NCBI GenBank assembly: GCA_023105745.1
Contig: JALGQZ010000011.1
Location: 25,997,975 to 26,061,974 of the forward strand
Direction of reading: 5' to 3'
Length of the DNA: 64,000 nucleotides
Source: Austropuccinia psidii
Lineage: Eukaryota > Basidiomycota > Pucciniomycetes > Pucciniales > Sphaerophragmiaceae
Shown: piece by piece, positions 1 to 64,000 of the stretch
Position numbering within the stretch: the stretch's first letter is position 1
How the letters are laid out: every line of letters starts with the position of its first letter
Made by a program: the position numbers and the translations under genes
The notes under the pieces: generated by a model
Databases searched by the model: none
Seen by the model: only the letters and a program-made list of their open reading frames with translations
What the model was told of the DNA's origin: nothing

Positions 1-1655
1 TGGTCTTCATCAGATTGTTCTCTGATGGCATTACCCATAGAGTCCAATTCATGATCCTCTGTGGGGGATTACTCCTCTGGGACATTCTCAATGGCATAGA
101 CTTTCTTCTTTGCCTTTGGACAGTTATTGGCATAATGGTCTGTTGAACCATAATTGTGGCAAGAACTTTTCTTCTTAGCCACTTCTTCCACCCTTTCTCT
201 GGGTTTATCTTTGAGTTCCACCCTGAAAGGTTGTTTCTCTTTGAAACCACTGCTTTTATATGGGGAATATTTCCCTATATTTTTTCTTTTCCTTATATCT
301 TGTAAGGTATTTGCAATGTAATCTAGAGTTCAATTTTGGTTGCAGCTGCATTTTACTGCATGCTCTAGTTCTTCTGGCATTTGTGTCAGGAGTTTGTGAT
401 TCCTCATCTGAATATTCATTTGAGGATCAATGGCTTTAAGTATTTTAGACTGTCTGAGACACCAATCATATGGACCTTTGTCCACAGAGTACTTGTAATT
501 TTCAAATGACATGGTATTCTGCCATATATAAGTACCATTTCAGTACTTTTGGATGATTTGACTCTTCGACCATGGCCAGTTTCTTCTGCCATGGATTTCT
601 TTCATCTCTGTGTACCAAATACTAGCATGTCCTTTGAATGCTGTGTTGAGTCTAGCAGTAATCCAGTAGTCTGGTATGCTTGGTACATCAATGAAGAGTC
701 CATCAATATAATCAATGAGCTCCATGTGATCATATTCTTCTGTTCCAGAGAATTTGGGCCAGCATGAGGCCTCTTGAAGCTGTTTTAATGCTTCCTTCTC
801 AGAATAAGACATATTTTCTCCATCCTGGTATTGAGATGGAGATCTTGCCTTATTCGCCAATATTGAATCTGGTTTGATGTCCTCTTGGTGATATGGATTC
901 TCCATAACTTGGCCTTGTGGTTGGGGCTTCATGTTGTGGTAGACATTTAGAAGTTTGTTTATGTCTTGATCCAGACAATCCCTGTGCCTTTTGCTGTGTT
1001 TTTTTTCTTCAAAGACTTGATTCAGTCTTTTATTGGTCTCTTCAGAGGCTTTTCTCAATTGAGAATGTCCCTCTTGAAGAGTTTTGACAATTTTGTCCAT
1101 GGAGGCTGTTAATATTTTCATCATCTAATGGCTTTCTTGGAGTTCTGCAAACTGCTTTTGAGTTTTCTCAGCAAATTGGGACATTTGTAATCATAGTGCA
1201 TCACTGTTTAAGTTACTCTCAGGTGAAACAACATTATGTTCAATCTGAGTGGGGTTAATATTTCTATTAATGGGGCTACTGATTCTAGAGGTATGTGAAA
1301 CTATTTCTTGTTCTTGTGTACTTCTTTAACCAAGTCCAACAGCTTCTGGATCATTGGGTCTGACTCTTTCTGCCTTTGGTTGAAAGAGGTCTTGTTTTTT
1401 CCCTTGTATCCTTGTCTTCTCCTGGAAGCTACCTGGGATTATGAAGAATGGTGACTCTTGGCTACTGATCTTCTGGTTCCTGAATGGTGTGAAGCCACTG
1501 GAGAGCTGGTTTGGCCTAGTCCTTGTGAGCCTGAAGGAATCTGAGTATTCCCTGTCTGGGTCACCTATTCTTCTATTGCTTGGATAGTGGCTTGATTCTT
1601 CCTTATCCTGTTTGCCCTCACCTCCAGGAGTCTGAATTGTCTGGTGGGATTCCAA
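1..1655 (-). pseudogene. gag: Gag of element B1, long frame (capsid and zinc-knuckle part), degenerate
   Basis: On the minus strand one frame, broken by stops, carries a basic coiled-coil-like stretch (about 1124-960), then the motif WPKFSGTEEYDHMELI (about 760-715), which matches the capsid start in elements A1, A2 and E, then capsid pieces down to position 330. A zinc knuckle follows at 161-120. It reads C-x2-Y-x4-H-x4-C, so the second zinc ligand is Tyr instead of Cys. An in-frame stop comes soon after. Gag normally forms the cytoplasmic virus-like particle and packages the RNA. This copy is broken and probably inactive. The assignment to a retrotransposon Gag is secure; the exact start is not, because the frame is interrupted upstream of 1655. 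Confidence 0.75.
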
Positions 1656-2266
1656 CCTTTGGTGATTACCATAAGGTCTTTGAAGTCTATCTCTTTAAGA
1701 AATATCTTCTGGCAACTTGTTCCAAGTTCTGCCCAGTGGGATGCTAGGTTGAACCTCTTTTTGTCCATGCTCTATTGAAAAGGTCTTTGAGGAGTTGGTG
1801 GAGCTGAAGAACTTGATCCATATCCCTCCAGTCCTCTGGTATGAGTTTTCTGTTGAATCGGAATGTGAATGGCAGAGTGGGTATTATTTCCCTCAATGTC
1901 TTGCCATCCACCACTGTGTCTAAGGTGTCCTCCTCTAGGTCTTCTGGTTCTGGAAAAGCCTTCTCTGTCCTCTGTCTGGTTCCTTTGGAAGCCAAGGTTT
2001 CTGAGTTATACAGGTGACATTCCAGAGTTTGCAAGCAGTCAACAACTTAATGTTCTTAGGGTATTACCTTTGACTGTGACCTGTAAAAATTTGCTGTCTA
2101 CTGCTTTTGGAAATTTGCCTTTAGAGGTTACAACTGGGTTAATGATTGTAATATTCCCTGTACAAGTGGTTAAGGTTGGTTTAACTTGTATTGATGCAGA
2201 GTTTTGTGGCTTTCTATTCCTCTGAGTGGCAATTAGTGTCCAATCTGGCTGTGATAAGGACTTCAC
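1565..2266 (-). pseudogene. ORF1-type accessory frame of element B1, overlapping the Gag frame
   Basis: Pieces at 2266-2039, 2034-1744 and 1768-1565 form a second reading frame upstream of and overlapping Gag. The first and last pieces share a frame; the middle one is displaced, so the copy carries two frameshifts. The last piece holds a basic/aromatic stretch ending in KGWNP, recalling NGWHP in ORF1 of A1 and NGWNP in the same frame of E. Its part HWAELGTSCQKIFLKEI resembles HYKELAESIQKIPLKEI in element B2 (12116-12463). Function is unknown to me. It lies in the same frame relation to Gag in families A, B and E, which argues that it is a real protein rather than a shadow. Confidence 0.55.
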
Positions 2267-2952
2267 TGTGCCTCTTTCATTCTCCCTTTCTGCCCTCTGG
2301 TTCTGAGGTTGTCACTGGTCTTTTGGCCTGTGATTGGGTCTCAAGTGAGATGTAGTTTTCTTACACTGAATCAGACAGGAAAAGAGGGCTTAATTTCAGT
2401 TAAGACTTCTTAAATGGCTGTTTGCATGTCTAATAATGGCCTCTGGGAAGTATATTTCTATATTATGCCCTTGTATTATGACAGTTCAATTTAAATTAAC
2501 AATTACACGTCAGAAATACAGTTTATGGATATCTGGTACACTATTTGTATACCAGTATCTCACAGATTAACTTGTAATTAGAAAGTATAATTAAAACAGT
2601 GGTTCAATACAGGGCAATTGAAATTATCAATAAACCCACACACACCTCTAATATTGTTGGTTTTACAGCAAGAGGTGTCTTTTTTAATTGAAAAATGGAC
2701 AGTATCAATGGATTAAAGTGCTTAAATATGTAAAACACACCAAAAGTGATTAAACTATGCAACAAGGCAATAAAAACAAGAAAACCACAGTGGTATATAG
2801 CATACACCACTCAAAAAATAAATATAAGAGATGTATCATAATTAATTTTTTGATGAAATTATGCCTAAAAAAAGAAACAAAATGTCAGAAATAAAATAAT
2901 AATATGGAAATACTCAATTTTATGCGTGAAAAGGTCCAAAAAAATCCACAAA
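2267..2952 (-). other. Leader (5' untranslated region) of element B1
   Basis: AT-rich stretch between the PBS-like motif and the first protein-coding piece on the minus strand. No open frame worth calling is seen. In A1 and A2 the equivalent segment carries predicted introns; here I cannot point to a convincing donor and acceptor pair. Confidence 0.5.
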
Positions 2953-2972
2953 ACCTGGCCAAGCCCCCAAAA
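2953..2972 (-). promoter_or_regulatory. Primer-binding-site-like motif of element B1
   Basis: Directly after the LTR 3' end the minus strand reads TTTTGGGGGCTTGGCCAGG. The same motif with one change follows the LTR at 13683, and a TGGGGGCCCAGCC version follows the family A LTRs. A TGG two or three bases after an LTR is the usual place for minus-strand primer tRNA pairing. The tRNA itself was not identified. Confidence 0.65.
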
Positions 2973-4409
2973 TGTCAGGTTGAGTCTATAATAAATCTTA
3001 TTAATAACTATTCAAAACCTTTAAATATGTCTGTGACATGGTGAAAATAGTATAAAAAGTTTATTTCAGTAATAATAAAGTCTTAATAAAAGAATATTCA
3101 GGGCTTTACTATTGAGAAATAGTGGTGGTGAGCGTGTTGAAAGCCCTGGGTGCAGCTTTACCTGCTGTTTTACAATAATAAAGACTACAATACTTAAAAT
3201 TAGAAGTATACCTGATTATTTTCCAATATTATAACTGTTTTTGACAGATGTATTACGTAGGAATTCAAGAACAGGATGAGGAAACCTTTTCTGGTGGAAA
3301 AAAGGTACCTTCTTATCCCAAAATTGGCTGAAAAAGGCTTATAGACCTTTCCACATAGAGTAAGTGAAGATTTTTTACTTCCAAGGACTGGCTTTTGGCT
3401 TTAACAAGCACTTTGTAACCTTTATTAGGCTCAGATATGGTTTTGAAACCACATCTGGGCAGTTTTCACCAATACAGGGTGGAAACTTCCATCTGGGGAC
3501 CACATAGCCCTCTTCTGATGTGTATGACACGTAGAATGCTGTACAGAGCCTGTAAAGAACCCCAGTATTAACCAAAATATGAGGTATTGAGATATAAACA
3601 GGATTCCTTGTCTTTTTGACACCTCATAATCATAGTTATGGGAGAATATCCCACAGTAAGGCTGTTTTGGTTCAACTGTGGGATTTTGACCTTAAAACTG
3701 CCATACCTCTATCAGTTCTTGAGATATAAAGCTCAAAATTGGTTCATTGTGTAGCCCTGGATGTGTTCTAAACAATGGTACCTCATTTGATATGGCTATC
3801 ATGAAATATGGTGAAGTTATGCCATGTACAAGATTTTTTGTACATATGTATGATTTACTTGAAATCTGTATGGGGCTTGTTTGTCCCATAACCTTTGTTC
3901 TAGATGATATATGAGAAAATCAATGGTACCATAGGGTAACCCTGATTGTGATCCTTCCAAAAAGACCCCACTTTAGGTTTCTTACACTAAAACTGTAGAA
4001 GTTAGATGAGAGGTGAATATTTCATTCACCCTTATTTGACCTTATTTTGGTTATAACTTCTGTAATTCTGGTGCTAGCTAAATTTGGCTTGTACCATTGG
4101 GTAGCCCTGACTTAGAGCTTTATTTAGAATACTCATTTGATGGGGTTAAACCTCTTCCTCTGGATTTCAGGTGAGAGGTGATAAATAAGGTTTATGCTCA
4201 GAAAAAGCTTTGAGAAGGAATAAATTTGTTATTCCTTGTACTATGATGGTGGGACTTGTATATTTAGAAAGAGGTTAATTTCCTCTTTCTTTTAATACAT
4301 TTTTAGCTTATTTGGCTCAGCTCCTTTTTTTGGTAGTATCTTGGCTCTACCATTGGTTTATGGTATTTGTCTCTCATCCTTGTGCTCTGGGTTTGAGTCA
4401 CAGGCTGAA
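2973..4409 (-). repeat. LTR of family B (5' LTR of B1), about 1.44 kb
   Basis: Plus-strand left end TGTCAGGTTGAGTC and right end GAGTCACAGGCTGA; the final CA has mutated to AA. The two ends are inverted copies of each other, as in other family B LTRs (13683-15222, 57676-59115). A PBS-like motif abuts the 2973 side, so the LTR points to the minus strand. It contains the hairpin-like palindrome centred near 3447 that is present in every B LTR here. It lies directly beside the inverted B LTR at about 4430-5950. Confidence 0.85.
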
Positions 4410-4429
4410 AAAAACTAATAAAGGTAACA

Positions 4430-5950
4430 TAAGGCCACAAAAGGAAATAAAGAACCCAGAAAAGCTAATATGTAAGTGTGATAATCTTTGATAGGAAGGA
4501 CTACCCTTTCAGAAAGTACCATTCTTATTACCAAACAACAAGAATTGGCCAAGTTATTAAGGTCACAAATTTTTTCTGAGCATAAAACTTAATATTCACC
4601 TCTAATCTAAAATACAGAGATTGGACAAAAGACCCACCAAATGGGGTCTTATATTGAATCTCTAAAAAAGGGCTATCCAGTGGTAAAATCCTCAATATTC
4701 TAGCACCAATGGATTATAAAATACCAGAAAAATAATATTAGGGTAACTTTAAAAGATAACAATATTTTTTTCACCTCTAATATAGCTTTCACAATTTTGA
4801 TGAGAGACCTTAAGAATCAAATATATTCTACAAGGTATATATCAGTGCTACACAAAAATGTTACTGTTCTCCCTGTATTCTACACTTCTCAGAAGTTATT
4901 GGCATTTTTCTCACAAGAATAAGAAAAATGCTAATCTAAAATAATGTAAAAACCTTTGAGCTTGTATAGCTTTGAGATACTTAATCCAAAGTGGTTCAAA
5001 AGTCCAGCAATCTCTTAGAGCTCCTTTGTGAATAAAAGTAAAGATAATTTTGGGCCATTCATTTCAAGAAATAATATAGGTATTCATAATTCAAGGCTAT
5101 AATCTGACAACAAGTTTTCCTGTGGGATAATATCCCATTTAGTTAAGTTATTAGGGGTAAAAGTTGTCAAAAGAATGTTTATCAGATGATTACTCATAAT
5201 AAAGACTGTATTATCCTACTCCAAGATTTCTTGAGTGGTAATGTGGGAATTCATTACATAAAATTGAATTATGAGGTGTCAAACCCCCAATTGATGTTTT
5301 CATGTTTACCCCTCATACCTTGGGTAATACAGGTCACCCAGGAATGATTTTTACCTCATTAGACACATCCTGGCTTGTATAATACGCCTGAAAATTCTAT
5401 TGGTTAAATGTTCTCACCTCTTGTGGGTGCAAAAGACTGAGATGTGGTTCTGAAACCACTTTTGGGAGCTTATACTGGTGCTTCTGGCTGTATTGAACCA
5501 CAAAACAACCTCCTGAGTGAAAATATTTACTCTATCAACATGGTAAGAGGTTATCCACCTCTTTCCACCATGATTTGAGGTAAAAGGAGGCTTCCCCCCT
5601 AGGAAAAACAACCCCTCATCTTGTAAACTTAATCTTACATTGTTATACTTCCTGAAACAGAAGTAACCCTTAGAGTATATCAAGATATAGCTATAATATT
5701 GATCATTGTAGTTTTTATTATAAGAGTTGAGTTGATAAGAGCTGCAACCTGGGCTTTCAGAAGACTCATAACCACTATTTTAAGCATTAGAAACTTCTGA
5801 GTTTTTATTATTGATCCATTTATACTTGCCATTCTCATAGTTAAAGCTTGTAATTACTATCTTATAGCTTCTTCATATACTCATCCTAACACAGAAGGTC
5901 AAGAAAATAATTATTATGATAGTTAAGCCACCTGATTCAGAAGGATGACA
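4430..5950 (+). repeat. Older family B LTR in inverted orientation
   Basis: The reverse complement of this stretch can be followed against B1 and B4. Shared blocks include the segment around 4575-4625 (TGAGCATAAA then TTCACCTCTAAT), the block near 4675 matching TGGATAGCCCT on the opposite strand, the palindrome near 5460, and AAAAGGAGGC near 5582. The right end is GGATGACA at 5943-5950, matching the conserved LTR end. Divergence is clearly higher than among the other copies. No PBS or PPT is seen beside it, so it is probably an old solo LTR. The left boundary is uncertain by about 20 bp. Confidence 0.65.
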
Positions 5951-8127
5951 GTTTGTGAGCTCGGGAAATTCTATGTGAAAGATACATGCAGAGGTATGTT
6001 TATGATAAAGCTACAATGAGGAATTGTGAACTTCTGTTTAAAAGCTATAACCATTTCCCTTTTTGTGTATGGAAAGCATTTTTACAAACTTTTAAATATG
6101 CTAAGTAATTCTTAATTAGATCTATTATATCTCTTATTTATTGATAATGAATTTATCATAAAACTATACTCAAAGATATCCTTTTCAAATATTCTCATAT
6201 TTAAATCAAAAAGAAATGGAACCTTGTTTCAGACCTCTTTAGAAACTCCAAGATAGCTGATATAGCTGGTGCACAGAATGACAAAGGCAATAGAAAATAG
6301 GTAGATAATCATGATAAAAATACATATTCTTATTTAATTTAATTTTTCAATAAAATAGTAAAGCTGTTTATAATATAAATGGAAGGAATAATCCTTCTCC
6401 ATAAATGTTAGAAGGTGCATCAAAGGTCTAAAAATATTTCAATTTTATTCTCAACCCTGGTAATAATTCTGAGATATTATTTCAGATGATTTAAGCCGCA
6501 GATTTGGGGATATATAATGATACTCACTTGGTTAAAAGATATTAAGTATTTCACATGAATCTTTTTGTTTACTAAAGCAAGAAAATATACTTGTAACTTG
6601 AAACATCAAAAATTGAATGAAATTTGCTTCTAGGGGAGAAATAGAATTTTTCTTACAAAAATATATAAATAAAAGTCATGGGTTTCCATTGTTTTTTCTA
6701 TTTGGAAGGATTTAGATATTCTTTGACATGCACTGTAAGCCTTGAGGTATATTTTACATACCCAAATTGGGAACAGTTAATATTAAAACAAATTATGAAC
6801 TATGCATAACTCATAGGTCATGCACATATCCAAAATTTCTCATTTTTTATTTAAAAAAAGATGAATAAACTTTTTGTCAGTATGTAAATCCATGGATGCC
6901 ACACAAAATTGCACCTAGGGAAGCTCCATAGAGGGAAAAATCTGGAATTAACTCTATGAGGTGGAAATATGGCAAACAATTCAACTCTATGTCATCAATT
7001 GCACTTAAAAGAATTCTAAATATTTTGTGTTTCTCAACTTAATGCCAAAAGAATGAGAGTGTGAGAAATCCAATGTTACACATACACCAAGAATAGTGTT
7101 ATGCATGTTTTTGGCACTTAATTTCAAAGGATTCTTACATACAGAATTAATACACCCATATATAGTGGATATCAGTGTTGAAGCATGAATTAGTATTTTT
7201 GATGTGGAAACAGCTAAGGGGGACAAAAGAAATCAAAGAGAGCCAGGGAGCCCAACTTATGAGTCCTCTGAGGCATGGATAGCACTGAAGCTTGAATCCA
7301 TGGCTGATGATGGACTAGTGAGTATACTAAAATGTTTGTGGGAACTTGGTTACCAATTCAAAGTCCCATTAAAGAATAAGAAAATAGCAAATAAGCTGCT
7401 ATTTTGATGTGACAAGTAGGTAATGAGAAACTCTGACTCCTGTAACCATGTCAATTACTATTCATTTTTTATGAATTAGCCTTGAAAGGGTAATTGAAGC
7501 CTTTTTTGGACTAGTATCCATGCATTTACCTCATGGAAACCAGCTATTAATTTGGTATTTGAAATTCTATGTAGAAATAGGGTAGAAACTTCAAACATTC
7601 ATTAAAAATACAACTCTTAATTAATTTTCTCTGAAAAATTAAGAAACAATGGAGAAGAGATAATAAATATAAAAACCAAAGAATTATGAATTACCAAGTC
7701 AAATTAAAAGTTTTACTTACAGTCCATTTTTGTTAATTCCATGTGAAACACTAAATCTTCAAAAATTCACAGAAAATACAATCTAAGATGAAATTTCAAA
7801 TAACATTGATACCATTGAGAAATTGATTATTGCTTTGAAATAAAAGAAGATTGACAGTTTTCAATCCTTTATTTCTTAACCATAAATGGGTTGGTAGTCA
7901 TGTAAAATGACTTAATGAGGTAATTATGATAATCTTACCTGACAACAGGTGACATAACCAATTACCCAAAGAGAATTAATGGCTTCTCACTCATTGGGTT
8001 TGATTTTTACTCCATGGAATGCATCTGTGAGCTGTTTTTGACTTATAAGAGGCCTTTTCTTGCTGTTTTTTCCAAATCCTCTTATTGTTCAATCATACCA
8101 TTAGTATGAAAAAGTAAGTATTAGTTA
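5951..8127. other. AT-rich stretch without recognisable content
   Basis: About 2.2 kb with only short chance-length open frames (for example 7204-7407) that show no domain or composition typical of a protein. I recognise no LTR end, PBS, PPT or Gag/Pol remnant. It may be the original target DNA or a very old transposon remnant. Confidence 0.4.
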
Positions 8128-9852
8128 TGTAAGATGTGGATATGAAACTTTCATTAAAAATCAAGTACTTTTCCTGCTCTCAAGATTTGTATAGAATAAA
8201 ATATGATTAAAAATAGTAAAATTTAATCTTCTTAAGAGAAACCATGCCAAATTTGTTTATTTCAACTTTTTTGGTATAAAACAATAGTATCATAAAGATT
8301 TATTGTTTTACCAACAATAAAACCATATCCAAAAATACTCTAAAAGAGATATCTAAGGCTACAAAAGAAATTTCCTCAAGAGGATTTCAATTGTAGTAAT
8401 TATGAGAAGAACTGCAGGAAATTAATATAAGAAAAAATTTCTTTAAGAAGATTATTAAAGAGAAAAAATACTCAAAAGGGACCAGAGTGAATTTGGAAAC
8501 AAGGTGAAATAGCTAACAGTGATGAAAGATGGTTTGATCCTCTTTTGGGGTGCTTCAAGAGTGAAAATGATTATAAGACTTAAAAAAAATTATCTTAATG
8601 ATTTTTCATGTGGTAAAAGGCTTAAAATGATATAAAAGTGGAAAGGATTACAACATGAAGTGAAAAGTGGGGAAAAGAAGACATTTTTTTATAGCCACAA
8701 ATTTTATTACTTCAAAAGTAAAACTTACTCTTTTCAGTCGTGAGAAACACTCTGACAATAGAAAAGGCAATTATAGCATCATTGAACCATTGTTTGGATG
8801 AAAAAAGGGCTTGCTTGAGCCATTTTAGCACCTCAACCAGCCATTTGTATAGCAATACCTGGTTTCAACCCTTCAAAACATGCCAGAACCAGTTACAACT
8901 GTTTTTACTAAGATTGTTTTAGCTTAAAGGTAGTTTTCCCCTTGTGGCAACAGTTAAAGGTGCCCTGGTTGGTATCAAAACCTGACAATCAATTGAGTCA
9001 CAGACCCTTAAACTCAGTTTCAGGCACAAAGTGATGAAGGTTTGTGTTAATATTTACATCCCACACCTTTCAGAAAGGAATATGGGGGAGTCTGGCACCC
9101 TTGGAGCCAAGATTCCTGTTCCCCCCAGAATTAATCTTTCCAATTTATTATTTTATTAATTACTCATCATGTATAATACTTGCAATTTGCGTATTTAATT
9201 AAATTGAGTTCTTACAGTACACAGCTGCAGTAATTAATACCCCATATTTAAATCAAATTTAACTTATGTAATACATGCACACATTTTGACATTTCAATTG
9301 AAAATACTTCATTTCCTCATAGCTTCTAAACTACACACCACACCTCAATTTGAACACAAAAGCTGATGGTTAACACCACATGTGGTGTAAATTGAATTAA
9401 GGCTTTGAGGGCTATAAATTTTCATACAGAAAATATTAAAAGCCTAATTTAAGCTTATTTAGAGTTGAGTTACAGGAATTTCACCCAGAGGTGACCCCAC
9501 CTTATTTTTTATGAGGAATCCAAAGGTGAAAGAGTTTTCATAAGTTTATTTATTGGATTAAAAGTTATAATAATTCATATTTTGATTTTTTCCAAAAATA
9601 GTTTTGTTTTAATATTTTTGTTGAAAATTTCTTTTTACTTGATTTTTTCAAGCAAAAGTGTGTTTTCACAATTTTTAATTTCAATGTAGTTTTAATTTTA
9701 TATTAAAAGAGAATTTTTAAATTTGTATATAAAGTTTATTTATATATATATTTTTTTTTGTAAAATTATAAATAAATTCATTTATTTTTAATTATAAGAT
9801 AATTTGTTATTTTTGATCTTGTGGGTATATAAAAATACCTTTAAGGCTGACA
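8128..9852 (-). repeat. 3' LTR of element A3 (family A-like, 1.73 kb)
   Basis: Minus-strand start TGTCAGCCTTAAAGGTAT corresponds to TGTGAGCCTTAGAGGTAA of A1. Its end is the reverse complement of TGTAAGATGTGGATATGAAA (8128 onward), matching the A1 end CATATCCACACCTTACA. Internal landmarks are kept: the ACACCACATGTGGTGT palindrome (9373-9388), a TATA-like GGCTATAAAA near 8690, and the block near 8330-8280. No PBS follows it, which fits a 3' LTR. Confidence 0.85.
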
Positions 9853-9864
9853 TTCCCTCCCCCT
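9853..9864 (-). promoter_or_regulatory. Polypurine tract of element A3
   Basis: Minus strand reads AGGGGGAGGGAA immediately before the LTR start, identical to the tract of A1 (27279-27290) and A2 (54592-54603). It primes plus-strand DNA synthesis in LTR elements. Confidence 0.8.
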
Positions 9865-9894
9865 GAAAAATGAATATTACTTTGTAATATTGTT

Positions 9895-11373
9895 ATTTAC
9901 AGTGTTTCTGAACCTTCTGAGAAGTTTGGTAGCTTCAGGTATGTCTTTTTATGCTAAAAATCCATCTTCAAAAATTGGGTCACTGTACCTGCAAAGGTAC
10001 TCCCTTACTTTGTTAGTTCTAAATTTCCTTTTTTCAAGAGCTTTGGTAGCTTTCTTAAAGCCAGATGATTCAACAGGAGGCATATTCTGTGGAAAATTAT
10101 TCCTTAAGGGGAAGTTTTCAGCATCACCAGCATTGTAAGGCTTCATCAAGCTTACTGGAAATTTAGGATGCTTATTACTAAGTTCCCTGAATACATCTAC
10201 TTCAACAGAATTTTCTCCATGGAGGGCCTTAATCACAAAGTTTACTGCAAAGGAGTCTTTTATATTTTTGCATCCCTTGATTATATTGAAGTTGGTGATA
10301 GATAAAAGCACTAAATTCCCTACCTTGAAATCTAGATTAGCATGTGTTTTGTCCTATTTGTCTTTGGCTTATGCAAATGAGTCTTTCATTCATCTCACTG
10401 CATGCATCCTAGCTTTTTCTATAATTCCTTTGAAGCTAGCATCCATAGGATGTATCTCAACCAAATCTTTCCTCAAGGAATCTTGGGGTAGTCTGGTATT
10501 CCATCCTTTCTCTAGAATAGCAGGATTTTGATTGGTACTACTATGAATAGATTTTTTATATTCTAATTCCAGTGCAGGTAGAAGGATAAACCAATCATGG
10601 GTGAATCAATTACAATTGTTGAACCCTAGGCCATACGTACAAAGTCTTGTGAACATTTCTTCCAAAGCTTGGATCATTCTTTCACCTAGACCATTGGTTT
10701 ATGGGTGGTAAGCTGTAGAGAAGGCTAAGCTTTCTCCAAATAATTGATGAAGGTTTGTCCATAGTCCTGAGGTGAATTTGGGATCCCTGTCACTTATCAT
10801 GTTTGTGAATATGCCATCCATGATAATACTCTATTCCATATCAAAAAAGCTGTATCCATGGCTGTATTCTCTTTGTGAAATGGAAAAAAGATTGGAGTTT
10901 TACTGAAGCTGTCAACAATCACTAGGCAGGAATCATAGCTTCTATCACACCCTGGTAGTAGGCCGGTTACCCAATACATATGGAAAATTTCAAACGGTCT
11001 ACTTGGTTCTTGGATTTTGATCATATTTCCAAGTCTTTTGCATGTGGATTTGTTTGCCTTATGACATATGTCACAGGTTTTGCAATATTCTACAACATTG
11101 TTTTTCCACATTGGCCATTACATGCAGGTCTTGATTTTCTCCCTTGTTCTGTCTTCACATAAGTGTCCTGAGAAGGGGCTTTAATAGTATTCTTTCAATA
11201 AAAGATTGATTGAGGACCTTTCTACCACTGTAATTACACAATTCTCTTTGCTAAAATGGTATATTATGCCATCAAGTAAATGAAATATTCCTTCATCATA
11301 TTATTTCTTCCATAATTAATCCAACGAATTTATTCATGAGTTACCTTTAGAGTACTTAGTAAGAAATTGTCAT
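9895..11373 (-). pseudogene. Integrase of element A3, degenerate
   Basis: The minus strand encodes, in order, the RNase H-integrase linker, a zinc-binding domain (…CKTCDICHKANK, near 11080), the catalytic core start, and the C-terminal DNA-binding/chromodomain-like tail (REYLCRYSDP, near 9980). The first catalytic Asp is replaced: HMYWVTGL near 10980 where A2 has HMDWVTGL. Stops and frameshifts break the frame in several places. The C-terminal part (10311-9949) still has 120 open codons and aligns with 54.0-54.5 kb of A2. Confidence 0.8.
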
Positions 11374-11546
11374 TGTCAGGATGAGTCTATGAAGAAGCTG
11401 TGATATGACTATTTAAAACTTAAACTATGAATTTGAAATGGTGTATTATGATAGAAAAGATTATAGAAAGAATATTAAGGTCTTTACTATAGAAAAATAG
11501 TGGTGGTGAGCACTATTGAAAACCCTGGGGGTGGCTTTGCCAATTG
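11374..11546 (-). repeat. Truncated family B LTR (terminal 170 bp)
   Basis: Plus strand begins TGTCAGGATGAGTCTATG and follows the family B LTR through the block TAGTGGTGGTGAGC (near 11500) and an equivalent of CCCTGGGTGCAG. Similarity stops near 11546, where Gag coding of B2 begins. The left side abuts integrase-linker sequence of A3. Confidence 0.75.
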
Positions 11547-11930
11547 GTATTACCTATCCCTTTTTCAGTAATTTTGCTCCTCTAAGACTTGATATAGTCT
11601 TCTTTTGGTATCTTCTGAGGCTTTATACAATTTAGTATAGTCCTCTTGAAGAGTATGAATAGTTTTGGTTTGTAAGGTATAAACCTCTTGTAACCTTGAA
11701 ATAATTTCATGGAGTCTTTCAAACTTTTTTTGAGTTTGTTCTACAAATTGGGAAAATTGTAACCATAGAGTATTACTACTTATGGTACTCTCAGGTATCA
11801 CAACATTGTGTTTCATCTGAGTGGAGATATCATTCCTTATCATAGGGCTGCTAGGTGCATTAGAAGTATTTACAACTTTTTGTTGTTTCTTTGTAATTCT
11901 TGCAACAGGTCCAACAATTTATGGATCATA
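11547..11930 (-). pseudogene. gag: N-terminal Gag fragment of element B2 (coiled-coil part)
   Basis: The frame at 11843-11565 encodes a heptad-like coiled coil (for example LQFSQFVEQTQKKFERLHEI) that matches the B1 segment at about 1240-1000. It ends at a stop after LEEQNY, and similarity to B1 continues only a few codons before the LTR fragment. Capsid and zinc knuckle are lost by the deletion. Immediately upstream the ORF1-type frame ends in TAA in the +1 frame relative to Gag. Confidence 0.7.
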
Positions 11931-12115
11931 GGATCTGACTCTTTCAGCCGCTGGTTGAAAGAAGGCTAGCTCTTGCCTTATGATCCTCTTCCTCTCCTGG
12001 ATTGGAAAGTATAGTGACTCTTGGTCACTGATCTGCTGGTGCCTGAGTGGTGTGAAGCCACTAGGGAGTCTGGTTGGGTTACCAGTCCTCATGAGCCTGA
12101 AAGGGTTAGAGTGTG

Positions 12116-12463
12116 TTAGCTCTTGTTCAATTTCTTGTCTATGATAAGTTCTTTGAAGAATATCTCTTTGAGGGGAATCTTCTGAATACTTTCTGCAAGT
12201 TCTTTGTAGTGGGAATCTGGTTTGAATTCCCTATCTGCCATTCCCCATTGGAGAAGTTCTTGGAATATTTGATGGGTTAAAACAAACTGTTCTATGCAAG
12301 CCATTCTTGCAGTTTTGCTGTTGAAAACCATCTTGGAAGGTGTAGAAAGGTTCATTTTGCCATGTATTATGACTTTGAGCAACTTCAACTTCTCTCTTTT
12401 ACAGGCCTCTATTCCAACTGATGGTTGTTTCTCTTTGTAAGGAATAATCACTTGGAAATCCAA
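12116..12463 (-). pseudogene. ORF1-type accessory frame of element B2
   Basis: An open stretch of 115 codons, basic, lying in the same frame relation to the downstream Gag frame as ORF1 in A1. The segment HYKELAESIQKIPLKEIFF resembles the B1 accessory frame. The conserved GW-P motif is lost behind a stop at 12116. I recognise no known domain. Upstream on the minus strand the frame enters the leader repeats; no reliable start codon is visible. Confidence 0.5.
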
Positions 12464-12547
12464 AGTCTTTGGAATGGGGTGGTATCATTTCTGATTTGTA
12501 AAGTGAGAGTTTCAGCTAGTTGAATGAATCCTTTTGTTAGTGATTTA

Positions 12548-13345
12548 TAAGTCACTTTGGACAAGTTATTATTGAAAATATCAATAATAAATATCAATCA
12601 ACTCTCCCCAATATATACTCTGTATATATTAAAAATATTAATAATAAAATATGGTTTGTATTTTATTATGAAGTATTATTATTGAAATTATCAATAATAA
12701 TGATAATAATCAATTTTTCACGCCAATTTGGGTAAAAAAAACAAATTATAAGAGTTTTTCTGTAAGAAAAATTCAAACAATATATACTTTGTATATATTA
12801 TGAAAAAAAGATCAATAATAAAATATGATTTGTATTTTATTATTGAAATTATCAATAATAATGATAATAATCAGTTTTTCGCGCCAATTTGAGTGAAAAA
12901 ATGAATTATCAGAGTTTTTCTGTAAGAAAAATTAAAATAATATATACTTTGTATATATCATGACAAAAACAATAATAAAATATGGTTTTTATTTTATTAT
13001 GAAGTATTATTATTGGTATTATCAATAATAATGATAATAATCAATTTTTCACGCCAATTTGGGTGAAAAAAAGAATTATCAGAGTTTTTCTTCAAGAAAA
13101 ATTCAAATAATATACTTTGTATATATTATGAAAAAAAAACAATAATAAAATATGGTTTTTATTTTATTATGAAGTATAATTATTGGTATTATCAATAATA
13201 ATGATAATAATCAATTTTTCACGCCAATTTGGGTGAAAAAATGAATTATCAGAGTTTTTCTTCAAGAAAAATTCAAATAATATATACTTTGTATATATTA
13301 TGAAAAAAACAATAATAAAATATGGTTTTTATTTTATTATAAAAA
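12548..13345. repeat. Tandem repeats, period about 161-171 bp, in the B2 leader
   Basis: Four near-identical units are marked by the block TTTTTC(A/G)CGCCAATTTG at about 12715, 12876, 13047 and 13218, plus a partial unit at the left. Each unit contains a run of ATTATCAATAATAATGATAA, GAGTTTTTCT and TATATACTTTGTATATAT. Units 3 and 4 are almost identical. They occupy the leader between PBS and coding region on the minus strand. The adjacent 13346-13662 is AT-rich low-complexity leader with no gene. Confidence 0.85.
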
Positions 13346-13662
13346 GATAATATTTTATAAATATAAATTATATATTTATAACTCTTCAAAAAATGAAAAA
13401 ATATTATTTTTTTCAAAAAGGATATGTATACAGTTTTTTTTATTTTTTATTTTTTATTTTTTTTTATATTTTTAATATTTTTTTTTTTGAGTAAAAAAAA
13501 ATCAGAATAGAGAAAAACCACGAAATGAATCCCCTTCGGGGCTTCTTATGGTTTAAAAAAAGTGAAAATAAGCAAGAAAACAAGTATAATAACTGTAAAA
13601 GGCATGAAAATTAGCTAAAAATAGTGAAAACAAGCTAGAATTTTGTCTAAAATAGGTAAAAA

Positions 13663-13682
13663 ACCTGGCCAGGCCCCCAAAA
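13663..13682 (-). promoter_or_regulatory. Primer-binding-site-like motif of element B2
   Basis: Minus strand reads TTTTGGGGGCCTGGCCAGG directly after the LTR end, one change from the B1 motif. Confidence 0.65.
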
Positions 13683-15222
13683 TGTCAGGGTGACTATGAT
13701 ATAGCTTCAGAATGATAATAAAAGCTATAAATCTGAGTGTGACACGAAAATAATGATGATATTAGAGTGAGAATATGAGTAAAAGGGCTATACTAAAATA
13801 ATTCAGTGATGGTGAGTACTGCTGATAGCCCTGGGTGCAGTGTTTGCCTGTTGGTTTACAATAGAAAACCCTAAAATACTCAAACTTAAAGTATACCTGT
13901 TAAATTCTAAGAGTACCACCCCCTTGTTGAGAAGTTATACCACGTAAGAATATCAAGAACAGGATGCTGAATTTGCTTCCTGGTGAGGCAAAGCCTCCTT
14001 TTATCTTGTTCTGGGGTAGTGGGAGGTGGTTTACCTCTACACACGACCACAGAGTGAAACCTTTCACTACTGTGGGCTGGTTTGTGATTCTATACACTCA
14101 ATAAAGGCTAGTATTGGGTTGAAATGTGGTTTTAGAACCACAAGTAGTCATTTTTACCCTATAAAGGGTGAACGTTTTCACTAATGGAGTTTACAGGTGT
14201 GTTCTGGTGCTTCTGACGTGTCAGAAACTGTACAGAACCTGTATGGACCTCTGTATTTGACTTAAATATGAGGTATTGAAGTATAAATAAGCTTCAGCAT
14301 CTGTTTGAAACCTCATAATCATACTTATGGGATAATATCCCACTATAAGGCTGTATTTGCCAGACTGTAGGATTTTGACCTTAAAACAGCCATACCTTTG
14401 TCACTTTTTGAGATATCAACCTCAAAATTGGTTCGGTGTGTAGCCCTGAATGTGTTCTACACAATGGTACCTCATTTGATATGGTTATCATTAAAAATGG
14501 CAAAGTTATTCCATGTACAAGTGTTTTTGTACATATGTATGTTTTGGCCAAAAGCTGTATTGGGCTTCTTTGCCCCATAACTTTTGTTCTAGTTGAGATA
14601 TGAGGAAATGAATGACACCATCAGATAGCCCTGATTGTTCTTTTTCCGAAAAGATCCCACTTTAGGTATCTCACACTAAAACTGTAGAAGTTAGATGAGA
14701 GGTGAATGGTTTGTTCACCCTTATTTGGCCTGAATTTGACCATAACCTCAGTAATACTGGTGCTAGCTCAGTTTGGCTGGTACCATTGGATAGCCCTGGC
14801 TTAGAGCTTCATTTTGCATACCCATTTGATGGGGTTAAGCCTCTTAATCTGTATTTCAGGTGAGAGGTGAAAATTAAGGTTTATGCTCAGCAATAACTTT
14901 GAGCATGAATAACTTTGTTATTATTTTTCCTATGATGATGGGACTTATATTTTCAGAAAGAGGTGAGTTTCCCCTTTCTTTTGATACCTTTTGAGCTAAT
15001 TTGGTCCAGCTCCATCTTCTGGTGGTATCTTGACTATACCATTGATTTATGGTATATTGGCTGTCATGCTTGTGCTCTAGTTTTGAGTTAAGGGCTGACA
15101 CTTTTTATATATTTTGAGTTGGTTTGGTTTGGTTCCATCTTTTGGTTGTATTTTGTTCTACCATTAGTTTATGGTATTTCAGCTGTCATGCTTGTGCTCT
15201 GGCTTTGAGTCACAGGCTGACA
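13683..15222 (-). repeat. Family B LTR shared by two elements, with a duplicated end
   Basis: Plus-strand ends TGTCAGGGTGACTATG and GAGTCACAGGCTGACA. The left side carries a PBS and the right side a polypurine tract (both on the minus strand), so it serves as 5' LTR of B2 and 3' LTR of the integrase-bearing element at 15223-17693. The last 120 bp are duplicated: a first end near 15101 (GTTTTGAGTTAAGGGCTGACA) is followed by a second copy ending at 15222, making this LTR about 100 bp longer than B1 or B4. Confidence 0.8.
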
Positions 15223-15234
15223 TACCCTCCCCTT
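15223..15234 (-). promoter_or_regulatory. Polypurine tract
   Basis: Minus strand reads AAGGGGAGGGTA directly before the LTR start at 15222; it is closely similar to the tract beside the B LTR end at 29284. Confidence 0.7.
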
Positions 15235-15376
15235 AAAAAAAGCCCATCATCAATGGGACTGTTAAGACCTCCTAGAGGCTCCAAATCCTCTCAGGTGAAG
15301 GTCACCATTTGTTATAGCATCTTTAGCTAGCCACTTTTTTATCAGCTGTTTGGCTTTTAAATATAATCAGATATTG

Positions 15377-15728
15377 TCAATGGTACGTTCCATTGAGTCT
15401 CATATTCCTTGCCTTGATGATTTTCTTCACTGAACCAGGGAAGTCTACAGCTTCCACTATGGCTTGGGGAGTAGGTTTCTTGCTTCTAGAGAAGAACCTA
15501 CCCTCTCCTGTTTGGTGGTAAGGTTTCACTAGACTCAGTGGGAACACTGGGTGTTTACTGGAGAATTCCTCTGTGAGTTGGACTTCCACTGCATTTTTTC
15601 CTATCAATTTAATAATAATGAGTGGTCCCACAAATGAGTATCTCATTTTATTTGGGCCTTTACAATTATTAAAATTTGGAGTAGATACTAGCACTTGGTC
15701 TCCTTCCTTGAAGTCTGGTTCCTTGTGG
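15377..15728 (-). pseudogene. Integrase C-terminal part of B2', interrupted by an insertion
   Basis: The minus-strand frame includes VLVSTPNFNN, FVGPLIIIKL, VQLTEEFSSKHPVFPLSLVKPY, the usual family signature of the integrase C-terminal DNA-binding region. It aligns with 29786-29598 of B3 and 54.1-54.3 kb of A2. The frame is cut at 15728 by the insertion described next. Confidence 0.8.
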
Positions 15729-16764
15729 TGTGGGAACTCCTCCTGTGTGGGATAAATGAGGCAGTACCTGGAAGGGGAAATTACAATAGAACAGTTTTGA
15801 ATTGCTGTTCAAGATTGTAACCCTTGCTCTGCTTGTGTGTCAGAATAATCTGAACTGCCCTTCCTAATAATGCTGAATTATCTTGACTTGAGTTCCACAA
15901 TCAATTTATTTATTTGATGGTGGCTGGGTCAGAAAAGTCTATTCAACAGACTCTGATCAGACTTTGATTGATTTTAAAACAACAGTTATTTAAAGACAAG
16001 TTGATAACACTAATATAATAGTTTGATAAGTAATAAGAGATATTTTTAGTTGGTTTCTTTTGTAAAGGTTTTTTTTATGATGATTTGGGATAACACAGAT
16101 TTTAATTTCAAATAACTATGGTGAAGCTGTTGTAAAATAGGGAGAAGTATTGATAGCTTGATAATAAGAATAAAGGTAACTGAATATGGTATGAGTATTT
16201 TTCATAGACTGATTCTAATAGTAAAACTAAGAATATTGATATGCTTTCTGAAGTTGATATTTTTTAATTTGGAAACTAATTTGGTTCACTGTTTAATAAT
16301 ACTTGATTATAAATAACTAAGACTGTACTAATAATGGAAGATATATTTTTTTAATGGAGGGGCATTTTACCCAAACTAAATATGATTATGATAAAACTAT
16401 TTTTTAATAATAAGGGGCCTTTTCCCAATATTATATATTACTATGATAAAAGCTATTCTTTTTTCTTAATGAAGGGGCCTTTTCCCCAATATTAAATATA
16501 ATTATTTTCTAGATTAACCTACTAGTGAGGGATGAACTCTGGAAAAAATAAATTCAAATTACATTTCCAGAAGAAGCATGAGGTTTGAAAAATGAAAATT
16601 TGAAGTATTTATACTCTCCAGGGTTAGGGTTGGTGAGAAAAGAGTCCATCTTGAATTAAGGCTAACTTGTGGTTTCATATTGATTAAATCTTCTAGAATG
16701 TTCCTGGGTAATATTTTTTTTTTTTATATTAATCCAAACTGACAAAATGGTATGGAATACCACA
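15729..16764. repeat. Solo-LTR-like insertion of an unassigned family (1036 bp)
   Basis: It starts TGTGGGAACTCC and ends GGAATACCACA, a TG...CA segment with TGTGG/CCACA inverted ends. It is flanked by GTGG on both sides (15725-15728 and 16765-16768), which fits a 4-bp target duplication. It splits integrase coding sequence that is continuous in B3 (near 29790). Internally the block AAGGGGCCTTTTCCC is repeated three times at about 16358, 16413 and 16473. No similar sequence is seen elsewhere in the window. Confidence 0.65.
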
Positions 16765-17693
16765 GTGGGTCTTGTCATACCTCTGCTTGTTGTAATCCTT
16801 TTCCTCAGCTATGCATCTAGCAGATGTGTCACATTCCTTCTTTCACATATCATGGAAGTCTTTAGAAGTAGGGTGGATTGTAAGAGAATTTTTCTTCAAG
16901 TGATTCAATCCTTTTTCCACCAGTGAGGGTCATTTCCCTGCAGTGGAGTGTAGGCTGGTATTGTAAGCCAGCTCAATTTCTGGTAGGAGTGTAACCAAGT
17001 AATGGGTGTACCCTTCATGGACTTTGTATTCCATGCCATATCCACAGAATCTTCTAATGATTTCCTCTATCATTTGGATCATCCTTTCAGCCAAACCATC
17101 TGTTTGTGGGCTTTAGGATATAGAAAATTTAAGTTTTGTTCCAAGAATATCATAATTGTTAATCCAAATTTCTGATGTACATTTTGGTTCCCTATCACTA
17201 ATAATGATTTTTGGGACTCCACAAGCATCTATGATGTTATTCCAGAATATAAATGCTGTTTCCTTAACTGTATTCTCTTTGTGGATTGGTAGGCATCTGA
17301 CGCTTTTGCTGTACCTGTCCACTATGACTAGGAAAGAATTGAAGTTTTCTTTGCCTCCTGGGACAAGTCCTGTTACCAAATCCATGTTAATGGGTTCCCA
17401 TGAATTTTTAGGTTCCTCTATGTGTTGAAGTAACCCATACTTCTTCCCATTTTTCTTTTTACCTTCTGGCATCTTTCCCAAGTGTTGATGTATTCACTCA
17501 ACTCTTTTTCCCTTTGAGGCCACCAAGCTGTGATGGCTACCCTCTCTTTTGTCCTGTATTCACTCATGTGTCCCATATTGGGGAAATCATGGAATTCTTA
17601 CAGGATTAGGAAAATATGGTCTCTGTCTATCACTGTGAGTCCACTCGTCTGCTTCTCTCTGTGGTACAGAAGTCCATCTATTAGGAAAAACGT
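16765..17693 (-). pseudogene. Integrase zinc domain and catalytic core of B2', degenerate
   Basis: The minus strand carries [11 protein letters not shown] (17690), the zinc region, [13 protein letters not shown] (near 17390, first catalytic Asp present) and [10 protein letters not shown] (near 17190, second Asp present), followed by the region of the catalytic Glu (GLAERMIQ, near 17080). Frameshifts and a stop break the frame. It aligns with 30.1-30.74 kb of B3. Confidence 0.75.
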
Positions 17694-18564
17694 TGTCAGG
17701 CTGAGTCTATGATGAAGTTATAATAATACTATTTAAGGATTTAAATATGACTGCAACATGGTGAAATTACTTTGAAAAAGGTTTGAAGATGATAATAATG
17801 GTTTAAAGATGAAATAATAAGGGATTGAATATGAAGAAATAGTGGTGGTGAGCGCTGTTGAAAGCCTTGGGTGCAGTCTTACCAGTTGGGTTACTATAAT
17901 AAGAACTACAATACTAGGAATTAAAGTATACCTGACTTGTTTTCCAGAGGTATAACTGTTTCTGACAGTTATGCTACATAACGATTTACAAACAGGATGA
18001 GGAAACCTTTTCTGGTGGAGAAAAGGCCTCCTTTTATCCTAAAATGGGGTGGAATGGCCCTGTAGATCATCCATGTAGAGGAAGTGAAGGTTTTTTCACT
18101 TCTGGGTACTGCCTTATGGCTTCCACAAATATTTCATACACTTTATTGGGCTCAGATGTGGTTTTGAAACCACATTTGGGCAGTTTTCACCAATACAGGA
18201 TGAAAAACTTTGTCTGGGGACCACATAACCCTCTTATAACATGTGTGATGTGTAGAATGCTGTACAGAACCTGTATAGGACCCCAGTATTGAATGAACTA
18301 TGAGATATTGAAGTATAAACATGCTTCTTTGCCTGTTTGACACCTCATAATAATGGTTGTGGGATATTATCCCACAGTAAAGGTGTATTGGCCCAATTGT
18401 GGGATTTCAACCTTCAAGCTGCTATAGCTTTGTCAGTTTTTGAGATATTGAGCTCAATGTTGGTTCATTGTGTAGCCCTGGATGGTATCTACACAATGGT
18501 ACCTCATTTGATATGGGTAACATTAAATATGGCAAAGTTATCCCATGTGAACGTTTTGTTATTT

Positions 18565-20401
18565 TGTGAGCCTTAGAGGTAATTTCATATCCCCAAAAGA
18601 CCACAAATACAAAATTAACATATAAATATAAATAAAATAAATTTATTTATATTATTAAAATGAAAATTAAAATATAAATATAAAATTATATTCACAATTA
18701 AAAATTTAATTACAATTTAAAAATAAAATTACATTAGAATTTTGAAATTGCAAAATTAAATTTATACTTGAAAAAATTAAGTAAAAATTAATTTTTAAAA
18801 AAATTGTAAAAAAATAAACAAATTTGGAAAAAAGTTAAATAAAAATTATTATAACTTTTTATCCAATAAATAAACATATAAAAATTATTTCACCATTGGA
18901 TTCCTCATAAAAAATCAGGTGGGGTCACCTCTGGATGAAATTTCTGTAACTCAACTCTAAATAAGCTTAAATCAAGTTTTTAGTATTTTCAATAAAAAAG
19001 TTGAAAATGCTCAAAACTTTAATTTAATTCACACCACATGTGGTGTTAACCATCAATTTTTGTGTTAAAATTGAGGTGTTGTGTTTAGTTTAGAAGTTAT
19101 GAGGAATTGAAGTATTTTCAATTGAATTCAATTGAAATGTCAAAATGTGCGCATGTATTACATAAGTGGACTTTGATTTACATATGAGGTATCAATTATT
19201 ACTGTATTGAACTGTACTGTACAACCCAATTGAATTACATATGTAAATTATAAGTATAATACATGATGAAGAATTAAAGGAAAAATAGATTGGAAAGATT
19301 AAATTTGGGGGGGGAAAAGGAACTCCAGCTCTAAGGGGGAGCTAGACCCCCAAAATCCTTGCTGACAGGTATGGGATGTCAAAATTCACGCAAAAGTTCA
19401 TCACTTTTGGCCTGGAATTGAGTTACAGGGTCTGTGGACTCAATTGATGATGAGGTTTTGATACCAACCAGGGCAGTTTTAACTGTTGCCAAGAGGGTAA
19501 AACTACCCTTAAGATAAAAAAAATCATAGTAAAAACAGTTTCAACTGGTTTATACGCCTCTTACACACATTCTGACGTGCTTTGAAGGCTCTAGACCAGG
19601 TATTGCTATAGTAATGGCTGATTTAAGGGTCTAAAATGGCTAAAAATGGCTTAAACCAGCCCTTTTTTGGTCTAAACCAGGGTTCAATGATGCCATAATT
19701 GGCTTTTCTGTTTTCAGACTGTTTTTCACGACTGACAAGAGTAAATTTTACTTTTGGAGTAAGAAAATTGATGGCTATAAAAGAATGTCTTCTTTGCCCC
19801 ACTTTTCTCTTCATGTTAGAATCTTTTCCTTTTATTAATTAGTTTAAACACTGTTAAGCCAATCAATAAAAGATTCCAAACTCCATTTTTGAATCATTTT
19901 AATCCTTTTAACCACGTGAAAAAATAATTATAATCATTGTTTGTAACTCTTATAATCATTTTTACCCCTGAACCACCCCAAAAGTGAATTAAAGCATCTT
20001 TCATCACTGTAAACTTTGTCACTTTGTTTCCAAATTCACTCTGGTCACTTTTGGGCATGTTTCCTCCTTGATATTCTTTTCAAAGACTTTGTTGTTTAAT
20101 TAATTGCTTGCAGTTCTTTGCTCAATTAATTCCAATTGAAATTGCTCTTGAAGAAATTTCTTTTGTAGCCTTAAAATATCTCTTGTAGAGTATTTTTTGG
20201 ATAAATTTTTATTGTTGGTAAAACAATAAATCTTTATAATATTATTGTTTTATACTAATAAAGTTATAAGCAATAAAATTGGCGTGTTTTCTCTTAAAAA
20301 TAATATTTCTTACTATTTTGAATTGATTTTTACCTTGTACAAATTTTGAGGACAGCAAAAGTACTTGATTTTGAATCAAAGTTTCATATCCACACCTTAC
20401 A
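18565..20401 (+). repeat. Solo LTR of family A with TATTT target duplication
   Basis: It starts TGTGAGCCTTAGAGGTAATT and ends CATATCCACACCTTACA; 1837 bp. It is flanked by TATTT at 18560-18564 and 20402-20406, a perfect 5-bp target duplication. No coding region, PBS or PPT is attached, so it is an LTR-LTR recombination product. It keeps the palindrome ACACCACATGTGGTGT (19031-19046) and a TATA-like box (GGCTATAAAAG, about 19774). Confidence 0.92.
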
Positions 20402-20810
20402 TATTTATACATATGATTTTCTCAATATGTGGATGGAGCTTATTTTCTCCATAGTGTTTGTTATAGATGAGATATGAAGAAATGAAAGAAAAAAAAAGTC
20501 AGCCTTTATTGTTCTCTTTCCAAAAGGGTCACACTTTAGGTATCTCACACTAAAATTGTGGAAGTTATATGAGAGGTGAATATGTGGTTCACCCTTATTT
20601 GACTTTATTTTGGCCATAGCTTCTTTAATTTTGGTGTTAGCTCAATTTGGCTAGTCCCATTGGATAGCCCTGACTTGAAGATTCAATTTGAATTCCCATT
20701 TTCTGGGTTTAAGCCTCTTCCTCTGTATTTCAGATGAGAGGTGAAAATTAAGGTTTATGCTCAGTAACAACTTTGAGCAGTAATAACTTTGTAATTCTTT
20801 GTCCTACAAT

Positions 20811-22637
20811 TGTGAGCCTTAGAGGTAATTTCATATACCCAAAAGACCACAAATATAAAAAATAACATATTAATATAAATAAAATATATTTATTTATATT
20901 ATTAAAATAAAAATCAAAATATAAATATAAAATTATATTAATAAAAAATTAATTGCAATTTAAAAATAAAAAATACATTAAATTTTGTAAGTATAAAATT
21001 ACTTTTATACTTGAAAAAATTAAGTAAAAATAAAATTTTAACAAAATTGTGAAAAAATAAATAAATTTGGAAAAAAGCTATATAAAAATTATCATAACTT
21101 TTTATCCACTAAATAAACACATAAAATTTATTTCACCATTGGATTCCTCATAAAAAATCAGGTGGGGTCACCTCTGAGTGAAATTCTTGTAACTCAACTC
21201 TAAATAAGCTTAAATTAAGTTTTTAGTATTTTCAATACAAAAGTTGAAAATCCTCAAAACCTTAATTTAATTCACACCACATGTGGTGTTAACCATCAAT
21301 TTTTTTGTTAAAATTGAGGTGTTGTGTTTAGTTTAGAAGTTATGAGGAATTGAAGTATTTTCAATTGAATTCAATTGAAATGTCAAAATGTGCGCATGTA
21401 TTACATAAGTGAACTTTGACTTACATATGAGGTATCAATTATTACTGTATTGTACTGTACAATTGAATTGAATCACATATATAAATTATAAGTATAATAC
21501 ATGATGAGGAATTAAAGGAAAAATAAATTGGAAAGATTAAATTTGGGGGGGAAAAGGAACTCCAGCTCTAAGGGGGAGCTAGACCCCCAAAATCCTTGCT
21601 GACAGGCGTGGGATGTCAAAATTCACGCAAAAGTTCATCACTTTTGGCCTGGAATTGAGTTACAGGGTCTGTGAACTCAATTGATGATGAGGTTTTGATA
21701 CCAACTGGGGTAGTTTTAGCTGTTGCCAAGAGGGTAAAACTACCCTTAAGATAAAACAATCATAGTAAAAACAGCTTTAACTGGTTTCTGCGCCTCTGAC
21801 ACACATTCTGACGTGTTTTGAAGGATCTAGGCCTGGTATTGCTATAGTAATGGCTGATTTAAGGGTCTAAAATGGCTAAAAATGGCTTAAACCAGCCCTT
21901 TTTTGGTCTAAACCAGGGTTCAATGATGCCATAATTGGCTTTTCTGTTGTCAGACTGTTTTTCACGACTAACAAGAGTAAATTTTACTTTTGGAGTAAGA
22001 GAATTGATGGCTATAAATGAATGTCTTCTTTGCCCCACTTTTCTCTTCATGTTAGAATCTTTTTCCTTTTATTAATTAGTTTAAAACTGTTAAACCAATC
22101 AATAAAAGATTCCAACCACCCTTTTTAAATCATTTTGAACCTTTTAACCACGTGAAAAAATCATTATAATCATTGTTTGTAACTCTTATAATCATTTTTA
22201 CCCCTGAACCACCCCATAAGTGAATTAAAGCATCTTTCATCACTGTTAACTTTGTCACTTTGTTTCCAAATTCACTCTGGTCACTTTTGGGCGTGTTTTC
22301 TCTTTAATATTCTTTTTAAAGACTTTGTTCTTTAATTAATTGCTTGCAGTTCTTTGCTCAATTAATTCCAATTGAAATTGCTCTTGAAGAAATTTCTTTT
22401 GTAGCCTTAAAATATCTCTTGTAGAGTATTTTTTGGATAAATTTTTATTGTTGGTAAAACAATAAATTTTTATAATATTATTGTTTTATACTAATAAAGT
22501 TATAAACAATAAAATTGGCGTGTTTTCTCTTAAAAATAATAGTTCTTACTATTTTTAATTGAATTTTACCTTATACAAATTTTGAGGACAGGAAAAGTAC
22601 TTGATTTTTTATCAAAGTTTCATATCCACACCTTACA
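20811..22637 (+). repeat. 5' LTR of A1
   Basis: It starts TGTGAGCC and ends CCTTACA; 1827 bp. It contains the 16-bp perfect palindrome ACACCACATGTGGTGT (21274-21289), the block GGGGGAGCTAGACCCCC (about 21572), which can fold into a short stem, a TATA box and a downstream AATAAA. Confidence 0.93.
22012..22017 (+). promoter_or_regulatory. TATA box candidate in the A1 5' LTR
   Basis: TATAAA lies in the context GGCTATAAATGAATG and is kept as TATAAA in the solo LTR, A3 and the A2 3' LTR; in the A2 5' LTR it is TTTAAA. A pyrimidine-rich stretch follows 25-50 bp downstream, where transcription would start. An AATAAA at about 22101 could be the polyadenylation signal in the 3' LTR copy. Confidence 0.5.
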
Positions 22638-22639
22638 TT

Positions 22640-22656
22640 TGGGGGCCCAGCCGTGA
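22640..22656 (+). promoter_or_regulatory. Primer-binding-site-like motif of A1
   Basis: Two bases after the LTR end comes TGGGGGCCCAGCCGTGA. The start TGG would pair with a tRNA CCA end. A2 has TGGCGGCCCAGCCGTAA at the same place. Confidence 0.65.
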
Positions 22657-22784
22657 TATTTTACCTGTGACATATTTTTTTACTCTTTTTTAATCTTTTT
22701 CTTATATTGAAAAATTTAAAAAAACATATCAAAAATACTTATAATTCAAAAAATCAATAAAAAATATTTTTTTTTCATATTATA

Positions 22785-23773
22785 AGTGAGGCTTTAATTT
22801 TTATTTCTTTTTTTGAAATAACCTTTTTTTACTTAATTATTTGGCTTTTTCATTAATTTTAGTGTCTGACAACGTGGTAAGTCAAGAAAACATTGAAACA
22901 GCCTCAACAGTAACCAGCATTATCCCTGCCAGTACTGTTAATTCTGATCATAATAGTACTGTTATTGTGACTCAAAATAACCAACCTGAACCAATATCTT
23001 CTGAATTAATTAACTTGGACATAAGTAATACCCTTCAGAAAGCTAAAGATTTGGCCAATAGTAAGTTTTTGACGTAAAAATACTATTTTAAGCCTTTTTA
23101 ACCATAATTATGCCTTCAACCAGGTCAGGAGCCAGCTACAACCCCTCAAGCAGCTCCCAAAAAGGTAATAGACGTGATTATGGCAGAGGACAACCAGGTA
23201 CAGAAGGAAAAGGGTCAGTTAATGACTTCCAAACAACTAAAATGGGTCATTCTGAAGCTGATAATACTATTTTACCTTCAAAAAGAGCTGAAACCGCCAC
23301 AACAAGCCTCTGTGGACATATACAAAGCCAGCCACAGTGCATACAACAATGCACTTCAATTCAAAGAGTACCAGATCCTTGCAGACCTGTGGAAGAATTG
23401 CATGAATTCTTACCTGACAGTAAGAAAATTCTTGGGCCATCCCAACACTTGCAAATTGCTCAATGGATGGCATCCATTGATGGAGAAGAAAAACATGATG
23501 CTTTTGACACTGGAATGGAGGAAAAACAACCCTCCACCACCAAAACCAGTGCCAAAAACAGCCCCAGTGGCCAGCAGCAGCATTTCCAACGTGAAAAAGC
23601 AGCCACAACCTCCAAACAAGGGCAAAGGGAAGGCACAAGCTCCAAAACCTTACAGCCAGGGCTACAGGATCCCAAAGATTCAGCAGGATGCCATGGAAAA
23701 TGTATTTCAGATGGCCAGAACCATGATGGAATTACAAAAGAAGGAGGAAGCCAGATTAAAGTTCCAGAAATGA
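22785..23773 (+). CDS. ORF1: predicted spliced accessory protein of A1 (about 282 aa)
   Basis: Model: exon ending at 22785, intron 22786-22862 (GTGAGG...TTTTAG), exon 22863-23060, intron 23061-23123 (GTAAGT...ACCAG), exon 23124-23773. Splicing the first intron creates an ATG (A|TG); removing the second joins a Ser/Thr/Asn-rich N-terminus in frame to a 216-codon open frame that ends TGA at 23771. The protein has an acidic N-terminal region, a middle with DIYKASHSAYNN and LLNGWHPL, a Pro/Lys-rich linker (PPPPKPVPK, KGKGK) and a C-terminal helix (MENVFQMARTMMELQKKEEA). In A2 the same exons have exactly the same lengths. I recognise no domain. It overlaps Gag in another frame. The splicing is inferred, not shown. 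Confidence 0.55.
22786..22862 (+). other. Predicted leader intron 1 of A1 (77 nt)
   Basis: The donor is TAA|GTGAGG and the acceptor TTTTAG|TGTCTG. The equivalent in A2 is 48332-48407 (76 nt) with the same donor and acceptor. The joined exons read ATGTCTGA, making a start codon that is absent from the genomic sequence. There is no other ATG between PBS and acceptor. Confidence 0.45.
23061..23123 (+). other. Predicted intron 2 of A1 (63 nt)
   Basis: GTAAGTTTTTG...CAACCAG. Unspliced, the upstream frame stops within this segment (TAA at about 23076); spliced, it continues in ORF1. The A2 copy is 64 nt (48606-48669), and its reading frame is also restored by splicing. Element E has an 88-nt counterpart (36965-36878, minus strand; GTGAGT...ACCAG). 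The ATG of the long Gag frame lies inside the intron, 14 nt before its end. Confidence 0.55.
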
Positions 23774-25197
23774 TTTCTGATATATTTGATTCCATCCCAG
23801 AGTTGTATGATGCTATAAAGGACGTGAAAAAACATCTTTCTGATAAAAATGAATCCATTTGTAACAACATTAAAACAAACAACTTGAGCCTGTGCCAAAT
23901 CAATGAAACACTTATGTGTTTTGAAAAGGTTTTAAGAACAATTAAAACTTCCAATAATGATACTTCTTTTGGCATTAAGATAAATGAACAATCTGCAATT
24001 ATTAAAGAATTAACAGAAAAATATTCTAAACTCAATATTGATGACATAATTGAGACAAGAATAAAACATGCCATTAGTACTATCAAAGAGGACAATAAAA
24101 AAACTCTGGATTATGTTTCGAAAGCATTTGCTGAAGTAAAGACAAATACAATTGCCTTGAAAAAGGATTTTGATACCTCAAAAGAGGAAATATCAAAATT
24201 AACAATGAAATTGAATGAAGTTATATCTGATAATACTAGACAAACAGAGTTATGGAATGAGCTTACATATAAAGAGGATGAACATAAAAAGAATGTCATA
24301 AACTCTATACAAAGCTTACAACATGAGTTAAAAAATGCTCAAAGGTGTAACAACAGTAAAATGAATGATATTGAACAACTGCTAAACACCTTACCAAGGA
24401 TGTCTACACCTCTGAACCAGAATGAGGGTGCAAGAATTCCCAATCCACAAGTATTGGATGGAGAAAATTCACAGTTAAAAGATGAATTTTCTACCTCTTT
24501 TCATAACTTGGAACCATCAATGGGCCAAGCACTATTAAAAGAAGTTCCAAAACTTAAGGAATGGCCTCACTTCAGTGGTGAAGGAGAATATGACCATATG
24601 GAATTTATCAGAGGTATTGACATGATCAAAGAAGATTTTGAATTACCAGACAGATTGGTGACAGCCAGGTTTAACACCTTGTTTACCAAATCAGCTCACA
24701 GATGGTATATCAAATTAAGACAAGCACATGGACACCAGAGTTGGACTTGGTGGAAAACCCAAATTGTCAACAAATGGGCCAATGATGCATGGAGGTTTAA
24801 AGTTGAAACAGCCTTTGAATCCGCCAAATTTAATGCTGATAAAGACAAAGCCTTACCATGGTTTTGTCAACAAAAGGACAGGTTAACAGCATTATACCCT
24901 GACATGTCAGAATTTATGATTCATAGAAAAATTCTAAGACAATGTGGAGGTGACTTAGAGCATGCTGTCAAAAGCAGGACTACTGAACAATCTTCAGCAG
25001 AAGACATTATCAATATATTAGAGGAAGTAACCACAAGAACCAGAATTGGTTCCAGTAGGGTGAATCTCAAAACAAGGTTTAATACACCTTGGAAGGATTC
25101 TGTGGACAAAACCCCAAAGAAAACTCTAATAATATTAAAAATAAATCTGCAGATACAGTCAGAAAGCGCCATATTTGCCAAAGCACCACTCATTTAG
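23110..25197 (+). CDS. gag: Gag (long frame) of A1, capsid region, frameshifted at its end
   Basis: 695 codons open from ATG 23110. The first 220 codons overlap ORF1 in another frame and are Ser/Gln/Lys-rich. From about residue 225 the typical Gag begins: a long helical/coiled region, then capsid with WPHFSGEGEYDHMEFI (about residue 490), SAHRWYIKLRQAHGHQSWTWW and ALYPDMSEFMIHRKIL. Compared with A2, one base is missing near 25107, so the last 30 residues are out of frame and the frame stops before the zinc knuckle. Gag forms the particle that packages the element RNA. The ATG lies inside predicted intron 2, so Gag would come from unspliced RNA. A start at 23770 (ATGA overlap with the ORF1 stop) is a possible alternative. 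Confidence 0.8.
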   Translation: MPSTRSGASYNPSSSSQKGNRRDYGRGQPGTEGKGSVNDFQTTKMGHSEADNTILPSKRAETATTSLCGHIQSQPQCIQQCTSIQRVPDPCRPVEELHEFLPDSKKILGPSQHLQIAQWMASIDGEEKHDAFDTGMEEKQPSTTKTSAKNSPSGQQQHFQREKAATTSKQGQREGTSSKTLQPGLQDPKDSAGCHGKCISDGQNHDGITKEGGSQIKVPEMISDIFDSIPELYDAIKDVKKHLSDKNESICNNIKTNNLSLCQINETLMCFEKVLRTIKTSNNDTSFGIKINEQSAIIKELTEKYSKLNIDDIIETRIKHAISTIKEDNKKTLDYVSKAFAEVKTNTIALKKDFDTSKEEISKLTMKLNEVISDNTRQTELWNELTYKEDEHKKNVINSIQSLQHELKNAQRCNNSKMNDIEQLLNTLPRMSTPLNQNEGARIPNPQVLDGENSQLKDEFSTSFHNLEPSMGQALLKEVPKLKEWPHFSGEGEYDHMEFIRGIDMIKEDFELPDRLVTARFNTLFTKSAHRWYIKLRQAHGHQSWTWWKTQIVNKWANDAWRFKVETAFESAKFNADKDKALPWFCQQKDRLTALYPDMSEFMIHRKILRQCGGDLEHAVKSRTTEQSSAEDIINILEEVTTRTRIGSSRVNLKTRFNTPWKDSVDKTPKKTLIILKINLQIQSESAIFAKAPLI

Positions 25198-25322
25198 CCA
25201 ATACATGTCCAAAGAGAGGGAAAATCAATGAAATTGATGTGGAGAAAGAACCTGATGTTGAAAAAGATGACATAATTGAAGAAAATTCAGATGACAAGTC
25301 ATCCATATTTTCTGAATCTTAA
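25108..25322 (+). pseudogene. Gag zinc-knuckle region of A1, out of frame with the capsid part
   Basis: After the 1-nt deletion the Gag frame continues here: basic stretch, then RHICQSTTHLANTCPKRGK (about 25168-25220), a CCHC knuckle whose first Cys has become Arg, then an acidic linker. It ends at a stop at 25320-25322 where A2 has a Ser codon (TCA). Confidence 0.75.
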
Positions 25323-26414
25323 AAAGATATAGAAAATATCAATGCCACTTTTGACATCATGGAATCTTATTCCCACTTGCCACGATTAAGCAATGGTCAA
25401 CTTGATTTATCAAAAATCCAAGATGCACAACTCATGAAAACCAAACCAGACAGAGGAAAAGGTTATACAGCTGGTAACTCCTGTATAACAGAAGTGGTGA
25501 TTGACAACAAACCCACTAAACCTTTGCTTGACCCAGGAGCCTTCTGCTCTTGTGTTGGTAAATCTTTTCTCAAAACTTGTGTACCAAACTTTGAAGATCA
25601 ATTGTTGCCAATTGATGGGATAAAATTCAATAGTGTAAGTAACCCAATGAAAGCATTGGGAATATTTGAGACTAGTGTCATATTTCCACATATCAATGGA
25701 AATTTAAGAATCACTGTTGAATTTGTTGTTATGGAAAATTGCTCTAGTACCCATTTCATATTGGGAAATGATTATTTAATCATGTATGGCATAGATTTAC
25801 ACAACAACAAAGACAGATACTTTACTATTGGAGACAATAAGCGCCAAAAATTTGCCTTTTTACCATTTAAAAGACAAATTACAGTAAACAAAGTATCACC
25901 AGTCAACTTAGAGTTAGAGAAATTCAAATCTGAACACTTAAATGAAGCTGAAATAAGCCTTCATTTGAGTGATAAACAAGAAAATGAACTCTTTTCTCTT
26001 TTATATGACCATAAAGAAGCATTTGCCTCAGATAAAGAACCCCTAGGGGCAATTATTGGTCATGAAGTTGATATTATCCTTAATATTGAGAGACCTTATC
26101 CACCACTCTTAAGAAGACCTGCATATCCAGCAAGTCCAAAGTCAAGAGAAGCACTGGAAAGCCATATTAAAGAACTTTTGGACCTTGGTGTAATAAGAAA
26201 AGTAGGCCACAATGAAGAAGTAGAAATAACTACACCAGTCATAGTGGCTTGGCATAATGGAAAATCTAGAATGGTTGGGGACTTTAGAGCTCTGAACACT
26301 TATACTGTTCCAGACAGATACCCAATTCCAAAGATCCAGATTGCCCTCACTCAGATATCTCAAGCAGTATATATAAGCACTATGGACAAATCTTCACCAA
26401 TTATTTGGCACTAA
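25323..26414 (+). pseudogene. Protease and N-terminal reverse transcriptase of A1, truncated by deletion
   Basis: In frame with the preceding segment after the stop. Protease: LLDPGAFCSCVG (about 25527), i.e. DPG at the position of the retropepsin D-T/S-G, and FILGNDYLIMYG (about 25755). RT fingers follow: PYPPLLRRPAYPASP (about 26095), TTPVIVAWHNGKSRMVGDFRALN and VPDRYPIPKI. At 26386 the sequence jumps to the middle of integrase, the frame shifts, and it stops at 26412. RT palm with YxDD, thumb, RNase H, integrase zinc domain and the first two catalytic Asp codons are all missing. This copy cannot encode RT or integrase. Confidence 0.85.
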
Positions 26415-27267
26415 ACTGTCTTTTTCTACAGCCTACCACCCACAAACTGATGGCCTGGCTGAAAGAATGATCCAAACCTTAGAGGACATGGTAAGAAGAT
26501 TTTGTGCATATGGCCTTGAATTCAAAGATTGTGATGGATTTACCCATGATTGGTGTACTCTGTTGCCAGCACTGGAATTGGCATATAAAACATCAATCCA
26601 TGCCAGTACCAATCAGACTCCTGCTATTCTAGAAAAAGGATGGAACCCCAAGTTACCCCAAGATTCCTTGAGGAAAGACTTAATTGAAATACATCCCACA
26701 GCTGCTAGCTTCAAAGGAATGCTAGACAAAGCTAGAAGGCATGCAGTAAGATGCATGGAGGACTCCTTTGCATATGCTAAAGACAAATGGGATAAATCAC
26801 ATGCAACTCCAGATTTCAAAGTGGGGGACCTAGTTCTTGTATCCACCACTAACTTCAATAACATCAAAGGATGTAAAAAGTTGAAAGACTCCTTTGCAGG
26901 ACCTTTTGTGATTAAAGCCCTCCATGGAGAAAATGCTGTTGAAGTAGAGTTATCTGAAGAGCTTAGCAATAAGCATCCTACATTTCCAGTGAGCTTGATA
27001 AAACCATATAAATCTAGTGATGCTGAGAAATTTCCCTTGAGGAATAAGGTTCCCCAAGTTATACCTCCTATTGAGACATCTGGTACTAAGAAAATAACCA
27101 AAGTTCTTAAAGAAAGAAAATTAAGAACCAAGAAAGTAAGGGAATACCTTGTTAGGTACAGTGACCCAACTTGTGAAGATGAATGGTTAGAAGAAAAAGA
27201 TATACCAGAAGCTACCAAACTCCTGAGGAGATTCAGACACACTAGAAACACCAATATTACAAAGTGA
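26387..27267 (+). pseudogene. Integrase C-terminal half of A1 with chromodomain-like tail
   Basis: Begins with NLHQLFGTK-type sequence, then the catalytic Glu motif ([15 protein letters not shown], about 26430-26470), a helical part, GDLVLVSTTNFNNIKGCKKL (about 26828), the C-terminal barrel (FAGPFVIKALHG, VELSEELSNKHPTFPVSLIKPY), and the chromodomain-like REYLVRYSDPTCEDEWLEE (about 27140). Open from the deletion joint to 27267. The tail would direct integration in an intact chromovirus. Confidence 0.85.
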
Positions 27268-27278
27268 TATTCTTTTTT

Positions 27279-27290
27279 AGGGGGAGGGAA
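27279..27290 (+). promoter_or_regulatory. Polypurine tract of A1
   Basis: AGGGGGAGGGAA, ending at the base before the 3' LTR. Confidence 0.85.
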
Positions 27291-29116
27291 TGTGAGCCTT
27301 AGAGGTAATTTCATATACCCAAAAGACCACAAATATAAAAAATAACATATTAATATAAATAAAATAAATTTATTTATATTATTGAAATAAAAATCAAAAT
27401 ATAAATATAAAATTATATTAATAAAAAATTAATTGCAATTTAAAAATAAAAAATACATTAAATTTTGTAAGTATAAAATTACTTTTATACTTGAAAAAAT
27501 TAAGTAAAAATAAAATTTTAACAAAATTGTGAAAAAATAAATAAATTTGGAAAAAAGCTATATAAAAATTATCATAACTTTTTATCCACTAAATAAACAC
27601 ATAAAATTTATTTCACCATTGGATTCCTCATAAAAAATCAGGTGGGGTCACCTCTGAGTGAAATTCTTGTAACTCAACTCTAAATAAGCTTAAATTAAGT
27701 TTTTAGTATTTTCAATACAAAAGTTGAAAATCCTCAAAACCTTAATTTAATTCACACCACATGTGGTGTTAACCATCAATTTTTTTGTTAAAATTGAGGT
27801 GTTGTGTTTAGTTTAGAAGTTATGAGGAATTGAAGTATTTTCAATTGAATTCAATTGAAATGTCAAAATGTGCGCATGTATTACATAAGTGAACTTTGAC
27901 TTACATATGAGGTATCAATTATTACTGTATTGTACTGTACAATTGAATTGAATCACATATATAAATTATAAGTATAATACATGATGAGGAATTAAAGGAA
28001 AAATAAATTGGAAAGATTAAATTTGGGGGGAAAAGGAACTCCAGCTCTAAGGGGGAGCTAGACCCCCAAAATCCTTGCTGACAGGCGTGGGATGTCAAAA
28101 TTCACGCAAAAGTTCATCACTTTTGGCCTGGAATTGAGTTACAGGGTCTGTGAACTCAATTGATGATGAGGTTTTGATACCAACTGGGGTAGTTTTAGCT
28201 GTTGCCAAGAGGGTAAAACTACCCTTAAGATAAAACAATCATAGTAAAAACAGTTTTAACTGGTTTCTGCACCTCTGACACACATTCTGACGTGTTTTGA
28301 AGGATCTAGGCCTGGTATTGCTATAGTAATGGCTGATTTAAGGGTCTAAAATGGCTAAAAATGGCTTAAACCAGCCCTTTTTTGGTCTAAACCAGGGTTC
28401 AATGATGCCATAATTGGCTTTTCTGTTGTCAGACTGTTTTTCACGACTGACAAGAGTAAATTTTACTTTTGGAGTAAGAGAATTGATGGCTATAAATGAA
28501 TGTCTTCTTTGCCCCACTTTTCTCTTCATGTTAGAATCTTTTTCCTTTTATTAATTAGTTTAAAACTGTTAAACCAATCAATAAAAGATTCCAACCACCC
28601 TTTTTAAATCATTTTGAACCTTTTAACCACGTGAAAAAATCATTATAATCATTGTTTGTAACTCTTATAATCATTTTTACCCCTGAACCACCCCATAAGT
28701 GAATTAAAGCATCTTTCATCACTGTTAACTTTGTCACTTTGTTTCCAAATTCACTCTGGTCACTTTTGGGCGTGTTTTCTCTTTAATATTCTTTTTAAAG
28801 ACTTTGTTCTTTGATTAATTGCTTGCAGTTCTTTGCTCAATTAATTCCAATTGAAATTGCTCTTGAAGAAATTTCTTTTGTAGCCTTAAAATATCTCTTG
28901 TAGAGTATTTTTTGGATAAATTTTTATTGTTGGTAAAACAATAAATTTTTATAATATTATTGTTTTATACTAATAAAGCTATAAACAATAAAATTGGCGT
29001 GTTTTCTCTTAAAAATAATAGTTCTTACTATTTTTAATTGAATTTTACCTTATACAAATTTTGAGGACAGGAAAAGTACTTGATTTTTTATCAAAGTTTC
29101 ATATCCACACCTTACA
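27291..29116 (+). repeat. 3' LTR of A1
   Basis: 1826 bp, nearly identical to 20811-22637. The differences I see are near 20886/27366, 20904/27384, a G-run length change near 21551/28030, and four single changes near 21775, 21792, 21970 and 22335, plus one near 22500. It is followed by ACAAT (29117-29121). Confidence 0.93.
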
Positions 29117-29284
29117 ACAATAATGGGACTTTTATATTTGGAAAGAGGTGAGTTTCTTCTTTATTTTGATTCCTTTTGACCTGATTTGGCTCAGCCCCAT
29201 GTTTTAGTGGTATCTTGGCTACACCATTGGTTTATGGTATTTGGCTGTCATGCTTGTGCTCTGGTTTTGAGTCAAAGGATGACA

Positions 29285-29296
29285 TACCCTCCCTCC
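29285..29296 (-). promoter_or_regulatory. Polypurine tract of element B3
   Basis: Minus strand reads GGAGGGAGGGTA directly before the LTR start at 29284. Confidence 0.7.
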
Positions 29297-29597
29297 AAAG
29301 AAAGATCATCATTGATGAGACTGTTCAGTACTCCTAGAGGCCCTTAATCTCCTTTGATGAAGGTTCCCATCTGGTATGGCATCCTCAGCCAACCATTTGT
29401 CTTTGTCTGCTGTCTGGCTTTTAAATCTGACCAAATACTGTCTTTGGTCTTTACCATTCAGTCAAATCTTCCTGACCTTGATGATCTCCTTCACAGGTCC
29501 AGAGAAGTCTTCCATTTCCACTATGTCTTGTGGGTTGGTAGTCTTCTTTCTGGGGGGAACCTGTCCTCTCCTGTCTAGAAATATGGTTTGACCAGAC

Positions 29598-30740
29598 TCA
29601 CTGGGAATCCTGGGGGTTTCCTGGAGAATTCCTCTGTGAGTCCAACCTCCACTGCATTTTCCCCATCAGTTTAATGAAAGTGAAGGGTCCCACAAATGAA
29701 TATCTCATTTTCTTTTGTCCCTTGAGATTGTTGAAGTTGAGTGTAGACACTAACACTTGGTCCCCTTCATTGAAGTCTGTTTCCATATGTGTGTTGTCAT
29801 ACCTCTGTATGTTGTATTCTTTTGCTTAAGCTATGCACTTAGCAGCTGTGTCACAAGCTCTCTTCCAGATTTCATGAAATTTTTTGGCTGTGGGGTGGAT
29901 GGTCAGAAGATTTTTCTTCAGGTGATCCACAGGAAATAAGGCATTCCACCCTTTTTCTACCAATGAAGGTGATTTTCCTGTGGTAGAGTTCTGGCTTGTG
30001 TTGTAAGCTAGCTGGAATGCGCGGAGAAGTGTAACCCTGTCATGGGCATACCCTTCATGGTCCTTATATTCCATGCCATATGCACAGCACCTTCTAATGA
30101 TGTCTTCCATTTTTTGGATTATCCTTTCAGCCAAACCATCTGTTTGTGGGTGGTAAGCTGTAGAAAATTCAATTTTTGTGCCCAGAATGTCATAGAGGTT
30201 GGTCTGAAATTCTTATTTGAATTTTGGGTCCCTATCACTAATTATAATTTTTGGGACTCTACATGTGGCTATGATGTTATTCCAAAATAACAAAGCTGTA
30301 TAAATTTCTGTTTCCTCCTTATAAAATGGAAAGAAGCTCACACTTTTGCTATACCTATCAACTATGACTAGGCAGGCATTGAAATTTTCTTTGCCTCCTG
30401 GGAAAAGTCCTGAGACCCACTCCATATTAATGGTTTCCCATGGGTGTTTGGGTTCTTCTATGTGCTGAAGTAGCCCATATTTCTTCCCATGTTTTCTGTT
30501 TGACTTTTGGCATCTTTCACAAGTGTTGATATTTTCACTCAACTTTTGCTCCCATTTGGGCCACCAAGCTCTGCTTGCTACCCTTTCTTTGGTACTGTCT
30601 TCACTCATGTGTCCCATATAGGGGAAGTCATGACATTCCTGCAGGATCAGGGATATGTGGTCCCTGTCCACCACTGTGAGGGAACTTGTGTGCTTCTCTC
30701 TGTGATAGAGTAGTCCATCTATAAGGAAAAGCTTGTTATC
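29598..30740 (-). pseudogene. Integrase of B3, degenerate
   Basis: Zinc domain: [14 protein letters not shown] and [10 protein letters not shown] (30640-30520). Core: [13 protein letters not shown] near 30420, where the first catalytic Asp is Glu, and [10 protein letters not shown] near 30225, second Asp present. [12 protein letters not shown] near 30130 holds the catalytic Glu. C-terminal barrel with QVLVSTLNFNNLKG near 29755. Broken by several frameshifts and stops. The frame 30674-30213 is the longest intact part (153 codons). Confidence 0.8.
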
Positions 30741-31510
30741 CTAATAGTCCCTCAACTAGGGCTCCTCTAACTGGGATTCCAGTTATGGGCTCATGTATTT
30801 CTGTTGAAGGAGTTGCAACAATATGCCACCCTGTTTTTATTTGGAATAAGGTTTCATTACTGCACTGAAGAACTCATTGTGTAGTTCTGTGGAGCTTATC
30901 CCCAATATGGAAGTATCTGTTCCTTCTTATTCAGTGTCTTCACTGTCTGGAGTACCACTTCCTTGTGCCCATTCAGAAAATCTGAAGTTTTTCCTCCTGT
31001 CTATTTCCACAAAATGAATAGGGATCTTGGCTTCTACTTCAGGGTCATAAGCTGGGTTTCTTTTGACATTTTCCAATGGCCATATGCTGTGGCCATCTGC
31101 ATTGGTGTGGCTTTTGCCTCCCTTGTATATGATGGTCATGTTACCTATATACTATTGAATGGCTATTTTCCTCCTCAACATGTGTCTATTAGTAGTCTTC
31201 ATATTAAGTAAAGACTTGAGTGCTGTGCAATCTGTATAGACTTCAATAACTGCACCCTCCATCAAATAATGGAGTTTCTCCAGGGCCCATACTAGCCATA
31301 GGAATTGAGTCTGGGTTTCTCCATACCTAGCTTCTGAATCTTTCAGTTTCCTGGAAATGTAGCATATTACCCCTTCTCTGGGTTCACCATCCACAATTTG
31401 TCTTTGGTGTAGGGCTGCTCCTAATCTTTTACTACAGGCTGTATCTATGTAAAACTTGAATTGTAATTCAAAGTAATGGAGTATTAGGATAGGGGCATTA
31501 GTGCGTTCAT
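30741..31510 (-). pseudogene. RNase H and linker of B3, degenerate
   Basis: The frame 31394-31152 carries [44 protein letters not shown] and LLNMKTTNRHMLR, the standard Ty3/Gypsy RNase H signature including the Asp of YTDC. The next piece (31139-30927) includes a remnant of NADGLSRW as NADGHSIW. Frameshifts separate the pieces. Confidence 0.75.
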
Positions 31511-31511
31511 G

Positions 31512-32531
31512 TTAGATCTTCTCATATTCATCTCTCATTTCCTTGGTACTTTCAAAAACTACATCTTTTGAGCATAAATTGTATAGACTACTAGTTATGT
31601 GAGCAAAATGTTTGATGTGGTTTCTGTAATAGCTAGAAAACCCAAAGAAAGATTGCATAACTTTCATTTTACTTGGTACTGGCTTTTGCAGTACTGCTGG
31701 TACTTTGTTTTGGTCTATGGCCAGACTAAGGCCTGAGACTTTATGTCCTAGTGCCAGTAATTCTTGTTGGCCAAAATTGCACTTCTTAAGTGAAAGTTTC
31801 AGGTTGATGGGTGTGCATTTGCTTGGTGTTCTGTCTATGTAATTCAAATAGTCTTCCCATGTATCTGAGTATATAATTATTCCATCAATATGTACTACCA
31901 TCCAGCCTTCTAATATTTCTTCTTGAAATATTGTGTCCACCATCCTCTGAAAGTGGGCTGGTGCATTTTTGGTGCCAAATGGAATTCTTGTATACTCATA
32001 TATACCCATATCAAATATAATTCTGAGTACCTTCATGGAGTTTGGTTTAACTCCATTTTGGTGGAAGCCTTTCAGACAATGAATCTTGGCTATATATTTG
32101 GTTTTTGCCAGTTTATCTTGGGCATGAGGTATCCTTGGTATAGGGTACCTATCATATTTTGTGTAGTTATTTAGGGCTCTGAAATCCCCACACAACCTAT
32201 ATTTGCCATAATTCCAAGTGATAAGGACAGGAGTGGTGATTTCCACTATTTCATTGTGTCGTATCTTCCTGATGACATCCATGTCTAGTAGCTAATTGAT
32301 GTGATTCTCAATTCCTCTCCTGGTTTCCAGGCTTGCTGGATATGGAGGCCTTCTCAGCATGGGTGGATAAGGTCTTTCCACATATAGATATAATTCTATA
32401 TGATGGCCTCTTATTTTTTCCAAGGGCTCTTCACCAATGGCAAATGCTGGTCTATCTTTCATCAGCATCTTCAGTATACTAAGTTTTTTTACTGGTGAGG
32501 CTGGTGCTGAATTGGCCCTCTCTGAATTCAT
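31512..32531 (-). pseudogene. Reverse transcriptase of B3 with destroyed active site
   Basis: Two frames, 32531-32292 and 32282-31512, cover the RT: PYPPMLRRPPYPAS, TTPVLITWNYGKYRLCGDFRALN, RIPFGTKNAPAHFQRMVDTIF, and thumb/connection (FFGFSSYYRNHIKHFA). The catalytic motif reads HIDG (31892-31881) instead of YxDD, so Tyr and the second Asp are both lost. The 256-codon frame is otherwise open. Confidence 0.85.
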
Positions 32532-32565
32532 TAAGTAATTCTTCTAGAGGATCATGGGTGGACAT

Positions 32566-34137
32566 CTAGTATATTAGAAGTTGGCATAAGATATGGCAGT
32601 TTTTGTCAGTTTTATAGCTTTCTTCAGCTTGGTTAAAGAACTCTGTGCCAATATCAGTGACACATATGCCTTCTATATGGTGCTCTTCCTGTGGTACACA
32701 TGCTGGATTTTCAGGTGTATTTGTCAGAGCCCATCTGCTAAGACCATCTGCATTTTTATGAATATTACCAGATTTATGAACTGTAGTCATATTTTCTCTA
32801 TATTCTTGGATGGCAATTTGCCATCTTAGCATATTTCTATTTGGAGTTTTCATGTTGAATAAATATTTGACAGAATTGCAATCTGTAATTACATCAAACA
32901 CTTTTCCATCCAAATGGTAGTGTAATTTATCTAAACCCCACACTAAGAAAAGGAATTCCATTTGGCTTTCTCCATACCTTGCTTCTGTTGGTGTTATTTG
33001 TCTTGAAATGAAGCAAATTTGTCCTTCAACAGGTTTGTCATTGATGATTTGTGTCTGGTGTAGTGCAGCACCTAGCCCTTCTCCACAAGCATCAATGTAT
33101 ATCTTAAAGGGTAATTTCAAATCTGGAATTAGAAGAAATGGGGAATTTTTTAAGAAGTCTTTCAGTTCCTCATATGCCTTTACTCTTTCTTCAGTCATTT
33201 CATACACTGTCTGTTGGTCACAGAGATTATACAAGGATTCAGAAATTCTTGCAAAGTATTTTATATGCTGTCTGTAATAAACAGAAAATCCTAGAAATGA
33301 TTGAATTTCTTTTTTGGTTTGGGGCATTGGCTTTAATATTAATGTTGCTACTTTGGTTTTTTCTATGCCCAAACTTAGTCCACATACAACATGTCCTAGT
33401 GCTTTCAGTTCACTGTATGCAAAATGAAACTTTTTTAAGGAAATTTTCATGTTTACTTGTACTACCTTTTGCAAGACTGTTTCTAGTCTTGTTAGGTGAT
33501 CTTCCCAAGTCTCTGAGAAAGCTGTGATATTATTCACATAGATAATTAACCATCCTTCTAACAATTATTCAGGAAATATTGTATTCATCATCCTTTGATA
33601 ATGGGAAAGTGCATTTTTTATACCAAATGGCATTCTAAGATATTCAAAAATTCCACAGTGGACTATTATCCTCAGTAGTCTTTTGGAATTGCCTGTTAAG
33701 ACATTTTGATGAAAAACCTTTAGATCATCCATGGGTGTGATGAATGTAGCCTGTGACAATTGTGTTAATGTCCCATGGATTCTGGGAATTGGATGTCTGT
33801 CAGGGATAGTATAGGTGTTTAGAGCTCTAAAGTCCCCTACCATCCTTGATTATCCATTATGCCAAGTTATAATGACAGGTGTAGTGACCTCTACCTGTTA
33901 ATTATGTCCTACTTTCCTTACTACTCCATTGTCCATTAATTCTTGAATGTGTACCTCTAAAGCTTCTCTAGCTCTTGGGCTAGCTGGGTAAGCTTGTCTT
34001 CTTAATAAGGGTGGATAAGGGTTTTCCACATTACGGATTATGTCTACCTCATGTCCAATTATGGCACCTAGTGGTTCTTTGTCAGGTGCAAAGGCATTTT
34101 TGTATTTAAATAAGAGGTCAATCAATTTTTCTTTCAA
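32566..34137 (-). pseudogene. RT and RNase H of element E, active site lost
   Basis: Pieces 34137-33898 (RT start; PYPPLLRRQAYPASP), 33843-33565 (MVGDFRALNTYT, PFGIKNALSHYQRMMN) and 33564-32566 (332 open codons; thumb, RNase H, linker). The RT motif reads YVNN (33540-33529) in place of YVDD: both catalytic Asp are Asn. RNase H shows [35 protein letters not shown] and KNADGLSRW, all catalytic carboxylates apparently kept. It ends in the RNase H-integrase linker at [11 protein letters not shown], then B3 begins. Confidence 0.85.
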
Positions 34138-34184
34138 TTTTTCTGTTGATTCTTGATTGAATTCTGCCTCTTTAAGCTGGTGAG

Positions 34185-34619
34185 CTATGAAAAAAAAATC
34201 CTTTTTTGGGTTTTTTCTTCATTCTTAATAGCTGTAATTTGTTTTCTGTTATTTAAGAAGCCAAATTTTTTCCTTTCATTGTCTCCTATTGTGAAATATC
34301 TATCTTTTTGGTTAGAGATATATATGCCATAAATTGACAAGTAGTCATTTCCAAGTATAAAATGGTTACTAGTGCAGTTGTTCATTACCACAAACTCTAC
34401 TTTCAATCTGATAAATTGTGAAGGATTAGGATAAATGAGTGTTAAGTAAATTATTCCAAGGGGCTTCATGCTTTCCATTGCACTACTAAATTTGACTCCT
34501 TGTATTGGTATAAGTTTTTCTTCCCAATCTGTTACAATTATTTTCAAATAACTCTTATCAAAACAGGTAAAATATGCTCCTGTATCTAAGTTCACTTTTG
34601 CCTCTTGGCTTTCAACCAT
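34185..34619 (-). pseudogene. Protease region of element E
   Basis: 144 codons with NLDTGAYFTC (active-site DTG kept), VEFVVMNNCTSNHFILGNDYLSIYG and RYFTIGDNERKKFGF, matching the A1 and A2 protease. It is separated from Gag and RT by stops. It would release Gag and Pol proteins from the polyprotein. Confidence 0.8.
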
Positions 34620-36708
34620 GACAATACTTATGATTGATTTTACAGCTGTATATCACATCCCTTTTGCTGGTCTGGTTCTATAAAATTTAGCATCTTGTAT
34701 GTTGGTTAGGCTTGTGTCAGATGTTCCAATTTGTGGTAAGCTTCAATTGACATCCAGTACTTCATATATCAAATCAATATTATTAACTTGTGCATTAATT
34801 ATATTAATTTCATCACTTTCATAAGTTTCTGATCCTTCAGTGTCCTTTTCAGAGTCAGAATCTTCTTTGTCATTGTGGTCTTCTGTTTCCACAATTTCAT
34901 TGATTTTTTTTAAGGAAATTATTGGCTAAGTTTCCAGCACCTCCACATTTGTGAAACTTTCTTTGCTCATTACTGTTGGATTTATTGGGCTTGAAAGGCT
35001 CTCCTGGTTTATCTTTCTTGATAAATGGCTTATTTGAGCTTTTAATGTCCAATTTATTCCAGGTTCTGCCAATGTTTGTTCTTGTCACTACGTCTTCTAG
35101 TGCATTGATATACTCTTCTGTGGAGCATGGTTATATACACATGCTTCTCAGGGGTTGTTCCAATTCTCCTCCATATTTCTTAATTATTTTCATGTGTACC
35201 ATTTTTTGTGACATTTCTGGGTAGAGTGCATTTGATATTTCAACTTATTTTAAGAACCAAGTCAAAGGTTTATCCTTGTACGAGTCAAAGAAGGAATTTT
35301 CAAATGCATTCTATATTATGTACCTCCAGGCATCATCAACCCACTTGGTGATTATTTCTTGTTTCCACCAAGACCAGGTATTTTTGCCACTTTTTTGCCT
35401 TATGCCATAATACCATCTTTTTGCAGAATTCTCAAATAGTGAGTATAATCTGGCAGTGATTAATTCATCTGGTATGTCATAATATTCTTATAACATGTCA
35501 ATTCTTTCAATAAATGACATATGGTCATATTCACCTTCTCCTGTGAATGTTGGCCACTATTTTAATTCAGGTGCTTCCTTCATTAAGACTTGGTTATTGT
35601 CTTGATGATTAAAGTCTGTTATGAATGGATTTCTTATTTCCTCTTTTGGTTTGACAGGACTTCTAATGTGAGAAAATGGGGTTGATAAATTTGGAATATT
35701 TAAGCTAGCCTCATTTATTTTATCCATTTTTTCATTAATAAGCCTTATTTCACTCTAAATTTCATCTTTCAGATTCATTGTTGCTTCATCACTTTTTTCC
35801 ACATGGTCTAGGAGTAATTCTTGGTGTGATGAAGTCTTTTCTTAAAGTTTTTCTACAGAAATGCTTGATTTGTTCAATTTTTCTTTGGGATGATCAATAC
35901 TCACATAATAACTGATTGTCAAATTGTTTTCTTTGATATCTTTTATGTATTTATACAATTCCTGTTGTCCTTGTATTAATTTTTGAGTATTATCACTTAA
36001 AACTTATGGTTTATTATCTTGAAAAGTAAATTTAATGTTATCAATTCCTTTTTTATTTTGGAAAACAATTTTTGTTAAAGATGATAAATTATTATTTATT
36101 TCTTGTAAGGATAATAAACTGTTTTTAATTTTTTTAAGAGGTAAAATACTATTTTTAATTTCTGTTAAAGTATTTAAAACATCTGGAGACAAAGGTATCT
36201 CTTTGGGAAATGAGGTTGTCTCATTCTTTGTTCCTCCTTGTCCTTGAATTCCATCAAGGTTCTGGCCATGTTGAAGAAATTGTTCATGGCATCTTTTTGC
36301 ATTTTTGGAATTCTGTAGCTTGGTGAATATGGTTTTCTACAGTTCTTCTTCTTGTTCTTCTTCCCTTCTTGGGGAAGTGGGTTGGCTTGGGGCTTGTTGG
36401 TAGAAGCTGCTGGGGTTTCTTACTTGGTTGCCTCCCTCTTTTTGGCATGGTATTCCTTGATCTTGTTGATTTGAGGCTTGGATTAGAGTGGATTCCATCC
36501 ATTGGAGTATCTCACTATCTCCTCCGCTTTGAGGAATATTTTGAGGATGTGCCAGGATTTCATCACTCCTTGGCCAATTTGTGGCAACATTTCCCAATCC
36601 TTGTCCTTGTACACTGTGTAGTACTTCTTGTACTGGCTCATGTAAATGTCTATTTGAGCCCTCTGAATGTGATTTATATCTGTTTGAGTCACTAATACTT
36701 ATTCTCAA
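34620..36708 (-). pseudogene. gag: Gag (long frame) of element E, degenerate
   Basis: Minus strand: N-terminal Ser/Gln-rich part (36708-36337), coiled coil (36192-36004 and on to 35700), capsid remnants (35600-35120; GEGEYDH near 35540, KRWYYGIRQ near 35410), and a knuckle region at 35000-34900 reading FHKCGGAGNLANNF, in which three of the four zinc ligands are lost. The original frame start is the ATG at 36888-36886, inside the predicted intron, beginning MITRRGSKYS; it stops after about 50 codons before resuming at 36708. The segment 34620-34896 is the acidic Gag-protease linker, broken by stops. Confidence 0.7.
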
Positions 36709-37113
36709 CTCTGGTTCAGATATTATGGAAATTTATGGGACTCGCCTTGGGGATATGGCATTTCCTTGTATGGATTCTGTTCCACTGGGGATTTTTCCCT
36801 TCCTTTTCCCTTTTGAGGGATCAATTCTACTTCTGAGTCCAGCCCCATCTGAATGGATGGAGTATTTAGAACCTCTTCTGGTAATCATAATTTAAGAAAT
36901 AAGAAATGAAAGTATTTCATGACAAGAATTTCTTTTTATGGCAAATTTAAAAAGGCAGTACTCACCTTCAGAGTCCTTAATGGTGGGCCCAGAAAGTCTA
37001 ATTTCTTAGATTTCTTTTTTTAATGACAATTGGTGTTGGGGATCTTTGGCAAGTTTGTTCCACCAATATTTCAACAGTGGTCTGGTTATCCTCTGCTGGG
37101 TTATCTTAAAACA
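36176..37113 (-). pseudogene. ORF1 of element E with conserved intron, degenerate
   Basis: Predicted leader exon 37113-36966 (after acceptor TTTTTAG), intron 36965-36878, then ORF1 frame 36877 down to about 36176. The frame joins as ...KDSE|EEVLNTPSIQM and later carries QIDIYMSQY, SNGWNP (compare DIYKAS and LNGWHP in A1) and PYSPSYRIPKMQKDAMNNFF (compare PYSQGYRIPKIQQDAMENVF). All these pieces are in one frame, +1 relative to the long Gag frame, as in A1. At least three stops and one indel in the leader exon make it a pseudogene. Confidence 0.55.
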
Positions 37114-37325
37114 CTAAAAAGACAAATAAATATAAGTCTTTTTATAAAAAGTCTTATTTTTGGTAAGATATTGCAATTTTCCACATAAAAATTGCCTTTA
37201 TATCTCAGAAAAAATGAAATGAAAAAGGAATGAAAAAAGATTTATTTAAATACCTTTTTTATTGGTTTTTAATATTTTTGGTATTTTATTTTTAAAGAAT
37301 AAAATAAAATGAAGATGATTATTTT
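37114..37325 (-). other. Leader of element E, left part
   Basis: AT-rich; no gene. It continues at 56879 on the other side of the element C insertion. Confidence 0.5.
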
Positions 37326-38876
37326 TGTCACAGGGGCTCTTGTGAAAATCAAGAGTGGCCCAGCACTCAGGAATAAAGAGCTCACTTTGAGGACTCCAAA
37401 GAATAAAGAAATAAGATGGAATATATTTCTTCAAAGAAGATTAAGAGTAAAGACAAGTATGACAAAGATAAAAGAGAAAAGGGAAGCCAATGGCCAAGAT
37501 GATAGAGAAAGCCAAAAGCCAAAGAGCCAACCAAATGAAGCCTCAATTAACTGTTTCAACCTTTCAGAAAGAACAATGTAATTAGTAAAGAATATGACCA
37601 CCAATATCCACTGACAGGCAAAGAAGAAAGGTGCAAATGACTGATTTAAGATTATCAGTATTTACTTTAATAAGTGGAAAGAAAATAAGGATAAAAATAA
37701 ATCCAATATATTAATTAACTGGGGAAAAAGTCCCCAGGTGATGAAAGGTGGACAGTTTATGTGAAAATCTGAAAGGCTGATCCTGGAGGGTGAGTCACCC
37801 AGCTGTATTGTCTGAATTGGGCCAATACAGCTCTGGCCATCTTGGGAATCGGACTGTGTGACTGAATTCCCACAGTGGAATATAGATTGGCCCAAATTGG
37901 CCAAGGCCATACAAAGTGCTTGATTACTACCTGTATGGACCAATTGAGTTGTCCAAGGAATGCTGTATACTTGATGCCTTGACAATGGTTGAAATAATTG
38001 ATAACATCTGAGAATTGCCCTTAGAATAGTCCTGATGAGAATTGACAACCCAACTCCTGCAGGGCTAGGTGGTTGGGGTCCTTGAATGGTCTTCTGGTAG
38101 CCACCAGGGAATTTCCAGACTGAATAGCTGAAAAATCCTCCGTTGAAATTGGTGATGGATTGGGGACTTGATTTGGAATCATGTAATTTGGTCCTGAAAG
38201 CGTAACCATTGGATTCCTAAGCAAAAAATGGTGCATAATGGTATATTATACCATATATGCACCACTCCTGGATCCTTGAGTGCAGGGTGCATTGAGGAAG
38301 GAAAAGTTTTCCCCTGAACCTGAGGGGAATCCTTGCTTGGCGCTGAGCTGATGGCCTCTGGTGTTTGCCAGAGGCCATGGGCTGAATTGTGGCCACTTGT
38401 GTTTCTTGGCCAATTTTGGATCCTAAGGTGGCTCAAGTGGGCCCACTTGTAGTTTGCAACACACCTGGCCTTGGGGGCTGAGGAGCTGCCCCCTTGGCCC
38501 CTTTTGGCCTCATTGGATTTGGGCCAAAGGGGCCTAATGGTCCCATGGACTGCGGGCTGTAGGTGGCCTAAATGGCCCAAAAAGGCCATTTAGGCCAAAG
38601 CCCCCATAATATAAGCAGTTGGGCAAAGGACCCTGGTGGTGGCTAGAGGGGCCATAGGCCCCTGGAATACTTAAAAGGCCCCCCAGCCCCCAAAACAAGG
38701 ATAATAGCCTGGGGGTTGGTGAGGTGGTAAATTGGCCCATAAGGCCAATGAAGGAAGGATATGGCCAAGAGGCCATAGAGAACCAAGAGGTCACAATTGG
38801 ATAACTGACCATAAACTGGGTTTAGGCTAGAATTGCCGCAACACCCATTGGGGGGTGATTATTTGTGGTTGTGACA
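37326..38876 (-). repeat. 3' LTR of family C
   Basis: 1551 bp, ends TGTCACAGGGGC / GGTTGTGACA. Much richer in G+C than the surroundings in 38300-38800, with repeated GGCC palindromes such as GGCCATTTAGGCC. Confidence 0.88.
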
Positions 38877-39640
38877 GTACCACCTTAACTTTAATGGTGA
38901 GCTCCTGAGCACCAAGATAAGGTACAAGCCTGTTGAGGCTGTTGAGATGGATTGGATGCAGGGATTCCTGAGTTATTGAATCTTGAAAAGAATCTTCATA
39001 CTGTTAAAGAGGTTGGCATATGAGATGAGGTTTACTTGGTCTCCTCTTGACATTTGGCTTTGGGAATTTTGAAAAATTCAATTGGCGTAAAGATTGGGGC
39101 ATTAAGAATTATAAGAAAAAAAATTTTGAATCAAATATAAAGAAAGTTGAAAATAAGAAAAAAGAGAATCTTGAGGGGGATTCCAAATCTTCACCACAGA
39201 TATTGACAGTTTATTCGAAATGGCCAAGGACCTGGAAAGCAAGATTTGATTCCAGGTTCTCACAGAGTGGCCAAGGATATGTTTTGAAAGATTGTACAAC
39301 TCTCAGGGAAGTGCACACCAGGAAAGGAACTTTCGTTTGAGAGTTACCACTCCTGCCAGTGCCATAAATTAAGGAAGATTAATGAAATATTGTATTGAAA
39401 AGTAATGACTTGGAAAAAAGTATTGAGAAGAAGAATGGTCCATTACCCCAAGTGGAAATGGCTATAGATTGGAATTTGATGTTGAAATCCAGGCCAAAAA
39501 TCTGAGTCAAAAATTGCAAAGTGCTCACAGAGTGGCCAAGGTGATCCTTACAACAGAAAAGAGTAGAATAACCCTAAAGGTGAAAACCAGGAGTGGGACT
39601 TACTTTTGGTAATTCCTCTCCCCACCAAGCACCATAAAAG
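38877..39640 (-). other. 3' untranslated part of element C
   Basis: No convincing coding sequence between the chromodomain stop and the LTR. A phrase CTCACAGAGTGGCCAAGG occurs twice (about 39259 and 39523). The purine tract before the LTR is weak (AAAGTTAAGGTGG). Confidence 0.5.
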
Positions 39641-40964
39641 TCAAGCTCTTGAATAATTGGGGCCTGGATTTTCAGGATATAAAGAATGGAAATCCTTGAC
39701 AGGTTCAGGGCAATTCTTGAGGTTTTTGGCTGGTTCCCAAGTGGATCTTTCTGAGTCTTGACTGAAACCTTTCCATTCCACCAGATACCATAATTTTCTT
39801 TTCTTGAACTTTTAATCCAGTATTTGATAGACTTCTCATTCCTCTTCTTCTTCAATGATGATTGGAGGAGGAGGCTCTTGATGATAATTTGGGATTGTTG
39901 ATGTATTGACCGGTTCAAGGAGGGAAATATGGAAGACTGGATGGATGGATTTCCTTTGAGATGGAAGGTTGAGGTGGTAACCATGAGTAATTATTTTCTT
40001 CAAGATTGGAAAAGGACACAACCATCTTTCAGACAGCTTTTTGGTGGGCTTAGTTGATTTGATGTTCTTGGAAGAAAGCCATACCATGTCACCAAGATTG
40101 AAAACAGGTGCACTTGTTCTACTTTTATCTGAATACCTCTCAAACCTGTTTATGGAAACTTCAAGCTCTCTATTGAAATCTTGCTGTACTGATTGGATTT
40201 TTGTTGATAACTTTCCAGCAAGAGTGTCTTGAGTAATGTGAACTGAGTCAAATTTTGGATCTCTTCCATAAACAGTAAAAAACGGTGATTGTTTTGTTGA
40301 AGAGTGATCAGAGGTATTGTAGCCAAATTCAGCCAGAAGGAGCCTGGTGTTCCAATCATCTTGATTATAACTGAAATAAATCCAAAGGTACTGTTCTAGT
40401 ATCTGATTTACACTCTCTGTCTGTCCATCAGTTTCTGGGTGGTAAGCAGTTGACAGATCCCTTGAAATCTTGAGCTGCTGACAAAGATTGGTTTGAAAGG
40501 AGGAAACAAAAAGTGAACCTCTATCACTGACAATGCGTGAAGGAAGCCCATGCTTTGGAAAAATATTCTTGATGAAAAAAATGGGCCAAATCTAGTGAAG
40601 TGAATGAAGACATTGTGGGAATAAAAACCACTGTCTTTGACAACCTGTCCACTATGACCAGAATTGAATCCAAGGCATTGGACAGTGGCAGTTGAGTGAT
40701 GAATTCCATTGAAAGAAAAATCTAAGGAGCATTTGGAATTGGAAGAGGTTTGAGGAGTCCAAACTTCTTGTGATGAATATTCTTGTTTCTTGAACACTGT
40801 TGACAGGATGAGACATAATCCTTGATGAACTGAGTCATGCCAGACCAGTGGAAATCCCACTTGAAAAGCTTGAGAGTCTTCTCTTGGCCAGGGTGTCCAG
40901 CTAGAGGAGAATCATGATGCTTTTGAAGGATGCTGAGATGAATTGTGGGGTCATTTGGGACCAC
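39640..40964 (-). pseudogene. Integrase and chromodomain of element C, degenerate
   Basis: Zinc domain at 40960-40770: ILQKHHDSPLAGHPGQ, then CQQCSRNK (HHCC complete). Core: MEFITQLPLSNALDSILVIVDR (from 40709), where the first catalytic Asp position holds Glu; second Asp in the IVSDR motif near 40525; YHPETDGQT-like motif near 40430. C-terminal part: HPVFHISLLEPV (near 39940), then a chromodomain with LWYLVEWKGFSQDSERSTWEP (about 39800-39735). Frameshifts and stops occur throughout. The chromodomain classes it as a chromovirus. Confidence 0.85.
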
Positions 40965-41275
40965 AAAACAATCTTTGAATAAGAAATGTTGGGAAGGGAA
41001 TCAAGAGAATAATCTTGGACAGATTTACCTTTACCCAATTATTGAAGAATACTTCTGTACTGAGAATCTTGACATAGAGCCTTTTGAATTGAATCAATCA
41101 AATTTGAAAAGGATTCCACCTTGACTGAAAAATATCTTGAAGGATGGACTTCAACCTGCTTGGTGAGCTGTTGAAAGTTCATTGGATTCTTGTTGATGAA
41201 ATCCTCCCCCCACTCCAGATAAACATTTTCCCAACATGATAAAGCATCTGGAAGAGTAGCTAGGCGGCCAGGGTG

Positions 41276-41770
41276 TTAATTTATTGAGAAGTGAAATTCA
41301 GAGAGGAATTCAGCCCAGCGGGCTTGACGGCAAGTAAGGACTTTTGAAGACATGAGGTATTTAAGTGAAGAGTGATTGGTGAGAACTTCAAAAGACAAAG
41401 AAAGGGAAAGAAGGAAAGCCCTCCAGCACTTGAGAGCCAAGACTATTCCAAGGAGTTCCTTGTCATGAATTTCATAGTTGAGCTCTGCTGGAATAGGCTT
41501 GCAGCTGTCAAATTCAATGGGATGTTTTCCTGACTCAGTACAGCACCCAAGGAATAATTGGATGCATCGGTCTCCACAATGGTGGGTAGAGAAGGATTGG
41601 AGCGGTTGTGAAGGCCTCTTTGAGCTGATGAAAATGACTAAGAGCTTCCTCATTGAGGGGGAAACAGGAATCTTTCTTGAGGAAATCGGTGAATGAACTA
41701 ATCTTCTTTGAGTAATTCTTGATGAAACGGAGGTAGAAACTGGCAAATCCAAGGAATGATTGAAGATCCT
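41276..41770 (-). pseudogene. RNase H of element C
   Basis: Open for 158 codons at 41752-41276 with frame changes in the N-terminal third. Contains HPIEFDSCKPIPAELNYEIHDKELLGIVLALKCWR and LTNHSSLKYLMSSKVLTCRQARWAEFLSEF, the normal family RNase H end. The segment 40965-41275 to its left (3' on the minus strand) is the linker to integrase and is broken. Confidence 0.8.
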
Positions 41771-41816
41771 TGAGGCTTATTGGTGGTGGCCAATTGAGAG
41801 CTTGCTGGACTCTTGC

Positions 41817-42560
41817 TCAGTCTATCTTGAGGCCCTCAGAAGAAACAATATAACCTAAATATTCCACACTAGACACGTGGAATAGGCACTTGGAGGCCTT
41901 AGGAAAACGTTTATTGGCTCTGGTTCTGGAAGGAACAGTGGACACATGAGTGACATCTTCTTCCTCAGATTTAGAAAAGACCATAATTTCATCCAAATAA
42001 ACCACAACATAGATATAAAGAAGATCATGAAAAATATCATTGACAAGGTTTTGAAAAGAGGCAGGAGCATTGGTGAGCCCACATGGCATAACCAAATACT
42101 CACAACTGCCATATTTGGTTCTAAAACAAGTCAAATGTTCACCACCTTCCTTGATTCTGAGAAGATTATATGCACCACAAAAATCAATCTTGGAGAAGAT
42201 AGAAGAACCATTAAAGACAGTAGGAAGCTGGTTCCTAGGAGGAACAGGATACTTGTTCTTCCTAGTCACAACATTGAGTTTGCAGTAATCAACACACAAA
42301 TGGAGGCTACCATCCTTCTTTTAGACAAAGAGGACAGGTTATTATGTTAAAGAGGAGCTTGGCCAGGTGAAACCTTTCTCTACATTCTCTGGAATGTAGG
42401 ACCTGAGTGTATCTTACTCCTGGTTTGATAAAGAGTAGATCACTCCAACTGGAGGTAGAGACCCCTCCAGTTTGATATGATGATCACAGGCGCAGTGAGG
42501 AGGAAGTTTCTCTTCTTTCACCTTGGAGAATACATCAAAATATTGGTGATAAGTAGAAGG
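41817..42560 (-). pseudogene. Reverse transcriptase of element C, active site altered
   Basis: The 160-codon frame 42299-41817 carries CVDYCKLNVVT, SIFSKIDFCGAYNLLRI, FRTKYGSCEYLVMPCGLTNAPASFQ and the catalytic motif YLDE (41999-41988) instead of YLDD. The upstream part to 42560 holds the RT N-terminus (LPPHCACDHHIKLEG), broken by stops. Normally copies element RNA into DNA. Confidence 0.85.
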
Positions 42561-42602
42561 AACAACCTTCATCACAGTTTCAATTTATTCTGGCTGTTCC
42601 TC

Positions 42603-43313
42603 TTAATCCAACTCCTCCTCCGGGGAGTCATGATAAGATGAAGGAGGAAGGTCCATATTCCCAAAGAAGAGATGAACTGAATATACAGAATTATCTTCTC
42701 CAACATCTTGAATCTCTTTGAAGATTTCATCTCTACAGGATAGTAATGACTGATGGGAGTTGAGGGAAGGAATATGGATAGAAGATGGAGATGATGGTGT
42801 TCTAGAATCACCAAGCAGAGCTGCACATGATTTGGAAGAAGGAAAGTCATTACTGAAAGAGTTAGAAGTATCATAATAGTCCTCATGATCAGAATTAAAG
42901 GTGATCAGCCCTTTCCTCCAATCAATAGATGGATGAAAACAATTGAGAAAGTCAAAGACCAATATGAGGTCTTCTCCCTTGGGAGTATCAATGACTAAAA
43001 ATTCCTGTTCAAAGATTGGGAATGAAGGAAGCTCAACCATATATTTAGTATGGTGAGTAACAAATAAGGAAGGGGACTCAGAGGAGTCCAAAATGATAAG
43101 AGGAATCTTCTATGGGAGTTCTGACATAGTAAAAGAATACTTGTGAGCAAACTGCTTTGCAATCAATGAGTTGGTAGCACCATAATCAATGAGAATACTG
43201 TAAAAGACATCAGAAAGAGAAGAAAAAACAAAGAATTTAAGAGAACTCTTGGCACCAGTATTCAGAATGCACAATTGTGCTCTGGATGGACAGAAGTGAA
43301 AACCATTGAACAC
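42603..43313 (-). pseudogene. Protease region of element C
   Basis: The first piece (43313-43110) holds LIDYGATNSLIAKQFA, in which the retropepsin D-S-G has become D-Y-G. The second piece (43091-42603) continues with MVELPSFPIFEQEFLVIDTP and CFHPSIDWRKGLITFN. A stop separates the two. Confidence 0.75.
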
Positions 43314-43339
43314 AACATGATCTTCACTCAGGCTTTTCC

Positions 43340-44658
43340 CTAGCTGGGAAATTTGCCTGATGGTTGGGAAAGCTTGTTTTCAGGCCTTTTTAAACAGGAG
43401 TCAAGACTATGCTTCCCACCACAATAGGTATATAGACCATCCTTAATTCTTATTTCTTTTTCAGAACTCATTAAATTGAACTCTTTATTCAACAAAGAAT
43501 GGGGCTTGTCCCTCCTCTGAAAATTCTTCTTCTTCTTTTGACTTGTGCTTGAAGACTTTTGAGGATGAGGAGAACTTGGATATGAGGCTTCAGGCTTCTT
43601 CTCTTGATGATGACTCTTCTCTTTTTGCCTATCATGGTACCTGGTATCAAGCTCCAGGGCAACATCCATTAAGTCTTGAAGAGAGTCAATTCTTAAAGGA
43701 TGGGAGGCCAACTGATCCAAAATCCTGGATGAAAATCCCTTCCTGAAATTGTGGATGAGAGCCCTTTCACCCCAATCTCCAATTCTTGAGACTAAACTTC
43801 TGAGATCAGCAATGTATAATGGTAAAGGCCCACCTTCTTTCATTATTAAAGAATCCAGTTCTGCTTCAGCTTTTCTGACTTCATTTGGGTCCCCAAATAA
43901 GGTGAAGAGTTGAAATTAAAATAAGCTCCATGAATTGAGAAGGTAATTTGGATCTTGACTGATGAGATTGGAAAGGTAAGGCCCAATCCACTTTGAAGTC
44001 CTTCCAATGAGAAATGAAGTGGCATAGAGAACCTTATTTCTGTCTTGACAGAAGTTTGCTGGATCATTATGAAAGATTAATTGGAAAGACTGAATGAAGC
44101 TTCTGACTTTGAAGGGCTGAGTCCTATCAAAACATTCTGGTGCCTTCATAGATGGAGTCTTGAGGGCTGGTGGTCTTGATGATTCAGAATATGAATCTGC
44201 CTGAATATTGGCCATAATCTGAGTCATTTCCTGCATAATGGCAAATAAGGATGGTTCAGACTGATGAGAGACAGGCTTGTCCGACTGGGCTAGAGTTGGT
44301 CCTTCAGTACCTTGGGATGCACCCACAGGAGCAGGAACACCCTCATTACCATCAGACTCTTCCTCTTCCACAGAAATCTCCTCCTCCTCTTGACCATCTT
44401 CACCAGGACCTTTGAAAGTGGTCCTTGAAAGTCCTGGGAACCCTCCAACTACTGCTGAGAATAAATTTTATCTTCTTGGCCCTCTTCCTTCCTGGATGGT
44501 GCTGCTCCTTGCATATGGGGTCCTCTATCTAATTGGGCCCTCAGTTGAGCAGCTGCTGGTGTGCCATCAAGAGGATCTCTTGGAGTTGGAGTAAGAAAAG
44601 CTTGAGCTCCGGCCTGAGATGTGGCCTGTCTTAAATGAGGTTAATGCTTAATAGGCAT
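43340..44658 (-). pseudogene. gag: Gag of element C, degenerate
   Basis: ATG at 44658 (MPIKH then a stop), an N-terminal Ala/Gln/Pro-rich region, a second stop (near 44449), an acidic stretch EEEE, capsid (44371-43916; APECFDRTQPFKVRSFIQSF), a frameshift near 43920, then 43843-43340 with the capsid end (YIADLRSLVSRIGDWGERAL) and the knuckle YTYCGGKHSLDSC, whose first Cys is replaced by Tyr. Order and motifs are typical of the chromovirus Gag in basidiomycetes. Confidence 0.85.
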
Positions 44659-45340
44659 GATTTCAGGAATAAAATTCAAAACAAATGAATAAAGAATCAA
44701 AATTTGCTTGAAGTCAAAATTTAACAATCAAATATTGAGTAAAATCAATGAATCAAAATTCAAAATAAAATCTTCAAATCAATAATCAATATGTAAAATC
44801 AATCAAAACAAATCTTGCAAAAATAAATCAATCAAATGAATTCTTAAAGTAAAATGACTTTTATATCAAAACTCTTGATGTGAAAAATGAGCAAAATCAA
44901 TGAAATTGTCAGGTCAATCAATTTTCTTGATGTCAGTATCAATTCATGTAAAATCAATAAATAAAATATGAGATCAAGTGAGTTCTTTTTAAAAATCAAA
45001 ATCCTTGAAGAGAGGATCAAATATTAATCTTGACATGAAGAATGTGTCTGAATAATTTTATGAGTAACTTGAAAATCCAATGAAAATTAAGATTGTGCCT
45101 GAATTATGAATGAAAATAAAAAATTGAATGATTTGAGATAAAATTTAAAAAAGAAAACAAAGAATAGATGGGTCAGCTTTTCAATTTTCAAAATGAAGGA
45201 TGATTGAGAGAAATTTGAGAGGTGACAATAAATCATAAAATTCATAAGCATTAAAGAATCATAATTTTGATGATATGAATGAATGAAATTATAAAAAAAA
45301 ATGAAGAAAATGAGAAGAAATTATGAGTTAATTAATATAA
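44659..45340 (-). other. Leader of element C
   Basis: AT-rich, with many AAATCAAT/AATCAATCA words; no coding region and no TGGGGGCC-type PBS beside the LTR. Confidence 0.5.
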
Positions 45341-46412
45341 TGTCACAGGGGCTCTTGTGAAAATCAATAGTGGCCTGGCACTCAGGAATCAAGAGCTCAC
45401 TTGGAGGGCTCCAAAGAATAAAGAAATAAGACATAAGATATTCCTTTAAAAAGAACAATGGAATTTGTAAAGGATATGAACACCAATATCCACTGACAGG
45501 AAAAGAAGGAAGGTGAAAATGACTGACTTAAGATTATCAGTATTTACTTTAATAAGTGAAAAGAAAATAAGGATAAAAATAAATCCAATATATTAATTAA
45601 CTGGGGAAAAAGTCCCCAGGTGATGAAAGGGGGACAGTTTATGTGAAAAGCTGAAAGGCTGATCCTGGAGGGTGAGCCAACTGGCTGTATTGTCTGAATT
45701 GGGCCAATACAGTTCTGGCTATCTTGAGAATTGAACTGTGTGACTGAATTCCCAAAGTGAAATATGAATTGGCCCAAATGGGCCAAGGCCATACAGGGTG
45801 CTTGATTACTACCTGTATGGACCAATTGAGTTGTCCAAGGAATGCTGAATACTTGATGCCTTGACAATGGTTGAAATAATTGATAACCTCTGATAATTGC
45901 CCTTAGAATTTTCCTGATGAGAATTGACAACCCAACTCCTGCAGGGCCGGGGGATTGGGATCCTCGAATGGTCTTCTGGTAGCCACCAGGGAATTGCCAG
46001 ACTGAATAGCTGAAAAATCCTCCTTCAAAATTGGTGATGGATTGAGGACTTGATTTGGAATCATGTAATTTGGTCCTGAAAGTGTAACCATTGGATTCCT
46101 GAGAAAAAATGGTTCATAATGGTATATTATACCATATATGCACCACTCCTGGATCCTTGAGTGCAGGGTGCATTGAGGAAGGAAAGGTCTTCCCCTCAAC
46201 TTGAGGGGAATCCTTTCTTGGAACTGAGCTGGTTGCCTCTGGTGGTTTCCAGAGGCCATGGGCAGAATTGTGGCCACTTGTGGTTCTTGGCCAATTTTGG
46301 GTCCTAAGGTGTTTTGGCCATTGCTGGGTTGGTTGGGTTTTGGGGCCAAAAATGGGTCAGGTGGCCCCACTTGTGGTTTGGGACCCACCTGGCCTTGGGG
46401 GCTGATGAGCTG
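45341..46412 (-). repeat. 5' LTR of family C, first segment
   Basis: Matches 37326-38470 of the 3' LTR, with visible differences. It is cut at 46412 by element A2 and resumes at 56411. Confidence 0.88.
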
Positions 46413-48185
46413 CATGAGCCTTAGAGGTATTTTCATATACCCAAAAGACCACAAATGATAAATTAGGATACAAATATAAATAGAATGAATTTATCTATAT
46501 TATAAAAATACAAATTGAAATATAAATACAAATTTATATTTCAAAATCAAAATTTCATTATACTTTAAAAATAAAATTACAATAAAATTGAAAATTATGA
46601 AAATACATTTTTACTTGTAAAATTTATGAAATTAAAATATTTTTGGTAAAAAGTTATATAAAATATATTATAGCTTTTTATCCAATAAATGAACATAAAG
46701 AAATTATCACACCATTGGATTCCTCATAAAAAATAAAGTGGGGTCATTCTGGATAAAATTTCTGTAACTCAACTCTAAATAAGCTTAAATTAAGTTTTTA
46801 GTATTTTTTGCACAAGCGTATGAGGATCCTCAAGACCTTAATTTAATTCACACCACATGTGGTGTTAACCATCAATTTTTGTGTTAAAATTGAGGTGTTG
46901 ATTGTAGTTTAAAAGCTATGAGGAATCAAAGTATTTTTAATTGAAAGGTCAAAATGTGAATGTGTAATAAATAAGTTAACTTTAATTTACATATGAGGTC
47001 TCAATTATTACAATTGTGTACTGTAAAAAATCAATTGAATTACATATGCAAATTCTTAGTATCATACATGATGATGAATTAAAGAAAAATAAATGGGAAA
47101 GATTAATTCTGGGGGGGAAAAGACACTCTAGCTCTAAGGGGGAGCTAGACCCCCAAACTCCTTGCTGACTGGCATGGGATGTCAAAATCCACACAAAAGT
47201 TCATTACTTTTGGCCTGGAATTGAGTCACAGGGTCTGTGACTCAATTGATGATGAGGTTTTGATACCAACCAGGGTAGTTTTAACTTCTGCCAAGCGGGT
47301 AAAACTACCCTTAAGTTGAAACAATGTTAGTAAAAACAGCTTTAACTGGTTTCTATGCCTCTTACACACATTCTGACGTGTTCTGAAGGCTCTAGACCAG
47401 GTATTGCTATAGTAATGCCTGATTTAAGGGTCTAAAATGGCTTAAACCAGCCCTTTTTTGGTTTAAACCAGGGTTCAATGATGCCATAATTGGCTTTTCT
47501 GTTGTCAGACTGTTTTTAACGACTGACAAGAGTAAATTTTACTTTTGAAGTAAGAAAATTGATGGCTTTAAAAGAATGTCTTCTTTGCCCCACTTTTCTC
47601 TTCATGTTAGAATCTTTTCCTTTTATAATTAGTTTAAACACTGTTGAACCAATCAATAAAAGATTCCAACCACCCTTTTTAAACACTTAAAACCTTTTAA
47701 CCACATGAAAAAATCATTATAATTATTGTTTATAACTCTTATAATCATTCTTACCCCTGAACCACCCCAAAAGTGAATTAAAGCATCTTTCATCACTGTT
47801 AACTTTGTCACTTTGTTTCCAAATTCACTTTTGTCACTTTTGGGTGTGTTTTCTCTTAAAATATATTTTTAAAGACTTTTTCTTTAATTAATTTCTTGAA
47901 GCTCTTTGCTCAATTAATTGCAATTGAAATTGCTCTTGAAGAAATTTCTGTTGTAGCCTTAAATATCTCTTGTAGAGAATTTTTGGATAAATCTTTATTG
48001 TTGGTAATACAATAAATATTTATTATATTATTGTTTTGTACTTAAAAATTTAAAACAATAAAATTTGGTTGTTTCCTCTTAAAAATACTATTTCTTACTA
48101 TTTTTAAATAATTTTACCTTATACAAATTTTGAGGACAGGAAAGGTACGTGATATTTTATCAAAGTTTCATATCCACACCTTAAA
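46413..48185 (+). repeat. 5' LTR of A2
   Basis: 1773 bp. Keeps the 16-bp palindrome (46850-46865). The TATA box is mutated to TTTAAA. Ends CCTTAAA instead of CCTTACA. Confidence 0.88.
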
Positions 48186-48206
48186 TTTGGCGGCCCAGCC
48201 GTAATA
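48186..48206 (+). promoter_or_regulatory. Primer-binding-site-like motif of A2
   Basis: TTTGGCGGCCCAGCCGTAA, two changes from A1. Confidence 0.6.
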
Positions 48207-48330
48207 TTTTAGCTGTGACATAATTTTTACTTTTTCTAATCTTTTTTCTTATATTGAAAAATTCAAAAATATATAAAAAATACTTATAATTCAAAAAATC
48301 CTTAAAAAATAATTTCTTTTTATAATTATA

Positions 48331-49319
48331 AGTGAGGCTTCATTTTTTATTTTTCTTTTGAAAAACCTATTTTTTACTTAATTAATTGGCTTTTTCATTA
48401 GTTTTAGTGTCTGATAACGTTGTAAGACAAGAAAATATTGAAACAGTATCCACAGTTACTAGCATTATTCCTGCAAGCACTGTGATTTCTGATCATAATA
48501 GCACTGGTATTATACCTCAGAATAACTGACAAGAGCCAATTTCTGTTGAATTGATAAACTTGGATATCAGGAATACTCTTCAGAAAGCTAAATATTTGGC
48601 AAATAGTAAGTTTTTGATGTAAAATTACTATTTTAAACCTTTTTAATCATGAGATATGCCTTCAACCAGATCAGGAGCAAGCTATAAGCCCTCAAGTAGC
48701 TCCCAAAAAGGTCATAGACGTGATTATGGCAGAAGCCAATCAGATACAGAAGGATAAGGGTCAGTAAAGGACTTCCAAAGCAATAAACTGTCCAATTCTG
48801 AAGCTGATGACACTATTTTACCTTCAAGAAGAGCTGACACAGCCACAAGAAGGCTCCGTGGACATTTACAAAGCCAGCCAAAAGGCATACAATAATGCAC
48901 GGCAGCACAAAGAGTACCAGATCCTTGCAGATCTGTGGAAAAACTGCATGAACTTATACCTGACTGTAAGAAAATTCCTTGGTCATCCCAACACTTGAAA
49001 GTTACTCAATGGATGGCATCCATTGTTGGAAAAGAATAAAATGATGCTTTTAACAGCAGAATGGAGGAAAAACAACCCTCCACCACCAAAGCAAGTGCCA
49101 AGACCAGCCCCAGTGGCCAGCAGCAGCAATTCCAACATGAAAAAGCAGCCACAAGCTCAAAACAAGGGCAAAGGGAAGGCACCAGCCCCAAATCCTTACA
49201 GCCAGGGCTACAGGATTCCAAAGATTCAGAATGATGGAATGGAAAATGTATTTCAGATGGCCAGAACAATGATGGAATTACAGAAGAAGGAGGAAGCCAT
49301 ATTAATATTCCCGAAATGA
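48331..49319 (+). pseudogene. ORF1 of A2 (predicted spliced frame), broken by stops
   Basis: Predicted introns 48332-48407 (76 nt) and 48606-48669 (64 nt); exons 48408-48605 (198 nt) and 48670-49319 (650 nt), the same lengths as in A1. The spliced frame has stops near 48529, 48766 and 48998. The rest matches A1: DIYKASQKAYNN, EYQILADLWKNCMNLYLTV, NPPPPKQVPR and a C-terminal helix. It ends with TGA overlapping an ATG (ATGA, 49316-49319), as in A1. Confidence 0.6.
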
Positions 49320-50830
49320 TTTCTGCGATATTTGATTTCATCCCAGAGTTGTATGAAGCTATAAATGACTTGAAAAAACATTTCTCTGATAAAAATAAAA
49401 CCATTTGTGACAACATTAAAACAAACAGCTTGAGTCTGTGCCAAATTAATGAAAAACATATGTGTTTTGAAAATGTTTTAAGAACAATTAAAACTTCCAA
49501 TAATGATAATTCTTTTGGCAATAAAATGAATGAACAATCTGCCGTTATTAAAGAATTAACAGACAAATATTCTAAATTCAATATTGATGACATAATTGAA
49601 ACAAGAATTAAATAAGCCATTAATATTATCAATACAGCTAACAAGAAAGTCCTTGATGACATTTCAAATTCATTTACTGAAGTAAAGACATATACGATTG
49701 CCTTGAGAAAGTGTTTTGATGCTTCACAAGAAGAAGTATCAAAATTATCAATGAAATTGAATCAAGTAACTGCTGATGATACAAGACAGACAGAGTTATG
49801 GCAAGAACTGACACATAAAGAAGACATGTATAAAATTGAAGTATTAAATATAATACAAGCCTTCCAACATGAATACAGGAATTCCCAAAGGTGTAGCAAC
49901 AGTAAAATGAATGATATTCAACAAATACTGAACACCTTACCAAGAATGTCTACACCAATGAATCAAAATGAGGGCACAAGCATTCCAAATCCACAAGTAT
50001 TGGATCCTGATAATTCATAGTTAAAAAATGAATTATTCACTTCTTTTCATCACTTAGAACCATCAATGGGCCAAGCACTTTTGCAAGAAGTACCAAAACT
50101 TAAAGAATGGCCTCACTTCAGTGGTGAAGGAGAATATGAACGTGTCGAATTCATCAGAGGAATTGACATGATTAAAGAAGATTTTGAATTACCAGACAGA
50201 TTGGTAACGGCAAGATTTAAAACCTTGTTTACCAGATCAGCTCACAGATGGTATATCAAATTAAGACAAGCACATGGACACCAAAGTTGGACTTGGTGGA
50301 AAACCCAAATTATCAACAAGTGAGGCAATGATGCTTGGAGATTTAAAGTGGAAACAGCCTTTGAATCTGCCAAATTTAATGCTGATAAAAACAAAGCTTT
50401 ACCATGGTTTCCCAACAAAAAGACTGATTAACAGCATTGTATCCTGACATGTCAGAATTTATGATCCACAGAAAGATTCTGAGACAATGTGGAGGTGACT
50501 CAGAGCATGCTGTTAAAAGCAGGACTACTGAAAAATCTTCAGCAGAGGATATTATCAATATATTACAAGAGGTAACCACCAGAAACACAATTGGGTCTAG
50601 TAGGGTGAATCTCAAAGCAAGGTTTGATAAACCTTGGAAAGATTCTGTGGATATAAACCCCAAAGAAAACTCTAATAATGTTAAGTATAAGTCTGCAGAT
50701 ACAGTCAGAAAGTGCCATATTTTCCAAAGCACCACTGGTCTAGCCAATACATGTCCAAAAAGGGGGAAAATCAATGAAATTGATATTGAAAAGGAACCTG
50801 ATGTTGAGAAATATGACATAATTGAAGACA
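48656..50830 (+). pseudogene. gag: Gag (long frame) of A2, degenerate
   Basis: ATG 48656 lies inside predicted intron 2; the frame has at least two stops over ORF1. Recognisable Gag begins at 49316 (MISAIFDFIPELYEAI), with a coiled coil to 50020, then capsid 50066-50323 (WPHFSGEGEYERVEFI, SAHRWYIKLRQAHGHQSW), a stop (W to TGA), a frameshift near 50415, then the capsid end and the knuckle CHIFQSTTGLANTC (50713-50755), in which the second Cys and the His are lost. Confidence 0.8.
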
Positions 50831-52160
50831 ATTCAGAGAATAAGTCATCAATATTCTCTGAATCTTCAAGAGATATAGAAAATATAAATGCCACTTTTGA
50901 CATTATGGAATCCTATTCCCACTTGCCACAATTGAGCAATGGTCAACTTGATTTATCAAAAGTTCAAGATGCACAACTTTTGAAAACCAAAACAAACAGG
51001 GGGAAAGGTTATACAGCTGGTAACTCCTGTATAACAGAAGTTGTGATTGACAACAAGCCCACTAAATGTTTGCTTGACCAAGGAGCCTTCTGCTTTTGTG
51101 TTGGTAAATGTTTTCTTCAAATTTGGGTACCAAATTTTGAAGACCAATTGTTACCAATTGATCATATAAAACTCAATAGTGCAAGTAATCCAATGAAAGC
51201 ATGGGGAACTTTTGAGAACATTTTCATATTGCCACACATTAATGGGAATTTAAGAATCACAGGTGAATTTGTTGTTATGGAGAACTGCTCTAGTTCCCAT
51301 TTTATATTGGGAAATGACTATTTAATCATGTATGGGATAGATTTGCATAACAGAAAAAGACAGATACTTTACTATTGGAGACAATAAGCGTCAGAAATTT
51401 GCCTTTTTACCATCTAAAGGATAAATTACAGTAAATAAAGTATTACCAGTCAGCTTAGAATTGGAAAAATTTAAATCTGAACAGTTGAGGATAGCTGAAA
51501 TAAGCCTTCATCTGACTGATAAACAAGAAAATGAACTCTCTTCCCTTTTGTATTAACACAAAGGAGCACTTGCTTCAGATAAAGAACCTCTAGGAGCAAT
51601 TATTGGTCATGAAGCTGACATCATTATTGATATTGGGAGACCATATTGACCACTCTTAAGGAGACCTGCATACCCAGCAAGTCCCAAGTCAAGAGAAGCT
51701 CTGGAAGCTCATATCAAAGAACTTCTAGACCTTGGTGTAATAAGAAAAGTTGGCCATAATGTTGAGGTAGAAATAACTACACCAGTCATAGTAGCATGGC
51801 ATAATGGAAAATCCAGAATGGTTGGAGGCTTTAGAGCTCTGAACACTTACACTGTTCCAGATAGGTACCCAATACAAAAATCCAAATTGCCCTTACTCAA
51901 ATATCTCAAGCGGTGTATATAACCACTATGGATGCCCTTAAAGGATTCCATCAAAATGTGGTGACACCAAGAGAAAGAAAATATTTGAGAATTATTGTTC
52001 ATTGTGGAGTGTATGAATAATCAAGAATGCCCTTTGGTATCAAAAATGCACCTTCACACTTCCAAAGAATGATGAATGAAATCTTCCCTGAAGAACCTTC
52101 AGAGGGATAGTTAATCATTTACATTGACAATGTTGCTTTCTGTTCCAAGACTTGGGAAGA
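50831..52160 (+). pseudogene. Protease and RT N-terminal part of A2, degenerate
   Basis: Protease continues in the 316-codon frame ending 51387: LLDQGAFCFCVG (DQG for the active-site DTG/DSG) and FILGNDYLIMYG. After a frameshift, RT follows with LRRPAYPASPKSREAL, TTPVIVAWHNGKSRMVGG, MPFGIKNAPSHFQRMMNE, a TAG stop in place of Trp near 52108, and the active site YIDN (52120-52131) instead of YIDD. Confidence 0.8.
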
Positions 52161-52164
52161 GAAC

Positions 52165-53955
52165 ATGTACAGATTGTCCAGAGTTTTGACAGAAACTCAA
52201 TTAGTGAACATGAAAATCTTTTTGAAGAAATGTCATTTTGGATTTAAAGAACTTAAAGCACTAGGACATGTTGTATCTGGTTTGTCCCTTGGAATTGACA
52301 AAAACAAAGCTGCAGCAGTATTGCTAAAACCCATGCCGCAGAACAAGGAGGAAATTCAGTCATTTTTAGGTTTTTCAGGATATTACAGGAAACACATTAA
52401 AGATTTTGCATCTATAGCAAGACCACTTTATAAACTGTGTGACAAAGACACAGTATTTGGAGTGACTGTTGACAGAGTCAAAGCTTTTGAGTCTCTAAGA
52501 GAGGCCTTGACCACTGCTCCACTCTTACTGATGCCAGACTTTAATCTTCCTTTTAAATTGTATATTGATGCATCAGGGGATGGGCTGGGTGCTACACTTC
52601 ACCAGGTTCAGATCATAAATGATAAATCTGTGGAAGGACCCATATGTTTCATATCCAGGAAAATCAAACCAACTGCAGCCAGATATGGAGCAAGTCAAAT
52701 GGAATGTCTATGCCTTGTCTGGGCCTTGGAAAAATTGAACTACTTCTTAGAGGGGTGTGTTTTTGAAGTGATAACAGATTTTACAGCTGTCAAATCACTT
52801 TTAAACATGAAAACACCTAACAGACATATGCTCAGATGGCAAATAGCCATACAAGAATACAGAGGCAATATGAATATTGTTCATAAAGATGGGAATATTT
52901 ATAGAAATGCAGATGGACTAAGCAGATGGGCCTTAAAAAATGATATTGATAATCCTGCTTATGTGCCAGAGGAAGCTTCACCACATATCCCAATAGAAAG
53001 AATAAGTGTTACAGACTTGACCAACACCTTCTTCGAAGAAGTAAGAAACAGTTACACTCAGGATAAGAATTGTAGCATCTTATGCCAACTACTTAACAAA
53101 GACTGTAAAGACATTTCTATAATACATTCCTTGGATGAAGTATGGAAGAAAATTTATGATGAAGGAAGATTTCACCTACTGGATGGTATAATTTACCACA
53201 GGACCAAGCACACATCTGTCATGACAGTTGTGGATAGGTCATTAATAAATCTTGTACTGAAAGAATGTCATGACAGCCCCTTTTCAGGACATCTTTCTGA
53301 AGACAGAACAAGAGAAAAAGTGAAGACCTGCATATGGTGGCCAATGTGGCAGAAAGATGTTGCAGAGTATTGCAAAACCTGTGATAGATGCCAAAAGGCG
53401 AATAAATTTACTGGAAAGAGACTTGGAAATATGATCAAAATCCAGGAACCCAGCAGACCTTGGAAAATTGTCCATATGGACTGGGTAACTGGCCTACCAC
53501 CAGGAGGTTACAGAAGTTATAATTCTTGCCTAGTGATTGTAGACAGATTCAGTAAAACTCTAATCTTTTTACCATGTCACAAAAATGATACAGCCATGGA
53601 TACAGCTCTTCTGATATGGAATAGAGTTGTGTCATGGACTGGCATATTTACAAATATCATTAGTGACAGGGAGCCCAAATTCACTTCAGAACTATGGACA
53701 AATATTCACCAATTATTTGGCACTAAGGTGTCTTTCTCTACAGCCTACCACCCACAGGCTGATGGTCTGGCTGAAAGGATGATACAGACCTTAGAGGAAA
53801 TGGTAAGAAGATTTTGTGCATATGGCCTTGAATTCAAAGATTGTGATGGATTTAACCATGATTGGTGTACTCTGTTACCAGCACTGGAATTAGCATATGA
53901 AACATCAATCCATGCCAGTACCAATCAAACTCCTGCTATCCTAGAAAACGGATGA
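52165..53955 (+). CDS. RT thumb, RNase H and integrase of A2 (596 open codons)
   Basis: Longest intact Pol stretch of the window. Order: RT thumb ([25 protein letters not shown]), connection ([18 protein letters not shown]), RNase H ([56 protein letters not shown]), linker, integrase zinc domain ([19 protein letters not shown]), core with Asp ([12 protein letters not shown]), Asp ([12 protein letters not shown]) and Glu ([11 protein letters not shown]). The integrase triad looks complete. The frame ends at a TGA where A1 has Trp (GGATGG). No natural start codon; it is an internal piece of the Gag-Pol polyprotein. Confidence 0.88.
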
Positions 53956-54540
53956 AAACCCAAATTACCTCAAGATTCCTTGAGGAAATATTTGATTGAA
54001 ATACATCCCACAGCTGCTAGCTTCACGGGAATGATAGATAAAGCTAGGAAGCATGCAGTAAAGTTCATGGAAGACTCTTTTGCATATGCAAAGGAAAAAT
54101 GGGATAAATCACATGCAACTCCAGATTTCAAAGTGGGGGATTTAGTTCTTGTATCCACCACTAATTTCAATAACATCAAAGGATGTAAAAAGCTGAAAGA
54201 CTCCTTTGCAGGACCTTTTGTTCTTAAGGCCCTCTATGGAGAAAATTCTGTTGAAGTAGAGTTATCTGAAGAACTTAGCAATAAGCATCCTCCATTTCCA
54301 GTGAGCTTGATAAAGCCATATAAATTTAGTGAGGCTGAAAGATTTCCCTTGAGGAATAAATTTCCGCAAGTTATACCTCCTATTGAGTCATCTGGTAGTA
54401 AGAAAATTACCAACGTTTTCAAAGAAAGAAAGTTGAGAACCAACAAAGTAAGGGAATACCTTGTTAGGTACAGTGACCCAACTTGTGAGGATGAATTGTT
54501 GCCAGAAAAAGACATGCCTGAAGCTACTAAACTTCTCTGA
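53956..54540 (+). pseudogene. Integrase C-terminal and chromodomain-like tail of A2
   Basis: 186 open codons from 53980 with GDLVLVSTTNFNNIKGCKKL, VELSEELSNKHPPFPVSLIKPY and REYLVRYSDPTCEDELL. It is separated from the core by the stop near 53955 and ends at TGA 54538, one residue-level change earlier than A1. Confidence 0.85.
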
Positions 54541-54591
54541 AGGTTCATAAATACTAGAAATAACAATATTACAAAGTAATATTCTTTTTTT

Positions 54592-54603
54592 AGGGGGAGG
54601 GAA
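54592..54603 (+). promoter_or_regulatory. Polypurine tract of A2
   Basis: AGGGGGAGGGAA directly before the 3' LTR. Confidence 0.85.
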
Positions 54604-56405
54604 TGTGTGCCTTAGGGGTATTTTCATATACCCAAAAGACCACAAATGATAAATTAAGATACAAAGATAAATAAAATAAATTTATTTATATTATAAACAT
54701 AAAAATTGAAATATGAATACAAACTTATATTAAAAATCAAAATTCAATTATAATTTAAAAATAAAATTGCAATAAAATTTATAATTATGAAAATACATTT
54801 TTACTTGTAAAAATTAAGTAAAAATGAATTTTTAATAAAAATTATGAAATTAAAATATTTTTGGTAAAACGTTTTATACAATATATTATAGCTTTTATCC
54901 AATAAATAAACATAAAGAAATTATCACACCATTGGATTCCTCATAAAAAATAAAGTGAGGTCACTTCTGGATGAAATTTCTGTAACTCAACTCTAAATAA
55001 GCTTAAATTAACTTTTTGGTATTTTTTGTACAAAAGTATGAAGATCCTCAAAGCCTTAATTTAATTCAAACCACATGTGGTGTTAACCATCAATTTTTGT
55101 GTTAAAATTGAGGTGTTGTGTTTAGCTTAGAGGTTATGAGGAATTGAAGTATTTTCAATTGAAATGTCAAAATGTGCACATGTATTACATAAGTGAGCTT
55201 TAATTTACATATGAGGTATGAATTATTAAAGATTTGTAATGAAAAAACTCAATTGAATTACATGATGAGGAATTAAAGAAAAACTAAATTGGAAAGATTA
55301 ATTCTGGGGGGGAAAAGACACTTTGGCTCTAAGGGGGAGCTAGACCCCCACAATCCTTGCTGCCTGGAGTGGGATGTCAAAATTCACGCAAAAGCTCATT
55401 ACTTTTGTCCTGGAATTGAGTCACAGGGTCTGTGACTCAATTGATGATGAGGTTTTGATATCAACCAGGGTAGTTTTAACTGCTGCCACAAGCGTAAAAC
55501 TACCCTTAAGTTAAAAAAATGTTAGTAAAAACATTTTTAACTGTTTTCTATGCCTTTTACACACATTCTGACGTGGTTTGAAGGCTCTATACTAGGTATT
55601 TCTATAGTAATGGCTGATCTAAGGGTCTAAAATTGCTAAAAATAGCAAAAAAATGGCTTAAACCAACCCTTTGTTTGGTTTAAACCAGGGTTCAATGATC
55701 CCATAATTGGCTTTTCTGTTGTCAGACTGTTTTCCACGACTGAAAAAAGTAAAATTCACTTTTGGTGTAAGAAAATTGATGGCTATAAAAGAATGTCTTC
55801 TTTGCCCCACTTTTCTCTTCATGTTAGAATCTTTTCCTTTTATAATTAGTTTAAACACTGTTAAAGAAATCAATAAAAGACTCCAACCACTGTTTTGTAA
55901 ACATTTTAAAGCTTTTAACCACGTGAAAAATCATTATAATCATTGTTTGTAACTCTTATAATCATTTTTACCCCTGAACCACCCCAAAAGTGAAATAAAT
56001 CATCTTTAATCACTTTTAACTTTGTCACTTTGTTTCCAAATTCACTTTTGTCACTTTTGGGTGTTTTTTCTCTTTAAATATATTTTTAAAAACTTTGTTC
56101 TTTAGTTAATTGCCTGCAGTTCTTTGCTCAATTAATTCCAATTGAAATTGCTCTTGAAGAAATTTCTTTTGTAGCCTTAAATATCTCTTGTAGAGTATTT
56201 TTGGATAAATCTTTATTGTTGGTAAAACAATAAATATTTATTATATTAGTGTTTGATACTTAAAAAGTTGAAAACAATGAAATTGGCATGTTTTCTCTTT
56301 AAAAATACTATTTCTTACTATTCTTAAATAATTTCATCTCATACAAATTTTGAGGACAGGAAAAGTACTTGATATTTTATCAAATTTTTATATCTGCACC
56401 TTACA
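54604..56405 (+). repeat. 3' LTR of A2
   Basis: 1802 bp, TGTGTGCC...CCTTACA. The palindrome (55069-55084) has one change. The TATA box is intact (GGCTATAAAAG near 55782). Confidence 0.88.
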
Positions 56406-56410
56406 AGCTT

Positions 56411-56873
56411 CCCCCTTGGCCCTTTTTGGCCTCATTGGATTTGGGCCAAAAAGGGCCTAATGGTCCCAAGGACCTCGGGCTGTAGAGGCCATAGGGGGCC
56501 TAAATGGCCCAAAAAGGCCATAGGGGGCCTAAATGGCCCAAAAAGGCCATAGGGGGCCTAAATGGCCCAAAAAGGCCATTTAGGCCAAAACCCCCATATT
56601 ATAAGGGCCCTGGTGGTGGTTAGAGGGGCCATAGGCCCCTGGAAGACTGAATTGACCCCCATGCCCAAAAAAAGGATAATGGCCTGGCAGTTGGTGATGT
56701 GGAGAATTGGCCCATAAGGCCAATGAAGGCAGGATAATGCCAGTGGAAGGGTGATATGGCCAAGAGGGCACAATTGGCCATAAAAGTATTATATGGCCAA
56801 CTGACCATAAACTAGGTTCAGGCTGGAATTGCCACAACACGCATTGAGGGGATGATTATTTGTGGTTGTGACA
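56411..56873 (-). repeat. 5' LTR of family C, second segment
   Basis: Continues 45341-46412. Contains the 29-bp tandem repeat described below and ends GGTTGTGACA. Confidence 0.88.
56487..56573. repeat. 29-bp tandem repeat, three copies, in the family C 5' LTR
   Basis: The unit starts GGCCATAGGGGGCCTAAATG and continues with GCCCAAAAA. The 3' LTR of the same element has only one related copy (near 38565), so the array grew after insertion or was inherited differently. Confidence 0.85.
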
Positions 56874-57135
56874 CTTTTATGAAATTAATTTATAATATAA
56901 AATTATTTTTAATTCATAAATATCCTTTTTAATAACTAGAGTAGCTCAAATAAAGTTCTTGCAAGTCTAAGGATGTGAAAAAACATGTGTAAGACAGTAT
57001 AATTGCTTTTCAAATGCCTCAATAGCTTTTGAAATCAATAAATAGAAGATTATTATATAATCTTATGATTCTCATTATAACTTATTATTGGATAAACCCA
57101 ATGAGAATCTTTTCAAAGGTCTTTTCAAGTAAATA
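56874..57135 (-). other. Leader of element E, right part
   Basis: AT-rich; no gene. Its left part lies at 37114-37325, beyond element C. Confidence 0.5.
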
Positions 57136-57154
57136 CCAAGGTCAGGCCCTCAAA
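57136..57154 (-). promoter_or_regulatory. Primer-binding-site-like motif of element E
   Basis: Minus strand TTTGAGGGCCTGACCTTGG beside the LTR end; similar to the B motif with a few changes. Confidence 0.55.
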
Positions 57155-60100
57155 TGTAAGTTTGACTATGAAACAATAAGTAAAAATTACTAATATTCTA
57201 CTTATCATACTCTGAATTTCTTTATAAATCAAAGAAATAAGATAGAAATAATTATAACAATGGAATATTTATTACAATTATGGCATAAAAGTAATTATAA
57301 TATCAAATAAATATAATAATATAATTTATATCTTAAAAGAATAATATAATAATTCAATATACTAATAATTAATAATCAATATATTTAAAAGAACCTTATT
57401 AGTGTTATAAACAAATAATAAAGGAATAAAAAATTGTTTCTTATTAATGAAAAACAATTAATAACAATAATATTACTAATATCAAAGTTATATATTAATA
57501 TGAATACTATTTATATTCATTAAAGAATTATTAATATTGATAATAGAGAGAAATGATTATAATAATAGAGAATAACCTACTTTGAGAACTTAAAATAATA
57601 ATTTTGAAAGATTTTATGCCAAATAATGTAAATACAACTCATTTAAGTTTTATTTACAAAAAAATAAAAGAAATTTGTCAGGCTGACTGTATGATGAAGG
57701 TGTAATAAGACTATTTAAAACTTTAACTATGACTGTTACATGGTAGAATTCATTTTAAATAAGCTTATGATGAATAATAAAAGTTTAAAAATGAATAATA
57801 AGGGCTTTGCTATTGGGAAATAGTGGTGGTGAGTGCCATTGAAAGTCCTGGGTGCAGTCTTACCAGTTTGATTACTATAATAAGAACTACAATAAATAAG
57901 AATTTAAAGTATAGCATTATTATTTTTCAAGAGAATAGCTGTTTTTGAAAGCTGTACTACTAGGAATTCAAGAGAAGGATGGGGGAACCTTTTCTGGTGG
58001 AGAAAAGGCCTCCTTTTACCCCAAAATGGGGTGGAATGGCCCTCTAGACCATCCATGTAGAGGAAGTGAAGAGTTTTGCACTTCAGAGTACTGGATTGTG
58101 GTTTGAATAGTGTCTTTATTCTCTTTATTGCACTCAGATGTGGTTTTGAAACATCATCTGGGCAGTTTTCACCAATACAGGGTGAAAGCTTTCATCTTGG
58201 GACCACATAGCCCTCTTCTGATGTGTATGACGCGTAGAATGCTGTAAAGAAACTGTATGGGACCCCAGTATTTAATGAATCATGATGTATAGAAGTATAA
58301 AAATGCTTCTCTGTCTATTTTAAACCTCATCATCATAATTATGGGAGAATATGCCACAGTAAGACTGTATTGGTCTAATTATGGGATTTTGAGATTAAAA
58401 CCGCCATAGCTTTGTCAGTTTTTTGAGTTATCAAGCTCAAAGTTGGTTCATTGTGTAGCCCTGGATGTGTTCTACACAATGGTACCTTTTTTCGATATGG
58501 ATATCATTAAGTATGGCAAAGGTATACCATGTACAAGATTTTTTGTACATATATATGTTTTTCTTATAAACTGTATAGAGCTTGTTTGCCCCATAACTTT
58601 TGTTCTAGATGATATATGGGTAAATGGATGGCACCATCAGATATCCCGGATTGTGCTATTTCCAAAAAGACCCCACTTTAGCCATCTGGCGCTAAAACTG
58701 TAGAAGTTAGATGTGAGGTTAATATTTTAATCACCCTTATTTGACCTTATTTTGGTCATAAGTTCTGTAATTCTGTTTATAGCTTAGTTTGGCTAGTACT
58801 GTTGGATAGCCCTAGCTTAGAGCTCCATTTTGAATACCCATTTGATGGGGTTAAGCCTGTTCCTCTGTATTTCAGATAAGAGGTGAAAATTAAGGTTTAT
58901 GCTCAGCAACAGCTTTGAGCAGGAATAAATTTGTTATTCTTTGTCCTATGATGATGGTACTTGTATATTTGGAAAGGAGTGAGTTTCCTTTTTCTTCTGA
59001 TATATTTTGAGCTGATTTGGCTCATCTCCATTTTTTGGTGGTATCTTGGCTATACCATTGATTTATGATATTTGGCTGTCATGCCTGTGCTCTGGTTTTG
59101 AGTCACAGGCTGACAAAATTACAAATATTCTTGATTTTATGTGGAAATAAGGTTTTTAAGAGAATTTCAACAAAAAAAATGAAAAATTGAAGAAATCATT
59201 TCAAGATTGATGATTATAATAAAGATTACATTTGGTCTTTGATAATATAAAATATTTATATATAAAGAATAAAGATTTTACCTTGGAGTAAATTGTTTTA
59301 TTGTTTTGATGTGTCTGGGGGGGAAATAGAGTAGAAAAGAGCTCTATTTATAGTAAATTCCTCCCTTCTATAGTTTAGTAGGCCTCTAGTAGACGTGTAT
59401 TGATGGTATGCACCGGAAATTATCAGTATCTTAAGGCTTAGTAATGATTACTTCATGATCAAACCATCTTATCTCATTATTACACCATTATTTAGAGTTA
59501 TCACTACAGCTCTAAGTTTGATGACATCATAGGCTTGGCAGAAGCCTAAGCTTCATGGACTTGATTAGTATTAATCATAATCTAATAGTATGCACCAGTT
59601 TTGTCACTTATATAACTGTTCATCTTAAAATAAGATTACAGTGAGTGATCATAAAGAATAAATTCTAAGCTTAAAATTTGATAATTAATAACTTCTAAGT
59701 TATACACACCACAGCTATTCAGAGTATGAATTATTCTAGCCAAGAATTTCTTTATTAAACTTCCAAGAGCATTTCATTACATCATCAAAACTCTATTTTG
59801 ATGATTTTTCTTGTATTTCATCTTTTCTGTCAAAATTCAATATTTTAAACTTCAAACCTTTATTTCAGGGGGTTTCAACTTAAATATCATGATTCGAAAT
59901 AAATCATTCTTCACATCTGAACTATCAGAATCTGAATATCTACTTTGATTTAAGTTTGGACCACTTACACAACAAAGTGGTCATCAGCTCTAGTAATTTT
60001 GTTCAATAAACCTTAAAAGATATAACCTTGTTTATAGCTTGTCAAATCAAGTTCATATCTGTGTTCTTACAGAAATTCTGTTGTGACTTTATTTTTGGTT

Positions 60101-60578
60101 TAACTCTCTATCATGTATATTTCAAGAGATATCAGCTAATAACCATGAATGTATGCACTGCCCAAAAAGTGCATATATTAAGCTTAATTCCTTAAGTATT
60201 GACTTTGGAGAATTGAAAAAAATTGTTTTATGTGTAGTTTTTCATGGGGAATCCAATGGTTCAATTTATTTTAAATTTTTCCTCATTTATGTTTGAGTTA
60301 AATAAGATCTTATATCTTTTTTAGGGTATTCTCACTTATTATTCAGTAATTATTGACTTTACAGATATGCCATAAAAATGATATATGTGTATTTTACCAT
60401 GAGGAATATAATGGTGTAATTTATTTTACATGTTTACTAATTAGATTCTGAGTTAATTCAAAGTTTATGCCTATTTATGGCATTTTTACTGGCTTTAAGA
60501 TAATTATTAAGAGTATAATTATTATAAAGTTTTTCTTATGACCTTTTTGGATATGTGGTAATATCTCAAAGGATTACA
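57155..60578 (-). repeat. 5' LTR of element E (family D), split by a solo B LTR
   Basis: Without the B LTR it is about 1.98 kb. Minus-strand start TGTAATCCTTTGAGAT (60578), end the reverse complement of TGTAAGTTTGACTATGAAAC. Start and end resemble family A LTRs only at the edges. The whole LTR is matched by the inverted copy at 60643-62629. Confidence 0.8.
57676..59115 (-). repeat. Solo family B LTR with AAATT target duplication
   Basis: 1440 bp, TGTCAGGCTGACTG...GAGTCACAGGCTGACA, flanked by AAATT at 57671-57675 and 59116-59120. Orientation is taken from B1 and B2. Confidence 0.92.
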
Positions 60579-60642
60579 ATACCCATGATTCATATGTAAT
60601 GAGTAATTCTTTGAGGGAAAAATAGGTATTTCTTTACACCCT

Positions 60643-62629
60643 TGTGAACCTTTGAGATACGACCACATACCCCAAAAGGTCACAAGAAATGTTTAAAATA
60701 ATTATACCTTTAAAAATAATTACCTTAAAGCCATAAAACTGCCATAAAAAGGCATAAAATTTGCTTTAACTTAAAAGCCAATGAATAAAAAAGGGAAATA
60801 AATTACACCATTGGATTCCTCATGGTAAAATACACATATACCATTTTTATGGCATATCTGTAAAGTCAATATTTAATAGGTTATAAGTCATAAAACCCTA
60901 TAAGAAACATGAATCCTTAATTATTTCAACTACCAATGAAGCAACATGTGAAATAAATTGTACCATTGGATTTCCCATAAAGTTATACACATAAAATAAT
61001 TAAGAAGCTAATCTCCAAAGTCAATACTTCAGGAGTTAAGCTGAATATATGCACTTTTTTGGTCAACACATATATTCAAGGATTTTAGCTAATATCTTTT
61101 GAAATATACATGATAGAGTGATAAACCAAAAAAAAAGTCACCATGTAATTACTGTAGAAACAAGGAAATGAACTTTATTTAACAAGCTATAAACAAGGTT
61201 AAAACCTGTAATGGATTATTGATTAAAATCAATAGAGCTGTTGACCAATTTGTTGTTAAAGTGGTCTAAACTTAGAGAAATGTAGACAGTCAGATTCTAC
61301 TAGCTTATTCATGAATAATGACGTATTTTTTATTACAATATTCAAGGTATAACCCCTTGAAATCATGGTTTGAAGTTTAAAATATTAGATTTCAACAGAA
61401 AAGATGAGTTACAAGAAAAATCATCAAAAATAGAGTTTTGATGATGTGATGAAATGCTCTTTACAGTGTAATAAGGACATACCAAGCTATTAGAATCCAC
61501 TCTCAGGATAGCTGTAGCGTGTATAAAGTAAAAGTTATTGATGATCAAAGCTTAAGCTTAAAGTTGATCATTTAAGATCACTCACTGTAATCTTATTTTA
61601 AGTTTAACAGTCATATAAGTGATAAAGCTGGTGAATACTATTAGAATATGATTAATACTAATGAAATCCATGAAGCTTAGGCTTCTTCCAAGCCTATGAT
61701 GTCATGAAACTTATAGTTATAGTGATAACTCTAAATAATTGCGTAATTATGAGGTAAGATGGTTGATCATGATGTAATCATCACCAAACATTAAAATATT
61801 AATCAATTCTAGTAGAAATCATTAGTATACGTCTACTAGAAGCCAGCTGGACTCTAGGAGGGAGTTATCTACTATAAAGAGAGCTCTTTTTACTCTGTTT
61901 TCCCCTCAAACGCTTACAAAACACTAAAATATTTTAATCAAAAGGTAATTTCTTTATTCTTTATATAGAAAGCTCTTATATTATTGAAGACCAAGGATAA
62001 TCTTATTATAATCATCATCTTTGACATGATTATTATATTTATTTAACTGTTTTGTTTAAAATTCTCTTAAAAACTTCAATTCCACATAAAATTAAGAATA
62101 TTTGTGATTTCTCTTAAAATGTATTGTAAATACAATTTAAGAATGTTTTATTTACATTTTTAGGCGTAAAATTATTCAAAGTTATCATATTAAGTATTAT
62201 AAGTAAATTATTTCTTCTTATGATAATGATTTCCTCTCTATTATTACTTTAAATAATTCTATAATTAATATAAATAGTATTTATATTAATTCATAACTTT
62301 AATATTAGTAATAATATTGTTATTAATTATTTTTATTAATAAAAACCAATTTTTTATGCCTTTATTATTTGTTGGTAACAATGATAAAGTGCTTTTAAAT
62401 ATATTAATTATCTTATATTAATATATTTATTTATATTATTTTTTTTTCATGATATAAATTATATTATTATATTTATTCAATAATAGAATTACTTTTACAC
62501 CATAATGATAATAATTCTTTATTATTATAATTATTTTTTATCTTATTTATCTTCTTTATAAGGACATTCATAGTACAATAAGTAAAATATTAGTAATTTT
62601 TACTTATTGTTTCATAGTCAAACCTTACA
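60643..62629 (+). repeat. Solo family D LTR with ACCCT target duplication
   Basis: 1987 bp, TGTGAACCTTTGAGAT...ATAGTCAAACCTTACA, flanked by ACCCT at 60638-60642 and 62630-62634. It stands head to head with the E 5' LTR, 64 bp away. Confidence 0.9.
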
Positions 62630-63593
62630 ACCCTATTGGGGGATATGCTACCAACTGCATGAAAGTGCTTATATTCAAATGCAGTGTTTATTAACTCATG
62701 TCTTTCAAGTTCATGAAAAACTGAAGTGTTAATACAGGCCCAAAACGTGAGAGCAAATATTCAACCTCAGACATGCTTCATTGAGAAATGATGTTAAGAG
62801 GGTCTTTGGAGTTGTGTAAATTGAATTTCCACTCTTGATAAAGCCCTCAGAATGTGTAGTACCTGTTAAAATCAGAAATCTAATTGAAATTTTATGATTG
62901 AACATGGCAAAATAACCTTGGATTGTTTAGAGAATGGTTAAAAAGATTGTGAAATTTGAAATGGTCATGTTTCCAAGGAATCTCAAGCTCAAAGTGGGGA
63001 AGATCAGAGTATGAATTTTATATAAAATCAATTTGAAACAGAAATGTGTAATTATTATGAAAAATATGTAGGCCCAGAGCCAGAACACATTAAGAATTAT
63101 TTTGATTAACTCTCCTGGGTAGAAAACAGAGTGAAAATTAAATTCATTAAATCTGCATTATTATCCATTCAACAATCTCCTGTATTTTATCATATAAATT
63201 GAAGAAAATACATTTCTTTTTATTATTTTATAATAAGAAAATGAGCTTGAGTATCTCTTCTTGACTGAGTAAATGACTGCATCTAGAATTAAAAATCACA
63301 ATTGCTGTTTGTAAGATTTAATGTTTAAGAATTTCCAAGGACTGAAAGCCTCCTGGTTGTTCTGGCTGGGCCAAAATATTGTGAAATAATATTTTGGATT
63401 GCAGTTTCAAGTTCTGATAAGAAATTCAACATAGGCCCTTTCTTAGTTTGGCAGGTGCCGTGACCTTGAATACTTTCTATAATAATTGGGTCCTGGAGTG
63501 CCACCTGGTGAGGATTCAGGATGGTGTAATTTCCTTTTCATTACTTTCCTTATGTCAATTCTATTTTATTGTTATGAGAAATTTGAGTGATTT
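62630..63593. other. Unexplained AT-rich spacer
   Basis: No LTR, Gag or Pol remnant recognised; only short open frames. It is probably the target DNA of the D elements. Confidence 0.4.
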
Positions 63594-64000
63594 TGTAAGG
63601 TTTGACTATGAAACAATAAGTACATATTACTAATATTTTACTTATTGTACTCTGAAAGTCCTTATTAAAGTAAGAGATAAGATAAATAATGATTATAATA
63701 ATAAAGAAATATTTTAATTATGGCATAAAAAATCTCTATATTATTTAAATCAATCAACTAATATAAGCTATATTACAAAAAGATAATATAATAAACCCAG
63801 ATATATTAATATTTAATAATTGATATATTTATGACAATTTATTATTGTTATAAATAGATACTAAATGTGTAGAAAATATTTCTTTAATAATAAAGGAAAA
63901 TTTATAAAAATAATATTACCAATATTAGTGTTACATATTCATGTAAATACTATTTATATTAATAAAAGGATTCTTAAAAATAATAATAAAGAGAAATAAT
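63594..64000 (-). repeat. Edge of another family D LTR
   Basis: Starts TGTAAGGTTTGACTATGAAACAATAAG-type sequence (key words TTTGACTATG and ACTAATATTTTACTTATTG) and follows 57155-57560 to the window end. The rest lies outside. Confidence 0.75.

What the first reader, a model, noticed from the sequence alone, without database searches (positions are those of the whole stretch)
22785..23773. A spliced accessory protein (ORF1) overlapping Gag in family A retrotransposons
In A1 a leader exon and a 650-nt exon join in frame through predicted introns to give about 282 codons, lying over the first 220 codons of Gag in another frame. In A2 the two exons have exactly the same lengths (198 and 650 nt), while both introns differ in length (77/76 and 63/64 nt). 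That is the pattern expected of coding exons and free introns. The long Gag frame instead starts at an ATG inside intron 2. So unspliced RNA would make Gag-Pol and spliced RNA would make ORF1, similar to accessory genes of complex retroviruses. I know of no such description for fungal Ty3/Gypsy elements.
Basis: partly seen in the sequence, partly recalled or inferred. Interest (0 to 1): 0.85.

Follow-up and report, generated by a model that had tools for sequence, protein, structure and literature searches.

The report
Spliced second gene hidden under Gag
A very common mobile element of the myrtle rust fungus appears to make a second protein from a spliced message whose start codon is assembled by the splicing itself, and this protein's code lies on top of the Gag gene in another reading frame, much as in complex retroviruses.

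Summary
The window is from Austropuccinia psidii (by protein matches; about 1 Gb genome). The A elements are Ty3/Gypsy elements with Gag and Pol in one frame. ORF1 overlaps the first 221 Gag codons in another frame. Exon 1 (no Gag overlap) is 198 nt in 51 of 51 aligned rows, while intron 1 varies from 74 to 79 nt. Variants shared among copies are strongly synonymous in the ORF1 frame: nonsynonymous/synonymous ratio 0.10 in exon 1 and 0.15 in exon 2b, in 22 copies chosen by Gag. In the same nucleotides the Gag frame shows no constraint (1.73). ORF1 is the constrained protein in the overlap.

Two additions. Splicing of intron 1 creates the ORF1 start codon (A|TG), and the unspliced leader is free of ATG for 1,060 nt up to the Gag ATG (about 13.5 expected), so splicing would decide which protein is made.

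A divergent family B has a homologous ORF1. The nearest precedent is CERV of C. elegans Cer1, a spliced protein needed for export of unspliced RNA. No RNA or protein evidence was available; the function is inferred.

The parts
20811..22637 (+). 5' LTR of A1 (TG...CA), 99.56% identical to the 3' LTR; 5-bp target-site duplication ACAAT
22012..22018 (+). TATAAAT box, putative LTR promoter; start of RNA inferred near 22040-22050
   Evidence: sequence; inference
22050..23109 (+). ATG-free leader of the unspliced RNA, 1,060 nt, 0 ATG (dinucleotide shuffles: mean 13.5, minimum 4 in 2000); 0 ATG in 28 of the 40 aligned rows that cover 22060-23109
22785..22785 (+). last base (A) of the leader exon; makes the ORF1 ATG with TG at 22863-22864 after splicing
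22786..22862 (+). intron 1 (GTGAGG...TTTTAG), 74-79 nt in 51 rows
22863..23060 (+). ORF1 exon 1, 198 nt in 51 of 51 rows; synonymous bias outside any Gag overlap
23061..23123 (+). intron 2 (GTAAGT...ACCAG); contains the Gag ATG, so splicing removes Gag's start
23110..25197 (+). Gag frame of A1 (truncated in this copy); in other copies the same frame runs on through Pol
23124..23213 (+). ORF1 exon 2a (90 nt), overlaps Gag; too short for a significant codon test
23214..23285 (+). probable intron 3 (GTCAGT...AAAAAG, 72 nt, in frame for both proteins); unconstrained in the ORF1 frame
23286..23773 (+). ORF1 exon 2b (488 nt) to stop TGA; constrained in the ORF1 frame, not in the Gag frame
27279..27290 (+). 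polypurine tract AGGGGGAGGGAA before the 3' LTR
   Evidence: sequence
27291..29116 (+). 3' LTR of A1
48408..48605 (+). A2 ORF1 exon 1 (198 nt, one stop)
48656..48658 (+). A2 Gag ATG, inside A2 intron 2 (48606-48669)
48670..49319 (+). A2 ORF1 exon 2 (650 nt; two stops, one of them in intron 3 48760-48831)
36966..37113 (-). family B ORF1 exon 1 (decayed here; starts with TG after AG)
36174..36877 (-). family B ORF1 exon 2 (homologous to A, decayed here; three of its stops fall in the region of intron 3); Gag ATG at 36888 in intron 2
1301..1771 (-). family C: ORF1-like frame overlapping the Gag frame, decayed here; homology to A/B ORF1 not shown

Best explanation
ORF1 is a real accessory protein (about 258 aa, basic, predicted helical) of A. 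psidii Ty3/Gypsy elements, made from a spliced subgenomic RNA and encoded on top of the N-terminal part of Gag. RNA starts in the 5' LTR. On unspliced RNA the first AUG, after about 1 kb without any, is Gag's, and one frame then gives Gag-Pol. Splicing of intron 1 joins A to TG and creates the first AUG of the spliced RNA. Splicing of intron 2 removes the Gag AUG. Intron 3 removes 72 nt in frame. So one splicing decision switches between Gag-Pol/genomic RNA and ORF1. Shown by sequence: frames, splice sites, exon 1 constancy, codon constraint, ATG-free leader, a homologous ORF1 in family B. Inferred: that the RNAs and protein exist, and where RNA starts. Proposed function (about 0.35): an RNA-binding regulator that gets the intron-containing genomic RNA out of the nucleus or otherwise controls the spliced/unspliced balance, as CERV does for Cer1 and Rev for HIV.
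For: Exon 1 lies outside Gag. A1-A2 differences there are 5, 6, 25 on ORF1 codon positions (p = 1e-5). In 22 copies chosen by Gag (21 loci plus A1), shared variants are 16 synonymous to 5 nonsynonymous (ratio to expectation 0.10, p = 1e-6). Exon 2b in the same set: 22 to 11 in the ORF1 frame (ratio 0.15, p = 1e-7), and 5 to 28 in the Gag frame (1.73). A copy met in 8 x 10 kb taken at fixed spacing agrees: 1, 6, 12 against A1 and 7, 15, 33 against A2. Among 51 rows donor 1 has GT in 50, acceptor 1 is AG|TG in 51, donor 2 GT in 51, acceptor 2 AG in 50, donor 3 and acceptor 3 intact in 51. The leader has no ATG in 1,060 nt. By a peptide pattern, 28 of the 120 listed MF-1 gene models join exon 1 to exon 2 at this junction. 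Family B ORF1 is homologous (hhalign probability 99.6, E 1.5e-24, 34% identity), and a B copy has an open exon 1 starting AG|TG. Intron 3: ORF1-frame stops in 3 of 1,127 codons against 2 of 12,397 in exons (p = 0.005), and 5 of 506 against 3 of 5,566 (p = 2e-4); synonymous share of shared variants lower than in exon 2b (Fisher p = 0.001).
Against: No transcript, ribosome or peptide data. Introns 1 and 2 are about as conserved between A1 and A2 as the exons, so the 'free intron' argument rests on length and codon pattern only. In the Gag-chosen set some copies have lost sites: of 23 rows donor 1 and acceptor 1 are intact in 22, donor 2 in 21, donor 3 and acceptor 3 in 22. In family B no confident donor 1 was found in the two copies read, and of three C copies only C57 has a donor ending in A. 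69 of 120 gene models keep intron 3 by the pattern rule. Singletons in ORF1 were not cleanly neutral: exon 1 ratio 0.20 in the first set. The structure model, of gene model P0008, is poor (mean pLDDT 67, pTM 0.25), the exon-2 frame has no Pfam match and the profile no convincing PDB sequence match, so nothing identifies the function. Exon 2a gives no significant codon bias (ratio 0.52, p = 0.29).
Confidence: 0.87

Rival explanations
1. ORF1 is made without splicing, from the internal ATG at 23180 on the genomic RNA by leaky scanning past the Gag ATG, as a 197-aa protein that includes the intron-3 residues; exon 1 is something else.
For: An open 197-codon frame with ATG exists; several of the gene models printed start there (P0036, P0038, P0039).
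Against: Exon 1 is constrained as coding sequence in the frame that joins ORF1 only after splicing, has no in-frame ATG before it, 0 stops in 49 loci and no length change in 51 rows. The stretch of intron 3 is unconstrained and collects ORF1-frame stops. A shorter isoform could still exist beside the spliced one.
Confidence: 0.06
2. The protein is real and spliced but is a structural or RNA-chaperone part of the particle (a separate matrix- or nucleocapsid-like protein), not a regulator of RNA export.
For: Basic (pI 9.4-9.9 for one sequence each of A, B, C), helical prediction, encoded next to and over Gag.
Against: A particle protein needs no mutually exclusive spliced RNA; the Gag frame itself carries a CCHC motif (seen in the translation). 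Not excluded.
Confidence: 0.25
3. The protein is real and spliced and counters host silencing, like other small accessory proteins of retroelements.
For: Accessory overlapping genes often do this (recalled); over 90% of the genome is covered by transposable elements with likely deamination of methylated cytosines (PMC8063080, found passages).
Against: No domain or motif supports it.
Confidence: 0.15
4. The pattern is a chance open frame in a conserved stretch; conservation is due to RNA structure or Gag.
For: Introns 1 and 2 are about as conserved as exons.
Against: Third-position bias in the ORF1 frame, none in the Gag frame, flat in intron 3; homologous protein in family B.
Confidence: 0.01

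Closest known systems
CERV of Cer1 (C. elegans Ty3/Gypsy element), PMC10309623
   Same: A Ty3/Gypsy element without a stop between gag and pol and with an accessory protein from a spliced multi-exon RNA; one CERV exon uses a frame different from gag's (abstract and outline, sections 6, 9, 15 and found passages).
   Different: [quoted passage not shown] Here the whole ORF1 lies 5' of and over the N-terminus of Gag, in another frame throughout, and has a start codon made by splicing. No sequence comparison with CERV was made.
Rev/Rex and other accessory genes of complex retroviruses (recalled; Rev also described in PMC10309623 section 15)
   Same: Small basic protein from spliced RNA, in a frame overlapping a structural gene, while unspliced RNA gives Gag-Pol.
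   Different: No homology is known to me; the Rev-type activity is only proposed.
Ogre/Tat Ty3/Gypsy elements of plants with an extra ORF1 before gag and an intron (recalled; search listing only)
   Same: Extra protein 5' of gag and splicing in a Ty3/Gypsy element.
   Different: As recalled, Ogre ORF1 precedes gag rather than overlapping it, and the intron serves pol expression.
Spliced Gag RNAs of copia and BARE (recalled)
   Same: Splicing of an LTR-retrotransposon RNA to change the ratio of products.
   Different: There splicing makes Gag itself; here it would make a different protein and remove the Gag start.

Membership tests
Ty3/Gypsy LTR retrotransposon | two LTRs with TG...CA ends and a target-site duplication | tested here: met
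   A1 LTRs 20811-22637 and 27291-29116, duplication ACAAT
Ty3/Gypsy LTR retrotransposon | order RT - RNaseH - integrase | tested here: met
   Pfam RVT_1 352-508, RT_RNaseH 597-704, Integrase_H2C2 828-886, rve 902-1002 in a piece of another A copy; mostly deleted in A1
Ty3/Gypsy LTR retrotransposon | recognisable Gag capsid domain | tested here: inconclusive
   the Gag frame of A1 (23110-25194) has no Pfam match; 'capsid' for 24496-25089 is a name by position; a CCHC motif follows it
Ty3/Gypsy LTR retrotransposon | tRNA primer-binding site next to the 5' LTR | not tested
   TTTGGGGGCCCAGCCGTG follows the LTR; not compared with tRNAs
accessory protein of the CERV/Rev type | encoded by a spliced RNA while unspliced RNA encodes Gag-Pol | tested here: inconclusive
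   predicted with strong sequence support; no RNA data
accessory protein of the CERV/Rev type | protein-coding constraint independent of Gag | tested here: met
accessory protein of the CERV/Rev type | nuclear protein required for export of unspliced RNA | not testable with these tools
   only the basic composition, pI 9.38, is suggestive
accessory protein of the CERV/Rev type | sequence or fold similarity to CERV or Rev | not tested
   no direct comparison; search of PDB sequences with the ORF1 profile gave one match of E 0.76 only, to protein L
ORF1 of family A and of family B are one protein family | significant profile similarity | tested here: met
   hhalign 99.6%, E 1.5e-24; tblastn E 2e-19
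ORF1 of family C belongs to the same protein family | significant profile similarity | tested here: not met
   hhalign probability 0.3-2.5; weak phmmer scores, best E 0.008; same position and a shared GW(N/H)P motif only

The most novel reading that the evidence does not exclude
Rust Ty3/Gypsy elements have their own Rev/CERV-type control protein: splicing assembles the start codon of ORF1 while deleting that of Gag, so an element first makes ORF1, and ORF1 then lets intron-containing genomic RNA leave the nucleus, giving Gag-Pol. The AUG-free 1-kb leader, the A|TG junction and the overlap would be one co-evolved switch, older than the split of families A and B, and could help explain the gigabase expansion of these elements.
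Probability: 0.33. Interest if true: 0.9.

Novelty: new variant of a known kind. Interest (0 to 1): 0.78.

Why it matters
Overlapping, spliced accessory genes are a hallmark of complex retroviruses. One Ty3/Gypsy case with a tested function is known to me, Cer1 in a nematode. Finding one with strong selection evidence in abundant elements of a fungus whose genome is mostly Gypsy elements suggests that regulated RNA export or splicing control arose repeatedly in this group. The splice-made start codon combined with an AUG-free leader is a simple, testable switch. It also means that hundreds of 'hypothetical proteins' in the annotation of this rust are fragments of this one transposon protein, and that the N-terminal 220 residues of Gag evolve under the dictate of another gene.

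Tried and rejected
Chance frame: rejected by codon-position tests. Constraint from Gag: rejected (Gag-frame ratio of shared variants 1.06, 1.45 and 1.73 in the overlap). Ascertainment: the first copy set (L001-L050: the 30 best and 20 from the bottom of 138 scored places) was chosen by ORF1 similarity, which favours synonymous change, so the test was repeated with copies chosen by Gag and with one copy met in fixed-spacing sampling; the result held. In the final count L064 (5' part unlike the others) and L077 (tandem neighbour of L076) were dropped; with them the ratios are 0.17 and 0.20. Homology of ORF1 in family C: not shown. Structure prediction: low confidence, so no fold search was run. 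Other rusts: the three protein searches listed only the best 120 of 539, 350 and 1,523 hits; of these 360 listed hits 359 are named as A. psidii and one (P0321, source ena) carries no name, so presence elsewhere is unknown. Literature: nine searches; no listed title or abstract opening describes such a protein in fungi; only open-licence PMC papers are held and most listed papers were not opened. PMC12210899 and PMC8063080 were seen as found passages only.

Full report
What was checked. The window lies in a 1.015-Gb assembly, and its proteins match gene models of Austropuccinia psidii MF-1. In A1 the two exons of ORF1 are 22863-23060 and 23124-23773, in A2 48408-48605 and 48670-49319, with exon lengths of 198 and 650 nt in both and introns of 77/76 and 63/64 nt. 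The long Gag frame starts at 23110 inside intron 2 and covers ORF1 for 221 codons in another frame.

The element. A1 has LTRs 20811-22637 and 27291-29116, 99.56% identical, flanked by ACAAT, and a polypurine tract before the 3' LTR. It is therefore a recent insertion. It has lost about 1.77 kb of pol relative to A2 and four other copies, at an 11-nt repeat; the loss takes most of RT, RNaseH and most of integrase (by the Pfam positions). In four other A copies the downstream piece has 1,133 open codons in the same frame as Gag, although in two of the four the Gag piece itself has a stop. One such piece carries RT, RNaseH and integrase in Ty3/Gypsy order. More than 25 of the 150 places listed report open frames of 1,975 codons or more. 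Of 50 loci with the Gag ATG, 34 have Gag open to the end of the piece. Pfam gives no name to the Gag frame of A1; 'capsid' is used here by position. ORF1 is the only separate protein seen.

Coding constraint. Exon 1 does not overlap Gag. A1-A2 differences there fall 5, 6, 25 on ORF1 codon positions 1, 2, 3 (p = 1e-5), and exon 2b gives 9, 17, 32 (p = 5e-4), which is 32, 9, 17 on Gag positions. The supposed intron 3 gives 4, 5, 4. In 50 copies chosen by ORF1 similarity (49 loci plus A1), shared variants give nonsynonymous/synonymous ratios of 0.11 (exon 1), 0.21 (exon 2b), 1.06 (Gag frame of exon 2b) and 0.33 (Gag alone). Singletons give 0.94 in Gag alone, as expected of mutations after insertion, but 0.20 in exon 1 and 0.60 in exon 2b. 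That choice favours synonymous changes in exon 2, so a second set was taken from the first 24 of 150 rows of a search with the Gag stretch 24496-25089 (23 copies without A1, 20 fetched and 3 already held). After dropping L064 and L077 the shared ratios are 0.10 (16 synonymous, 5 nonsynonymous, p = 1e-6), 0.15 (22, 11, p = 1e-7) and 1.73 for the Gag frame (5, 28); before dropping them 0.17, 0.20 and 1.45. A copy met in eight 10-kb stretches at fixed spacing agrees in exon 2b (1, 6, 12 against A1; 7, 15, 33 against A2); its exon 1 differs from A1 by only 2, 2, 2 and from A2 by 6, 8, 23. Exon 2a is too short to tell (ratio 0.52, p = 0.29).

Splice sites. In 51 rows (50 loci, one being A1, plus A2): donor 1 GT in 50, acceptor 1 AG in 51, donor 2 GT in 51, acceptor 2 AG in 50, donor 3 GT and acceptor 3 AG in 51. 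Exon 1 is 198 nt in 51, intron 1 is 74-79 nt and intron 2 is 63, 64 or 66 nt. In the Gag-chosen 23 rows: donor 1 and acceptor 1 in 22, donor 2 in 21, acceptor 2 in 23, donor 3 and acceptor 3 in 22, exon 1 198 nt in 22 (L064 is the exception at the 5' sites). Exon 2 parts keep their length in the 51 rows, but Gag would fix them in any case; exceptions elsewhere are 489 nt for exon 2b in L063 and 470 nt in the L059 copy. They are part of the genomic RNA leader and may carry signals.

A start codon made by splicing. There is no ATG in frame before exon 1. The leader exon ends in A and exon 1 begins with TG, so splicing writes ATG. The A1 leader from just after the TATA box to the Gag ATG (22050-23109) has no ATG in 1,060 nt; 2000 dinucleotide shuffles had 13.5 on average and never fewer than 4. 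CAT, its complement, occurs 18 times. A2 has none in 911 nt and two in intron 2 just before Gag; B has 2 in 951 nt (expected 13.5). Of 40 aligned rows that cover the stretch (A1 and A2 among them; 11 more were too short), 28 have none, 7 have one and 5 have three or more. So on unspliced RNA a scanning ribosome should meet Gag's AUG first, and on spliced RNA ORF1's, with Gag's AUG removed in intron 2. The RNA start is inferred from the TATA box.

Intron 3. Within exon 2, 23214-23285 (72 nt, in frame for both proteins) has donor GTCAGT and acceptor AG. It is unconstrained in the ORF1 frame (ratio 2.08), varies more than the flanking exons (0.208 shared variants per site against 0.10 and 0.08), and collects ORF1-frame stops: 3 of 1,127 codons against 2 of 12,397 in the exons, and 5 of 506 against 3 of 5,566 in the Gag-chosen set. 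In the ORF1-chosen set its variability is not raised (0.042 shared variants per site against 0.064 in exon 2b). One of A2's stops and three stops of the B copy fall there. By simple pattern rules 30 of 120 listed gene models remove it, 69 keep it and 21 could not be classed. ORF1 would then be 258 aa.

Relatives. In family B (minus strand, 37113-36174) ORF1 is homologous to that of A (32-34% identity; E 2e-19 by tblastn, 1.5e-24 by profiles), whereas the Gag-N frame matches only over its last 57 residues. A second B copy has an open exon 1 beginning AG|TG and an intron 2. The two B copies differ by 8, 16, 24 on ORF1 positions in exon 2b, but 8, 4, 10 in exon 1, which is not informative. Family C, which gave the most database hits of the three (1,523), also has a frame over the N-terminus of Gag and an upstream open stretch beginning after AG|TG in two of three copies read (a third has a stop there), but its protein is not significantly similar to A or B, and its codon bias is weak.

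Function. The exon-2 frame from 23180 gives no Pfam match, the ORF1 profile finds no convincing PDB sequence, and the structure model, made for gene model P0008, is weak and all-helical. The protein is basic (pI 9.38), exon 1 alone acidic (pI 4.07). The best functional precedent is CERV of Cer1, a spliced accessory protein of a Ty3/Gypsy element with one exon in a frame other than gag's, required for export of unspliced RNA (PMC10309623; abstract and outline, sections 6, 9, 15 and found passages). An element that needs both spliced and intron-retaining RNA faces the same export problem, so I propose the same role at about 0.35; a particle protein or a silencing suppressor remain open.

Verdict. 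New variant of a known kind; no fungal case appears among the titles and abstract openings listed by nine literature searches limited to open-licence papers.

Noticed in passing
26376-26386 (A1) against 51932 / 53688 (A2): A1 lacks about 1.77 kb of pol, at an 11-nt repeat, although its LTRs are 99.56% identical; its Gag frame also stops early at 25197.
   Followed up: partly
L059:7040-9170: An A copy is A1-like in ORF1 (96-97%) but A2-like in the following Gag-only part (93% to A2, 85% to A1): recombination between subfamilies near the end of ORF1.
   Followed up: partly
23774-24500: The Gag stretch after ORF1 varies more between A copies than ORF1 exon 2b and the following Gag stretch do, consistent with a modular border at the end of ORF1.
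   Followed up: no
18564-20402: Another LTR of the family lies directly upstream of A1, 94% identical to its 5' LTR.
   Followed up: no
12679-13354: Four direct copies of a unit of about 170 nt.
   Followed up: no
G000 C8 43.009-43.026 Mb and C4 65.588-65.596 Mb: A copies repeat at about 8.25 kb, as expected of tandem elements sharing LTRs.
   Followed up: no
1301-2020 (-), L057, L061: Family C: some published gene models mix the ORF1 and Gag frames, so annotated proteins of this fungus contain chimeric frames of transposon origin.
   Followed up: partly
L059, B copy near 4020-4450: Family B intron 3 seems to have a GC donor (GGGCAAGT) in this copy and a degenerate donor in the window copy.
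   Followed up: no
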